Source: Adineta ricciae
Lineage: Eukaryota; Rotifera; Eurotatoria; Adinetida; Adinetidae
Assembly (NCBI GenBank): GCA_905250025.1
Contig: CAJNOJ010000094.1
Location: 6,193 to 70,192 of the forward strand
Length of the DNA: 64,000 nt
Direction of reading: 5' to 3'
Part shown: one piece after another, positions 1-64,000 of the stretch
Position numbering within the stretch: the first letter of the stretch is position 1
How the letters are laid out: every line of letters starts with the position of its first letter
Notes under the pieces: model-generated
Databases searched by the model: none
Seen by the model: the letters and a program-made list of their open reading frames with translations, nothing else
What the model was told of the DNA's origin: nothing
Translations under genes and position numbers: made by a program

Positions 1-1042
1 GACTTAGATTGTCATCTACCATCGCATGCTTATTTCGATATTGATAAGTTTCAAGATGAATTACATAAGTACGACATCTCGTGTACGGTTTGCTACGATA
101 ATTGGCGATATATATTGGTACTTGATGAGAATAAATCTACCGGTCCATTTACAATGGATTTGATTGAGCCGCATGTGGCATTGACACAAGATCGAATTGA
201 TTTCGACGTGAGTAATCTATCGTTGGAAAAAGACTACACCCACGAATTGGGTATGCGCATTGATACTACTCAAAAGCCGTATTCGATTGAATTGGAAGCT
301 ATTGTTGAGAATATAAAAAACAAGCGTTTTCTCACTCTTCGACCCATCGATAATAATCTCAATAGAAGAATTGCAAAAATGAAAGATAGAGGTTGGACAC
401 AAATGGAAGGCGGTTTATCGGTTATTCCAGAACCACACAAGGAGTATCACGCGATTCTCGTCCCATTACCTCGATCATCTGATTTACACGCTGCGATTTG
501 TCAGAAAATGAGAAATATACCAGGTGTAGAAGTTAAATCTATCGAAGAAATACGGAATCCATTTTTGGAAGAAATCTACGAAGGAATGAAAAAAATAATC
601 AAACGACAATGTCCTAAAACGACTTCGTGCGAGCATCCTGGATTGTTTCATGGAACGAAAGGAGATGGTATCGACGGAATCACTGACGACGGGTACGACG
701 ACCGATTTTTCAATACCGAAGGTCTATATGGTAAGTACTCAAACTCGATCTATTCTCTCATCTACGTTTATTCTCATATTCTGTTTAGGACATGGTGCGT
801 ATTTCGCTGACGATCCGCTCAAATCACATAATTATACTGATAAAACTAGCAAGACACGTGTTATGTATTATAACAAAGTCTTACTGGGTGAATCGATGGT
901 ACTAAATGAACCGGACAAAAAATTAGTTTGTGCGCCAAAAAATTACCATTCGATTATTGGAAAACACAATCAGATGACCGAATATATCATTTATCGGTAT
1001 GGGCAAGCTTTACCATGTTTGAAAATCGTCTACACAGTTTAA
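1..1042 (+). CDS. PARP-like ADP-ribosyltransferase, 5' end outside window (copy A)
   Basis: Exons <1-730 and 789-1042; the 58-bp intron begins gtaagt and ends ttag. The frame is open from the window edge, so the N-terminus is missing. The C-terminal part is a PARP catalytic domain with the H-Y-E pattern: His in LFHGT (codon 649-651), Tyr in GHGAYFADDP just after the intron, and Glu in MTEYIIYRYGQ near the C-terminus. The upstream stretch with KSIEEIRNPFLEEIY resembles the linker before the catalytic domain of PARP10/14-type proteins. The expected activity is transfer of ADP-ribose from NAD+ to proteins, probably as mono-ADP-ribose. An AATAAA lies at 1111. The family call is strong; substrate and N-terminal domains are unknown. 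Confidence 0.88.
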
Positions 1043-1269
1043 CTGCTTTGCCACCGACGAAACATGACAACAAAAGATTTTTTTTCATCATTTACTCGTG
1101 AATTTTATCAAATAAAGTAGAACATGACTCGATTTTTCGAGAGAAGTACGATTAAGAAAAAAAACATCAAATCAATACGCGATCTTCTTTGTCATAACTA
1201 AGCTCTGTAGGATTATTTCATTGAACGATAAAGCTAAATAATTACAAAAGATTGTCCGGAAGGCGCTTA

Positions 1270-2023
1270 TCATTGCGCAGTACTTTCTAATTGACTTTTC
1301 AAACGTTGAATTTCGAATTTTTGCTTCAAACATAGATCTTCCGATTCTTTCAATTTTGTTTGTTTATCCTTTAATTTCGCTTGTTGCTTTTGTACGAACA
1401 ATTCCAGAAGATGACAACGTAATTCAATTGGAAGTTCAGGCTTATTCCATTGTCCCATATCGAAATGACTGGTTAGTTGCTCACAGATATGTTCTTCAAG
1501 TTTGTTCAAACGATACAACTGAGCTAATGCGAGTAGATCAAATAGACGCGTTTGGTTATCACCGTATTTATACGAAGCGATGTTGGTCGTTGATGAAATT
1601 AGAAAACGTTCGATATTTTTACGTAGAATCAATATTGAATATTCATCAGATAATGGAAGAAGATATGTTGCATTGACATTATCGATTGGTTTCAATATAT
1701 TTGGATAGACACATTTTAATAGTTCAACAATGTGGAGATATTGTTTGCCCGGAAGGTTAATTTCACTTGTTTTAGATTCACGAAATCCTGACGAGAATAA
1801 CATTCGCCCAAAGACAGGTGACACTTTTGCTGAAAAACAAGTGAAATGAAACGAGAAAGTTCTTCAACAGTGTTTTTCCTTTACCGAGAATAGATTTATG
1901 AGCAAAGATCTTCTTCTCTTCTACAATTAAGGTCACGTCAGATATCTCATCAGCTGTTGTGAATGAATCAATCATTTGTTCCTCTTCGTCCATTTGCTTT
2001 CTTTGAGATGAAGTAACTCGCAT
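1270..2023 (-). CDS. BTB/POZ-domain protein (copy A)
   Basis: Complement of exons 1886..2023 plus base 1885, and 1270..1829; the intron is 1830-1884 (gtaaag...tttcag). Splicing gives 232 residues and restores the BTB core AHKSILAKVSPVFGRMLFS, which neither open frame shows alone. The BTB fold covers about residues 25-130 (ISDVTLIVEEKKIFAHK onward). The last ~45 residues, rich in Lys, Gln and Glu (KQQAKLKDKQTKLKESE), look like a coiled coil. BTB proteins of this build usually dimerise and act as Cullin-3 adaptors, but no MATH or Kelch partner domain is present, so the function is inferred only. The gene lies convergent with the PARP-like gene to its left. Confidence 0.86.
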
Positions 2024-2339
2024 TTATTAGCAGTTTTTTTATACAGGTAGAGTATTACCATATATGGTCAAAAGAAGCTAGCATGAGTCATCGGAGTCTT
2101 TCATATGTATGTCCTTTTATGGAAATCGCATAGAAACCGACAAAGATATAAATAACTCATATACCAGCGAGGAAGTAAAGTATGTTTTTGCTTATTTATC
2201 TTCAAATTTTATTCTATAGATAGCGAGTGATAGTTTGGTTATCATTAGATTTACAAAAATGAACATATGGTCCAAGCTTAGACGATTCTTCGTTTAAAAC
2301 GAGTTTAACATGAGATAGAATCGTTCGAAATCGATTATT
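2024..2339. other. Intergenic region, BTB gene to RING/TRAF gene
   Basis: This AT-rich stretch separates the 5' end of the BTB gene from the 3' end of the RING/TRAF gene; both genes are on the minus strand. It contains no convincing coding frame, RNA gene or repeat and should hold the BTB promoter. The counterpart at 17707-18028 is well conserved. Confidence 0.6.
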
Positions 2340-3956
2340 TTATGCGTAAGGACCCACAATATGTCTGTTTATCGACGAACGATCGAAATGATCGTTGGCA
2401 GATCGAGGATAACCACTAGCTTCTGAATCACCATCCGATCCGTGCTCGGCTATACCAAAAGTATTGTGATGTATTGGTGGAAGCAAACGATTATTAAGAC
2501 GATTACGACTTCTATTAACAGTTTGACCATTGCCTCCCGTAGGGTTTGTATCAGCATATCTGTATCCCACAGTACTTCCATGGTCGACACCACCGCCAGC
2601 ATTGGTATTTTCACCAATATTAATATTCACATTACCACAGTGGGAATTACCCTGAACAGTCAGCTGAAGCATAGGCTGTTGGCGGTCGACTGGAACTGTT
2701 GGCTGAATATCAGGGTTTACAAAAGGTCTGATGCGTGCGTCAGAAGGAGAGGTAGTTTTGCGAATATCGTGGACCTCTGACGCTCGGGAATTTTCGTCGG
2801 TATGAGGTAGTTCAATGATAGGTTCACCAGAATTCGTTTCACGAGCGACACCGATCTGTGCACACATGGAGGAAACAATACGATCTGAATTTACAGGTTG
2901 AGTCGGAATTGTACATCGATCATCTCTCAGTTGTTGATTGCCCAAATCGTCTAAAAAATTATTTAGATTTATTGTGATATACGCTAGTTCAATGTATATT
3001 CGATACAATCCCCACTTTGCCTTATATAAAACTCTATCTTCAACAGAATCTCGTACTTCTTAGTGTCAAAATATGGAGCAAAAACAAAAACCAATGTTTG
3101 CCATTGCATCTGTAATTCTCATCCTAACTCGTATATAATGTTTGTATGCTCTTACCGTTCATTTGATTTGACATGAGTACTATTTTTTTCCTTCAGTTTC
3201 ACTTGCGAGTGACGAATCGATGTTGACAGAACTGTGATTCGGATTCTTTTGGTTCCTTTGGATTTCTAGCGTAGAACCACAGTAAAATTCGGCGGGTCTA
3301 TCCTCATATCTCTGTTCATCTACTTTCTCCGCTGTTTGTTGAATGTAATTTAAAAATTGGGCGATTGAGGCTTGAAAGTTTTGCAAACGATTTTGCAAAT
3401 CTTGTAATTGTTTCTGTTGTTCGATTATGATACCATTTTGACGAACATTGTCAGCGGCTAGTTTCTCTACTTTGTCGTTCATTTGTTGTAGAGCAGTATA
3501 TGATTCAGCAATATGGTCTCTAAACAGGTAGAAAACACATTTTTCCAAATGTTTCTGCAGTTCACGACGCGACCCTTTCCACGAACATTTGTCATTCGCT
3601 GATGAACATTGAACAATAACCTCTTGACACATCTCGCGATAATGAGTGTCGAATTCACCTCGAGTTAGTCTTTTTTCTTTACAGTATGAGCATTTGATTG
3701 GCAATTCGTTCAATATATCTCGAAGAAGTTCATTGGTATTGGGTGTTAGATCATCTTTTGACACATTTTGCTTGCACGTAGGACAATACTCATAAGTTGC
3801 CAGATGAATTTCTATACACCGACGACAAAAGGTATGCTGTTTACTCGCACATTTTGTCGATACAGGGTCTATGAATGGATCCTTACAAATATCGCATTTG
3901 ATTAGTTTATCAAGAGATTTGTGTTTTCTATATCGATATGCGTGAGCAAGTGCCAT
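2340..3956 (-). pseudogene. RING/TRAF-type zinc-finger protein, frameshifted copy (A)
   Basis: Complement of 3156..3956 and 2340..2950, intron 2951-3155. Starting at the ATG at 3956, the frame encodes a C3HC4 RING at about residues 21-62 (CDICKDPF ... CRRCIEIHL ... CPTCK), a TRAF-like Cys/His region at about 85-140 (CSYCKEKRLTRGEFDTHYREMC) and a coiled coil. Relative to copy A' one C is missing after an A7 run near 3180. The frame therefore ends after 258 residues (…ETEGKK) before the splice donor, and the low-complexity 3' exon, still open in its own frame, is disconnected. The RING may still make a functional shorter E3-like protein, so this is a truncated allele rather than a dead gene. 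Confidence 0.8.
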
Positions 3957-5074
3957 CAAGGTCCTCCAATCAAAGATGTATCTAAAACAAAATGTATTCA
4001 ATATAGTCTTTTGCAGAATCTCGCAGCAAGAGAGAGTCTGAAGAAAACGCAAACATTTTTGTATTTTTGATGTATGAAAAGAGAAAAAAAATCTGTAGCA
4101 TGCTATTCTTTTGTTTGTGACGACAAAATGTTTTGATCATGCATGAGAACAGAAAAAATAACGCACTTTTTATAAGAAGACTTTTTGTGATTTTCTTACT
4201 CGGTAAAAACCAACTTAGGATTTTACTTCCAAATACAAGAAACTTCTTGACTAATCAAACGCATATTTTATTTGATCCATGCATTCTATAGAATGCAATA
4301 TGTGTAAAACGCCACTTTCTGCGAATTTTAACGGACAACTATTTCTCATTTTGATCGTTCAAGCAAAAAGACGCGGTTTAACGACCAAAAAAAAACATAC
4401 TCATCAATCCTTAACCTCCTGAATACCGAGAGAGATTTTTTTGTTCTGCTAAAAACTAAAAAAAAGATGATGAATCACCTGCTCTAGTGAATTTAGCTGA
4501 TAAACAACGTGATAGAACGCGAGAAAATATCTTGTGCCTCTACCTTGTGTCCAGCATGAAAACAACGGTATTGAAGAAGTTAGTAGACAAATCTGATGGT
4601 TTGCGTTAGAATCAATGCGGCATAGCTTAGACTCAAATTTTTCTATAAATACGCCTTTCAACTTCGACCATAGGTGGTTCCAAACCGAGCATAATGGGCT
4701 ATACGGTCTCGAACCATACCGTTTTCACTCTCAAACTGACTTCTGTTCGATACATTGTGGTGCAAGAATGTATACATTGTGCAGCAGTTGCCGCTTTCCT
4801 AGAATAGGAGACATGGAAAAGATTGAAAAGGCAAACAGAATCTTTTTTCTACGTAAAATTTAATTAAAAACCAGTTTTCTTTTTTGTCAACAAACTTGGT
4901 AATTAACCATAAACGATGAAGTAGGTTTTTTCCTTGCGACAAAGTATGCGAAGGATCAGGCATGCCCATCCGTATTCCATTTGAGGGTACAGTATCCCAG
5001 AAACACTTGTACCCTTTGGGGTACGCATTTTGCACCCCATTTGAATCCTTTTGACTTTGAATTACTTATGAATT

Positions 5075-5117
5075 GAGGGTGTGGGTGTGGGTGTGGGTGT
5101 GGGTGAGGGTGTGGGTG
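5075..5117 (+). repeat. Interstitial telomere-like repeat (TGTGGG)n, copy A
   Basis: About seven consecutive GTGTGG/GTGGGT-type units, one with an A variant (gggtgaggg). TGTGGG is the telomeric repeat described for Adineta bdelloids, so this tract resembles telomeric DNA fixed inside a chromosome arm. It falls inside the interval where copies A and A' are not alignable. Confidence 0.8.
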
Positions 5118-5521
5118 CAGCCTACAACGGCACAGTCAGGATCAATGTGAACGGCATTCTTTACCGGTAGTTGGCTGATAACTGATAGTCTTATAGTTAA
5201 TAAATGATTATGTAGTATTTAATAGTCAGATGCCGATTACTGGGTAGTCGGTTGATTGATAATAAGTAATCGGTTGGTAAATATATAATTAACTGTTACA
5301 TAATAGTTAATAATTAGTCATTCAAGGATTTACGATCAACCACTTACGAGTTGGTAAGCGGATGCCTCGAAACTTCGAATTATAAATTTAGAAGTTTGGA
5401 AGTTTAAAACTCGAATCGAATTAACGATTTCTACACTACTCTCATATTCATACTCAAAGTTTTTCATCTACGAAAAGAAATGAAATGCAGTACGATAAGA
5501 TCGAAGAAGGTAATATTTATA

Positions 5522-5571
5522 TAAAAAAAAAAAAACATGCGCCCCAACACACACACACACACTTTTTTCTC
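5522..5571 (+). repeat. Poly-A and (CA)n microsatellite before GH78
   Basis: A run of A (about 13) is followed after a few bases by seven or so CA units, ending within 10 bp of the rhamnosidase start codon. The A' copy has the A run but only a short ACACAC. It is a simple-sequence tract with no other visible role. Confidence 0.75.
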
Positions 5572-5579
5572 TATCGCAC

Positions 5580-8500
5580 ATGTTCTATATCTATGCGTTT
5601 GTTATCAATTGTATCCTAAGAACTGTTGTTTGTCAAGAAACTGCAGCTCCTTACGATATACGTGTCGATCATTATAAAGTTGATGTAACAAAAGATTTAG
5701 TAATCAATACTGCGCGTCCTCAAATATCGTGGAAAATCGCAGCGTTCAACGACGATCGAAACGTCTATCAAACAGCTTATCAACTTCAAATTCAATCACG
5801 CAAAACACAATGGGACAGTGGGCAGATAATATCAAAACAATCACTTCATGTTTCTTATACTAATCTCGATGAACTGCATTCGACGACGTTCTACCAACTT
5901 CGTTTACGAATTTGGACCACGTTGTCGAACGAATCAAGTGCCTGGACCGAATGGATACGTTTCCGAACGTTTATGTTTGATATTCAAACGACGATTGCAA
6001 ACAGAGCAAGTGAATTCATGTGGATAGGATCGAATATGATACCTAGAAATGAGTTTCGAAAAGAATTTCAAGTGCCAGGTGGAAGTCCAATTCAATCGGC
6101 AGTCGTTTTTATATCTGGTTTGGGATATTATGAATTATATGTCAACGGAAATAAAACAGATTTGAGTCGGAAATTAGATCCTGCGTGGACTGTATACGAA
6201 AAACGTACATTATTGGTTTCATTCGATCTATCCACGATTATTAAAGTAATATGACATGTAGTTTTACTTGTAAATAGAATTGTAATTATTTCGTTCACTA
6301 TCTACAGGTGGGAATGAATGCAGTTGGTGTTCGATTGGGGAATGGATGGTATAGTCGAGAGCAAAATACTTTTCCAATGCCACCAGCTCAACCTCTCTAT
6401 GGTAGTTATTGTAAACATTCTTTTGTAGAGATATTTTAGTGGCACTGTTTACAGGTTCACCCCGTTTTCTGTTTTATTTGAAGATTTTCTTCGAAGATGG
6501 AAGCGAATTCGATCTGGGGAGTGACACGACTTGGATAGGGCGTCAAAATGCTATTCTACACGATAGTATTTACAATGGAGAATTCGTTGACAGTCGCTAT
6601 GATCGCCCCAATTGGTCGCAGATAGGATTCAACGACACACTTTCGTTGTGGTTACCAGCTGACGAAATGCCATCTCCATTAAACAAAACCTTACCTGGTC
6701 ATCTAGTCATGCAAGATATGCCTCCGATTCGTGCAGGAGCTGATGCGTTACATATTGAAGTTTCGACTGAACCTATTGGCGAGTATTTAAAACCGAGCGA
6801 ATTTGGTCAAATTCTGGGCGGTAAGTTGAGTGATGGTGGGGTCTTAAAACCAATTGCCACATGGTCACCAACTATAGGTCTGTGTATCTTGTTCGAAAAT
6901 GATAATTCTTATTGCAATTGATTATTTTTTATAGGAGTACAAGTGTTCGATATGGGTCAAAATATGGCTGGTTGGTGTCGAATAAAACTTCGAGGTCCAC
7001 GCGGTGTTGGCATCTATATTCGTCATGGAGAAGTGCTGACTCTACCAACTGTTACCACGAAGTAATTAAATAACACGAATGTGTCAAACGATTATAATTC
7101 GGTCAAACATTTTCTTTTAAAGACAAGCCAGTGGCGAGGTGTACACAGAAAATCTTCTTGGTGCGACTCAATCTGATACCTATGTATTACGTGGAGATCC
7201 AGCAGGTGAAATCTATGAGCCAACGTAATTAGTTGTTCACATTTTTCTACGTATCTTATGATTTCTGTTCCTTTCTTTTTGTCACATTAGTTTCACCTAT
7301 CATGGGTTTCGCTATGTGTCAATTTATAATGTGCAGGGTGAAATGGCACTTGGGGATGTAGAATGTCCCGTTGTTCACAGTGAAACAACATTGAAAGGAC
7401 ATTTCACGACAAGTAATCCAATTATCAATCAGATTCAACATAATATTCAGTGGAGTCAGCTGAATAACCTTATGTCACTACCAACAGATTGGTAATCTAT
7501 ACAAATGAAGATGAATGTTCTTCTTCTAGCGTAACTAAATCTCTTTTTTCTCTTCCGTTGTTTAGTCCGCAACGACAAGAACGTCGAGGGTGGTTGGGCG
7601 ACGCCGCTTTAACTGTGAATGAAGCTTTGTACAATTTTGATCTGATCAAATTATACATAAATTTCCTTCATTCGATTGTTGATAGCCAAGGTCCTGATGG
7701 TTCCGTACCTGATACCGTACCGTTTGCAGACGGTGATTATCCAGCTGATCCCAATTGGGGTAGTGCCTTTCCAACTATTGCTTGGCAAGTCTATCGTCAT
7801 TATAACGATCCTGAAGTTCTGTATAATTTCTACACTAATATTCGCACTTACGTTGAAAGTGTTCATACGGCTTATAAATCAACCGGCTTAGCAGGCCTTT
7901 TCTATTCATATAGTGATTGGGTGCCTCCTCCGCCAGAGCCAAGAGTGAATGGATCTCTCGCTTCATCATTTGCTTTTCTACATGATGTGTCGTTGTTAGT
8001 CAATATATCTCAAGTTATTCATAATACAAACGATACAGCTGTGTATTTGGCATTATATCAACGATTAGCCGAAGAATTTCATCAAGTCTTTTTCAATCGC
8101 ACATCGAATTTCTACGATGACGGTTCACAAACTGCACAGATATTTGCTCTCGCTCTACCCAACGTAGTGCCAAACAATGTTCGTCATTTTGTCCTAGACC
8201 GTCTAGTATCAGATATCAACCAAAAAGATATCCATGTTTCAACAGGAATTCTCGGCACTGCCTTTTTGTATCCATTGTTATCAGACAACGGCTATCATGA
8301 TCTCGCACTTCGACTGATAACATCCACTACCTATCCATCGTATGGTTATATGTTCAACAATCCTTATGAAAATGCTACAACTCTTTGGGAACTTTGGAAT
8401 ACACCTTTCGAAGGACCGCAAATGAACTCGCGCGATCATATTATGTTTGGAAGTGTTGGTGCTTGGTTCTACTCTCACTTAGCAGGTATTGATTTTGACA

Positions 8501-8862
8501 CAGATTCCATTGTCATTCATCCACGTTTGGTAACTGAAAGCAACAAACATCTTCTACCTAAAGTTGACTGTCAACTGAATACTAGACATGGTCTCATTCA
8601 TGTTGCATATACTCGCGATGCAACACCGAACTCGATTCGACTTCGACTTCATATTCCACCAAACACGCGAGCTCGAGTGATATTTGAGCCGTTGTTTTCC
8701 GAAGCTAGATGCTCTCGAATCATTGAAGGAAATGAACTGATCTGGCTAACGGATCGAAACTCGACTTTTAACAAACAGAATCTTGAACTCGAGCTCAAAA
8801 CTGGCTCAATGATTGCTTGGATCGGTTCCGGCAAATACGAGTATGAAGTTTATTGGGAATAG
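5580..8862 (+). CDS. Secreted GH78 alpha-L-rhamnosidase (copy A)
   Basis: Seven exons: 5580-6245, 6308-6401, 6455-6877, 6935-7061, 7123-7224, 7291-7491, 7566-8862; 969 residues. Every intron is 53-75 bp and GT-AG. Residues 1-19 form a signal peptide (MFYIYAFVINCILR then CQ). A fibronectin-like and beta-sandwich region is followed by the (alpha/alpha)6 catalytic domain. The acid-side block reads TDCPQRQERRGWLGDA, so Asp537, Arg541, Glu543 and Trp547 match the conserved Asp, Arg, general-acid Glu and Trp of GH78. Glu813 in TTLWELW is the likely base. The enzyme should release terminal alpha-L-rhamnose from plant or microbial glycans outside the cell. GH78 is mainly bacterial and fungal, so a horizontal origin followed by intron gain is likely. 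The Asp usually found just before the acid Glu is Gln542 here. Confidence 0.93.
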
Positions 8863-9048
8863 ATTAATTGAACAAACAAACTAAAATACTTTTGATCCAT
8901 ATAGTGGATTCTTTTCATTTAGGATATCATTTAATCATAGTGTTTTTCTTTTTGTGCGATTTAAGAATACAAATTTTAATTAATTAAAATCAAAATAGTG
9001 TGAATTAAATCAATTTCAACTTGGAGTCGACTATCGACTTGATGATCT

Positions 9049-9634
9049 CTAATGTTCTTGCGAATGTCTATTGCATTTTCTGCATATACCCTTTCTACCA
9101 GCTTCACAGCGTCCATAATCATGTGGTGCAGTTGATTCATCAATTTCCTCCGGTTTATCTGCACGCTTATTCGCGTTTTCATCACGTATACCGTAGAAAA
9201 CATCTAGTATCCAAGTACACATCCAGTATGCCGTCCATGCTAAACTCTCAATATCAACAAGAGACCCTTGACAGTAAATGTTACACCCTTGACAAGCTTG
9301 TTTTTCTATACGAACTTGAATAACATTTGTATTTCTCCGAGCTCTCCAAACGACAGTCGTAAAAGACGACTTCCACACTTTCTTGCACCGAGGACAGGTG
9401 AATCTATTTTTTCGCGGAAAATAAGTCAGAAAATGGTCAAAATACAATTCAAACTCACTTTCCTTTAGCATTATGTGTTCGAAATGGCCATCGTTCTTTC
9501 TGTCCATCTAAAGCGTCTCGACGAGTGTTCACCCTAGGCGGCATCGGTTCGATGATCCATTCAGGTACTGCGTGGTATTCTAAGGCATCATAGAACGTCG
9601 ATTCTATCGAACGAAACCATTTGTCTTTTGCCAT
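9049..9634 (-). CDS. 3CxxC-type zinc-finger protein (copy A)
   Basis: Complement of 9459..9634 and 9049..9403, with a 55-bp intron; 176 residues from the ATG at 9634. The second exon opens with FTCPRCKKVWKSS, continues with QACQGCN and ends in GICRKCN. With an intervening His/Cys (HDYGRCE) this is the spacing of the 3CxxC zinc-binding domain of receptor-transporting (RTP)-like proteins. In vertebrates RTPs help odorant and taste receptors reach the surface and some act in innate immunity. Here only the zinc domain is recognised and there is no C-terminal membrane anchor, so the role is unknown. The gene is convergent with GH78, 186 bp away. Confidence 0.8.
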
Positions 9635-10901
9635 ATCTACACTTGTTATTGAAGAAAAACGCAACTAAAAAATATGAAAGGACTGTTTGTCTCTCCCATG
9701 GTTTTCGTTGTTTCTTATTAATAAATCATGTAAGTAAAGAGGAGAGACTAAAAGTAAATGTTGTTTCTTATTACGGTGTGTCTTTCGATGAAAATTTTAC
9801 CTTGTTTAAAACGTATTGATGTGATTTTGTTTCGTGACGAAAAACGCTTTGCCAGCCTTGTCGATCACTTTGGTAACCATATTTTCGTAGCGATCACACT
9901 TCATTCGCGTTTTTGTAGCATACAACATTGACGAGAAACACTTCGCAAGGTTTGTTTTTCCCTAAGGAAATGCTACCTGAAAAGAGAAAAAACATAAGTA
10001 ATGGGTATTAAATGAAAGCTTGCGTCAAATAAGTCAATCATCTGAATACAAAATCAGGATGCGTACCAGTTTAATCCCTGATCTGATAATTCAATCAATA
10101 TCGATGATTTTATTCAATTAAGTATCCCAACTGATCATTCTGATTTTCAATTTTATGCCCAATAAATTTAGCGAATGCATTCTCCTTGGTCGGTTGTCAT
10201 GAAATTGTAATCGGATTCTAGACAACACATATTCGACTCTTTACTTCTCCTTCATATAATGTTACCAATACTTAGATATGTTTTTTTATGTATGAGTCTT
10301 TCAATATACGTTTTATCAATAATATATCAACACTTTTGATAAATCCAAGAGAAAAGTCACATCACTTTTGAACGAAATTTTCAATTAGGTGGATAACAAT
10401 CTGAACTATAGGTAGTCCATCAAAACCGATCAAATATTTTTCTTTAGAAATAATAATAAACGTAGTAGCTATTCTGAAAATTCATATCCAGAACGAATAA
10501 TATTCGAGTTGAATGACTCATGTGATGCAATAACGTGTACATACCATGACTGTATTCTTCGAGATTGAAAGTTTTGATAAAAGAAGAACAATTTCTTTTA
10601 TCCTTTTCTTCTTTGAAGATTTTTTTTATCATATGACTCATGACATCGATTAGTCAATGTGTTATCGGGAAAGTGAATAAGCTGATGTCGTCTACTCACT
10701 AATTAATTACTCGAAACCCTAAAAATTTAATTTCTCGGACCAATACTAATACGTATGTTGATAATCCTTGAAGATTATTCATCATTCTTCTTTTTTAAAA
10801 ACTTTATCGAACCAAATAAATCACATAGCACCGTAAATGACGTGTCTATTTGTATCTGAAATAAATCAACTGTCATTCTATCATTTCACTTTGAAAGCAG
10901 A
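9635..10901. other. Intergenic region, 3CxxC gene to YHGT-domain gene (copy A)
   Basis: About 1.27 kb without a supported gene. A 65-codon minus-strand frame at 10444-10641 has a similar counterpart at 26047-26259, but indels change its N-terminal half and no domain is visible, so it is not called. The sequence is otherwise AT-rich, with the 3CxxC promoter on its left side. Confidence 0.6.
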
Positions 10902-11771
10902 TCAAACTTCAGTTAAATGAATTAACACACCATAGGGCACTACTGCTGCTCTTACTTCCGTAAAGATTTCAATTTGATCATTCGGTATAAATGGGCACAG
11001 TCGCTTCGAGCCAGCATTGATTGTTTCACCTTGTACTTTGTATGATCCCGGTTGTTGACGGCATTGAAGAACAAGGCGTGCATCGTAGGTTTTACCAGTT
11101 TGTTGTGAATGAAAGCGTTGTGGAGGACAGTAAGCTTCATAACTTGAATACGCGATCGTTGGAGACGTGTAAATATGATTTTTTCCGGGAATATGGTCGG
11201 GCAGTATGGCAACTTTTGTACCATCTATACAAGTGTCACCGGGTAAGAGAAATTGACGGTGCTGAATGATCGATTGAGCGGCCATCGGACGTGTTCCGTG
11301 ATAGGTTACGATCCATTTACTCCAAATACGATCAATGTCAGCGCGAACTTGATCAACATGTAGACCAAATCGACACCAACCACGCGGAAGAACATATTTT
11401 GAACCACCTTGAACAGTGGTATCTTCGCGTGAGCTAGAATAACAGTTTTCGCAGTAACAACGGTTATGTTGACGATCAAAAAAACTTTTATCCCATCTCA
11501 ATGACGATAAATATTCTGCACAGACTTTTTTATACTGGCATGAAACAGGAGTGTCATTTTCCCGCGGAGTTATTCTATGTGCTGCTGCTGATGATGATGC
11601 TCGTGGACGGATATGTCCTAACGAAATTCGAGGACTTCGATCGTGTTTTGCAAATGGAATTGTCGACGGCGACGCACGCAAAGATGTAGTGAATTCTTTT
11701 CTGCAGTGTGGACAAGATCTTAGCTGAGTAGGAGGCGTTTCGCGATGGCAATTGCTACAGCGACGGGGCAT
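10902..11771 (-). CDS. Zinc-ribbon plus YHGT-domain ART-like protein (copy A)
   Basis: A single exon of 289 residues. Residues 5-23 (CSNCHRE...CPHC) form a zinc ribbon. Residues 78-112 hold a second Cys cluster (CYCENCY). The rest is a domain with PRGWCRFGL, WIVTYHGT (His158), GKNHIYTSPTIAYSS (Tyr201) and NDQIEIFTE (Glu268) before a final PYGVLI strand. This order resembles the H-Y-E layout of PARP/ART folds, and from memory it also resembles the C-terminal region of NEURL4-type proteins. ADP-ribosyl transfer is possible but unproven. The start is 237 bp from the divergently transcribed paralogue at 12009, so the two may share a promoter region. Confidence 0.72.
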   Translation of the reverse strand: MPRRCSNCHRETPPTQLRSCPHCRKEFTTSLRASPSTIPFAKHDRSPRISLGHIRPRASSSAAAHRITPRENDTPVSCQYKKVCAEYLSSLRWDKSFFDRQHNRCYCENCYSSSREDTTVQGGSKYVLPRGWCRFGLHVDQVRADIDRIWSKWIVTYHGTRPMAAQSIIQHRQFLLPGDTCIDGTKVAILPDHIPGKNHIYTSPTIAYSSYEAYCPPQRFHSQQTGKTYDARLVLQCRQQPGSYKVQGETINAGSKRLCPFIPNDQIEIFTEVRAAVVPYGVLIHLTEV

Positions 11772-12008
11772 CGGTTATGCCTCAATAAAATAATATCTTG
11801 AAACAGTGTGAAACTTCCAACATGCGACTTATTTGCTTTCGTATGTGAGTAATATTTATGCACTTCTGATTTTACCTTTTTTTCTGTTCTATAATGTTTA
11901 TGGCAAGTGTATCGCAGTAACGCTCCTTTCTTCTCGTCAAAGCAGAACTAAAAAAAAATTGCTTTTCAACAAATAGCCAACAAAAAGACGTTAAGTCATT
12001 CGCTAAGA

Positions 12009-13403
12009 ATGTCTGTAATAACAAATTCTTCTCTTCTTCCTACTACATCACAGAGTCAACAGGGTAGATCATAGAGTTAATAGGGTATCATTTATGTATA
12101 TTTCATTGATTTTTTAAAGGAAGCTCTCGGTCTTTGAGTACAGCAGAAGTTGCTGGAATCGTTATTGGATGTATTGCTGGCATCGTTTTGATCATCATAC
12201 TTTGCGTTTGCGCTTCAAAATGGAGAAAAAAAAACAGAGATAGACGCTCAAAAGGTATGCTAATTTAACATAATCTAATCGCGTGATCAAAGTCTTTTAT
12301 CGTTTCTCATTAAAAAAAACCATCACGATTTGATTTTACACATAGCACCTGGAAAGTCGGCAACACCTTCACCACCACTGAATCCTAATGTTGTGGTTAA
12401 AAATGAGTTACCAATACTGAAGCATGTTACACCGAAACTAGATCGTCACCGTCCACTGCCTACACCAAAACCGAGTCACCATCCACCGCCTACACCAAAA
12501 CCGAGTCACCATCCACCGCCTACACCAAAACCGAGTCACCGTCCACTGCCTACACCAAAACCGAGTCACCATCCACCGCCTACACCAAAACCGAGTCACC
12601 ATCCACCGCCTACGCCAAAACCGAGTCACCATCCACCGCCTACGCCAAAACCGAGCCACCATCCACCGCCTACACCAAAACCGAGTCACCATCCACCACG
12701 TACGCCGAACCCAGGTGATATTGCTCCAGGATCAGAAGCATTTCCATTATCTGATTTATGTCCACAAAATCTACATACACAATATTCTAAAAGAATTCTT
12801 CGTCTGGACAAACTTTATTTTGATTTTGCTCATAATCTGTGCTTTTGTTCATATTGCTATCCCAGTACAAAACCTGATCGATTCACAGTGGCTCAATCTA
12901 TCTATACTGTTCCGAGAGGTTGGACACGTTTTGGTCTTCGAGTCGACAGCACCGTAATAGCTAATCGCAATTTATTTAAACGATGGTACACAGCTTTCTA
13001 TGGGACATCAAGTGATAAAGTCGAATTGGTTATGCGCAACCTTTACGTACCTATGCCTGGTGACAAACTGTTAAGTGGTGAAACATTCAGTACACATTTA
13101 CCGGATAAAACGCATGTTTACACGTCACCATCTATTCACTATGCTTCCCTAAGACATATATGTCCAACCGATGTTGTAAAAATGAACAATGAGTGGTATG
13201 ATGTTCAAATCGTGCTGGAGTGTAAACAAAATCCCGAAGGAATCATCAAACAAGCAGGATATAAGAAAAATGTATGTCAGATTATACCCGATGATCAAAT
13301 CGAATGGAAGACAGATCGCAGAGCATCAATTGTGCCATATGGTCTTCTTATTCGTAGTCGAAAACATCGATGTACCAAAAAATGTGCAGATTTACATTCT
13401 TAG
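12009..13403 (+). CDS. Membrane-anchored proline-repeat protein with degenerate YHGT domain (copy A)
   Basis: Exons 12009-12063, 12120-12254, 12346-13403; 415 residues. The two short exons give a ~26-residue N-terminal tail, one transmembrane helix (VAGIVIGCIAGIVLIII) and a basic stop-transfer segment (SKWRKKNRDRR). A proline-rich linker with eight full decamers of PPTPKPSHH type then leads to a domain homologous to the neighbouring minus-strand gene (PRGWTRFGL, THVYTSPSIHYAS, DDQIEWKTDRR, PYGLLI). Where the neighbour has TYHGT this protein has AFYGT (Tyr282), so the presumed catalytic His is lost in both copies. It is probably a type III membrane protein with the domain in the cytosol, acting as a binding or decoy module. 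An AATAAA lies at 13485. Confidence 0.78.
12450..12689 (+). repeat. 30-bp coding minisatellite, eight units (copy A)
   Basis: Eight consecutive 30-bp units encode [RH]P[LP]PTPKPSH, with third-position variants, flanked by one degenerate unit on each side. The repeat makes the proline-rich linker of the membrane-anchored YHGT protein. Copy A' has two units fewer, so the tract expands and contracts in whole codon units. Confidence 0.93.
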
Positions 13404-13600
13404 ACCAAGAGCTGTTGAATCAAAGCCAAGTATTTGTTGTGAAAATCTGTCTTAAAAACTAGCGTGTGCTTTCTCATTTATTTTAATAAAAGTTTAACAG
13501 TAAGAACAATTCATTTTACTGTCGTGATATGTTCGATTTTCTGAACCAAGCAAATTCATCATGAAGAAGGAATAGATAAGCATGGAATAAATGCACGAAT

Positions 13601-14458
13601 CTAGTACTGTATTGTATGACCAAACACACTTTTTGTTGTGTCAACTAGATCAATACTGGTTTTCTGTTCAGCGATAGCACGAATCTCATAATTAGCTAAC
13701 TTTTTTGTCCATAGACAGAAATCAGCGAGACAACCAAAATAATACCAACTACGCAAATTCCATCTTCTTAGTGAGTGGCGCAGCAAAGGAGAATCTCTAC
13801 ATGGATAATCAATAACTCTATTTCCATTGAGAAAAACTTGAATATTTTCATTAACTTTACATTCAAGGACAAGCGTAAAATGAATCCATTTGTCTAATTC
13901 AAGTTGAGTACAGTCTTGTTCGATAAATTTCTCGATGGTATTCGTAATCACTACACTGCCAGTGTGAAAATCGAGTTCGAGTTGTAACGTTGTGTCATTT
14001 TCAAAAGAAAACTCCATAGCCAGCTTTTTCAAGTGATCAGAACTGCACATAATTATCCAGAATGAGAAAGTCCATTGAGTAAAATCATTTGCTGCTAATT
14101 CATAATGCACCGATATCCTCGAGTTGCTATGCCTCAAACAAGGTAAATGATAGAAGAAATCCTTGTCGGTATAAAATACATTTTGAACTTCAGGACAAGT
14201 TTCAGCTGATCTGCTTCGGATCGTTTGGTCAGCAGATACAAAATTTTTATAAAGATTGTTTCGTTCAGTGAATTTAAACCAAATTTGTAAATTGTCCATA
14301 AAACGAAAGCGTTGCCTTGTTGAATATTCTTTTAAAAACCATTTCTTCAGAATTAAATTACGAAATAGACTGCAAACAGCCGATGTTTGAGCAAGGTCTT
14401 CTAACGAAGGAAGGAATAAGAAGATTTGTTGCCAAAGTTCCGGTGGAAGTGTTGCCAT
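13601..14458 (-). CDS. F-box protein with LamG-like domain (copy A)
   Basis: A single exon of 285 residues from the ATG at 14458. Residues 1-45 are an F-box (MATLPPELWQQIFLFLPSLE, then LAQTSAVCSLFRNL). Residues ~110-270 form a concanavalin/LamG-like beta-sandwich (WTFSFWIIMCSS, LDKWIHFTLVLEC, IQVFLNGNRV, YYFGCLADFCLW). F-box proteins link substrates to SCF (Skp1-Cullin1) ubiquitin ligases, and the LamG-like part is the presumed substrate reader. The frame upstream of this Met is open to 14530, but that extension is not conserved in A', so the internal Met is chosen. The gene is convergent with the preceding gene. Confidence 0.84.
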   Translation of the reverse strand: MATLPPELWQQIFLFLPSLEDLAQTSAVCSLFRNLILKKWFLKEYSTRQRFRFMDNLQIWFKFTERNNLYKNFVSADQTIRSRSAETCPEVQNVFYTDKDFFYHLPCLRHSNSRISVHYELAANDFTQWTFSFWIIMCSSDHLKKLAMEFSFENDTTLQLELDFHTGSVVITNTIEKFIEQDCTQLELDKWIHFTLVLECKVNENIQVFLNGNRVIDYPCRDSPLLRHSLRRWNLRSWYYFGCLADFCLWTKKLANYEIRAIAEQKTSIDLVDTTKSVFGHTIQY

Positions 14459-15475
14459 TAAACGTGGCTGTAAAAATTGCGAAAAAAAGAAAGTATTTCT
14501 CAATTCAAATACAATATAAAAAAAAAACAACTATATTTTCGTCTATGTTGCAATGCAGATATGTAACACGTGATCATTCGGTAGTATAGGAACAGAAAGC
14601 AAAAGATCTCTCAGACGATTTATGAGTCATGGTAAACACGCACGAAAAAAATTGAGAATGTAAAATATTGAATGCTTTTTTCTCTTTGGATGGCATTTAA
14701 AGACACTTAAATTATTAAAAATAAGAATCATTCGTCTATTTCATAATCATCAGACGGTATCTAAATAACTGCTCTTGTTTCGTTTACTTGTTTTCTTATA
14801 GTTCAGGATTAAAAAAATAACTGAAGTCGAGTATTAAACTCTCATAAATATATGGTACGACGTGCATCCTTGGTAGTCAGATTAACGACATGGCGTTTGT
14901 CTTCGCACCAGTTTACTGTTATCGATATCACGACACTATTGGAAACTGTTTCAATAGTTATCATAGGTAGGGTGTGAAGGTGGGTGTAGAGAATAGAATG
15001 TTGCCTGTATTGGTGCACAGTCGATCCACTTATAGCCCCAGCATACAGACTAATATACCCAAAGCAAATTGAGAAATATCATTGGCTATTTTACATTGCA
15101 ATGTGAACTTTATCGGTTAACTCGATGGCAATTTTTTCCGCCCGTTTGATTCCGTGGAAGAGAAAGTTAAACACCCTCCTTCTCAAAATTAAAACCAATT
15201 TCTGTATCTTGAATTATTTGCATGAAACATTGTTCGATAAGATAATTACTCAAAATAAATATGAATTCTATTTTAATTCGATTGAAGGTCAATCAAATGA
15301 TTATCAGTAGAGAGTCATGTTACTCATTTTCGCTGTACGTTTCACATTGAAATCAATGCCATGCATTGACTATCGACATCCTATCACTGCCTTAAACAAA
15401 GAATTGAAAACAAAGTCAACTTGATCACTGCACTTTTCATTGCAACTGAAGTTATAACTGTCGATACACCTTCAA
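14459..15475. other. Intergenic region, F-box/LamG gene to sugar transporter (copy A)
   Basis: About 1 kb between divergently transcribed genes, so it should hold both promoters. A short degenerate telomere-like stretch (tagggtgtgaaggtgggtgtag) sits at 14967-14992. No coding frame is supported: the 61-codon frame at 15125-15310 is interrupted in A' by a 33-bp deletion and lacks any domain. Confidence 0.6.
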
Positions 15476-15660
15476 ATGTTATCGCGAGCAGATTATCAAG
15501 TTTATGGTACAGCAGTATTTGCTGCCATTGGTGGTTTTCTATTTGGTTATGATCTCGGTGTGATTTCCGGTGTGATCACCATGTCGAACTTTATTGCTGT
15601 TTTCGGCGATCAAGCAAGTATGTCGCGTGGATCGTTGACTAGCAGTATCTCAGGATCAAT
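15476..15660 (+). CDS. MFS sugar transporter, 5' fragment (copy A)
   Basis: The first 61 codons of a hexose transporter: TM1 with GGFLFGYDLGVISGV, the usual signature of the sugar-porter family, followed by the first extracellular loop. The sequence then runs into the N gap. It is identical in protein sequence to the start at 31089. It is truncated by the assembly, with no sign of mutation. Confidence 0.9.
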
Positions 15661-15704
15661 NNNNNNNNNNNNNNNNNNNNNNNNNNNNNNNNNNNNNNNN
15701 NNNN
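15661..15704. other. Assembly gap of 44 N
   Basis: A run of 44 N lies between the 5' part of a sugar-transporter gene and the middle of a PARP-like gene. The sequence on the right restarts in the homologue of position 38 of the window. The gap therefore joins the end of one copy of the block to the start of the other, and nothing can be said about real adjacency across it. Confidence 0.99.
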
Positions 15705-16725
15705 TCGCATGCTTATTTCGATATTGATAAGTTTCAAGATGAATTACATAAGTACGACATCTCGTGTACGGTTTGCTACGATAATTGGCGATATATATTG
15801 GTACTTGATGAGAATAAATCTACCGGCCCATTTACAATGGATTTGATTGAACCGCATGTGGCATTGACACAAGATCGAATTGATTTCGACGTGAGTAATC
15901 TATCGTTGGAAAAAGACTACACCCACGAATTGGGTATGCGCATTGATATTACTCAAAAGCCGTATTCGATTGAATTGGAGGCTATTGTTGAGAATATAAA
16001 AAACAAGCGTTTTCTCACTCTTCGACCCATCGATAATAATCTCAATAGAAGAATTGCAAAAATGAAAGATAGAGGCTGGACACAAATGGAAGGCGGTTTA
16101 TCGGTTATCCCAGAACCGCACAAGGAGTATCATGCGATTCTCGTTCCATTACCTCGATCATCTGATTTACACGCTGCGATTTGTCAGAAAATGAGAAATA
16201 TACCAGGTGTACAAGTTAAATCTATCGAAGAAATACGGAATCCATTTTTGGAAGAAATCTACGAAGGCATGAAGAAAATAATCAAACGACAATGTCCTAA
16301 AACGACTTCGTGCGAGCATCCTGGATTATTTCATGGAACCCAAGGAGATGGTATCGACGGAATCACTGACGACGGGTACGACGACCGATTTTTCAATACC
16401 GGCGGTCTATATGGCAAGTACTCAAACTCGATTTACTCTTTCGTCTACGTTTATTCTCATATTCCGTTTAGGACATGGTGCGTATTTTGCTGACGATCCG
16501 CTCAAATCACATAATTATACTGATAAAACTAGCAAGACACGTGTTATGTATTATAACAAAGTCTTACTGGGTGAATCGATGGTACTAAATGAACCGGACA
16601 AAAACTTAGTTTGTGCGCCAAAGAATTACCATTCGATTATCGGAAAACACAATCAGATGACCGAATATATCATTTATCGGTATGGGCAAGCTTTACCATG
16701 TTTGAAAATCGTCTATACCGTTTAG
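15705..16725 (+). CDS. PARP-like ADP-ribosyltransferase, 5' end in gap (copy A')
   Basis: Exons <15705-16413 and 16472-16725. The protein matches the first copy except for a few changes (for example HGTQGD for HGTKGD and VQVKS for VEVKS), and the H-Y-E residues are kept. The intron starts gcaagt instead of gtaagt, making it a GC-AG intron, with the same length (58 bp) and an intact acceptor. An AATAAA lies at 16795. The function is as for the first copy. Confidence 0.87.
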
Positions 16726-16952
16726 CTGCTGTGCCATCGACGAAACATGACAACAAAAAAATTTTTTTACATTATTTACTCATGAATTTTATCAAATAAA
16801 GTAGAATATGATTCGATTTTTCGAGAGAAGTACGATTAAGGAAAAAAAATCAAATCAATACGCGATCTTCTTTGTCATAACTATGCTCTGTAGGATTATT
16901 TCATCGAACGATGAAGCTAAATAATTACAAAAGATTGTTCGGAAGGCGCTTA

Positions 16953-17706
16953 TCATTGGACAGTACTTTCTAGTTGACTTTTCAAACGTTGAATTTCGAA
17001 CTTTTGCTTCAAACATAGATCTTCCGATTCTTTCAATTTCGTTTGTTTATCCTTTAGTTTCGCTTGTTGTTTTTGTACGAACAATTCCAGAAGATGACAA
17101 CGTAATTTAATTGGAAGTTCAGGCTTATTCCATTGTCCCATATCGAAATGACTGGTTAGTTGTTCACAGATATGTTCTTCAAGTTTGTTCAAACGATACA
17201 ACTGAGCTAATGCAAGTAGATCAAATAGGCGCGTTTGGTTATCACCGTATTTATACGAAGCGATGTTGGTCGTTGATGAAATTAGGAAACGTTCGATATT
17301 TTTACGTAGAATCAATATTGAATATTCATCAGATAATGGAAGAAGATATGTTGCATTGACATTATCGATTGGTTTCAATATATTTGGATAGACACATTTT
17401 AATAGTTCAACAATGTGAAGGTATTGTTTGCCCGGAAGGTTAATTTCACTTGTTCTAGATTCACGAAATCCTGACGAGAATAACATTCGCCCGAAGACAG
17501 GTGACACTTTTGCTGAAAAACAAGTGAAATGAAACGAGAAGATTCTTCAGCAGTGTTTTTTCTTTACCGAGAATAGATTTATGAGCAAAGATCTTCTTCT
17601 CTTCTACAATTAAGGTCACATCAGAGATCTCATCAGCTGTTGTGAATGAATCAATCATTTGTTCCTCTTCGCCCATTTGTTTTCTTTGAGATGAAGTAAC
17701 TCGCAT
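16953..17706 (-). CDS. BTB/POZ-domain protein (copy A')
   Basis: Complement of 17568..17706 and 16953..17512; 232 residues. The intron is the same length as in copy A (55 bp) and the BTB core across the splice is preserved. Differences are few (for example MGEEEQ for MDEEEQ, RESRTSE for RESKTSE, ESTVQ for ESTAQ at the end). Both copies look functional. Confidence 0.86.
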
Positions 17707-18028
17707 TTATTTATAAGCATTTTTTTTATACAGGTAGAGTATTACCATATATGGTCAAAAGAAGCTAGCATGAGTCATGGGAGTCTTTCATATATATGTC
17801 CTTTTATGGAAATTGCATAGAAACCGACGAAGATATAAATAACTCATATACCAGCGAGGAAGTAAAGTATATTTTTCGCTTATTTATCTTCAAATTTTAA
17901 TTCAATAGATAGCGTGTGATAGTTTGGATATCATTAGATTTACAAAAAAGAACATATGGTCAAAGCTTGGGCGATTCTCCGTTTAAAACGAGTTCAACAC
18001 GAGATAGAATCGTTCGAAATCGATTATT
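17707..18028. other. Intergenic region, BTB to RING/TRAF gene (copy A')
   Basis: The counterpart of 2024-2339. It is conserved apart from point changes and small indels, with no gene or repeat seen. Confidence 0.6.
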
Positions 18029-19590
18029 TTATACGTAAGGATTCACAGTATGTCTGTTTATCGACGAGCGATCGGAAAGATCGTTGGCAGATCGAGGATA
18101 ATCGCTAGCTTCTGAATCACCATCTGATCCGTGCTCGGCTATACCAAAATTATTGCGAGGTATTGCTGGAAGCGAACGATTACCAAGACGAGCAAGATTT
18201 CTATTAACAGTTTGACCATTGCCTCCCGTGGTGTTTGTATCAGGATATTTGTGTCCAATAGTACTCCCATGATCAATACCACCGCCAGCATTGGTATTTT
18301 CACCAATATTAATATTCACATTACCACAGTGGGAATTACCCTGAACAGTCAGATGAAGCATAGGCTGTTGGCGGTCGAGTAGAACTGCTGGCTGAATATC
18401 AGGGTTTACAAAAGGTCTAATGCGTGCCTCAGAAGGAGAGGTAGTTTTGTGAATATCGTGGACCACTGACGCTCGGGAATTTTGGTTGGTATGAGGTAGT
18501 TCAATGATAGGCTCACCAGGATTCGTTTCACGAGCGACATCAATGTGTGCACATACGGGGGAAACAAAACGGCCTGAATTTACACGTTGATTCTGACTTG
18601 GGCATCGATCGTCTCTCAGGTGTTGCTCGTCGAAATCGTCTAAAAAATTATTTAGATTTATTGAGATATACACTAGTTCAATGTATATTCAAAAATACAA
18701 AAATTAATGTTTGCCATTGTATCTATAATTCTCATGCTAACTCGTATATAATGTTGGTGATGGTTTCATGATGTTTGCATGCTCTTACCATTGATTTGTG
18801 TTGATATGAGTGCTAGTTTTTTTCCTACAGTTTCACTTGCGAGTGACGAATCGATGTTGATAGAACTGTGATTCGGATTCTTTTGGTTGTTTTGGATTTC
18901 TGGCGTAGATCCACAGTAAAATTCGGCAGGTCTATTCTCATATTTCTGTTGATCTACTATTCCCGATGTTTGTTCAATGCAATTTAAAATTTGGGCGATC
19001 GAGGCTTGAAAGTTTTCCAAAAGATTTTGCACATATTGGCATTGTTTTTGCTGTTCGATTATGACACCATTTTGACGAGCATTTTCAGCGGCTAGTTGCT
19101 CTATTTTGTCGTTCATTTGTTGTTGAGCAGTATATGATTCAGCAATTTGGTCTCTAAACAGGTAGAAAAAACATTTTTCCAAATGTTTCTGCAGCTCACG
19201 ACGCGGCCCTTTCCACGGACATTTGTCATTCGCTGATGAACATTGAACAGCAACTTCTTGGCACGTCTCGCGATAATGAGTGTCGAAGTCACCTCGAGTT
19301 AGTCTTTTTTCCTTACAGTATGAGCATTTGATTCGCAATTTGTTCAATATATCTTGAAGAAGTTCGTTGGTATTGGGTGTTAGATCATCTTTTGACATAT
19401 TTTGGTTGCACGTAGGACAATACTCATGAGTTTCCAGATAAATTTCTATACATCGACGGCAAAAGGTATGTTGTCTACTCACACATTTTGTTGATACAGG
19501 GTCTATGAATGGATCCTTACAAATATCACATTTGAATAGTTTATCGAGAGATTTATGTTTTCTATATCGATATGCGTGCGCAAGTGCCAT
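18029..19590 (-). CDS. RING/TRAF-type zinc-finger protein, intact copy (A')
   Basis: Complement of 18789..19590 and 18029..18639 (intron 18640-18788); 470 residues from the ATG at 19590. The order is a C3HC4 RING (residues ~21-62), a TRAF-like zinc region (CSYCKEKRLTRGDFDTHYRETC), a coiled coil rich in Gln (QQQMNDKIEQLAAENARQN), and a long polar, probably disordered C-terminal part with a conserved GNSHCGNVNINIGENTNAGG segment. The exon join AAT-G|AC keeps frame. RING plus TRAF zinc fingers points to an E3 ubiquitin ligase with a trimerising coiled coil, but no MATH domain is present. Both copies have a tttag/ATA or tttag/GTA site just 5' of the ATG, possibly a 5' UTR intron end or trans-splice acceptor. 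Confidence 0.82.
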
Positions 19591-19962
19591 CAAGGTCCTC
19601 AAATCAAAGATATACCTAAAACAAAAAGTATTCAATAGTCTTTTGCTGAATCTCGCAGCAAGAGAGAGTCTGAAGAAAGCACAAACATTTTTGTATTTTT
19701 GGTGTATGAAAAGAGAAAAAAATCTGTAACATGCTACTCTTTTTTTTGTGACGACAGTGTTTTGATTATGCATGAGAACAGAAAAAATGACGCACTTTTT
19801 TATCAGAAGACTTTTTATGATGTTCTTCCGGGGTAAAAACCAACTTAGGACTTTACTTCTAAATACAAGGAACTTCTTGGCCAATCAAGTGCGTATTTTA
19901 TTTTATCCATGCATTCTATAGAATTCAATATATGTAAAACGCCGCTTGCTGCCAACTTTAAC

Positions 19963-20020
19963 GGGTAAGGGTGTGGATGTGGGTGTGGGTGAGTGAGGGT
20001 GAGGGTGTGGGTGTGGGTGA
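19963..20020 (+). repeat. Interstitial telomere-like repeat, copy A'
   Basis: A tract of gggtaagggtgtggatgtgg and gtgggtgagggtgtgggtg units, a degenerate (TGTGGG)n array. It begins exactly where the alignment with copy A breaks (A: ttaacggacaac; A': ttaacgggtaag). A second weak tract, gagggtgggtgtggatgagg, lies at 20261-20287. Confidence 0.8.
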
Positions 20021-20525
20021 AGATGGAAGTTTGAAAGTTTTAAACTCGAGTACTTAGGTTCTAACTTTATAACGTTTAGAAGTTGGATAGTTTAAAACTC
20101 GAATGCTTGAATTCTAAACTGAATGATTTAGAATTTGAACGAAAGTTTCAATATTCGAATCGAGTTAACGGTTTCTACACTACTCATTAATAGTGGATCC
20201 GAGCTCTGCGACCTCGATTACCTATCTGCTAGGCGGTCTCTAGTTGATAAGAGTAAATTTGAGGGTGGGTGTGGATGAGGTTGGGTGAGCTATTTTTATG
20301 ATTGGAATACATTTGTGTGCGAATCCGTTCAAGAAAAGGTCGAATCCGTGTCCAAGATATCCTACATAACATATGTTTTGTCTAGATGACACAACAAAAG
20401 ATAGGAATAACACGCATCAAACGATATTTCAGAAATAATTCATATGGTCATACGTGAAAGCGAGGGGTACAAATATATGTCATTTTACTTTCTGACTGTA
20501 GCGCCCAACATAAATATTACACGCT

Positions 20526-20996
20526 TCAGTCACCATTTATAGGTACAATACGTTCATGTATCTTGATTCGCTCACGAATCTTCCAATACACATGCAGACT
20601 GCTCCAAATAACGATAGGCAACCCTTCAGTCAGTCCACCACATAAACCAAGAATCGTAGTCAACAAGTATACAAAATTTTTTCTTTCGGCATATGGGTAT
20701 TGACACTTCGATGGTGCGCATATCGAGTAATAACTCGAATAATTAGATGAATTCTGCCATGATTCGATGAACAACTCATCAATCAAAGCACCAATTGGTG
20801 TTGATGAGATTGGTGTGAAACGACTAGGAATCGATCGATCCAAAGGCAACAGAACTAATGAACTATTGACAAATTTAGTTAATTTCTCCAAGCATCCTGA
20901 ACTGTAAAAGCATTCGAGAGTTGAAAGTCGAAAGCCATGAACAGGTAAACATCCGACAACGAGACCTACAAGGAAGAAGAAGTAGAATTCTATTCT
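20526..20996 (-). pseudogene. Orphan 3' exon of a two-TM bdelloid membrane-protein family
   Basis: The minus-strand frame is open from 20996 to the stop at 20526 but contains no ATG. It reads a hydrophobic segment (FYFFFLVGLVVGC), then STLECFYSSGCLEKL, Cys-containing ectodomain signatures YYSICAPSKCQYPY, and a membrane segment NFVYLLTTILGLCGGLTEGL. These signatures resemble an expanded family of uncharacterised bdelloid membrane proteins (recognised from memory). A possible splice acceptor (ttccttgtag) lies inside the frame, and no matching upstream exon is present. It is absent from copy A. It is best read as a truncated gene end carried by the rearrangement. Confidence 0.6.
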
Positions 20997-21235
20997 TCAT
21001 CAATATTTTACCAGCGAATGTTTCTTGGTTGTTCATGTTTTTCAGCTTCGATCTTGTGCATGTTGAGGAGTTTCATAAATATTATTCAACGACACTCTTT
21101 ACCATCATATTCATACTCAAAGTTTTTCATCTACGAAAAGAAATGCAATGCAGTAAGATAAGATCGAAGATGGTAATATTTATATAAAGAAAAAAAAAAC
21201 ATGTACCCCAACACACACTTTCTTCTCTATCGAAC

Positions 21236-24200
21236 ATGTTCTATATCTATGCGTTTGTTATCAACTGTGTCCTAAGAAATGTTGTGTGTCAAGAAACTAC
21301 AGCTCCTTACGATATACGTGTCGATCATTATAAAGTTGACGTAACAAAAGATTTAGTAATCAATACTGCGCGTCCTCAAATATCGTGGAAAATCTCAGCG
21401 TTCAACGACGATCGAAACGTCTATCAAACAGCTTATCAACTTCAAATTCAATCACGCAAAACACAATGGGACAGTGGGCAGATAATATCAAAACAATCAC
21501 TTCATGTTTTTTATACTAATCTCGATGAATTGCATTCGACGACGTTCTACCAACTTCGTTTACGAATTTGGACCACATTATCGAACGAATCAAGTGCATG
21601 GACCGAATGGATACGTTTCCGAACGTTTATGTTTGATATTCAAACGACGATTGCAAACAGAGCAAGTGAATTCATGTGGATAGGATCGAATATGATACCT
21701 AGAAATGAGTTTCGAAAAGAATTTCAAGTGCCCGGTGGAAGTCCAATTCAATCGGCAGTCGTTTTTATATCTGGTTTGGGATATTATGAATTATATGTCA
21801 ATGGAAATAAAACGGATTCGAGTCGGAAACTAGATCCCGCGTGGACTGTATACGAAAAACGTACATTATTGGTTTCATTCGATTTATCCGCTATTATTAA
21901 AGTAATATGACATGTAGCTTTACTTGTAAATAGAGTTGTAACTATTTCGTTCGCTATCTACAGGTGGGAATGAATGCAGTTGGTGTTCGATTGGGGAATG
22001 GATGGTATAGTCGAGAGCAAAATACTTTTCCAATGCCACCATCTCAACTTCTCTATGGTAGTTATTGTAAACATTCTTTTGCAGAAATATTTTAGTGACC
22101 TTGTTTACAGGTCCACCCCGTTTTCTGTTTTATTTGAAGATTTTCTTCGAAGATGGAAGCGAATTTGATCTGGGAAGTGACACGACTTGGATAGGACGTC
22201 AAAATGCTATTCTACACGATAGTATTTACAATGGTGAATTCGTTGACAGTCGCTATGATCGCACCAATTGGTCACAGGTAGGGTTCAACGACACACTTTC
22301 GTTGTGGTTACCAGCTGACGAAATGCCATCTCCGTTAAACAAAACCTTACCTGGCCATCTAGTCATGCAAGATATGCCTCCGATTCGTGCAGGAGCTGAT
22401 GCACTACATATTGAAGTTTCGACTGAGCCTATTGGCGAGTATTTAACACCGAGCGAAGTAGGTCAAATTCTAGGCGGTAAGTTGAGTGATGGTGGGGTGT
22501 TAAAACCAATAGCCACATGGTCACCAACTATAGGTCAGTGTATCTTGTTCGAAAGTGATAATTCTTATTGCAATAGATTATTTGTTATAGGAGTACAAGT
22601 GTTCGATATGGGTCAAAATATGGCTGGATGGTGTCGAATAAAACTTCGAGGTCCACGCGGTGTTGGCATTTATATTCATCATGGAGAAGTGCTGACTCTA
22701 CCAACTGTTACCGCGAAGTAATTAAATTACACGAATGTGTCAAACGATTGTAATTCGGTCAAACATTTTCTTTTAAAGACAAGCCAGTGGCGAGGTGTAC
22801 ACAGAAAATCTTCTTGGTGCGACTCAATCTGATACCTATGTATTACGTGGAGATCCAACAGGTGAAATCTATGAGCCAACGTAATTAGATGTTCACATTT
22901 TTCTACGTATCCTATGATTTTTGTTCCTTTCTTTCTGTCACATTAGTTTTACCTATCATGGGTTTCGCTATGTGTCAATTTATAATGTGCAGGGTGAAAT
23001 GGCACTTGGGGATGTGGAATGTCCCGTTGTTCACAGTGAAACAACATTGAAAGGACATTTCACGACAAGTAACCCGATTATCAATCAGATTCAACATAAT
23101 ATTCAGTGGAGTCAGCTGAATAACCTAATGTCACTACCAACAGATTGGTAATCTATACAAATTAACATGAGTGCTCTTCTCCTAGCGTAACTAAATTTCT
23201 TTCTCTTTTTCTTCCGTTGTTTAGTCCGCAACGACAAGAACGTCGAGGGTGGCTGGGCGACGCCGCTTTAACTGTGAATGAAGCTTTGTACAATTTTGAT
23301 CTGATCAAGTTATACATCAATTTTCTTCATTCGATTGTTGACAGCCAAGGTCCTGATGGTTCCGTACCTGACACTGTACCGTTTGCAGACGGTGATTATC
23401 CAGCTGATCCCAATTGGGGTAGTGCCTTTCCAACTATTGCTTGGCAACTCTATCGCCATTATAACGATCCTGAAGTTCTATATACTTTCTACACTAATAT
23501 TCGCACTTATGTTGAAAGTGTTCATACGGCTTATAAATCAACTGGCTTAGCAGGCCTTTTCTATTCATATAGTGATTGGGTGCCTCCTCCGCCAGAGCCA
23601 AGAGTGAATGGATCTCTCGCTTCATCATTTGCTTTTCTACACGATGTGTCGTTGTTAGTCAATATATCTCAAGTTATTCATAATACAAACGATACAGCTG
23701 CGTATTTGGCATTGTATCAACGATTAGCCGAAGAATTTCATCAAGTCTTTTTCAATCGCACATCGAATTTCTACGGTGACGGTTCACAAACTGCACAGAT
23801 ATTTGCTCTCGCTCTGCCCAACGTAGTGCCAAACAATGTTCGTCATTTTGTCCTAGACCGTCTTGTATCAGATATCAATCAAAAAGATATTCATGTTTCA
23901 ACAGGAATTCTCGGCACTGCCTTTTTATATCCATTGTTATCAGACAACGGCCATCATGATCTGGCACTTCGACTGATAACATCCACTACCTATCCATCGT
24001 ATGGTTATATGTTCAACAATCCTTATGAAAATGCTACAACCCTTTGGGAACTTTGGAATACACCTTTCGAAGGGCCGCAAATGAACTCGCGCGATCATAT
24101 TATGTTTGGAAGTGTCGGTGCTTGGTTCTATTCACACTTAGCAGGTATCGATTTTGACACAGATTCCATCGTCATTCATCCACGTTTGGCAACTGAAAGC

Positions 24201-24521
24201 AACAAACATCTTCTATCTAAAGTTGACTGTCAACTGAATACTAGACATGGTCTCATTCATGTTGCATATACTCGCGATACAACACCGAACTCGATTCGAC
24301 TTCGACTTCATATTCCACCAAACACGCGAGCTCGAGTGATATTTGAACCGTTGTTTTCCGAAGCTAGATGCTCTCGAATCATCGAAGGAAATGAACTGAT
24401 CTGGCTAACGGATCGAAACTCGACTTTCAACAAGCAGAATCTTGAACTCGAGCTTAAAACTGGCTCAATGATTGCTTGGATTGGTTCCGGCAAATACGAG
24501 TATGAAGTTTATTGGGAATAG
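21236..24521 (+). CDS. Secreted GH78 alpha-L-rhamnosidase (copy A')
   Basis: Exons 21236-21901, 21964-22057, 22111-22533, 22591-22717, 22779-22880, 22947-23147, 23225-24521; 969 residues. All seven exon lengths equal those of copy A. The signal peptide, Asp537, Arg541, Glu543, Trp547 and Glu813 are all kept, as is Gln542. About eight amino-acid changes fall in the last exon (for example QLYRHY, FYGDGS, NGHHDL). Both copies appear functional although their upstream DNA differs completely beyond about 135 bp, so their expression could differ. Confidence 0.93.
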
Positions 24522-24714
24522 ATTAATCGAACAAACAAACTAAAATACTTTGATCCATATAGTTGATTCTTTTCATTTAGGATATCATTTAATCATAGTG
24601 TTTTCTGTTTGTGCGATTTACGAATACAAATTGTAATTAATTGAAATCAAAATAGAGTGAATGAAACCAGTGTCGACTTGTAGTTGACTATCGACTCGGT
24701 GGTCTCTGAAGTTC

Positions 24715-25290
24715 TTATAGCTGTTTATTGCATTTTCTGCATATACCCTTTTTACCAGCTTCACAACGTGCATAGTCATGTGGTGCAGTTGCTTTATCAA
24801 TTTCCTCCAGTTTATCTGCACGCTTATTCGCGTTTTCATCACGTATACCGTAAAAAACGTCTAGTATCCAAGTACACATCCAGTATGCCGTCCATACTAA
24901 ACTCTCAATACCCGCAAGAGACCCTTGACAGTAATTGTTACATCCTTTGCAAGCTTGTTTTTCGATACGAACTTGAATAACATTTGTATTTCTCCGAGCT
25001 CTCCAAACGACAGTCGTAAAAGACGACTTCCACACTCTCTTGCATTGAGGACAGGGGAATCTATTTTTTCGCGGAAAATAGGTCTAAGATGATCAAAATA
25101 CGATTCGAACTCACTTTCCTTTAGCATTATGTATTCGAAATGGCCATTGTTCTTTCTGATCATTTAAAGCGTCTCGACGAGTTTTCACTCTAGGCAGCAT
25201 CGGTTCGATGATCCATTCAGGTACTGCGTGGTATTCTAAGGCATCATAGAACTTTGATTCTATCGAACGAAACCATTTGTCTTTCGCCAT
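24715..25290 (-). CDS. 3CxxC-type zinc-finger protein (copy A')
   Basis: Complement of 25115..25290 and 24715..25060; 173 residues. The same splice joins NAKGK to FPCPQCKRVW. The three CxxC pairs (CPQC, CKGC, CRKC) and the C-terminal Cys/His region are kept. It ends in RKCNKQL, three residues shorter than copy A. Changes include MLPRVKT for MPPRVNT and NDQKEQ for DGQKER. Confidence 0.78.
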
Positions 25291-26507
25291 ATCTACACTT
25301 GTTATTGTAGAAAAACGTAACTTAAAAATAAAAAATAACAGTTTGTCTCTCGCCCATGGTTTTCGTTGTTTCTTATCGCGGTGTGTATTTCGACGAAATT
25401 TTACCTTGCTTGCAATGCACTGATGTGATTTTGTTTTGCGACGAAAAACGCTTTGCCTGACTTGTCGATCACTTTGGTTATCATGTTTTCGTAGCGATCA
25501 CACTTCATTTGCGTTTTTGTAGCACACACTGACGTGAAACACTTCGCAAGGTTTGCTTTTCTCTAAGGAAATGCTACTTGAAAAGAGAAAAAACGTAAGT
25601 AATGGACATAAAACGCAAGCTTTTGTCAAATAAGTCAATCATCTGAATATAAATCGGAATATGTACTAGTTTAATCCCTGATCTGATAATTTAATCAATA
25701 TCGGTGATTTTATTCAATCAAGTATCCCGACTGATCATTCTGATTTTCAATTTTATGCACAATAAATCTAGCGAATGTATTCTCCTCGGTCGGTTGTCAT
25801 TAAATTGTAATCAGATTCTAGACAACACATATCCGACTCTTCTCAATTTTGTTTCATACAATGTTAACAACACTTAGATATGTTTTTTTAATGTATGAGT
25901 CTTTCAATATACGTTTTATCGGTAATATATCAAAACTTTCAATAAATTCAAGAGAAAAGTCACATAACTTGTGAACGAAATCTTCAATTAGGTGGATAAC
26001 AGCCTGAAGTATATGTAGTCCATGAAAACCAATCAAATATTTTTCTTTAGAAATAATAATAAACGTAGTAGCTATTCTGAAAATTCATATCCAGAGCGAA
26101 TAACATTCGAGTTCGATGACTCATGTGATGCAATAACGTGTACATACCATGGGTGTGTTCTTCGAGATTGAGAGTTTTGATAAAAAAAGAAAAAATTTCT
26201 TTTATCCTTTTCTGCTTTGAAGATTTTTTATCATGTGACTCATGACATCGATTAGTCAACGTGTTATCGGGAAAGCGAATAAGCTGATGTTGTGTACTTT
26301 CTAATCAATTACTCGAAACCCTAAACACTTAATTTCTCGGACCACATACTGATACGTATGTTGATAATCCGTGAAGATTATTACTCATTTTTCTTCTTTT
26401 TTTAAAACTTTATCGAACCAAACAAATCACATAGCACCGTTAATGACGTGTCTATTTGTATCTGAAATAAATCAACTGTGATTCTATCATTTCACTTTGA
26501 AAGCAGA
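25291..26507. other. Intergenic region, 3CxxC gene to YHGT-domain gene (copy A')
   Basis: The counterpart of 9635-10901, collinear with small indels. Small open frames here (for example 25854-26036 and 26047-26259, minus strand) are not preserved as frames in copy A and show no domain. Nothing else is seen. Confidence 0.6.
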
Positions 26508-27380
26508 TCAAATTTCAGTTAAATGAATTAACACACCATAGGGCACTACTGCTGCTCTTACTTCCGTAAATATTTCGATTTGATCATTCGGTATAAATGG
26601 GCACAGTCGCTTCGAGCCAGCATTGATTGTTTCACCTTGTACTTTGTATGATCCCGGTTGTTGACGGCATTGAAGAACAAGGCGTGCATCGTAAGTTTTA
26701 CCAGTTTGTTGCGAATGAAAGCGTTGTGGAGGACAGTAAGCTTCATAACTTGAATACGCGATCGTTGGGGACGTGTAAATATGATTTTTTCCGGGAATAT
26801 GGTCGGGCAATATGGCAACTTTTGTACCATCTAAACACGTGTCACCAGGTAAGAGGAATTGACGGTGATGAATGATCGATTGAGCGGCCATAGGACGTGT
26901 CCCGTGATAGGTTACGATCCATTTACTCCAAATACGATCAATATCAGCGCGAACTTGATGAACATGTAGACCAAATCGACACCAACCACGTGGAAGAACA
27001 TATTTTGAACCACCTTGCACAGTGGTATCTTCGCGTGAGCTAGGATAACAGTTTTCGCAGTAACAACGGTTATGCTGACGATCAAAAAAACTTTTATCCC
27101 ATCTCAATGACGATAAATATTCTGCACAGACTTTTTTATACTGACATGAAACAGGAGTGTCATTTTCCCGCGGAGTTATTCTATGTGCTGCTGCTGCTGC
27201 TGTTGATGCTCGTGGACGGATATGTCCTAACGAAATTCGAGGACTTCGATCGTGTTTTGCGAATGGAATTGTCGACGGCGACGGCCGCAAAGATGTAGTG
27301 AATTCTTTTCTGCAGTGTGGACAAGATCTTAGCTGAATAGGAGGCGTTTCGCCATGGCAATTGCTACAGCGACGGGGCAT
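26508..27380 (-). CDS. Zinc-ribbon plus YHGT-domain ART-like protein (copy A')
   Basis: A single exon of 290 residues, one longer than copy A through an Ala-run difference (RASTAAAAAHR). The zinc ribbon, the CYCENC cluster, TYHGT, IYTSPTIAYSS and QIEIFTE are all unchanged. It is head-to-head with the membrane-anchored paralogue at 27615, 234 bp away. Confidence 0.72.
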   Translation of the reverse strand: MPRRCSNCHGETPPIQLRSCPHCRKEFTTSLRPSPSTIPFAKHDRSPRISLGHIRPRASTAAAAAHRITPRENDTPVSCQYKKVCAEYLSSLRWDKSFFDRQHNRCYCENCYPSSREDTTVQGGSKYVLPRGWCRFGLHVHQVRADIDRIWSKWIVTYHGTRPMAAQSIIHHRQFLLPGDTCLDGTKVAILPDHIPGKNHIYTSPTIAYSSYEAYCPPQRFHSQQTGKTYDARLVLQCRQQPGSYKVQGETINAGSKRLCPFIPNDQIEIFTEVRAAVVPYGVLIHLTEI

Positions 27381-27614
27381 CGGCTTTGCCTCAATAAAAT
27401 AATACCTTGAAACAGTGTGAAACTTCCAACACGCGACTGATTTGCTTTCGTATGTGAGTAACGTTTATGCACTTCTGATTTTACCTTTTTTTGTTCTATA
27501 ATGTTTATGGCAAGTGTATCGCAGTAACCCTCCTTTCTTCTCGTCAAAGCAGAACTGAAAAAAAAAGCTTTTCAATAAATAACCAACAAAAAGACGCTAA
27601 GTCATTCGCTAAGA

Positions 27615-28946
27615 ATGTCTGTAGTAACAAATTCTTCTCTTCTTCCTACTACATCACAGAGTCAACAGGGTAGATCATAGAGTTAATAGGGTATCATTGA
27701 TGTATATTTCATTGATTTTTTTAAAGGAAGCGCTCAGTCTTTGAGTACAGCAGAAGTTGCTGGAATCGTTGCTGGATGTATTGTTGGCACCGTTTTGATC
27801 ATCATAATTTGCGTTTGCGCTTCAAAATGGAGAAAAAACAACAGAGATAAGCGCTCAAAAGGTATGCTATTAATAAATTAACATAATCTAATCGCGGGAT
27901 AAAAATGTTTTACCGTTTCTCATTAAAAAAACTATCACGATTTGATTTTACACATAGCATCTAGAAGGTCGGCAACATCTTCATCACCACCGAATCCTAA
28001 TGTTGTGGTTAAAAATGAGTTACCAATACTGAAGCCTATTACACCTAAGCCAGTTCATCGTCCACCGCCTACACCAAAACCAGTTCACCATCCACCGTCC
28101 ACACCAAAACCAGTTCATCATCCACCGCCTACACCAAAACCGAGCCACCATCCACCGCCTACACCAAAACCGAGCCACCATCCACCGCCTACACCAAAAC
28201 CGAGCCACCATCCACCGCCTACACCAAAACCGAGCCACCATCCACCGCCTACACCAAAACCAGATGATGCAGGATCAAAAGCATTTCCATTATCTGATTT
28301 ATGTCCACAAAGTTTACGCACACAATATTCTAAAAGGATTCTTCGTCTAGATAAACGTTATTTTGATTTTGCTCATAATTTGTGCTTTTGTTCACATTGC
28401 TATCCCAGTACAAAACCTGATCGATTCACAGTGGCTCAATCTATCTATACTGTTCCGAGAGGTTGGACACGTTTTGGTCTTCGAGTCGACGACACCGTAA
28501 TAGCTAATCGCAAGTTATTTAAACAATGGTACACAGCTTTCTATGGGACATCAAGAGATAATGTCGAATCGATTATGCGCAACCTTTACGTACCTATGCA
28601 TGGTGACAAACTGTTAAGTGGCGAAACATTCAGTACACATTTACCGGACAAGACGCATGTTTACACGTCACCATCTATCCACTATGCTTCCCTACGACAT
28701 ATATGTCCAACCGATGTTGTAAAAATGAACAATGAGTGGTATGATGTTCAAATCGTGCTGGAGTGTAAACAAAATCCCGAAGGAATCATCAAAAAAGCAG
28801 GACGTGAGAAAAATGTATGTCAGATCATACCCGATGATCAAATTGAATGGATGACAAGTCGCAGATCATCAATTGTACCATATGGTCTTCTTATTCGTAG
28901 TCGAAAACATCGATGTACCAAAAAATGTAACGATTTACATTCTTAG
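27615..28946 (+). CDS. Membrane-anchored proline-repeat protein with degenerate YHGT domain (copy A')
   Basis: Exons 27615-27669, 27727-27861, 27958-28946; 392 residues. The transmembrane helix (VAGIVAGCIVGTVLIII) and basic segment are conserved. The proline linker is two decamers shorter than in copy A, and the first units use KPVHH rather than KPSHH. The domain again has AFYGT where the paralogue has TYHGT. The frame, splice sites and C-terminus (HRCTKKCNDLHS) are intact. Confidence 0.78.
28032..28271 (+). repeat. 30-bp coding minisatellite, about eight units with ends (copy A')
   Basis: Six full 30-bp units (28062-28241) plus a variant unit on each side encode the PTPKP linker. Five units on the right are nearly identical in DNA, suggesting recent homogenisation, while the left units carry KPV instead of KPS. 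Confidence 0.92.
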
Positions 28947-29255
28947 ATCAAGAGCTTTTGAATCAAAGCCAAGTATTTGTTGTGAAAATATGTTTCAGCC
29001 ACTCGATCTGTCTTGAAAACTAACGTGTGGTTTCTCATTTATTTAAATAAAAGTTGAACAGTAACAACAATTCATTTTTTTGACGTGACATGTTCGATTT
29101 TCTGAACCAAGCAAATTCATCATGAAGAAGTAATGATTATTTTGTATAAAAAGGAAAATTTCATTTTAGGATTACGATATGACTGCGTTTACGCAACAAA
29201 CTTGAAATATCTCTTGCAATCCGTGAGATAAGCATGGAATAAATTCACGAATCCA

Positions 29256-30110
29256 TTACTGTATTGTATGACCAAACACACTTTTTGTTGTGTCAACTAG
29301 ATCAATACTGGTTTTCTGTTCAGCGATAGCACGAATTTCATAATTAGCTAACTTTTTTGCCCATAGACAGAAATCAGCGAGATATCCAAAATAACACCAA
29401 CTACGGAAGTTCCATCTTCGTAGGGAGTGGCGCGGCAAAGGAGAATCTCTACATGGATAATCAAGAACTCTATTTCCATCGAGAAAAACTTCAATATTTT
29501 CATTAACTTTACATTCAAGGACAAGCGTAAAATGAATCCATTTGTCTAATTCTAGTTGAGTACAGTCTTGTTCGATAAATTTCTCGATGGTATTCGTAAT
29601 CACTATACTGCCAGTGTGGAAATCGAGCTCGAGTTGTAACGTTGTGTGATTTTCAAAAGAAAACTCCATACTCAACTTTTTCAAGTGATCAGAACTGCAC
29701 ATAATTAACCAGAATGAGAAAGTCCATTGAGCAAAATCATTTGCTGCTAATTCATAATGCACCGATATCCTCGAGTTGTTATGCCTCAAACAAGGTAAAT
29801 GATAGAAGAAATCCTTGTCGGTATAAAATACATTTTGAACTTCAGGACAAGTTTCAGCTGATCTGCTTCGGATCGTTTGGTCAGCAGATACAAAATTTTT
29901 ATAAAGATTGTTTCGTTCAGTGAATTTAAACCAAATCTGTAAATTGTCCATAAAACGAAGACGTTGCCGTGTTGAATATTCTTTTAAAAACCATTCCTTC
30001 AGAATTAAATTACGAAACAGCCTGCAAACAGCCGACGTTTGAGCAAGGTCTTCCAAGGAAGGAAGGAATAAGAAGATCTGTTGCCAAAGTTCCGGTGGGA
30101 GTGTCGCCAT
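29256..30110 (-). CDS. F-box protein with LamG-like domain (copy A')
   Basis: A single exon of 284 residues from the ATG at 30110, one residue shorter at the C-terminus than copy A. The F-box (LPPELWQQIFLFLPSLEDLA) and LamG-like strands are conserved (WTFSFWLIMCSS, IEVFLDGNRV, CYFGYLADFCLW). It is a likely SCF substrate adaptor, as for copy A. Confidence 0.84.
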   Translation of the reverse strand: MATLPPELWQQIFLFLPSLEDLAQTSAVCRLFRNLILKEWFLKEYSTRQRLRFMDNLQIWFKFTERNNLYKNFVSADQTIRSRSAETCPEVQNVFYTDKDFFYHLPCLRHNNSRISVHYELAANDFAQWTFSFWLIMCSSDHLKKLSMEFSFENHTTLQLELDFHTGSIVITNTIEKFIEQDCTQLELDKWIHFTLVLECKVNENIEVFLDGNRVLDYPCRDSPLPRHSLRRWNFRSWCYFGYLADFCLWAKKLANYEIRAIAEQKTSIDLVDTTKSVFGHTIQ

Positions 30111-31088
30111 TAAACGTGGTTGAAGAAATTGCGAGAAAAGAAAGTATTTCTCAATCCAAATACAATATAAAAAAACCAATTATATTTTCGTCTATGTTGC
30201 AATGCAGATATGTAACACGTGGCCGTGCTCGGTAGTATAGGGGTAGGAAGCGAAAAAATCTCTCAGATGATTTATGATTCAAAGTAAACACGCACGAAAA
30301 AAATAAAAAATGTGAAATACTGAATGCTTTTTCTCCTCCGAAGACGTTTAAAGACACTTAAATTATTAAAAATAGGAATCATTTGTCTAGTTCATAATCA
30401 TCAGACGTGAATCAGATCAGATAGTATCTAATTTACTTGTTTTCTTAAAGCTCTAGATTTAACAAATACCTGAAGTCGAGTATTAAAATCTCATAAATAT
30501 ATGGTACAACGTGCATCCTTGGTAGGCAGATTAACGGCATAGCGTTTGTCTTCTCACCAGTTTACTATTATCGATATCACGACACTATTGGAAACCGTTC
30601 CAATAGTTATCATAGGTAGGGTGTGAAGGTAGGTGTAGAAAATACTATGGTGCTTGTAGTGATGCACATTCGGTCTCCTTATAGGCTCCAACACACAGAC
30701 TAATTCAAAGCAAATTGAGAAATATCATTGGCTATTTTACATTACAATGTGAACTTTATCGGTTAACTCGACGGCAATTGTTTCCGCTCGTTTGATTCCG
30801 TGGAAGAGAAAGTTAAACACCCTCCTTCTTTTGCATGAAACATTGTTCGATAAGATAATTACTCAAAATAAATATGAATTCTATTTTAATTCGATTGAAG
30901 GTCAATCAAATGATTATCAGTAGAGAGTCATGTTACTCATTTTCGTTGTGTGTTTCACATTGAAATCAATGCCATGCGTTGACTATCGACATCCTATCAT
31001 TGCCTTACACAAAGAATTGAAAACAAAGTCAACTTGATCGCTGCATTTTTCGTTGCAACTGAATTTATAGCTGCCGGTACACCTTCAA
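30111..31088. other. Intergenic region, F-box/LamG gene to sugar transporter (copy A')
   Basis: The counterpart of 14459-15475, with a 33-bp deletion near 30827 and other indels. The weak telomere-like stretch (tagggtgtgaaggtaggtgtag) at about 30616-30637 is conserved. No gene is seen. Confidence 0.6.
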
Positions 31089-31318
31089 ATGTTATCCCGA
31101 GCAGATTATCAAGTTTATGGTACAGCAGTATTTGCTGCCATTGGTGGTTTTCTATTTGGTTATGATCTCGGTGTGATTTCCGGTGTGATCACCATGTCGA
31201 ACTTTATTGCTGTTTTCGGCGATCAAGCAAGTATGTCGCGTGGATCGTTGACTAGCAGTATCTCAGGATCAATCGTCGGTGTAATGTCCATTGGATGTTT
31301 CATCGGCGCACTTCTCGC
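31089..31318 (+). CDS. MFS sugar transporter, 5' fragment (end of copy A')
   Basis: The start codon at 31089 and the first 76 codons, through TM1 and into TM2 (SIVGVMSIGCFIGALLA), up to the single n at 31319. The next contig repeats 221 bp of it exactly, so the fragment and the following sequence are one gene with an unmerged overlap. Confidence 0.9.
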
Positions 31319-31319
31319 N
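31319..31319. other. Single-n contig junction with unmerged 221-bp overlap
   Basis: The n at 31319 separates 31098-31318 from 31320-31540, and these 221-bp stretches read the same. This is a scaffold join where the contig ends overlapped but were not merged. Confidence 0.92.
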
Positions 31320-32509
31320 CGAGCAGATTATCAAGTTTATGGTACAGCAGTATTTGCTGCCATTGGTGGTTTTCTATTTGGTTATGATCTCGGTGTGATT
31401 TCCGGTGTGATCACCATGTCGAACTTTATTGCTGTTTTCGGCGATCAAGCAAGTATGTCGCGTGGATCGTTGACTAGCAGTATCTCAGGATCAATCGTCG
31501 GTGTAATGTCCATTGGATGTTTCATCGGCGCACTTCTCGCTGGTCAAGCAAGTGATCGATTTTCGCGTAAATATTCCATTGTACTTTTCTCGATTATTTT
31601 CACCATCAGTGGCGCATTACAAGGTGGTTCGATGAACTTAACCATGCTTCTCGTGTCGCGTTTAGTCGCTGGTGTGAGTGTGGGTGCATTGTCGATGATT
31701 GTTCCTGTTTATCAATCGGAAATTTCAACGAAGGAACTTCGAGGACGGCTGGTTTCCTTTCAGCAATGGGCAATAACTATTGGAATAGCAGTTAGTTTCT
31801 GGACTAATTATGGTAAAGTTTTTGATTGAGAAATTGAACACTTCTGAGACGTTAAGAAAGAATTTGTCGATGTGTTTTAGGTACAGATTTGTATTTTACA
31901 TCAAGTAGTGCATCATGGCGAATTCCACTTGCCTTGCAGATTGTTCCAGCTTTGATCTTAGCAATTGGTATCCCATTCTTTCCATTCTCACCCCGTTGGT
32001 TAATGGCACAGGGTCGCGATAGCGAAGCATTAGCTGTTCTTAGGAAAATTCGTTCATCATCGCAGAAAAAGATTCTTTTAGAATATAACGAAATCAAACA
32101 AGAGATTATTACCGAAAATGAACAATCAGTTCGTTCCTATAATCAATTACTCCGTTATCCTCTTCGTCGTCGTCTTATTCTCGGCGTTACCATTCAAACT
32201 TGTCAACAACTCACCGGAATCAATTCGATCATGTACTATGCACCAGAAATATTCAAACAAGCGGGTTTATCCGGTCAGCGCGCTGCCCTATTAGCAACTG
32301 GGATCAACGGATGCATTAACGTTCTTGCTACAGTTCCTGCCATTCTCTATGTCGACGATTGGGGCCGACGACCTGTCTTGATCATTGGTGGCATGATTAT
32401 GAGTTTCGCTATGCTCACGATCGGTAGTATAATGGGTATACATGGCTATACAGTATATAATTCTACGACTGAGGTTACTGAAGTTATTATTCCGAATCAA
32501 ACAGCTTCG
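31320..32509 (+). CDS. MFS hexose transporter, lacks both ends here
   Basis: Exons <31320-31812 and 31881->32509 (68-bp intron). Read together with the start at 31089, it covers TM1 to about TM8 of a sugar porter. Landmarks are GGFLFGYDLGVISG, the GQASDRFSRK loop, FSPRWLM after TM6, QQLTGINSIMYYAPEIF in TM7 and DWGRRPVLIIGG after TM8. The sequence ends at the n at 32510, so TM9-12 are missing. The wording of TM7 and the DWGRRP loop is closer to fungal hexose transporters than to animal GLUTs, so a horizontal origin is plausible. It should import hexoses across the plasma membrane. Confidence 0.88.
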
Positions 32510-32510
32510 N
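32510..32510. other. Single-n contig junction inside the transporter gene
   Basis: The transporter frame stops at this n, and an unrelated C-terminal coding fragment follows that does not belong to a 12-TM transporter. The join is not biological evidence of adjacency. Confidence 0.9.
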
Positions 32511-32680
32511 AGCATTTACCGAAATTAACTAGTTTAACAGCTTATCTATGGTTTGTTAAAGATGATAATCATTTTTATTCGTGGTTTATCAAAGCAACAC
32601 AGAATTTCAATATTATTTTCGATCTTAAACCAATTAGTAAACGTGAAACTCTCTTATCGGCTTGGATTGAGCGAAAATGA
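32511..32680 (+). CDS. C-terminal fragment of an unidentified protein (copy B)
   Basis: An open frame from the contig edge to a stop at 32680, 56 codons, with LTSLTAYLWFVKDDNHFYS and a Lys/Arg-rich end (KRETLLSAWIERK). The same fragment starts copy B'. It does not look like the end of a sugar transporter, and I do not recognise it as the C-terminus of leukotriene A4 hydrolase, the gene placed before B'. An AATAAA at 32778 fits a gene end. The two copies differ by ISK versus TRK. Confidence 0.55.
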
Positions 32681-33243
32681 AACGTACATCTATTTACTGA
32701 CGAAAAATAACGGTTCTCATTGATCAAAACATCAACCGTCTGCTTCTATAAGTGTCACATCGTATCTTTTCTAAACAAATAAAATCGGAATTTTTCAATC
32801 TCTTAGATTTACGAAAATCAAGGAAATTTGAGCTTCTCTCTTTGTTATTGTTAACTGGATGTATCATTTATTTTACTCTTTAACACCGTACTTCAACATC
32901 TATCATAACAACAGATGTTGCTTCCCGGTTTATTTGCTCATCTCCTCTCACCGATGAATGCTTTTTTTTTCATAGTGGGCTTTTTGATTGCTTATTTTCT
33001 TCTGAACGATATGAACTTAGTAGAAATGTTTGATTTACTATGGCAAACTTTGCTTTTGAATTTGCATACGAACGATAAAAGTACAAGGTTCAAACTCTTA
33101 CCGTGTTTTCTCATCCCTTGATATTGACTTTGGTTCACTGAGTTGAATTTCATTTGCCATTACCGAGAAGTACAAATACATCGAGGGAGAAGTTCTAATC
33201 AATAAATAGTTGCCCGATTGATTAGAAATACGTAGAAAGCAGA
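32681..33243. other. Intergenic region before NHL/EGF gene (copy B)
   Basis: AT-rich spacer of about 560 bp with the polyadenylation signal of the preceding fragment at 32778 and the presumed promoter of the NHL gene on the right. The 68-codon frame at 32915-33121 is broken in B' and is not called. Confidence 0.6.
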
Positions 33244-36096
33244 ATGATGTTGACGCATACTGAATTTCGGTATTTAGCTTTGATCCTGATGATCAAGGCT
33301 TCGACAGGTAAAGACAACATATATAACTCGCGCATGCATACATGTTCTCTTCCTTTTCATTTAGAGCTGTTTTATAATCAACTCAAATTTAGTCCATGTG
33401 CAACATGGAATCCGAACGCGACTACTTTCGCGAACAGCGTTATACTACGCGCTAAACCTTGGATATTATCTGTTAGTACTAACAACACTCTCTTCGTTAA
33501 TCTTGGAAATAACAATACGGTTCTGACATTGTTCGAAAACGGTAGTGTCATAGCACAAAATATGTCACACGGCTTAAATAGATCTTACGGCATTTTTTCC
33601 ACGAGCAATAATGAGGTTTATGTTGACAACGGCGAGTTGAATCATCAAGTCAATAAATGGATCTTGAACATGACGACTCGTACAATCGTTATGAATGTAT
33701 CCGATCGATGTCTAAGCTTATTTATCGATATGAATGATACTCTCTATTGCTCAAATGTTCGGCTACATCAAATCGTGAAAGTCTCTCTTAGCGATGCTCC
33801 TGATAATGTATCAGTTGCAGCTGGTAATGGTACTTCAGGATCCACAGCTACGCAATTGTATACCCCTGGTGGAATCTTTGTCGATGAAAATTTTAATTTG
33901 TATGTAGCTGATTACGGCAACGATCGGATTCAACTTTTTCAATGGAACCAACGGAATGGAACGACAGTTGCAGGCGATGGAGCACCTGGCACGATCACGC
34001 TCAGTGGCCCATCTGATATCATTCTCGACGGCAATCAATACATGTATATCACTGAGTTATACAATGCTCGAATCATTGCGTCAAGTCCCTATGGTTTTCG
34101 ATGTCTGGTCGGATGTACAGGCATAAACGGTTCAGCAGCGAATCAACTCTTTGGACCAACCAGTCTCGCTTTTGATAGCTACGGTAATATTTTTGTTGCT
34201 GATCGAGATAATGGTCGAATACAAAAATTCCTACTGAGCACAAAATCATGCGGTAAGTACCTTTATTCTATCAAAGAAGTATTTTGTCCGGAAGCATTCT
34301 ACTTGTATTGTTCTTACATAGAAGTGTCGTACAATCAACCACAGTTTTGTTCATCTGCACAGTGGCGATCTGATGGCGTCACTTTTGCGAATAAGAGTAC
34401 AAATGATAGTTTGCCTCTGTCTGTTTTTGTTGATACTAACAATACTATTTTTCTCACCACAAACATACCCAATCAAGTGGAGATATGGCTCGAAGGAAGC
34501 ACAAGCCCGATAGAAAACATTTCTTTTGGTTCTTATATACCGCGTACTGTCTTTGCTGCCTTGAATGGCGACACTTATATTGTTAATGATAGCTACGAAG
34601 TCCAGAAGTGGTCATGGAATTCAGCAAACGTCGCCATTGCCATGAACACCAATGCTACTTGCTGTAGTCTTTTCATCGACTTTAACAATACTCTGTACTG
34701 TTCTTTGACAATCTATAACATCGTTGTCAAAAAATTCCTCAGCGATAGTGCCAATACGTTCTCACTCGTTGCTGGCAATGGTTCCATGGGTTCAGGACCC
34801 AATACACTTAGTGGTCCTATGGGAATATTCGTTGATATACTATTGAATTTATTCGTGGCGGACTTTTCGAACAACAGAATTCAGCACTTTCGATATGGTG
34901 AACTGAATGGAACAACATTGGCAGGAAATGGATCTTCGAAAACATTCTCACTTTTCCAGCCGATAGCAGTTCTCGTTGACGCTGATGACTATCTCTTCAT
35001 TTTGGAATACTTTCATAGTCGCATAGTACGAGTCGGACCAGGACCCAGCGATTACCAATGCGTAGTTGCATGTACACAGTCCAGTGGCTCGAATGCTGAT
35101 CAATTGTTACTACCCTACAGTTTTACCTTTGACAACTACGGTAATATCTTTGTTGCTGACTATGGAAACTATCGAACCAAAATATTCTTCTTCATGAAAG
35201 ACTCGTGTGGTAAATTTCTGATCAACGCCTCTTATCTGAAATGTAATTCCTTGTCCTATAGATGTATCATCAGTTTCTCAAACTACAGCATCATTAATAA
35301 GTAATCTAATCTCGATATTCACGAAACAGAGACGACATTCGTTCGTATTTAGCATCAGAATTGACAAATTATACTCAAATGTGGAATTCTTCCTCGTCCT
35401 TTCCCATCATAACATCTTCTTGTTCATCATCTGCGCAGATTGGCTCCTATTGTAATCAATCTAATCTTCCTTGTGATGTTTTGCAACCATGTCAAAACAA
35501 TGGTAGCTGTATTGATAATAGTACCGCATCGAACGGCTACACATGTCAGTGTTTACCTGGTTTTGTTCAAATAAATTGTCAATATGACAGTCGACTTTGT
35601 CGGTCAGACACTTGCTTCAATAACGGTATGTGTTCACAAAGGTAAAACCAAACTCGGACTTTTTCGTTTTTTAGGTATATGCAATCAAACATCGAATACG
35701 ACATTTTCCTGTTTATGTTCAGCTGGTTGGGAAGGTCATCGTTGTCAAACAAAAATAAACTATTGTGCCATTGCCACATGCTACAACAAAGGTGTTTGTC
35801 AAGCTCTGCTACTTAATTATACATGTTTATGTCTCGGCGACAGCTATTCGGGTCGCCATTGTGAAATCACTCAAAATCGAATTAGTCAACTTCAAACTGT
35901 TTCGAAGTCATTTGCATTTGCTGCCATTGTCGCGATGATTACTGCGGCATTGTTTGTTATCATATTGGATGTGTTAAAATACGGCTTTGGCTTTGACTCA
36001 GCTGATGCAGAACGTCGATCACGAAAGCGAAAGAAACCTATTTGTATTGTAAGATTTATTTATGTTAACCCACCTGTAAATGAAACAACAGTTTGA
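33244..36096 (+). CDS. NHL-repeat, EGF-repeat single-pass membrane protein (copy B)
   Basis: Exons 33244-33307, 33365-34252, 34322-35209, 35262-35300, 35353-35625, 35675-36096; 857 residues. It has a signal peptide (~1-21) and two tandem ectodomain modules of identical exon length (888 bp each). Each module starts YNQ..F and has NHL/beta-propeller strands (GGIFVDENFNLYVADYGNDR, LAFDSYGNIFVADRDN). Three EGF-like repeats follow (CQNNGSC, CFNNGICNQ, CYNKGVCQ), then a TM helix (FAAIVAMITAALFVIIL) and a short basic cytoplasmic tail. Many N-glycosylation sequons are visible. It is a probable cell-surface recognition or adhesion protein. Introns 1 and 2 (57 and 69 bp) are multiples of three without stops, so they read through as coding; the phase match and module alignment argue that they are real introns. 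Confidence 0.85.
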
Positions 36097-36285
36097 TAGT
36101 GTCGACGATAGTCAATTGTTATTTGTTGTCTTGTGCGATTAGTTTTACTAATATACTATCTTTTCATTGGTGTTGACATACATAAGTGAATGATGAAAGT
36201 ACGACGACTTGGAAAAAATTACGTTTATTTGAAATATAAAAGCATCATCGAGTTTAATAGAGGGAGAGAAGTCAAAATACGTAGC

Positions 36286-37835
36286 TCATAGATTTGTGCT
36301 TGTGGACGTAATACGCTGGCGACACGTGGCACAAACTCGTGTGGTTTCAAGCCATTTGGTGATACACTCTACATGAAATAGATGACCACATGGTAATCTT
36401 TTCACCTTTTCGTTTGCTTCGTACTCCATTCGACAAATCACACTAGAGCGAAACAGAAACATTACTTTCATTTAGTTCCTTTCCTATGCACATCTACTAA
36501 CCATTCTTTTTGATCAAATTGATCTGATATCTCACCAAAAGTAACATCGGGTAAAGCATTGATCACATTTGGCGATGCAGGAGGCTCTGCAGTATTGATG
36601 CCTGGAGCAGTAGGAAATCTTTCCTAAGAAAAGAAGAAATCAACACTAGGGAAAACCGAATTCTCGATTCATACTCGAATTATCGCGAGTAGTGGAACAG
36701 TAATGGACTCAGGTAAGCATGCAGCAAGACAAGTACCGATTGTAACTCCCAGACAACAGAGAAGACATGTCAATGGCCAAACAATAAGTGGTAAAAACAC
36801 ACAAATAATTTGCCATGTAAATAAAGTTTTGTGCAATTGAGGAGCTACTTGTCGGCACGAATTATCTGTCCGAGATGAAAATAAGAGAACAGCTCCGATC
36901 GAAAAGTAATAAACAACACATAATGTTATCAAATACGATATCAAATAACGAATAGCTGCTAGATAAAGAAAGATGCTTCGTAGATTTCGTGCGCGGTAAA
37001 AGATTTGATTGATTACTCCGTCGAAAATTCGATCACATATTATACAAATGTTCAGAAGAAGACCAACATAACCAAAGGATTTCAGTGGGGCACGATAATA
37101 AAGATCTTCGACGTTACTATAGATGCATTCGGAACTATGAACTTTGAGTATAGCTGAGAGAACAAAACCGATGTAGAGACATGGCATAAGAATCGATAAG
37201 AAACGAATTAAGCATTCGGAAACTAACGAGCGTCGAGTGGGAAGCGTTGCTTTTGATGGAGCAATGAACCATAAAACCCATGTGTTGAAACATACGATAC
37301 CAAGGTAAAATCGAACGGCATCACAATTGGTTGTTGATGACGTTTTGGAGCCGAATACAAAAGCTGTACCCACACAAATACACAGAAATCGAAGAAGATG
37401 CAGCATATTTCGTTGAGAGTATCCGCTGGAGCTTGTATCTCCAACGACTAATATTTCACGTTTTCGCCAATTTCGTATAAAAAACAAGCATATCGTAGCT
37501 AATTCAAGACTTGCAAAAACAAGTATGCAAATGGATATGACGATGACACTACTGGAGGGCGAACACGTATTTTTACCATAGTAAAGGCCGAGCGAAAGAA
37601 GGATAACGTCAATAACGAGATAACTTAATCGAAGTAAACTACCGGAGAGAAGTCGATCTAAACGAGATAATGAATCGACCCATGTTGGAGATTCGTCACT
37701 ATTATTAATGATCGGCGCAGGTGCGGCGCGAGCTTCATTGATTGAATCGCTGTGCATGTAAGTATTGGCGATCGAGATGAATGGATTTGTTCGAGTTAAA
37801 TTTGCTCGTTCATCGCCGGTTTGTGTCGTTGACAT
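36286..37835 (-). CDS. Polytopic membrane RING-H2 protein (copy B)
   Basis: Complement of 36675..37835, 36502..36623 and 36442..36286; 479 residues. The N-terminal ~55 residues are polar. Several hydrophobic helices follow (for example LSYLVIDVILLSLGLYYG, VIVISICILVFASLELATI, FYLGIVCFNTWVLWFIA, ITLCVVYYFSIGAVLLF, IICVFLPLIVWPLTCLLCC). The C-terminal RING-H2 starts at Cys428 and is complete only after splicing: CVICRMEY, CGHLFHVECITKWL, CATCR. It should be a membrane-embedded E3 ubiquitin ligase with the RING in the cytosol; target and membrane are unknown. It is convergent with the NHL/EGF gene, 189 bp away. Confidence 0.87.
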
Positions 37836-38423
37836 TCGTAATCAAGATGGATTTGACGCAAAAATAAACTATAGTGAGTACTTTTAACTGGAAAATGTTA
37901 CACACAAACAATAGAAGAGCAAAATGTCGAATGCAAACACATGGTCGACGAACAGATGAATCGTTATCGAAATGTGCGTTTTATTTGTTTCTCTTTCCTT
38001 TCGCTTATGAATAAATACTGACAAGCCAGCGAACGTTTGCGTATGATTATCACACGAAACCAAATCTTCTGGTATTTTTTTCTTCCTCGTATAGCAATAA
38101 ATAAAAGTTACTTGGGAAAAACTCAGTACGACGAATAAAACTACCGAGATTATTCACTGTTGTTGCCTCTACGGTAGAGCTGACGTGTTAAGACTTCGTT
38201 GGATGGGGAATCAGTCAGTTCTTCTTCTTCTTCACATATTGTATTTTCATAACAAAGCCAAAAAAAGGCGACAACATCTTTTTTCGTACTCTTTTTCTTT
38301 GAAACTGAGTCATTTGTGTTATTTTTTTATGGTGAATACTGATGTAATTGCATAACAGGTTGAAATATTCTCAAATGAAACGATATAAAAAGACTGATTG
38401 ATGGGCACGTCAAATGAATAGTA
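37836..38423. other. Intergenic region between divergent RING-H2 and F-box genes (copy B)
   Basis: About 590 bp between divergent start codons, so it should hold both promoters. A pyrimidine-rich stretch (cttcttcttc) lies near 38220. No coding frame is supported. The B' counterpart at 61539-62121 has small indels. Confidence 0.6.
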
Positions 38424-40356
38424 ATGAACCGAAACAAACGAAAGCCGAATCTTATATCGAAATCTAATGAAGACAAAGATAAAAAGCAGCGAATTAATCG
38501 CTCTTGTCTTCCAAATACGAATATGAACAGGTTTTTTTCGATAATATTCTTTTTTTCTCTCATGTTCTATTTCGTTCAGATCGGTGATTACTCATCTGGA
38601 AAGTTTATCCAATGAAATAATCTACGAAATCTTTGATTTTCTTCATTCTTACGACATCTATCAAGCTTTTTTCCATCTGAATACAAGATTTCGACAACTA
38701 TGTATCCATCCGAATCTTTCGATTGCGATCACCAATCTATCATCCAAACAAAAATCGTTCGAACGCTATTTTAACGAATTTGTCGTACCATATCTATATC
38801 GAATTCGATCGCTTGATCTAACTAATCTATTTCTCGTAGATCTAATTTCGAAAACAACAAACCATCTTTCGCATTGTACTCAACTTCAAACGGTCGTTCT
38901 CGGTGAATTGAAAGTACCTTATTTGACAAATATTTTAAATAATCTGAGCACAGAATTGAATCTACTTTCGCTGACGCTTTGTATCGATGTGAATTCCAAT
39001 TGTACGCAGATCTACGATCGTGTTTTTCACTTTCCGGTACTAAAATATTGCACAATACACGCTACAGTAGACAATCTCTTCGAATCGTTGCTCATTTCTG
39101 CTAAGCCAACATCTCCGATTGAATATCTAAATATCAATAGTAGTTGCCACCTGAATCATCTTCATATATGTCTCTCACATGTTCCTCAGCTTCGCCATCT
39201 TTTGGTAGAATCGATTCACACCGTCGACAATGTCGACCTTCAAGATTATTCACGCGATTTCAATCAATTAACCAGTGTTGTGTTAATGTTGAAAAAAATC
39301 GATTTCCAACTTTTTGCGACGTTCGTTGACAAACATTTTCGTCGACTTCGAAAATTGACAATTTCAGTACCTGACGAAAACGATCACATCGATGCTGAAC
39401 AATGGCAGTATTTGATCGTTTCATTTATGCCTTGTTTAAAAACGTTTGACTATCAACTGGGAACCTTGTCTTGTTACAGTAATGAACATATATCGCATAA
39501 AACTCTCTTGAAGACGTTTCAAACTTCATTTTGGGCGGAGAGGCATTGGCATTTCGCCTTAGAATCCTATTTGCCTACTTTTCAGCTCAAGCAAGAGATT
39601 CTTTATTCTACCCAACCGTATACGTAAGTCCAATGACGGCTGTATTCAATACCGTCTTCTCATTTTAGACGAAGACATTTTGTACTTTCTGATCAAGCGG
39701 ATTTCATCAACAAAGAAAAAGTTCCTTTCAACTACGTAGATCGTGTAATCATATTCGACATGGCAATTCCAAAGAATTCCAATAAATATTTTCCTGTTGC
39801 AACTGAATTGGCTATATACGATCGTCATTCTGCCGTCGTCGATGAACATCTCTACGAGAATTTGCATTTGATCTTATCTCTTACGCAGATTACTCGACTA
39901 ATCGTCGATGACGATCTGATCAAATACAAAGATCTTTTAAATCTGTTGTGTTCGTTAATTAATTTACATACATTAAAATTGTCGTCGACGCAATCGAGTT
40001 TAGACAAAAGTTTACCGTCACAAAGAAGCAAACAGTTCCGTACAGTTTCCGAACAGAATAAGATTGTCAACTTGATGATCGAAGGTGATTTCTCGTTGAA
40101 AACACATAAGTTTTTGCTCAATCTTTGTCCTCGTTTACAATACTTTTCCATTCAATCACCAAGTGAAGTTTTATTACCAGCTATGAAATTTCTGCAATCA
40201 AAAATTCAGAAATCGACTTCTCAATTGATTTCCTTATCGATTACCCAACTGTCTTTGATTTCAATCGAACAATTACTCGTTCATATCAGATCGGAAGCGC
40301 TTTTCCACGATTCTGCCATGATTAAAAATCATTCGGGATTGTTCATTTGGTTCTAA
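38424..40356 (+). CDS. F-box protein with LRR-like C-terminal region (copy B)
   Basis: Exons 38424-38530, 38580-39623, 39669-40356; 612 residues. The first exon supplies a basic N-terminus (MNRNKRKPNLISKSNED) and the only ATG in frame, because exon 2 alone begins at a GTG. The F-box is at about residues 36-80 (VITHLESLSNEIIYEIFDFL, then AFFHLNTRFRQL). The rest is alpha/beta, leucine-rich, with LRR-like stretches (LQTVVLGEL, LNLLSLTLCID, LRHLLVESIH, LRKLTISVP). It is a probable SCF adaptor of a family that is strongly expanded in bdelloids. An AATAAA lies at about 40507. Confidence 0.84.
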
Positions 40357-40735
40357 CATACGAGCAAGATCATCCAAGTACACAAAGACGAAGACGCGAA
40401 CTTTTTAAATTAGATTTCCATTGACTGGTCCACTATATTTGTCTGTGACATGTATCAAAAGCCGATTTTATAAAGCTGTACTAAGTCATCGTATAATTAT
40501 ATATGCGAATAAAAAAGATAATTTTGAAGCTTTTGTCTGGCTGTTCTTAATTAATTTTTCAGCTATCCGCACTTAAGAGAAAAATTTTCCCGCCTACTTG
40601 AATTAGTGATGAACTTGTGAAAAGAGAGAATGCTATTTTGCACTCTTTTAATAAATACAGGTGCTCATGCATACCTAATCATTGAAAAGATATATATATA
40701 TATATAGACTGAATTCAGTTCGTAGACAGTGTGAT
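40357..40735. other. Intergenic region, F-box gene to GPCR
   Basis: 379 bp containing the F-box gene's AATAAA, then AT-rich DNA with a (TA)n run at 40691-40706 shortly before the GPCR start. The boundary of duplicated block B lies at or beyond its left edge. Confidence 0.6.
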
Positions 40736-41659
40736 ATGGCGATCTCAAATATCTTCAAGTTTTGGTTGATTCTCATTTTTCTTATTCCATCGATTCTCTG
40801 CGGAATATTCGTTTTGTGCAGCCTACTAGTCGATCGTACCCTACGCCAGGCTTTGAATAATCATACAGTCATTGTTCTTCTTTCGATTGGTTTGTGTTCG
40901 GAGCTGACAAATTATATTTGGATGCTCGTTTATTACTATCGTGATGGCATTTGGCAACGATCGTTGATCTTCTGCACAATATGGACGTACCTCGATTGGA
41001 CATTATATATAACTTACACGATTGTATTGGCTTGGACAACAATTGAACGACATATACTCATATTTCATGATCGATGGATGTTTACAAAGAGAAACCAATA
41101 TTTATTACATTATTTCCCGTTGTGTTCTCTTCTTCTTTACTCTTTGATCTTCTATATTGTTATTATCATCTTCCCGTCGTGTGAAAATACTTTGCTCGAA
41201 TCGAATTATATCTGCATGTCCACGTGTATCTTCAAATCTGACCATATAATTACGATCTACGAACTGGTTCTTCACCAGTTTTTACCCTTTCCACTGATTG
41301 TCACATTCAACCTGCTGTTACTCGTACGGGTTATATGTCGAAAGAATCGAGTCAATGCCGTATTTCACTGGCGCAAATATCGCAAAATGACCGTTCAAAT
41401 GTTTTCTATTTCATCACTTTACACTATCCTATATTTTCCTTACATAGTGATTAACGTCTATATATGGTTTAATGAAGCTTCGAGTATATTCTACGAGATC
41501 AAAGATTACACGACACTCCTTACTTATTTCGTTTTTCTGTTATTTCCATTCGTTTGTGTTTTATCATTGAGTGATTTGCGACGAAAACTCTTTTATTTAT
41601 CACACCGACGAATTGTTCCTGCTCCATTGGCAGTGACGGTTGCTCGGACAAACAGATAA
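40736..41659 (+). CDS. Rhodopsin-like GPCR (rotifer-type)
   Basis: A single exon of 307 residues from the ATG at 40736; an earlier in-frame Met at 40682 gives a poor N-terminus without a motif, so the later one is preferred. Seven hydrophobic segments are visible, for example FWLILIFLIPSILCGIFVL (TM1), TVIVLLSIGLCSELTNYIWM (TM2) and LYTILYFPYIVINVYIWF (TM6). At the TM3 end TTIERHILIFH replaces the DRY motif with ERH, and the TM7 end lacks a clear NPxxY (LLFPFVCVLSLSDLRRK). The ligand is unknown. Such divergent short-loop receptors form large families in bdelloids. Confidence 0.82.
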   Translation: MAISNIFKFWLILIFLIPSILCGIFVLCSLLVDRTLRQALNNHTVIVLLSIGLCSELTNYIWMLVYYYRDGIWQRSLIFCTIWTYLDWTLYITYTIVLAWTTIERHILIFHDRWMFTKRNQYLLHYFPLCSLLLYSLIFYIVIIIFPSCENTLLESNYICMSTCIFKSDHIITIYELVLHQFLPFPLIVTFNLLLLVRVICRKNRVNAVFHWRKYRKMTVQMFSISSLYTILYFPYIVINVYIWFNEASSIFYEIKDYTTLLTYFVFLLFPFVCVLSLSDLRRKLFYLSHRRIVPAPLAVTVARTNR

Positions 41660-41991
41660 ATGATTTTTGTCTCGAATAATACTTTATATACATGTTGGAA
41701 AGAAATGTGTGCGTGAATTTAAAAAAACTGTTGTTGGCGAAACGACCTACACCACAGAGAATACATACATAGTGAATATTAGTCACACGATGAGAAGACG
41801 AAGACCGGCAAGAAAATAAATGAAACAGAGAGAGAGAGAACAGACAGAAAAAAATGCCATGTGAATGGTTATGACTGAGTCACTGTGCGGTATAGAAAGG
41901 AAGAAGAATGCAAAAACAAGGTTGGAAAAAACCGTAGAAGAATAAATAAAACCGACATGCAGTTTCAAATTGTAAAATCATACAAACAATC
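41660..41991. other. Intergenic region, GPCR to PARP-like gene
   Basis: 332 bp with a (GA)n run at 41828-41840. No coding frame is convincing. It should contain the GPCR 3' end and the promoter of the ART gene. Confidence 0.6.
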
Positions 41992-43373
41992 ATGGCTGAG
42001 GCTTGTGTCAACTTCGTCGCCCATATCTGGAAACCGAATGTATGCCGAGATTGTGCGAGCACAAAGGAGAACCATTTGATAGGTCAAATTTCTACTCCTT
42101 CGCAATGTCTAGCTGATCCGATTGAAAATGCGCTACCTGAATCCAAGCACAGTGAGCAGAAAGTTTCGAAATCAGGACGGACGAAAAGGCGTGATGACGA
42201 ATATCGATTTATTCGACTGGTGGAGAAGAGCATCCAACTGTTAATTGACCAGTCAGATCTCAAAGATGAAGAAATTCGAAAATTGAAATCAGAACAAAAT
42301 AAATTAGTCCATTATTATCAAACATTGGAAAAAGCGCTCGCAGATGAATTGGACTACCGTGAGCGACGCCAATTAGAAAAGCAGCATATCTTAACGATTT
42401 CACAGCAAACGCCATCATATTGGGGACCGAATGCCTTCACGGAACCTTATCGAGAAATAGTTCTTTCGAGGCAATCCAAAGAATTTCACATGATTAGCAG
42501 TTTAATCAATTCGACGATTAGTCTACATGACAATCAATATGGAACGGTCAATGGACGAGATCCTACAGAGTTCGTAGTGAAACAGATTAAACGAATTCAA
42601 AATGCTCGATTATGGCATGAATATTGTTTCAAGAAGGTTCGAGGTCTCTTTTGATTCCATTTTATAAAAGAACTTCGATCGTTTAGGACAGTATTATCCG
42701 TAAAAACAATGACCAACTGTCCGATTATGGTAGTTCAATATACTTGGAGGCGACTCCAATACTAACGCCTTTATTAGATAAAAGAGCGAATGAATATTGG
42801 CTTTTTCATGGTAGTAATCCTGTAAATATACCTGATTTATTACAGGTTGGTTATGATCCTCGTGTATCGAGCTTATTCGGCTTATTTGGCGGTGGTTTCT
42901 ACTTGGCTGAAAATTCTTCGAAATCCAATCAATATATTCCATGTCCTGGCTGTGGTAACAATGCAAGATTTAGACGTATAGAATGTTCGTGCAAAGATCA
43001 GGACCAGTTTGTCTTTTCAATCATTCTCTATCGTGTTGTACTGGGCGATGTTCATATAGCTCTTCGTTATAACAAAGAAAAATATTGTGAAGGTCTCAAC
43101 CGAAACGGCCAACGGATTCGTGTTCGACGTCCACCAGTGAAAACGAATAGTCTAAATCTGTATGATTCAGTGATGGGTGAAAGCATAGAAAATGGTGGGA
43201 CCTATATGAAACATCGTGAATTTGTTCTATATGACCAAGGACAAGCCTATCCTGAATATGTTATTGATTTTCAACGATCTGCAAACAATCCGCGAGCGTC
43301 AGTTGACATGAAACGTTTACATGAAGAATGTAACCATTTTTTAAAACATACTTTTCGAAGCGCACCGGAATAA
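41992..43373 (+). CDS. PARP/ART-domain protein with N-terminal Cys motif and coiled coil
   Basis: Exons 41992-42636 and 42687-43373; 443 residues. The N-terminus has WKPNVCRDCASTKENH, a small Cys/His motif, followed by a charged helical region (LKDEEIRKLKSEQNKLVHYY), likely a coiled coil. The catalytic domain begins near residue 230 and shows the H-Y-E triad: His256 in YWLFHGS, Tyr287 in GGGFYLAENSSKS and Glu393 in MKHREFVLYDQGQAYPEY. This fits a tankyrase/PARP-type fold with a glutamate, so either mono- or poly-ADP-ribosylation is possible. A Cys cluster (CPGCGNN ... CSC) between the Tyr and Glu strands may bind zinc. It is in the unique block C, and no second copy is in the window. Confidence 0.87.
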
Positions 43374-43603
43374 ACCGTTTTTATTGTTAACATTCATTTC
43401 AACGTTGCCATATAGGGCCTAATTGCTATAGATTTGACCTAGTATGACCGCTGCGAATTTTTCCTATTCGTATTCAGTTTAGCATTATTGACCGATAGAT
43501 ATAGGCTTGACATCTGCGGGCGACGAGCTTTGTCTGTGATGCATATGTATACCACAACTTGAACGTCTCTGACCATCATTTCTCATTTTCTCAAGTCAAT
43601 TCA

Positions 43604-44436
43604 ATGGCCGCCGCAATAGTTTCATCCGATGTTAACGACGTGGTCAAAGCAGAGCCATTTCCGACCTTAGATGACGAATCGACGTTCGACCGAGAACGAC
43701 ACGCTGCAGTATGATATAGATATTTTCATTGACATTTTCACACAGATTTATTTTAGTATTTTGGTGTGGTAGCAATTGCATCCACAACGAGTTTTATTGG
43801 TAGTTGGTTTGCATTATATTCAATGCTACACATGACAGCTGAATTAGATACTATAAGACAAATTTCTGCATTAAATCAAACAAACAATCCGCCATTGCTA
43901 TCCACTGCGAAATTCCATGCCTTTTGGTTTATCATTAGTATATATTGTGTGATGTTACACATTATAGGTGTACAGGAATCCATCACAATGCTTCGAAAAA
44001 TGGGTTGGAAAGATTTACTTACCATTGCTGCTATGACCTATGTAGCATATATGATTTTGTATAAAGCCATTTTTGCAATAGTTTCTCCTGCCATTGGACA
44101 AAGCATTACAACAGTAAGTCATGTTTTTCTTCAAATTGCGATGAATGATGTCATTTCGTATAGAATCTGGAACATGTCATGTCGAATGGTGTACATCTGG
44201 GAGCAAATTTTAAATATGTATACATTCTGGGTACTTTCTACAACGGTGTTCTGTGTGTATTTCTACATTTGATGAAACCGAATAGTTTTGATCCATGTGA
44301 TCATCCGTATGCATTGCGCTTCATTGCGGCTATGTTAGAAAACAAACCAATACCAGCGATGATTCGTCCACTTCGAGTTAAAAGCAATGCAAACAAAGAA
44401 GATAAGGATATTATTGAAAATTATGTTGTTTGTTGA
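43604..44436 (+). CDS. Four-TM membrane protein of unknown function
   Basis: Exons 43604-43708, 43757-44113, 44164-44436; 244 residues. Four hydrophobic stretches are visible: VVAIASTTSFIGSWFALY, FHAFWFIISIYCVMLHIIG, LTIAAMTYVAYMILYKAIF and YVYILGTFYNGVLCVFLHLM. The N-terminal 35 residues and the C-terminal ~45 (RPLRVKSNANKEDKD) are hydrophilic. Splicing from ACA-ACA to AAT-CTG gives the longer, well-behaved C-terminus; reading through the second intron gives a stop at 44272. No family is recognised. An AATAAA lies at about 44454. Confidence 0.7.
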
Positions 44437-45274
44437 TTTGTTCTGTTCATGTGAATAAAACTTAGTTTGAAACGATAGTGTTGCTTCATATACTTATCTC
44501 GTTATGGGCAATTGACAATCATCGCTAAGCCTGTATAGCAAATGCTCTTGGAATTGGCTGTTTTTGTGCAGAAACACCTCACTAGTATCAGAGGTCGGAT
44601 TGATTTCCGAATGCAATTGGTTTAGTATTTTACAGGCAGAAGTTCGAAAGGGAACTTAAAAAAGCAAATAGTTCGTTGGTATGAGTGCATCGAGATGTAT
44701 TTCAGAATCAGAAAAAAATCCTTTACAAAGAAAAGGCAACATATGAATTTGACCTGGCATGAAGCCTACAATTTTCTTTTCACGTAGTACAGTTCAACAC
44801 TATAGACCGATAGATATAGGCTCACCCGTCACAATGGCTTCCTTCAATGTTATCAGTGCAGTGAACACAAGACAAAGAATGAGGACGGGATGAAATGCCT
44901 TTCTATCCCTTAATCGTAGTTATTGGTGAGAAATGACGTGTTGATGCATGTTTATACTGTTCGTTATCAAATTTAGCTGTACCAGGAAGATTTCATGCCA
45001 ATTACTGAGAAGCAAAAGTGACGACCGAACATTCTTTCATCACTTTGTCAGTTAGGAATATCTTCTGTTTTTACACTTGCAATTAATGTGTTCGAGATGT
45101 CACTGTTCGACATAGTCGCGTCAGTTATTTAAAGACGACGAAAAAAATTCTTTGTGATTGGCATCTTTTTATTCTGTTTAATGAGTCATGAAAAAGTTTT
45201 TATAACCTTCTTCTAACTGTGCATCACTTTACTTCGCTCTATATATTAAAATAATTTGTCTAGAAGCTGTGAAG
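44437..45274. other. Intergenic region, 4-TM gene to F-box gene
   Basis: About 840 bp without a supported gene on either strand. It includes accgatagatataggct at 44806-44822, also found upstream of the 4-TM gene at 43491-43507. The rest looks like ordinary AT-rich spacer. Confidence 0.6.
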
Positions 45275-46294
45275 ATGCTTCTAAATGAAAATAAGATAAG
45301 TGTAGGTGGTGCGTTAGGTGTTCTGACATTGGAATCTTTACCGGATGAATTATTTTATGATATTTTCTATTATTTATCTGCTCAAGATCTATACGACGGT
45401 TTTTACAATTTGAACTATCGATTTCGATCGATTCTTGCGACGCTCACTAATCTCTATAGCGAAATAACTATCAAAGATGAAACAAATTCGCTTGCTTCTC
45501 GTTATTTTGCTTCTCGTATTGTTGCACTCAGTATAAAACACGTTGAGTCGTTTGATCTCTCCGCATTTTCAACCATTCGTTCGCTTACTCTGCTTGCCGA
45601 ACCTAATCGTGAGCAATGTCAATCGATTCAACGCTTTCTTCCTCATCTCGAACAACTTGTTACATGCAAATCGTCTACTCGACATTTTTCTTACTCAACT
45701 TCAGCATCGCATTTTGTCTTCACCAACGCCTATCCATTCCTTCGTTCATCTTCGCTAAATTTAGTTTCATACAAAGACGAACAATCATGGACACATGTAC
45801 TATCATTGCGTTTTCTAAGTATTCGAATCATTGATCTGAGAATATATCCGCAAATACTTCGAACTTGTCCGTCACTTGTTCGATTTCAACTGGAATTCAA
45901 GAATAATTTTCAACTACCGAAATTGTTCTACAGATTTGACTCTCATTCATCTCTTCGATACTTACATCTTCGTTTACACTCAACACCATATTCCTATTGC
46001 TTAATCACTGCTTTACTCCTCTCCCTTGTGCCAAACTTACGACAGTTCTCTCTTCATGGTTGTCTCTCCGAAGCTGGCGATATCAATATTGAATCACTTG
46101 CAGAGATTCTCCATCAACATGTCCCTCATCTCGATCACTTCTACCTCACCATGGCAATTCAACAAACTCTATCTACAAACAACTGGCAAAAAATGCGGCA
46201 ACTACATTCGCTCTTTCACCGTCTAACCATCGAATCACCAACACCACATTCGCTAGCACGCTTGACTATCCAATCAAAGAAGAACTTGATATAA
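45275..46294 (+). CDS. F-box protein, second LRR-like type
   Basis: A single exon of 339 residues from the ATG at 45275. The F-box is at residues ~17-60 (LTLESLPDELFYDIFYYLS, then GFYNLNYRFRSIL). The remaining alpha/beta leucine-rich region contains FDLSAFSTIRSLTLLAE, LRYLHLRLHS and LRQFSLHGCLSEAG. It is related in layout to the gene at 38424 but diverged and intron-free. The role is inferred to be an SCF adaptor. An AATAAA lies at about 46379. Confidence 0.82.
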   Translation: MLLNENKISVGGALGVLTLESLPDELFYDIFYYLSAQDLYDGFYNLNYRFRSILATLTNLYSEITIKDETNSLASRYFASRIVALSIKHVESFDLSAFSTIRSLTLLAEPNREQCQSIQRFLPHLEQLVTCKSSTRHFSYSTSASHFVFTNAYPFLRSSSLNLVSYKDEQSWTHVLSLRFLSIRIIDLRIYPQILRTCPSLVRFQLEFKNNFQLPKLFYRFDSHSSLRYLHLRLHSTPYSYCLITALLLSLVPNLRQFSLHGCLSEAGDINIESLAEILHQHVPHLDHFYLTMAIQQTLSTNNWQKMRQLHSLFHRLTIESPTPHSLARLTIQSKKNLI

Positions 46295-46603
46295 AAACTG
46301 ACGAACTTCAGTTTCTATTGGGAGATTAGTTATTCTAATTGTGAGTGTTTCGAATAGTCAGATAAGACATTAAGTGCTAATAAAACATATTTTTCTTCGA
46401 TTCACTTAATGTATTTTTTATAATGAAATATAAAGCTTTTTTTATCAAAACGAAGAAGAAACAAAAGTACAGTGCTTCCTTCTTTTCTCAACGAACATCA
46501 ATGCAAAATTAATAAAGCACTTTGCACGCATCTACACACTCTCTCTGTATTATCCCAAAGACTTAGGTATTTTTCAAAGAGAACAACAAGAAGCGCTTTC
46601 AAC
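46295..46603. other. Intergenic region, F-box gene to second GPCR
   Basis: About 310 bp. The reading frame of the GPCR is open upstream to 46472, but that stretch lacks transmembrane or signal character and is treated as 5' untranslated DNA. Confidence 0.55.
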
Positions 46604-47602
46604 ATGACGAACATATCAATCATTGCCGAACAAATATATTCTTTCTCTCAAGAATACGCATTCTATGGCAGTATGATTATCATGATCGGTGGACTACTCA
46701 GTAACATCTGTCTTATGCTTACTCTAACCGGTGTTCGAATTTTCCGTCAAAATCAATGTGCGTTTTACTTAACTAGCGAGTGTTTTGCGAATATTGGCAT
46801 ACTTTCCATAATACTCACTTCAAGAATGTTGACTCGTATTGGAAAGGTTGACCCTGTGAATTTATCGGAGGTTTGGTGTAAAATACGTTCGTGGCTGATA
46901 AACGTTTTTTGTGTAACATCGCTTGGAACAGTGTGTTCTGCTGCGTGTGATCAATATCTCTCGACTAACCATCGATATTCACTGCGACAACGAAGCACAC
47001 TGATATTAGCACATCAGCTAGTCTTCACCGTTGTACTTTTCGCGACTATTCATAGCATTCCTCTACTTGTTTATTCGTCTATTGATCCAACGGCTGGCTG
47101 TCAGATTTCCAATCGAATCCTCATTCGTTATTACACCGTTTTCTATTATCCGTTCGTGACAACTAGTTTTCCAATTATCGTCGTCAGCTCGTCGAGTTTC
47201 TTAGCGTATCGGAACGTTCGTCGTCTCGTTCGTCGACATATCCCAGTCATTCGTCGTCGATTGGACCGACAGTTAACAGCGATGGTTTTAACACGTTCAA
47301 TATGTCTGATCGCACTTGGTTTACCTTATATCGTTTATTCGCTCTATGCACTTAATAGCACCATTCGTAAAGATGATGAATTAAGTTTAGCAATCAGTCA
47401 GCTGTTCGAAGTAGTGACTCTATCGTTATTCTACACAAATTATTCAATTAACTTTTATGTGTTTCTTTTCATCTCCGCACAGTTTCGTCGACAAGTGAAA
47501 TACTATTTTTTCAAAAGATGGTTCCGGTTGGCCACGCAAGTACCTCATCGATGTCGAAATAAAATTGCACCACAAGTGATCGCTGTTATTGATCTCGATT
47601 GA
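46604..47602 (+). CDS. Rhodopsin-like GPCR (rotifer-type), second
   Basis: A single exon of 332 residues from the ATG at 46604, which gives a short glycosylatable N-terminus (MTNISIIAEQ) before TM1 (FYGSMIIMIGGLLSNICLML). TM3 ends SAACDQYLSTNHRY (DQY instead of DRY). The second extracellular loop holds CQISNRILIRYYTVFYYPF. TM6 is SICLIALGLPYIVYSLYAL, and TM7 ends YSINFYVFLFISAQFRRQ, a degenerate NPxxY. It is related to the pseudogene at 49508-50024. The ligand is unknown; the overall form is peptide-receptor-like. Confidence 0.84.
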   Translation: MTNISIIAEQIYSFSQEYAFYGSMIIMIGGLLSNICLMLTLTGVRIFRQNQCAFYLTSECFANIGILSIILTSRMLTRIGKVDPVNLSEVWCKIRSWLINVFCVTSLGTVCSAACDQYLSTNHRYSLRQRSTLILAHQLVFTVVLFATIHSIPLLVYSSIDPTAGCQISNRILIRYYTVFYYPFVTTSFPIIVVSSSSFLAYRNVRRLVRRHIPVIRRRLDRQLTAMVLTRSICLIALGLPYIVYSLYALNSTIRKDDELSLAISQLFEVVTLSLFYTNYSINFYVFLFISAQFRRQVKYYFFKRWFRLATQVPHRCRNKIAPQVIAVIDLD

Positions 47603-47792
47603 CACCCACGCAGAGTTGTGTTTGCGTGTGCAAGGAATTCAATTATGTTAGCAGATAATATGATGGAATGACAATTATGTTCAGCTTATTGCATCTGTGA
47701 AAAGAATTTATTATTAATAAAGTTCAAAGAGAAGATTCTTCGGAAAGTAAAAACATTTCTAGACAAGAACAAGACGACATGAAGCTTATTAA

Positions 47793-48300
47793 TCACATAA
47801 AAATAAGAACAAAAATTAAAAAATAAAACATTGTTCCCATTATTTTCATAGTTATTGCGCTGTTGCAAAGATCGGTATTGCAGCAACAAAAACTTAGCTT
47901 AGCTTTGCCTGTACTTACTAAGTGACACCCATTTTTCGTGCAAACCGGTGTCAAAGCAGTCACAGCAGTTGGATCATTTCGTGTAACAAATTGTACATTG
48001 TTTATCTCTTGTTTATATTTCTAAATAAGCAAATTATATTTGATGCATGGTACATTAGATAGTCGAAGAACTCGTACCCAGCACCAATTGTCCGATGACC
48101 TGATTATTCCTGCGTTATACCGTGTTGTCTCGAATGGATCATTGCAATTCGAAAAGCGATAATGACAATAATAACATTGTAATGATACTGTACTTCCGAT
48201 AACTATCAGCGAGAGTATGTATTGAGTGGATTTAGATGGAAATTTTGATGGTACACTTACCAAGAGTGGATAGAAGAACGACGTAGGATATCTGATGCAT
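47793..48300 (-). CDS. Ly6/uPAR-domain, probably GPI-anchored protein
   Basis: Complement of 48261..48300, 48078..48202 and 47793..48020; introns are 57 bp each. The 130 residues begin with a signal peptide (MHQISYVVLLSTLVIGSTVS), then LQCYYCHYRF, CNDPF, WCWKYKQE, VCTKNGCHL and the Ly6 ending CCCNTDLCNS. A hydrophobic C-terminal tail (MFYFLIFVLIFM) is typical of a GPI signal. The three-finger fold is made only after splicing; exon 1 is 40 bp, so no long open frame reveals it. The role may be cell-surface recognition or channel modulation; the ligand is unknown. Confidence 0.82.
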
Positions 48301-50105
48301 GTTGATTTGTTAAATCGTATTTTTGAAGTGTACTATTGGAAATAAAATGTAATGGCAAAACATATTCAAATAGCTGTTGGTAGTTAATCGTATACGTGCT
48401 ACTACCCTCGTTGTTATCAAGGTTGTTGCTTCCATCAAACAATTCATGAATATTTTATACAAAATATTTCGGCGAGAAATCGTGTTGTCATGAAATTACA
48501 CTCATATATTGGTTCCTAGAATCTATCCGGGTGTGAGAATCTTCTACAGATGTGTTATGAGATGTATGCGGTTTTTCTCGATTATCCTATGGCAAATAAG
48601 GATGATGAAAATTTCACGAGCGTTATAATTTATTTGTCAAATGAATAAATATACCAATTGCTGCTATTTTTCCGGTAATTCCGATTTGATGACAGGCACA
48701 TATAGACTTATTTCCTTCATGCCGAAAATGCACGAGTGTCAATGTTGTATTTCGTATACAATCAGTGAGAAGTACCCAATCTTCGATATCAAATTCTAAA
48801 TCAAAGAAGAAATGGACAGCAATGTACTTGTTCTCGTAGACACACACATGGAAAGTAAATACGATAAGAGCGAATTGACATAACTGAATACTTCCTTCTT
48901 TTTAATGATTGATTCCAAATACAGGGGAGCTTGACCTTTTCAAATCTTTATGATGTAGATATCTCACCCAGTCAAGATCACGCATTCCTTATGGTCTGCT
49001 CGAATCAATAAACTACACTTCTTTATTCAGGAAATGTTTCTGCCGATTCCATGTTTTCATTTTGTCAAAGAAGAGGATGCTCTGGTAGACCGGCCTTACG
49101 ACCTATCTACTACTTTTCGTCATCGCAACCCGTATGTGATCATAAAAGATCGAACTACCTTTTGATGTTTTGTAATAAGTGACTTTCTTGCATCTTAACT
49201 GCGCAAGCCATCTACGGTGTCTGCACATCTTTCGCTTTTCTCTTTCACTGCTAAGAAGTGAAACTTGTCAGGACAAAGGACACTAAATGCTTCGTTTTTT
49301 CTCGCGAATAATTAGTTAATACAATAGAGAAAGAGGTAAATTGACTGTTTGCAGTCAAACCACGCGTTGCGATGACGAAAAGTTGCAGATAGGTTGTGAA
49401 ACCGGTCTGCCAGAGCAGCGCTTAATAACATCCAATGTAATACCATACGCTGCATGCAAATAACCTGGCAATTTCGAGAATTGAAATCTGTCAGCAAGCG
49501 GCGCACTTTATACTGGTTTATTCAATTTAATCTTTGGATTTTTTGGTAATTTGTTTCTTCTTATTGTCTCGTTCAAGCAAGTGGGTCCTATTCTCTCTGG
49601 ACTATAAGTTTTATGACCATTGATCGATATCTGTTTAGACATCATCGGTATGACCTTCGACGAAGAAACACATTGAAATTGGAGTATTCTTCAACCAATT
49701 TCAATTTTTGTCTTACTTTGTTTTGCACAGTTCACTTTTTCGCAACGTTCTATGAAGTTCGATTTCCGTTAGATTGTGTGAGTTAGAATCCAATTATGAC
49801 AAGATATTATTCATATTTTTATTTTCTGATTCTGGATGATGTCAGCCCGTGTGATTTGTTTGACATTTCTCGGCACGTCCTTTCAACTCATCTCACCATA
49901 TTAATCGTCCACGAATTCGGATGACCCAAATTCAACGGTCTCGACTTTTCTTTTACAAAACGCAATCGAATTGTTCCTGCTCCTTTCACGCAACAAGAGC
50001 CCATTATCTCTGAACGTTCATAAATAAATAATAGATGTAGATATGTTTATTATCAACTAAGCGAAGACAATGTTCATTATAAGAAGGGAGAAAGAAAGAA
50101 TTTAT
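48301..50105. other. Long intergenic region containing a GPCR pseudogene
   Basis: 1.8 kb between the Ly6 gene and cathepsin L. The right half carries the decayed GPCR described separately. The left part (48301-49500) has only small frames without recognisable domains, such as a 74-codon minus-strand frame at 48623-48847, and no repeat or RNA gene that I can see. Confidence 0.6.
49508..50024 (+). pseudogene. Decayed rotifer-type GPCR
   Basis: Pieces of a receptor appear in order but in different frames. They are TM1 (NLIFGFFGNLFLLIVSF, ~49526), TM3 with the motif MTIDRYLFRHHRYDLRRR (~49614), a TM4-like stretch ending in a stop near 49787, the loop-2/TM5 motif NPIMTRYYSYFYF (~49793), and a C-terminus RNRIVPAPFTQQE ending TAA at 50024. 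The TM3-loop and loop-2 motifs match the intact GPCR at 46604, and RIVPAP matches the tail of the GPCR at 40736. TM2, TM6 and TM7 are missing and stops or frameshifts interrupt it. Confidence 0.75.
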
Positions 50106-51339
<1,234 letters not shown>

Positions 51340-52017
51340 TTTTTGTTACTGTATACTTTCTTGTTGAAAGGAGAACTACTGAAGAAAAGTTGGATCCAAC
51401 GGTGCTTTATATAGGTACTGCGGTTTTTGTTGTGTCAGTGTTTTCTCCAGATAAGGATCAAGGAAAAAAGAGTATATTTACGGAATGGGAATTACGCGTG
51501 CGTTGTTGTTGAAATGACCAAGCAAACGTAATTTATCTTTTGTTTTAGACAACAAAGTAAGTGATGATCAGGCTAAAATACTTTTTTGCTGAATCACTCT
51601 TCGCCAAGATTCGTTAATTTACATTTGTTGTCCTTATTTGCAAAGATTCTTCGCAAGGAAAGAAGGTTTGATTTTTCTTTAAGAATCTCACTTTGAAAAT
51701 CACTATCTCAAATATTGCTTTCTGTTCATTTCTTTCGTTTTGAACTCGTACAATTGCCATTCTTTTCAATATATTTGCCTTATAATGCTTGTGTCATTGT
51801 TGTTGTTTGTCCAGGATTACCTTGGACTATTTTTAGACCTCAATCATTACATTGATCGATAACGATTGATGCATTGTCATATGAAAAAGAAAAGGATGTT
51901 ATCTTTTAGATAAATTTTCATGTATTTTATTAACGTCAGCATGATATCCTGATCAAACAGAACAAATAAAGAAACCATTGAATATCGAAACAGTTTATTC
52001 AAAGATCGTCGATCTAT
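51340..52017. other. Intergenic region upstream of cathepsin L
   Basis: About 680 bp between the cathepsin start and the end of the membrane ART gene, both on the minus strand. No gene, repeat or RNA is seen; the cathepsin promoter should lie at its left side. Confidence 0.6.
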
Positions 52018-53367
52018 TCATACACAATAACAAACGGTTGAATCAAATTCCGTGTCGAGACCATATTCTTTAACTTTCGTATCGTGCTTTTTCTCAATGA
52101 CGACAACCCATTTGAGAATCTGTGATTTAGGATCTTTAATGCAAAACTCGTCTTTACTTTCGTCATCATGATTCATATAACATGTATCATATTTCGCATG
52201 CCATTTCGACTCGAAGACAAAATCGTGCAGAGTTTTATCAAATGTTCTTGATGTTTTAGTTCGGTTAATTTGCCGTTTGTCAACTTCGAACACTTTTCCC
52301 ATTTTCACTACGGCGATTATAACGGCACCGCCATTTTTTCCGGCTTCTGCTTTTGCTTCTGCACCTGCAGTTGATCGAGCAAAATAGACACCTTTCCCAA
52401 GCATGCCTTGTCCACTTCGACGAAACTCCGAATGAACAATTGAAACAGCTGATGAAGTTTTCGTTACATGAAAACCAATGTATGTCGCAGCTGGATCTTC
52501 TGCTTTCAGTATGGACCAACGCGGTTGTGGATGGTAACTTTTACTATGGAAAATCGCCACATGACTCAAATGTCGATTGCGACAGTCTTTCACAGCACAT
52601 TCTCGGTCACCTATCATATCCTTACGATTCTCTTTGCCGACTATATGATATGGTAAATACCGTTTGTGCTTCCATGATCGACAATGACAACGCGTGTCTA
52701 TCGATGGAGTGTAACACCACCAAACGCCGTAATGATACAAATCCAGTAGAATTGTACCGACCAAGAAGATCATTGACACACTACACGTATAAAAATTGGA
52801 TTGGCCACGTCGGTCGCTTTCTAGAAAACTGAAACGTCGTATACTCATATCAGAAATCAGTCGAGACTTACTTGAGACAGACCAATACAAGTAAATCGCC
52901 GTTCCTCGTAATAGCATACATAGAGAGAGAAAAATTGCTCGTAAACGAAATCGTAGTTTCGGTCTCGCTCGATAGCACGGACAATTACAGTCGAATGAAA
53001 TGAACCGATGAAGTGCTTTGAAGCCACCAAGTGATTCGCAACAACCTTTTCGATTCGCTCTCGAACCTGTTCGAAAGATCGCATATGCACATGCGAAACA
53101 ACACATGCATTGAATCATCGCGATAAATAACAATACCATAATTCCCATGAGAAAAGCCATGATTGAACTGATCCAATCCAAGAGAAATGCAATGGCAATG
53201 TGATCAGTTAGATTTGCTACATTTTTTATAGCGAAGGTTTCATTTTTCGATATCGCCGGAGAAATCATGATGAATACGCGAAAACTTCCACATAATGCTT
53301 CACACAGTGAAAGGGCAGCTAAAACTATAATACGATATTTGTAAAAGCGTGGACAATTGCAACACAT
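52018..53367 (-). CDS. Multi-pass membrane protein with C-terminal GIG1/PARP-like ART domain
   Basis: Complement of 52872..53367 and 52018..52820; a 51-bp in-frame intron; 432 residues. The N-terminal half has about four hydrophobic segments (YRIIVLAALSLCEALCGSF, ISSIMAFLMGIMVLLFIAMI, LRAIFLSLCMLLRGTAIYLYW, VSMIFLVGTILLDLY) and Cys-rich loops. The C-terminal domain reads YIGFHVTKTSSAVSIV (His283) and GMLGKGVYFARS (Tyr311), followed by GKVFEVDKRQ. This pattern is like the PARP-related fold of fish GIG1 proteins. The third catalytic residue cannot be assigned safely. An ART-like fold on a polytopic membrane carrier is unusual; activity and topology are inferred. Confidence 0.75.
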   Translation of the reverse strand: MCCNCPRFYKYRIIVLAALSLCEALCGSFRVFIMISPAISKNETFAIKNVANLTDHIAIAFLLDWISSIMAFLMGIMVLLFIAMIQCMCCFACAYAIFRTGSRANRKGCCESLGGFKALHRFISFDCNCPCYRARPKLRFRLRAIFLSLCMLLRGTAIYLYWSVSSKSRLISDMSIRRFSFLESDRRGQSNFYTCSVSMIFLVGTILLDLYHYGVWWCYTPSIDTRCHCRSWKHKRYLPYHIVGKENRKDMIGDRECAVKDCRNRHLSHVAIFHSKSYHPQPRWSILKAEDPAATYIGFHVTKTSSAVSIVHSEFRRSGQGMLGKGVYFARSTAGAEAKAEAGKNGGAVIIAVVKMGKVFEVDKRQINRTKTSRTFDKTLHDFVFESKWHAKYDTCYMNHDDESKDEFCIKDPKSQILKWVVVIEKKHDTKVKEYGLDTEFDSTVCYCV

Positions 53368-53590
53368 TTTTTATTGAGTTACCAACTAGATTCACAAAGG
53401 TAGAAGATCTTTTATCAAAATAAATATTCGTCATCACATATTTTCTCTTGATAGCAGTTTCTAAGAATGCACTTCGCAAATTTCTATGAAATACTGACCT
53501 CTCTCAGTAAACACATCTCTATGGTACATCGCACTGACCATTCAGATTACTTTTGAAAATTTTACGTGTAAAATTCAGAAGAGAAAAAGA

Positions 53591-54693
53591 ATGATTAACT
53601 TTCTCAGCACACGTATTGGGTTTTTACGACCGTTGATTTCAAAGTATTCGACTAAAACAATAAATCCATCCAAACGGCAATATCCATCAAAGGATTCGTC
53701 CAATGAAGTCTTGAGAAGATTAAATTACCTCGACAATTACGAGCGTGCATTCCAGTTCTTTGATAATCTCGTCAAACAAAATCAAGTCACTGTTGCATCT
53801 CTATTGACGATACTGGATACATGCACCCGGTCAGGACAAATTCAACGTGGCCGTCAGATAGAGCAAATGGTTAATCAATCGAGTCAATGGAAGTATCATG
53901 TACGTGTTCAGACAGCTTTTATTAATATGTTCATGAAATTTCACATGATTGATCAGGGTTAGTTTGTTCTTGTGGTAGACAAGTTTGGTTTTTTTGATTT
54001 TCTCGTTGCAGCGGAGAAAATTTTCGAACGCATCCAACAATTACCGAGCTGCGATGCGATTGTTTATAATTCGATGTTGGTCGGTAGGAGTCGTTTCGTT
54101 TCCGTAAGTTCTTGTTCACTTGTTTGCAGAAAGGTTATCTACGAAATCAACAAGTCGAAAAATGCTTTTCCTGCGTTGAGAAAATGCGCTCGCGAGTCCC
54201 ACCGGATAATGTAACGTACACTCTTCTTCTTAACGGTAAACATTTTCAACTACTTTCTGAGATTCACATCAATCAGTTTTTAGCCTGTACGTTCTTACGT
54301 GATAAACAACGTGGCAAAGCTATTCATCAGGAGTTATCATCCAACTTAGACAGTCAGCATGTTCATTTACAAAATGCGTTAATTGATTTCTATGGTAAAA
54401 TTAACGAAATAACCATCGCAGAGAATATTTTCCATAAAATGACGTTACGTGAAACAAGCACATACAATTCTCTAATGAAAGCTTATTTAATCAATCGAAT
54501 GGCAATGAAAGTATTGAAATTGTTCGAACAGATGAAAGAAAATAATCTCGATACAGTTGGACCGATCGGATTTCGACCGGATTTAATTACATTTATGGCT
54601 GTGTGTGATGCATGTGAACAGCTTGGACTGTTGAATAGTCCAGATAGTTCATATGGAGAATATAATTGGAAAAAAATCTTTTCAAAAAACTAG
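53591..54693 (+). CDS. Plant-like pentatricopeptide repeat protein, probably mitochondrial
   Basis: Exons 53591-53957, 54012-54079, 54130-54235, 54284-54693; 316 residues. The N-terminus (MINFLSTRIGFLRPLISKYS) looks like a mitochondrial presequence. PPR helices include VASLLTILDTCTRSGQIQRG, HLQNALIDFYGKINEITIAE, ETSTYNSLMKAYLINRMAMK and PDLITFMAVCDACEQLGLL. The NALIDFYGK and TYNSLMKAY phrasing matches plant PLS-type arrays rather than animal PPR proteins. PLS/DYW PPR proteins have been reported in bdelloids and attributed to horizontal transfer. No E or DYW domain follows: the frame stops soon after a partial repeat, so it is short for the class. The predicted role is organelle RNA binding. 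Confidence 0.78.
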
Positions 54694-54755
54694 AAACTCA
54701 ACAACTTGTACTTATTTTGTATTTTGTTTTTCAGATAGATACTTATCAGTATTCC

Positions 54756-56245
54756 ATGGCTGAAGTAATGCAGTTTTTTACTGAAGTTTTTGTTAAATAT
54801 GATTGTATGTCATCGGTTTAGATCGAACGTCCACGACTTTTCTACGATCCAAATTCTCTTTCAAGTTTCAATCGGTTTCGAATTGTTCATACGCATCTTG
54901 ATTTGACAGTTAACTTCGACTCTCATGTTCTCGACGGTTCTGTTCAACTCGATATTCAACCACTGGATAATCAATCATGCGATCGTTCCTCAAGCATAAC
55001 AACAGAGAATCACGAGATTCCAAACAATCATGGAAATATTCTCGTACTTGACTCTCGTCATTTAGACATTAAACAAGTGATACTCAAATCTGACTCAAAT
55101 GAAAAGGTTCTTCCATTTCAAATCGATATCGAACGTGAATCATTGGTTATTGAACTGAACGATCTCCAATTGGATTCGAATTTCTCAATCAAAATTTCCT
55201 ACGCAACGTCTAGTACAAAATGTACCGCTTTGCAATGGTTAACGAAAGAGCAAACAGCCGATAAACAATATCCGTACATGTTCAGCCAATGCCAAGCTAT
55301 TCATGCACGATCATTATATCCATGTCAAGATACACCCGGAGTGAAAAGCACTTATTCAGCAAAGATAACATGTCCGAAACCGTTGACAGTGGTATGTATA
55401 GACGATTGCAAAGGAGCTATTTAAGTGTTGTTGTCTTAGTTGATGAGTGGTTTGCAAAGCAAACATGATGAAGCGACGAATACGTTCTATTTCGAACAGA
55501 AACAACCGATTGCATCGTATTTAATTGCCATCGCTGTTGGAAATTTAGTTTCGCATGATTTGAGTCCACGTATTCGCGTTTGGACGGAGCCAAGTATGAT
55601 AAAGCAATGTCAATATGAATTCGAAGAATCGGAACGCTTTCTAACGGCTGCTGAAGAACTTCTCGGCAAATATCAATGGCAACGATATGATTTTCTTGTG
55701 TTACCACCCTCATTTCCTTGTAAGTATTTTCTATCAACTTGTTCGAAATACGTTTTTATTCGATTGATTTAGATGGAGGAATGGAAAATCCATGTATGAA
55801 TTTTCTGACTCCAACATTACTCGCCGGCGATCGCTCATTAATTAGCACCATCGTTCATGAGATGACACATTCGTGGACGGGTAACCGTTTTTGCGAGAAA
55901 TTGCGCCTTGAAAGTACTTTCTTGTAGGAAATTTGGTAACGAACGAAAATTGGGAACATTTCTGGTTGAATGAAGGCTTCACGTCGTTCATCGAAGCGAA
56001 GATTCTTGGTAATTTGTCGAAAAATAATGGAAAAGAAACTCGACGATTTCATGCTGCCCAGCAATGGCAAGAATTGAAATCAGCTGTAACAACATGGGGA
56101 GACGAGCATCCGTACACTTGTCTGGTCTATCGTTTACATAATGTTGATCCCGATGACGCTTATAGTTCAGGTAATCATCATGTTAACTCTTTTGATCCTG
56201 ATCTGTCGTATTTATACGAGTTTAGTTCAATATTACAAAGGTGCA
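54756..56245 (+). CDS. Leukotriene A4 hydrolase-like M1 aminopeptidase, 3' end missing
   Basis: Exons 54756-54764, 54822-55391, 55440-55719, 55773-55880, 55928-56170 and 56226->56245. The 9-bp first exon (Met-Ala-Glu) is inferred from its donor and frame. The protein follows LTA4H closely: [55 protein letters not shown] and [15 protein letters not shown]. The zinc site is His315, His319 and Glu338 (HExxH-18-E), and GGMEN (288-292) is the peptide-binding motif. It should be a cytosolic zinc aminopeptidase, perhaps with epoxide hydrolase activity. The last ~200 residues are lost at the n at 56246; what follows the n is not recognisable as its continuation. Confidence 0.9.
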
Positions 56246-56246
56246 N
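56246..56246. other. Single-n contig junction inside the LTA4H-like gene
   Basis: The aminopeptidase exon is cut after KGA, and the next base starts block B' with the same sequence that follows the n at 32510. Adjacency is therefore unsupported. Confidence 0.9.
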
Positions 56247-56416
56247 AGCATTTACCGAAATTAACTAGTTTAACAGCTTATCTATGGTTTGTTAAAGATG
56301 ATAATCATTTTTATTCGTGGTTTATCAAAGCAACACAGAATTTCAATATTATTTTCGATCTTAAACCCACTAGAAAACGTGAAACTCTCTTATCGGCTTG
56401 GATTGAGCGAAAATGA
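56247..56416 (+). CDS. C-terminal fragment of an unidentified protein (copy B')
   Basis: The 56-codon counterpart of 32511-32680, open from the contig edge and ending …SAWIERK. Only two residues differ. The frame can be read across the n from the aminopeptidase, but both copies beginning at the same base after different genes shows that this link is accidental. Confidence 0.55.
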
Positions 56417-56946
56417 AACGTGCATCTATTTACTGACGAAAAATAACGGTTCTCATTGATCAAAACATCAACTGTCTGCTTCTATAAGTGTAACATCGTA
56501 TCTTTTCTAAACAAATAAAATCGGAAATTTGAGCTTCTCTCCTTGTTATTGTGAACTGGATGTGTCATTTATTTTACTCTTTTACACCGCACTTCAACAT
56601 CTATCATAACAACATATGTTGCTTTCCGGTTTATTTGCTCATCTCCTCTCACCGATGAGTGTTTTTACTTTGTCATAGTGAGCTTTCTGATCGCTTATTT
56701 TCCTCTGAATTATATAGCCTTGGTAGAAATGTTTGATTTACTATGACAAACTTAGTTTCTGAATTTGCATACGAACGATAAAAGTACAAGGTTCAAACTG
56801 TAACCGTGTTTTCTCATCCATCGATATTGACTTTCATTCACTGAGTTGAATTTCATTTGCCATTACCGAGAAGTACAAATACATCGAGGGAGAAGTTCCA
56901 ATCAATGAATAGTTTGTCGATTGATTAGAAATACGTAGAAAACAGA
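56417..56946. other. Intergenic region before NHL/EGF gene (copy B')
   Basis: The counterpart of 32681-33243, about 33 bp shorter, with the AATAAA of the fragment at about 56515. No gene is seen. Confidence 0.6.
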
Positions 56947-59799
56947 ATGATGTTGATGCATACTGATTTTCGGTATTTAGCTTTGATCCTGATGATCAAG
57001 GCTTCGACAGGTAAAGACAACATACATAACTCGCACATGCATACATGTTCTCTTCCTTTTCATTTAGAGCTGTTTTATACTCAACTCAAATTTAGTCCAT
57101 GTGCAGCATGGAATCCGAACGCGACTACTTTCGCGAATAGCGTTATACTGCGTGCTAAACCTTGGATATTGTCTGTTAGTACTAACAACACTCTCTTCGT
57201 TAATCTTGGAAATAACAATACGGTTCTGACATTGTTCGAAAACGGTAGTGTCATAGCACAAAATATGTCACACGGCTTAAATAGATCTTACGGCATTTTT
57301 TCCACGAATAATAATGAGGTTTATGTTGACAACGGCGAGTTGAATCATCAAATCAATAAATGGATCTTGAACATGACGACTCGTACAATCGTTATGAATG
57401 TATCTGATCGATGTCTAAGCTTATTTATTGATATGAATGATACTCTCTATTGCTCAAATGCTCGGCTACATCAAGTCGTGAAAGTCTCTCTTAGCGATGC
57501 TCCTGATAATGTATCAATTGCAGCTGGTAATGGTACTTCAGGATTCACAGCTATGCAATTGTATACCCCTGGTGGAATTTTTGTCGATGAAAACTTTAAT
57601 TTGTATGTAGCTGATTACGGCAACGATCGGATTCAACTTTTTCAATGGAACCAACGGAATGGGACCACAGTTGCAGGCGATGGAGCACCTGGTACGATCA
57701 CGCTCAATGGTCCATCTGATATCATTCTCGACGGCAATCAATATATGTATATCACTGAGTTATACAATGCTCGAATCATTGCGTCAAGTCCATATGGCTT
57801 TCGATGTCTGGTCGGATGTACAGGCATAAACGGTTCAGCAGCGAATCAACTCTTTGGACCAACCAGTCTCGCTTTTGATAGCTACGGTAATATTTTTGTT
57901 GCTGATCGAGACAATCGTCGAATACAAAAATTCCTACTGAGCACAAAATCATGCGGTAAGTACCTTTATTCTATCAAAGAAGTATTTTGCCCGGAAGCAT
58001 TCTACTTGTATTGTTCTTACATAGAAGTGTCGTACAATCAACCACAGTTTTGTTCATCTGCACAATGGCGATCTGATGGCGTCACTTTTGCGAATAAGAG
58101 TACAAATGATAGTTTGCCGCTTTCTGTTTTTGTTGATACTAACAATACTATTTTTCTCACCACAATCATACCCAATCAAGTGGAGATATGGCTCGAAGGA
58201 AGCACAAGCCCGATAGAAAACATTTCTTTTGGCTCTTATATACCGCATACTGTCTTTGCTGCCTTGAATGGCGATACTTATATCGTTAATGGTAGCTACG
58301 AGGTCCAGAAGTGGCCATGGAATTCAGCAAACATCGCCATTGTCATGAACACCAATGCTACTTGCTTTAGTCTTTTCATCGACTTTAACAATACTCTGTA
58401 CTGTTCTTTGACAGCCTATAACATCGTTGTCAAAAAATTCCTCAGCGACAGTGCCAATACGTTCTCACCCGTTGCCGGCAATGGTTCCATGGGTTCAGAA
58501 ACCAATACGCTTAGTGATCCTATGGGAATATTCGTTGATATACTATTGAATTTATTCGTGGCGGACTTTTCGAACAATAGAATTCAGCACTTTCGATATG
58601 GTGAACTCGAAGGAACAACATTGGCAGGAAATGGATCTTCCAAAGCATTCTCACTTTTGCAGCCGATAGCGGTTCTCGTTGACGCTGATGAGTATCTCTT
58701 TATTTTGGAATACTTTCATAGTCGCATAGTACGAGTCGGACCAGGACCCAACGATTACCAATGCGTAGTTGCATGTACACAGTCCAGTGGCTCGAATGCT
58801 GATCAATTGTTACTACCCTACAGTTTTACATTTGACAACTACGGTAATATCTTTGTTGCTGACTATGGAAACTATCGAACCGAAATATTCTTCTTCATGA
58901 AAGACTCGTGTGGTAAATTTCTGATCAACACCTCTTGTTTGAAATGAAATTCCTTGTCCTATAGATGTAACATCAGTTTCTCAAAGTACAGCATCATTAA
59001 TAAGTAATCTAATCTTGATATTTACGAAATAGAGACGACCTTCATTCCTATTTAGCATCAGAATTGACAAATTATACTCAAACATGGAATTCTTTCTCGC
59101 CTTTTCCCATCATAGCATCTTCTTGTCCATCACCTGCGCAGATTGGCTCCTATTGTAATCAATCTAATCTTCCTTGTGATGTTTTGCAACCATGTCAAAA
59201 CAATGGTAGCTGTATTAATAATAGTACCGTATCGAACGGCTACACATGTCAGTGTTTACCTGGTTTTGTTCAAATAAATTGTCAATATGACAGTCGAATT
59301 TGTCGGTCAGACACTTGCTTCAATAACGGTATGTGTTCACATAGGTAAAACCAAGCTCGAACTTTTTCAATTTTTAGGTATATGCAATCAAACATCGAAT
59401 ACGACATTTTCCTGTTTATGCTCAGCTGGTTGGGAAGGTCATCGTTGTCAAACAAAAATAAACTATTGTGCCATTGCCACATGTTACAACAAAGGTGTTT
59501 GTCAAGCCCTGCTACTTAATTATACATGTTTATGTCTCGGCGACAGCTATTCGGGTCGCCATTGTGAAATCACTCAGAATCGAATTAGTCAACTCCAGAT
59601 TATTTCGAAGTCATTTGCATGTGCTGCAATTGTCGCGATGATTACTGCGGCATTGTTTGTGATCATATTGGATGTGTTAAAATACGGCTTTGGCTTTGAC
59701 CCAGCTGACGCAGAACGTCGATCACGAAAGCGAAAAAAACCTATTTGTATTGTAAGATTTATTTACGTTAACCCACCTGTAAAGGAAACAACAGTTTGA
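56947..59799 (+). CDS. NHL-repeat, EGF-repeat single-pass membrane protein (copy B')
   Basis: Exons 56947-57010, 57068-57955, 58025-58912, 58965-59003, 59056-59328, 59378-59799; 857 residues, all exon lengths equal to copy B. The signal peptide, both 888-bp module exons, three EGF repeats and the TM helix are intact. Changes such as TNIPNQ to TIIPNQ and GNGSMGSGP to GNGSMGSET are scattered. The two stop-free introns (57 and 69 bp) are again in frame; the third intron has stops here. Confidence 0.85.
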
Positions 59800-59988
59800 T
59801 TGTGATGACAATAGTCAATTGTTATTTGTTGTCTTGAGCGATTCGTTTTACAAATACACTATCTTTTCATTGGCGTTGACTTACATAAGTGAATGATGAA
59901 ACTAAAACGACTTGGAAAAAATTATGTTTATTTAAAATATAAGAATATCATCGAGTTTAATAGACAGAAAGGAGTCAAAATACGTAGT

Positions 59989-61538
59989 TCATAGATTTGC
60001 GCTTGCGGACGTAATACGCTGGCGACACGTGGCACAAACTCGTGTGGTTTCAAGCCATTTGGTGATGCACTCTACGTGAAATAGATGACCACATGGTAAT
60101 CTTTTCACCTTTTCGTTTGCTTCATACTCCATTCGACAAATCACACTAGAACGAAACAGAAACGTTATTTTCATTTAGCTCCTTTCCTATGGACATCTAC
60201 TAACCATTCTTTTTGATCAAATTGATCTGATATCTCACCAAAAGTAACATCGGGTAAAGCATTGATCGCATTTGGTGATGCAGGAGGCTCTGCAGTATTG
60301 GTGCCTGGAGCAGTAGGAAATCGTTCCTAAGAAAAGAAGAAATCAACACTAAGCAAAACCGAATTCTCGATTCATACTCGAATTATTGCGAATAGTGGAA
60401 CAGTAATGGACGCCGGTAAGCATGCAGCAAGACAAGTACCGATTGTAACTCCCAGACAACAGAGAAGACACGTCAATGGCCAAACAATAAGTGGTAAAAA
60501 CACACAAATAATTTGCCATGTAAGTAAAGTTTTGTGCAATTGAGGAGCTACTTTTTGGCACGACTTATCTGTCCGAGATGAAAATAAGAGAACAGCTCCG
60601 ATCGAAAAGTAATAAACAACACATAATGTTATCAAATACGATATCAAATAACGAATAGCAGCTACATAAAGAAAGGTTCTTCGTAGATTTCGTGCGCGGT
60701 AAAAGATTTGATTGATTACTCCGTCGAAAATTCGATCACATATTATACAAATTTTCAGAAGAAGTCCAACATAACCGAAGGATTTCAGTGGGGCACGATG
60801 ATAAAGATCTTCGACACTATGACAGATACATTCGGAATTATGAACTTTGAGTACAGCTGAGAGAACAAAACCGATGTAGAAACACGGAATAAGAATTGAT
60901 ATGAAACGAATTAAGCATTCGGAAACTAACGAGCGTCGGACGGGAAGCGTTGCTTTTGATGGAGCAATGAACCATAAAACCCATGTGTTGAAACATACGA
61001 TGCCAAGGTAAAATCGAACGGCGTCACAACTGGTTGTTGATGACGTTTTGGAACCGAATACAAAAGCTGTACCCACACAAATGCATAGAAATCGAAGAAG
61101 ATGCAGCATATTTCGTTGAGGGTACCCGTTGGAGCTTGTATCTTCAACGACTAATGTGTAACGTTTTCGCCAATTTCGTATAAAAAACAAGAATATCGTA
61201 GCTAATTCAAGACTTGCAAAAATAAGTATGCAAATGGATATGACGATGACACTACTGGAGGACGAACACGTATTTTTACCATAGTAAAGGCCGAGCGAAA
61301 GAAGGATAACGTCAATAATGAGATAAGTTAATCGAAGTAAACTACCGGAGAGAAGTCGATCTAAACGAGATAATGAATCGACCCATGTTGGAGATTCGTC
61401 ACTATCATTAATGATCGGTGCAGGTGCTGCGCGGGCTTCATTAATTGAATCGCTGTGCATGTACGTGTTGGCGATCGAGATGAATGGGTTTGTTCGAGTT
61501 AAATTTACTCGTTCATCGCTGGTTTGGTTCGTTGACAT
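59989..61538 (-). CDS. Polytopic membrane RING-H2 protein (copy B')
   Basis: Complement of 60378..61538, 60205..60326 and 59989..60145; 479 residues. The RING-H2 ligands are unchanged from copy B. Differences sit mostly in loops (for example KRYTLVVEDTSSNGYPQ for KREILVVGDTSSSGYSQ and HNSECICHSVEDLYHR for HSSECIYSNVEDLYYR). The gene is intact. Confidence 0.87.
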
Positions 61539-62121
61539 TCGTAGTCAAGAAGGATTTGACGCAAAAGCAACCTATAGTGAGTACTTCTAACTGGAAAATG
61601 TTACATACAAGCAAGAGAAGAGAAAAATGTCGAATGCAAACACATGGTCGACGAACAGATGAATCGTTATCGAAATGTGTGTTTTATTTGTTTCTCTTTC
61701 CTTTCGCTTAGGTATAAATACTGACAAGTCGGCGAAATTTTGCGTATGATTATCGCCCGAAACCAAATTTTCTGGTATTTTGTTCTTCTCCCTGTAGTAG
61801 TAAATAAACGTTCCTTGGAAAAACCCCAGTACAGCGAACAAAACTACCAAGATTATTCACTATTGTTATCTCTACCGTAGAGCTGACGTTAAGACTTCGT
61901 TGGATGGGGAATCAGTCAATTCTTCTCCTTTAGATGTTGTATTTTCATAACAAAACCAAACAAAGGCGACAACGTCTTTTTTGGTTCTCTTTTTCTTTGA
62001 AACTGAATCATTTGTGTTACTTTTTATGATGGATGCTCATGTAATTGCATAACAGGATGAAATATTCTCAAATGAAACGATATAAAAAAGACTGATTGAT
62101 GAGCACGTCAGATGAATAGTA
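61539..62121. other. Intergenic region between divergent RING-H2 and F-box genes (copy B')
   Basis: The counterpart of 37836-38423, collinear with small indels. No supported coding frame; presumed to contain both promoters. Confidence 0.6.
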
Positions 62122-64000
62122 ATGAATCGAAACAAACGAAAGCCGAACGTTGTATCGAAATCTAATGAAGACAATGATAAAAAGCAGCGAATTGATCGCT
62201 CTTGTCTGCCAAATGCGAACATGAACAGGTTTTTTCGATGATATTCTTTTTCTCTCATGTTCTATTTCGTTCAGATCGGTGATTACTCATCTGGAAAGTT
62301 TATCCAATGAAATCATCTACGAAATCTTTGATTTTCTTCATTCTTACGACATCTATCAAGCATTTTTCCATCTAAATACAAGATTTCGACAACTGTGTAT
62401 CCATCCGAATCTTTCGATTGCGATCACCAGTCTATCATCCAAACAAAAATCGTTTGAACGTTACTTTAACGAATTTGTCGTACCATATCTATATCGAATT
62501 CGATCACTTGATCTATCTAATCTATTCCTCATAGATCTAATTTCGAAAACAACAAACAATCTTTTGCATTGTACTCAACTGCAAACGGTCGTTCTCGGTG
62601 AATTGGAAGTATCTTATTTGACAAATATTTTAAGTAATTTGAGCACAGAATTGAATTTACTTTCGCTGACGCTTTGTATCGATGCGAATTCCAATTGTAC
62701 GCAGATCTATGATCGTATTTTTCACTTTCCGGCACTAAAATATTGCACAATACACGCTACAGTGGACAATCTTTTCGAATCGCTGCTCATTTCCGCTCAG
62801 CCAACATCTCCGATTGAATATCTGAATATCAATAGTAGTTGCCACCTGAATCATCTTCATACATGTCTCTCACATGTTCCTCAACTTCGCCATCTTTTAG
62901 TAGAATCGATTCACACCGTGGATGATGTCGACGACCTTCAAGATTATTCACACGATTTCAATCAATTAACCAGTGTTGTGCTAGTGTTGAAAAAAATCAA
63001 TTTACAACTTTTTGAGAAGTTCGTTGACAAGCACTTTCGTCAACTTCGAAAATTGACAATTTCAGTACCTGACGAAAACGATCACATCAATGCTGAACAA
63101 TGGCAGTATTTGATCGTTTCATTTATGCCTTGTTTAAAAACGTTTGACTATCAATTGGGAACCTTGTCTTGTTACCGTAATGGACATATATCGCATAAAA
63201 TTCTCTTGAAGACATTTCAAACTTCATTTTGGTTGAAGAGGCATTGGCATTTCGCCTTAGAATCGTATTTACCTACTTTTCAGCTCAAGCAAGAGATTCT
63301 TTATTCTACCCAACCGTATACGTAAGTCCAATGACGGTTGTATTCAATACCGTCTTCTCATTTTAGACGAAAACATTTTGTGCTCTCTGATCAAGCGGAT
63401 TTCATCAACAAAGACAAAGTTTCTTTGAACTACGTAGATCGTGTAATCATATTTGATATGTCAATTCCAGAGAATTCAAACAAATATTTTCCTGTTGCAA
63501 CTGAACTGGCTATATATGATCGTCATTCTGCCGTCGTCGATGGACATCTTTACGAGAATTTGCATTTGATCTTATCTCTTACACAGATTACACGACTAAC
63601 CGTCGACGATGAACTGATCAAATACAAAGATCTTTTAAATCTATTGTGTTCGTTAATTAACTTACATACACTGAGATTGTCGTCGACGCAATCGAGTTTA
63701 GACAAAAGTTTGCCGTCACAAAGAAGCGAACAGTTCTGTACGATTTCCAAACAGAACAAAATTGTCGACTTGACGATCGAAGGTGATTTCTCGTTGAAAA
63801 CTCATCAGTTTTTGCTCAACCTTTGTCCTCGTTTACAATACTTTTCCATTCAATCACCAAGTAAAATTTTATTACCAGCTATGAAATTTCTGCAATCAAA
63901 AATCCAGAAATCGACTTGTCAATTGATTTCCTTCTCGATTACTCAATTGTCTTTGACTTCAATCGAACAATTACTCGTTGATATCAGATCGAAAGCGCTT
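62122..64000 (+). CDS. F-box protein with LRR-like region, cut by window edge (copy B')
   Basis: Exons 62122-62228, 62275-63321 and 63367->64000. Exon 2 has one extra codon (HTVDDVDDLQD) relative to copy B; otherwise the layout is the same. The F-box (HLESLSNEIIYEIFDFLHSY) and leucine-rich strands are conserved. The third exon is open to the window edge, so the C-terminus is not seen. Confidence 0.83.

Follow-up and report, generated by a model that had tools for sequence, protein, structure and literature searches.

Among the proteins with ADP-ribosyltransferase (ART) domains described to date, a few share features with the gene pair reported here, and what is said of them below follows the portions of the cited papers available to us. 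PARP13 (ZC3HAV1) is listed with Y-Y-V at the catalytic triad and is inactive (PMC7955679); it resembles the membrane-anchored protein of this work as a pseudo-PARP whose triad His is replaced by Tyr, and differs from it in being a cytoplasmic antiviral protein (PMC7955679, PMC9964302). DTX3L and PARP9 are arranged head to head with a bidirectional promoter in common (PMC4070648). PARP9 is said to be without activity of its own (PMC10789625), and another paper states that it needs DTX3L to be active and enters it as "M" in a table (PMC7955679). The PARP9/DTX3L pair is thus similar to ours in its head-to-head genes and in having one member that is a PARP said to be inactive alone, but DTX3L is an E3 ubiquitin ligase (PMC4070648) and not a PARP paralogue, and no membrane anchor is described in the available text. 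PARP16, said to be the sole human PARP with a known membrane association, holds its ART domain on the cytosolic side via one transmembrane helix (PMC10789625); its anchor is C-terminal and the enzyme is active, whereas the anchored protein described here has an N-terminal transmembrane segment and a domain predicted to be inactive. Among more divergent proteins, NEURL4 is listed as H-L-E, the LRRC9 family, in which the ART-like domain sits between leucine-rich repeats, is proposed to consist of pseudo-ARTs, and PARP-like domains undetected by Pfam are listed (PMC7955679). Such NEURL4- and LRRC9-type ARTs resemble the present family in escaping Pfam detection, a comparison made by description.

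The window analysed in this work is a stretch of 64,000 nucleotides from the rotifer Adineta ricciae (C94:6193-70192 of a 130-Mb assembly, on which the genome searches were run), and the pair consists of a gene for a soluble protein with an ART-like domain and, head to head with it, a gene for a membrane-anchored paralogue that carries Tyr where the family has His. PARP13 is not known to us to serve as tethered partner to an active paralogue encoded beside it.

Gene organization in the window

The features of the locus are as follows (the exons of the anchored gene were drawn from splice signals and homology):

10902-11771, minus strand: soluble gene, single-exon CDS, 289 aa
10905-11552, minus strand: soluble protein, ART-like domain; a CxC..C motif upstream of it (residues 105-110) is conserved, from invariant columns of alignment A1
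11298-11300, minus strand: codon of His158 in TYHGT, the presumed NAD+-binding histidine
11772-12008, unstranded: 237-bp intergenic region common to both genes, presumed divergent promoter
12009-12063, plus strand: predicted exon 1 of the anchored gene, encoding a short N terminus that is rich in Ser/Thr, carries an NSS sequon and presumably lies outside
12120-12254, plus strand: predicted exon 2 of the anchored gene, a single transmembrane segment (about residues 29-51) and a basic stop-transfer stretch
12346-13403, plus strand: exon 3 of the anchored gene, Pro-rich linker, ART-like domain and Cys/Lys-rich tail
12445-12697, plus strand: 30-bp tandem repeat, 8.4 copies, encoding the TPKPSHHPPP linker of the anchored protein
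12744-13400, plus strand: ART-like domain and tail of the anchored protein, keeping 21 of 28 family-invariant positions
12999-13001, plus strand: codon of Tyr282 in AFYGT, where the family has histidine

The soluble protein contains an N-terminal CxxC...CxxC stretch (ribbon-like by reading), a Ser/Arg-rich linker and a C-terminal ART-like domain, in which alignment places the presumed NAD+-site residues at His158, Tyr201, Tyr214, and Glu268. The anchored gene is predicted to have three exons and to encode a protein of 415 aa that spans the membrane once, through a segment that reaches a Kyte-Doolittle peak of 3.26; with the short N terminus outside and the basic stop-transfer stretch inside, its domain would face the cytosol. 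The two domains are homologous by sequence (38% identity; E = 1.1e-33 in the genome search), and the genes diverge from a gap of 237 bp between the two ATG codons (11772-12008), as the first-pass annotation had proposed in giving the genes homologous domains and about 230 bp of upstream DNA.

The pair occurs a second time within the window:

26508-27380, minus strand: soluble gene, second copy, 97-98% identical in the domain
27615-27669, 27727-27861, and 27958-28946, plus strand: predicted exons of the anchored gene, second copy, Tyr kept

Blocks of 90.6-96.8% identity cover most of 22-15660, an N gap (15661-15704) ends the first copy, and the linker encoded by the 30-bp repeat is not of equal length in the two copies as aligned. 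The two copies are probably haplotypes that the assembler joined end to end, or they may be a true tandem duplication. His158 in TYHGT of the soluble protein and Tyr282 in AFYGT of the anchored protein, the latter earlier reported for both haplotypes, were confirmed in both copies. Across the window as a whole, two direct repeats extend over long stretches at about 90-97% identity (1-15660 vs 15705-31273, and 32814-40302 vs 56517-64000), and both are probably haplotypes set end to end in the same manner. Bacterial-type alpha-L-rhamnosidase domains (PF17389) are also encoded, at 7468-8862 (plus strand) with a copy at 23166-24521; the family, with at least 21 matches in the genome, is a candidate for horizontal acquisition.

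A second head-to-head pair and the history of the pair

The genome search gave at least 48 matches to the soluble domain, at least 30 to the anchored domain of the window and at least 28 to the anchored domain of contig C100, and among the matches listed there was one further head-to-head pair, at C100:134013-136545:

C100:134013-134960, minus strand: soluble gene, 316 aa, SYHGT
C100:135388-136545, plus strand: anchored gene, 321 aa, four predicted exons, SYYGT

The two genes are 427 bp apart. In the anchored genes of the window and of C100, introns 1 and 2 are both of phase 1 and flank the membrane exon, and the exon order agrees; the linker of the C100 gene is interrupted by one extra intron. 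Over the N-terminal 90-100 residues the two anchored proteins align with a score of 86 (maximum 47 in 500 shuffles), which overstates their homology because membrane cassettes of this type are common; one like it is present at C72:352605, where the 3.6 kb read contained no ART domain. The pair is kept in two loci of this genome, with the His-to-Tyr change in both anchored members.

No flanking gene common to the two loci was found in about 7.5 kb read on each side at C100 (tblastn of the C100 frames on the window); one weak match pointed to 45308-45661 of the window (E 3e-6). Three neighbour proteins, searched genome-wide, gave at least 5 (F-box), 4 (zinc ribbon), and 21 (rhamnosidase) matches, none of them on C100. 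Since these searches gave no flanking gene common to C94 and C100, a whole-genome duplicate was dropped as the origin of the second locus in favor of copying of the pair as one unit.

A tree was computed from 23 full-length domains (alignment A1, 20 non-anchored and 3 anchored rows). In it the soluble genes of the two loci cluster together with support of 97/96, and so do the anchored genes with 92/87, which is below the starred level and involves long branches. After removal of the ten-row C36/C73/C89/C462 clade the supports were 86/95 for the anchored and 86/89 for the soluble clade; after removal of either the C100 or the C94 anchored row, the remaining anchored row stood alone on a long branch and not with its own soluble neighbour. 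An origin of each anchored gene from its own neighbour was rejected by topology tests for C100 (p-AU 0.0048) and for C94 (p-AU 0.0247), tests that are subject to the same model pull between long branches as the tree itself. Between the loci the soluble and anchored genes have like dS (2.03 and 2.11, near saturation), and their dN values are 0.36 and 0.77, i.e., the anchored genes evolve about twice as fast. Because of the tree groupings, the rejection of independent origins and the like dS of both genes, we propose that an old pair of an enzyme and its His-less anchored sister was probably copied long ago as a unit and stayed head to head; that the pair is older than its own duplication appears well supported, but long branches are involved.

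The main rival to a functional pairing is that the two genes are neighbours by descent only. An inverted tandem duplication would have placed them head to head, the anchored copy, being loosely constrained, would have been repurposed for an unrelated role at the membrane, and the layout would be a positional relic. The faster evolution of the anchored genes, which also fits the loss of an ancestral role, agrees with such a history, and the family forms other clusters as well (six C73 and several C36 matches on one strand). The weak sharing of words between the two intergenic regions points the same way: 9-letter words in common (4 + 4) were in slight excess, a number reached by 24 of 1000 dinucleotide shuffles, 8- and 10-letter words gave no excess (78 and 204 of 1000, respectively), and against plain shuffles, for which only means were taken, 8- and 9-letter words were shared at about 2-4 times the mean. 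A shared intergenic element is not claimed, as only the 9-letter sum stood out under dinucleotide shuffles. On the other side, both loci are still head to head within 430 bp at a dS of about 2, while the flanking genes differ in the stretch read at C100, and we consider a relic doubtful, although it deserves more weight than any other alternative to an old functional pair.

Active-site residues and constraint

The histidine is present in all 20 non-anchored rows of alignment A1 and is Tyr in all three anchored rows; it is also present in 8/8 rows of a remote group, A4, from the same genome, and YHGT is visible in the fragment loci L022, L028/L033, and L037/L038, L034/L035 being not clear. (The other 25 of the at least 48 matches to the soluble query are the 8 in A4, 7 fragment loci, 1 C72 match inside L037, and 9 remote matches left unread.) The remaining three presumed NAD+-site positions of the non-anchored rows are Tyr in 6 and Phe in 14 (the YTSPS tyrosine, Tyr201 of the soluble protein), Tyr in 20, and Glu in 20 of the 20 rows. 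The four positions read Tyr, Tyr, Ile, Glu in the anchored copies of the window (Tyr282, Tyr322, Ile335, Glu383) and Tyr, Asn, Phe, Val in that of C100. The Tyr (YTSPS) and Glu (QIEW) that the first-pass annotation had found still present in the anchored protein are indeed there, as Tyr322 and Glu383; it had not recorded that Tyr214 of the soluble protein, conserved in all 20 non-anchored rows, is replaced by Ile335. The soluble window protein thus has the H-Y-E residue set (His, Tyr, (Tyr), Glu) and the anchored protein does not.

Twenty-eight positions are invariant in the 20 non-anchored rows, and the anchored copies keep 21 and 20 (window) and 15 (C100) of them. Among those kept in the anchored domains are two Trp, the Gly-Thr that follows the His position, and all three Cys of the CxC..C motif. 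The retention of many structural residues together with the loss of NAD+-site residues suggests that the anchored paralogue is a pseudo-transferase, and its domain would transfer no ADP-ribose.

Comparison of the window copies gave dN/dS values of 0.092 (soluble domain), 0.475 (anchored domain), and 0.571 (whole anchored protein). In Fisher tests on rounded-down counts, constraint was significant for the soluble domain (p 3.7e-7) and only just so for the anchored domain (p 0.043), and the two domains differ in nonsynonymous change (p 0.0008, also on rounded-down counts); in anchored exons 1-2, 10 of the changes are nonsynonymous and 1 is synonymous (p 0.30, not significant). At the sequence level the anchored domain is under weaker but detectable constraint.

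A constrained domain of this kind could also act on its own as a reader or scaffold, in the manner of PARP13 or TASOR, and would then bind RNA, ADP-ribosylated proteins or a membrane partner with no involvement of the soluble enzyme. The loss of catalytic positions with 15 to 21 of 28 invariant residues kept is what such a protein would look like, and PARP13, with its inactive Y-Y-V, offers a precedent (PMC7955679, available text). This reading by itself does not explain the kept pairing, and we think it unlikely.

Membrane tethering is not special to the pseudo-form, as the C89 clade has C-terminal hydrophobic segments with the His intact. Two members of this domain family, L017 and L018 (C89:261174 and C89:283327), have long hydrophobic C-terminal segments (by reading) and are possibly a second, possibly active, membrane-bound form. 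Elsewhere in the genome the domain occurs in fusion with MORN-like repeats (C4, C100:234765, C551) or with many CxxC ribbons (C53, C36) at loci L013, L015, L016, L014, and L021, the repeat names being given by reading.

Probable relationship to ADP-ribosyltransferases

The window proteins of the pair gave no significant match in Pfam or NCBIfam, including PF00644, and no ART was matched when the family profile (A1) alone was searched against PDB. The A1 profile does match that of the remote group A4 (eight proteins, same genome) with a probability of 99.8 and E of 1.5e-27 over 160 columns. One A4 member, C197, scores 28.6 bits against Pfam PARP (cut-off 26.7); of the other A4 members scanned, 2/6 gave weak matches (E 0.029 and 0.15) and 4/6 none. 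Against PDB, A4 listed 35 sequences (about nine different proteins and their near-duplicates), each weakly (E 0.014-1.7), and all 35 we take by name to be members of the ART superfamily (PARPs, ADP-ribosylating toxins, and RNA 2'-phosphotransferases). For C197 itself, 16 of 17 PDB matches were to PARP14, 4, 10 or 15 (E 0.031-0.15), and the HGT and the spaced tyrosines of the soluble protein align with PARP14 through C197. The Glu of the soluble protein was assigned by pattern only, and a Glu is present by reading in 3/8 A4 rows, C197 not among them. In a direct profile comparison with two PARP domains of this genome, A4 reached 38.5% and A1 3% (not significant). AlphaFold models from four-row alignments of the window proteins (A3, A2) had pLDDT values of 35 and 38, and a fold comparison gave no match.

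We regard the ART fold as likely rather than established, since the link runs through the intermediate relatives A4 and C197, the direct match is 3% and the models are poor. The Phe in 14/20 rows and the variable Glu weigh slightly against the main reading and in favor of the possibility that the family is not an ART at all, its HGT and YTSP resembling PARP by chance or through very remote ancestry. That possibility draws on the lack of a direct significant match (Pfam, PDB with A1, and the two PARPs at 3%) and on the variation of the second and third triad positions in the wider family, but with a transitive link via A4 and C197, and weak PDB matches that are all, or all but one, from the ART superfamily, it seems improbable.

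Outside this genome, a pattern scan of GTDB contigs matched 124 stretches and scans of viral contigs 14 and 5, none of them confirmed, and a tblastn search of phages found none; relatives that lack the peptides chosen for the patterns would escape such scans.

The window also encodes a clear PARP catalytic domain at 42687-43373 (plus strand; PF00644, 50.3 bits), about 30 kb from the pair, and the genome has 125 PF00644 matches, a number uncorrected for allelic copies and exons. At 52018-53370 (minus strand) a frame of 450 aa has hydrophobic segments (by reading) followed by a PARP-like stretch of 21.4 bits, below the Pfam cut-off, and is possibly another membrane-linked ART-like protein.

Proposed function of the pair

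The gene models in outline, the divergent layout at two loci and the loss of His in both anchored lineages can be taken as demonstrated from the genomic sequence. Our tentative preference, at somewhat less than even chances, is for an old divergent pair made up of a cytosolic divergent ART and a membrane-tethered pseudo-transferase, the pseudo-domain of which binds the enzyme, its substrate or its product. Both proteins would be made from the shared intergenic region, the pseudo-domain would bind the soluble enzyme (or what it acts on or produces), this binding may hold or gate activity at a membrane, and the long Pro-rich linker would give reach. A stricter version, in which the two form a dedicated module, the tethered pseudo-transferase being older than the duplication of the pair, co-expressed with its soluble active sister from the shared promoter and recruiting or restraining it, is rather unlikely. 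It is very improbable that the anchored domain has remained active as a transferase with Tyr replacing His, since the equivalent of Tyr214 is Ile and the C100 copy has Tyr, Asn, Phe, and Val at the four positions, even though Tyr322 and Glu383 remain in the window pair and pseudo-ART status is described as hard to establish with certainty (review PMC10789625, available text).

The suggestion of the first-pass annotation that an enzyme is paired with a tethered pseudoenzyme has gained from the second old head-to-head pair with the same His-to-Tyr change, from a pairing that probably predates the duplication and from the His in 20/20 non-anchored rows; its enzymatic part depends on an ART fold that is supported only through intermediate relatives. 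Its view that the arrangement had not been described stands in part: the head-to-head promoter of DTX3L/PARP9 and the Tyr-for-His of PARP13 were known, and no enzyme with a tethered pseudo-paralogue was found in the literature searched, which included the available text of a PARP survey (PMC4245714) and lay outside subscription papers and preprints. Each ingredient is known singly, and that literature yielded no divergent pair of long standing in which an ART is combined with a tethered pseudo-sister of its own.

Conclusions

The domain family is without a significant Pfam match and is present in this genome in many copies. To our knowledge, little is understood of how a live ART domain can be controlled by a dead one, and if the proposed reading is true, two sister genes that differ in the presence of the His and have stayed head to head since a deep duplication would offer a natural test case. 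In Adineta vaga, 17 PARP genes are overexpressed 2.5 h after radiation (PMC10809525, available text), and because of this response unrecognised relatives of the kind described here may matter for stress biology.
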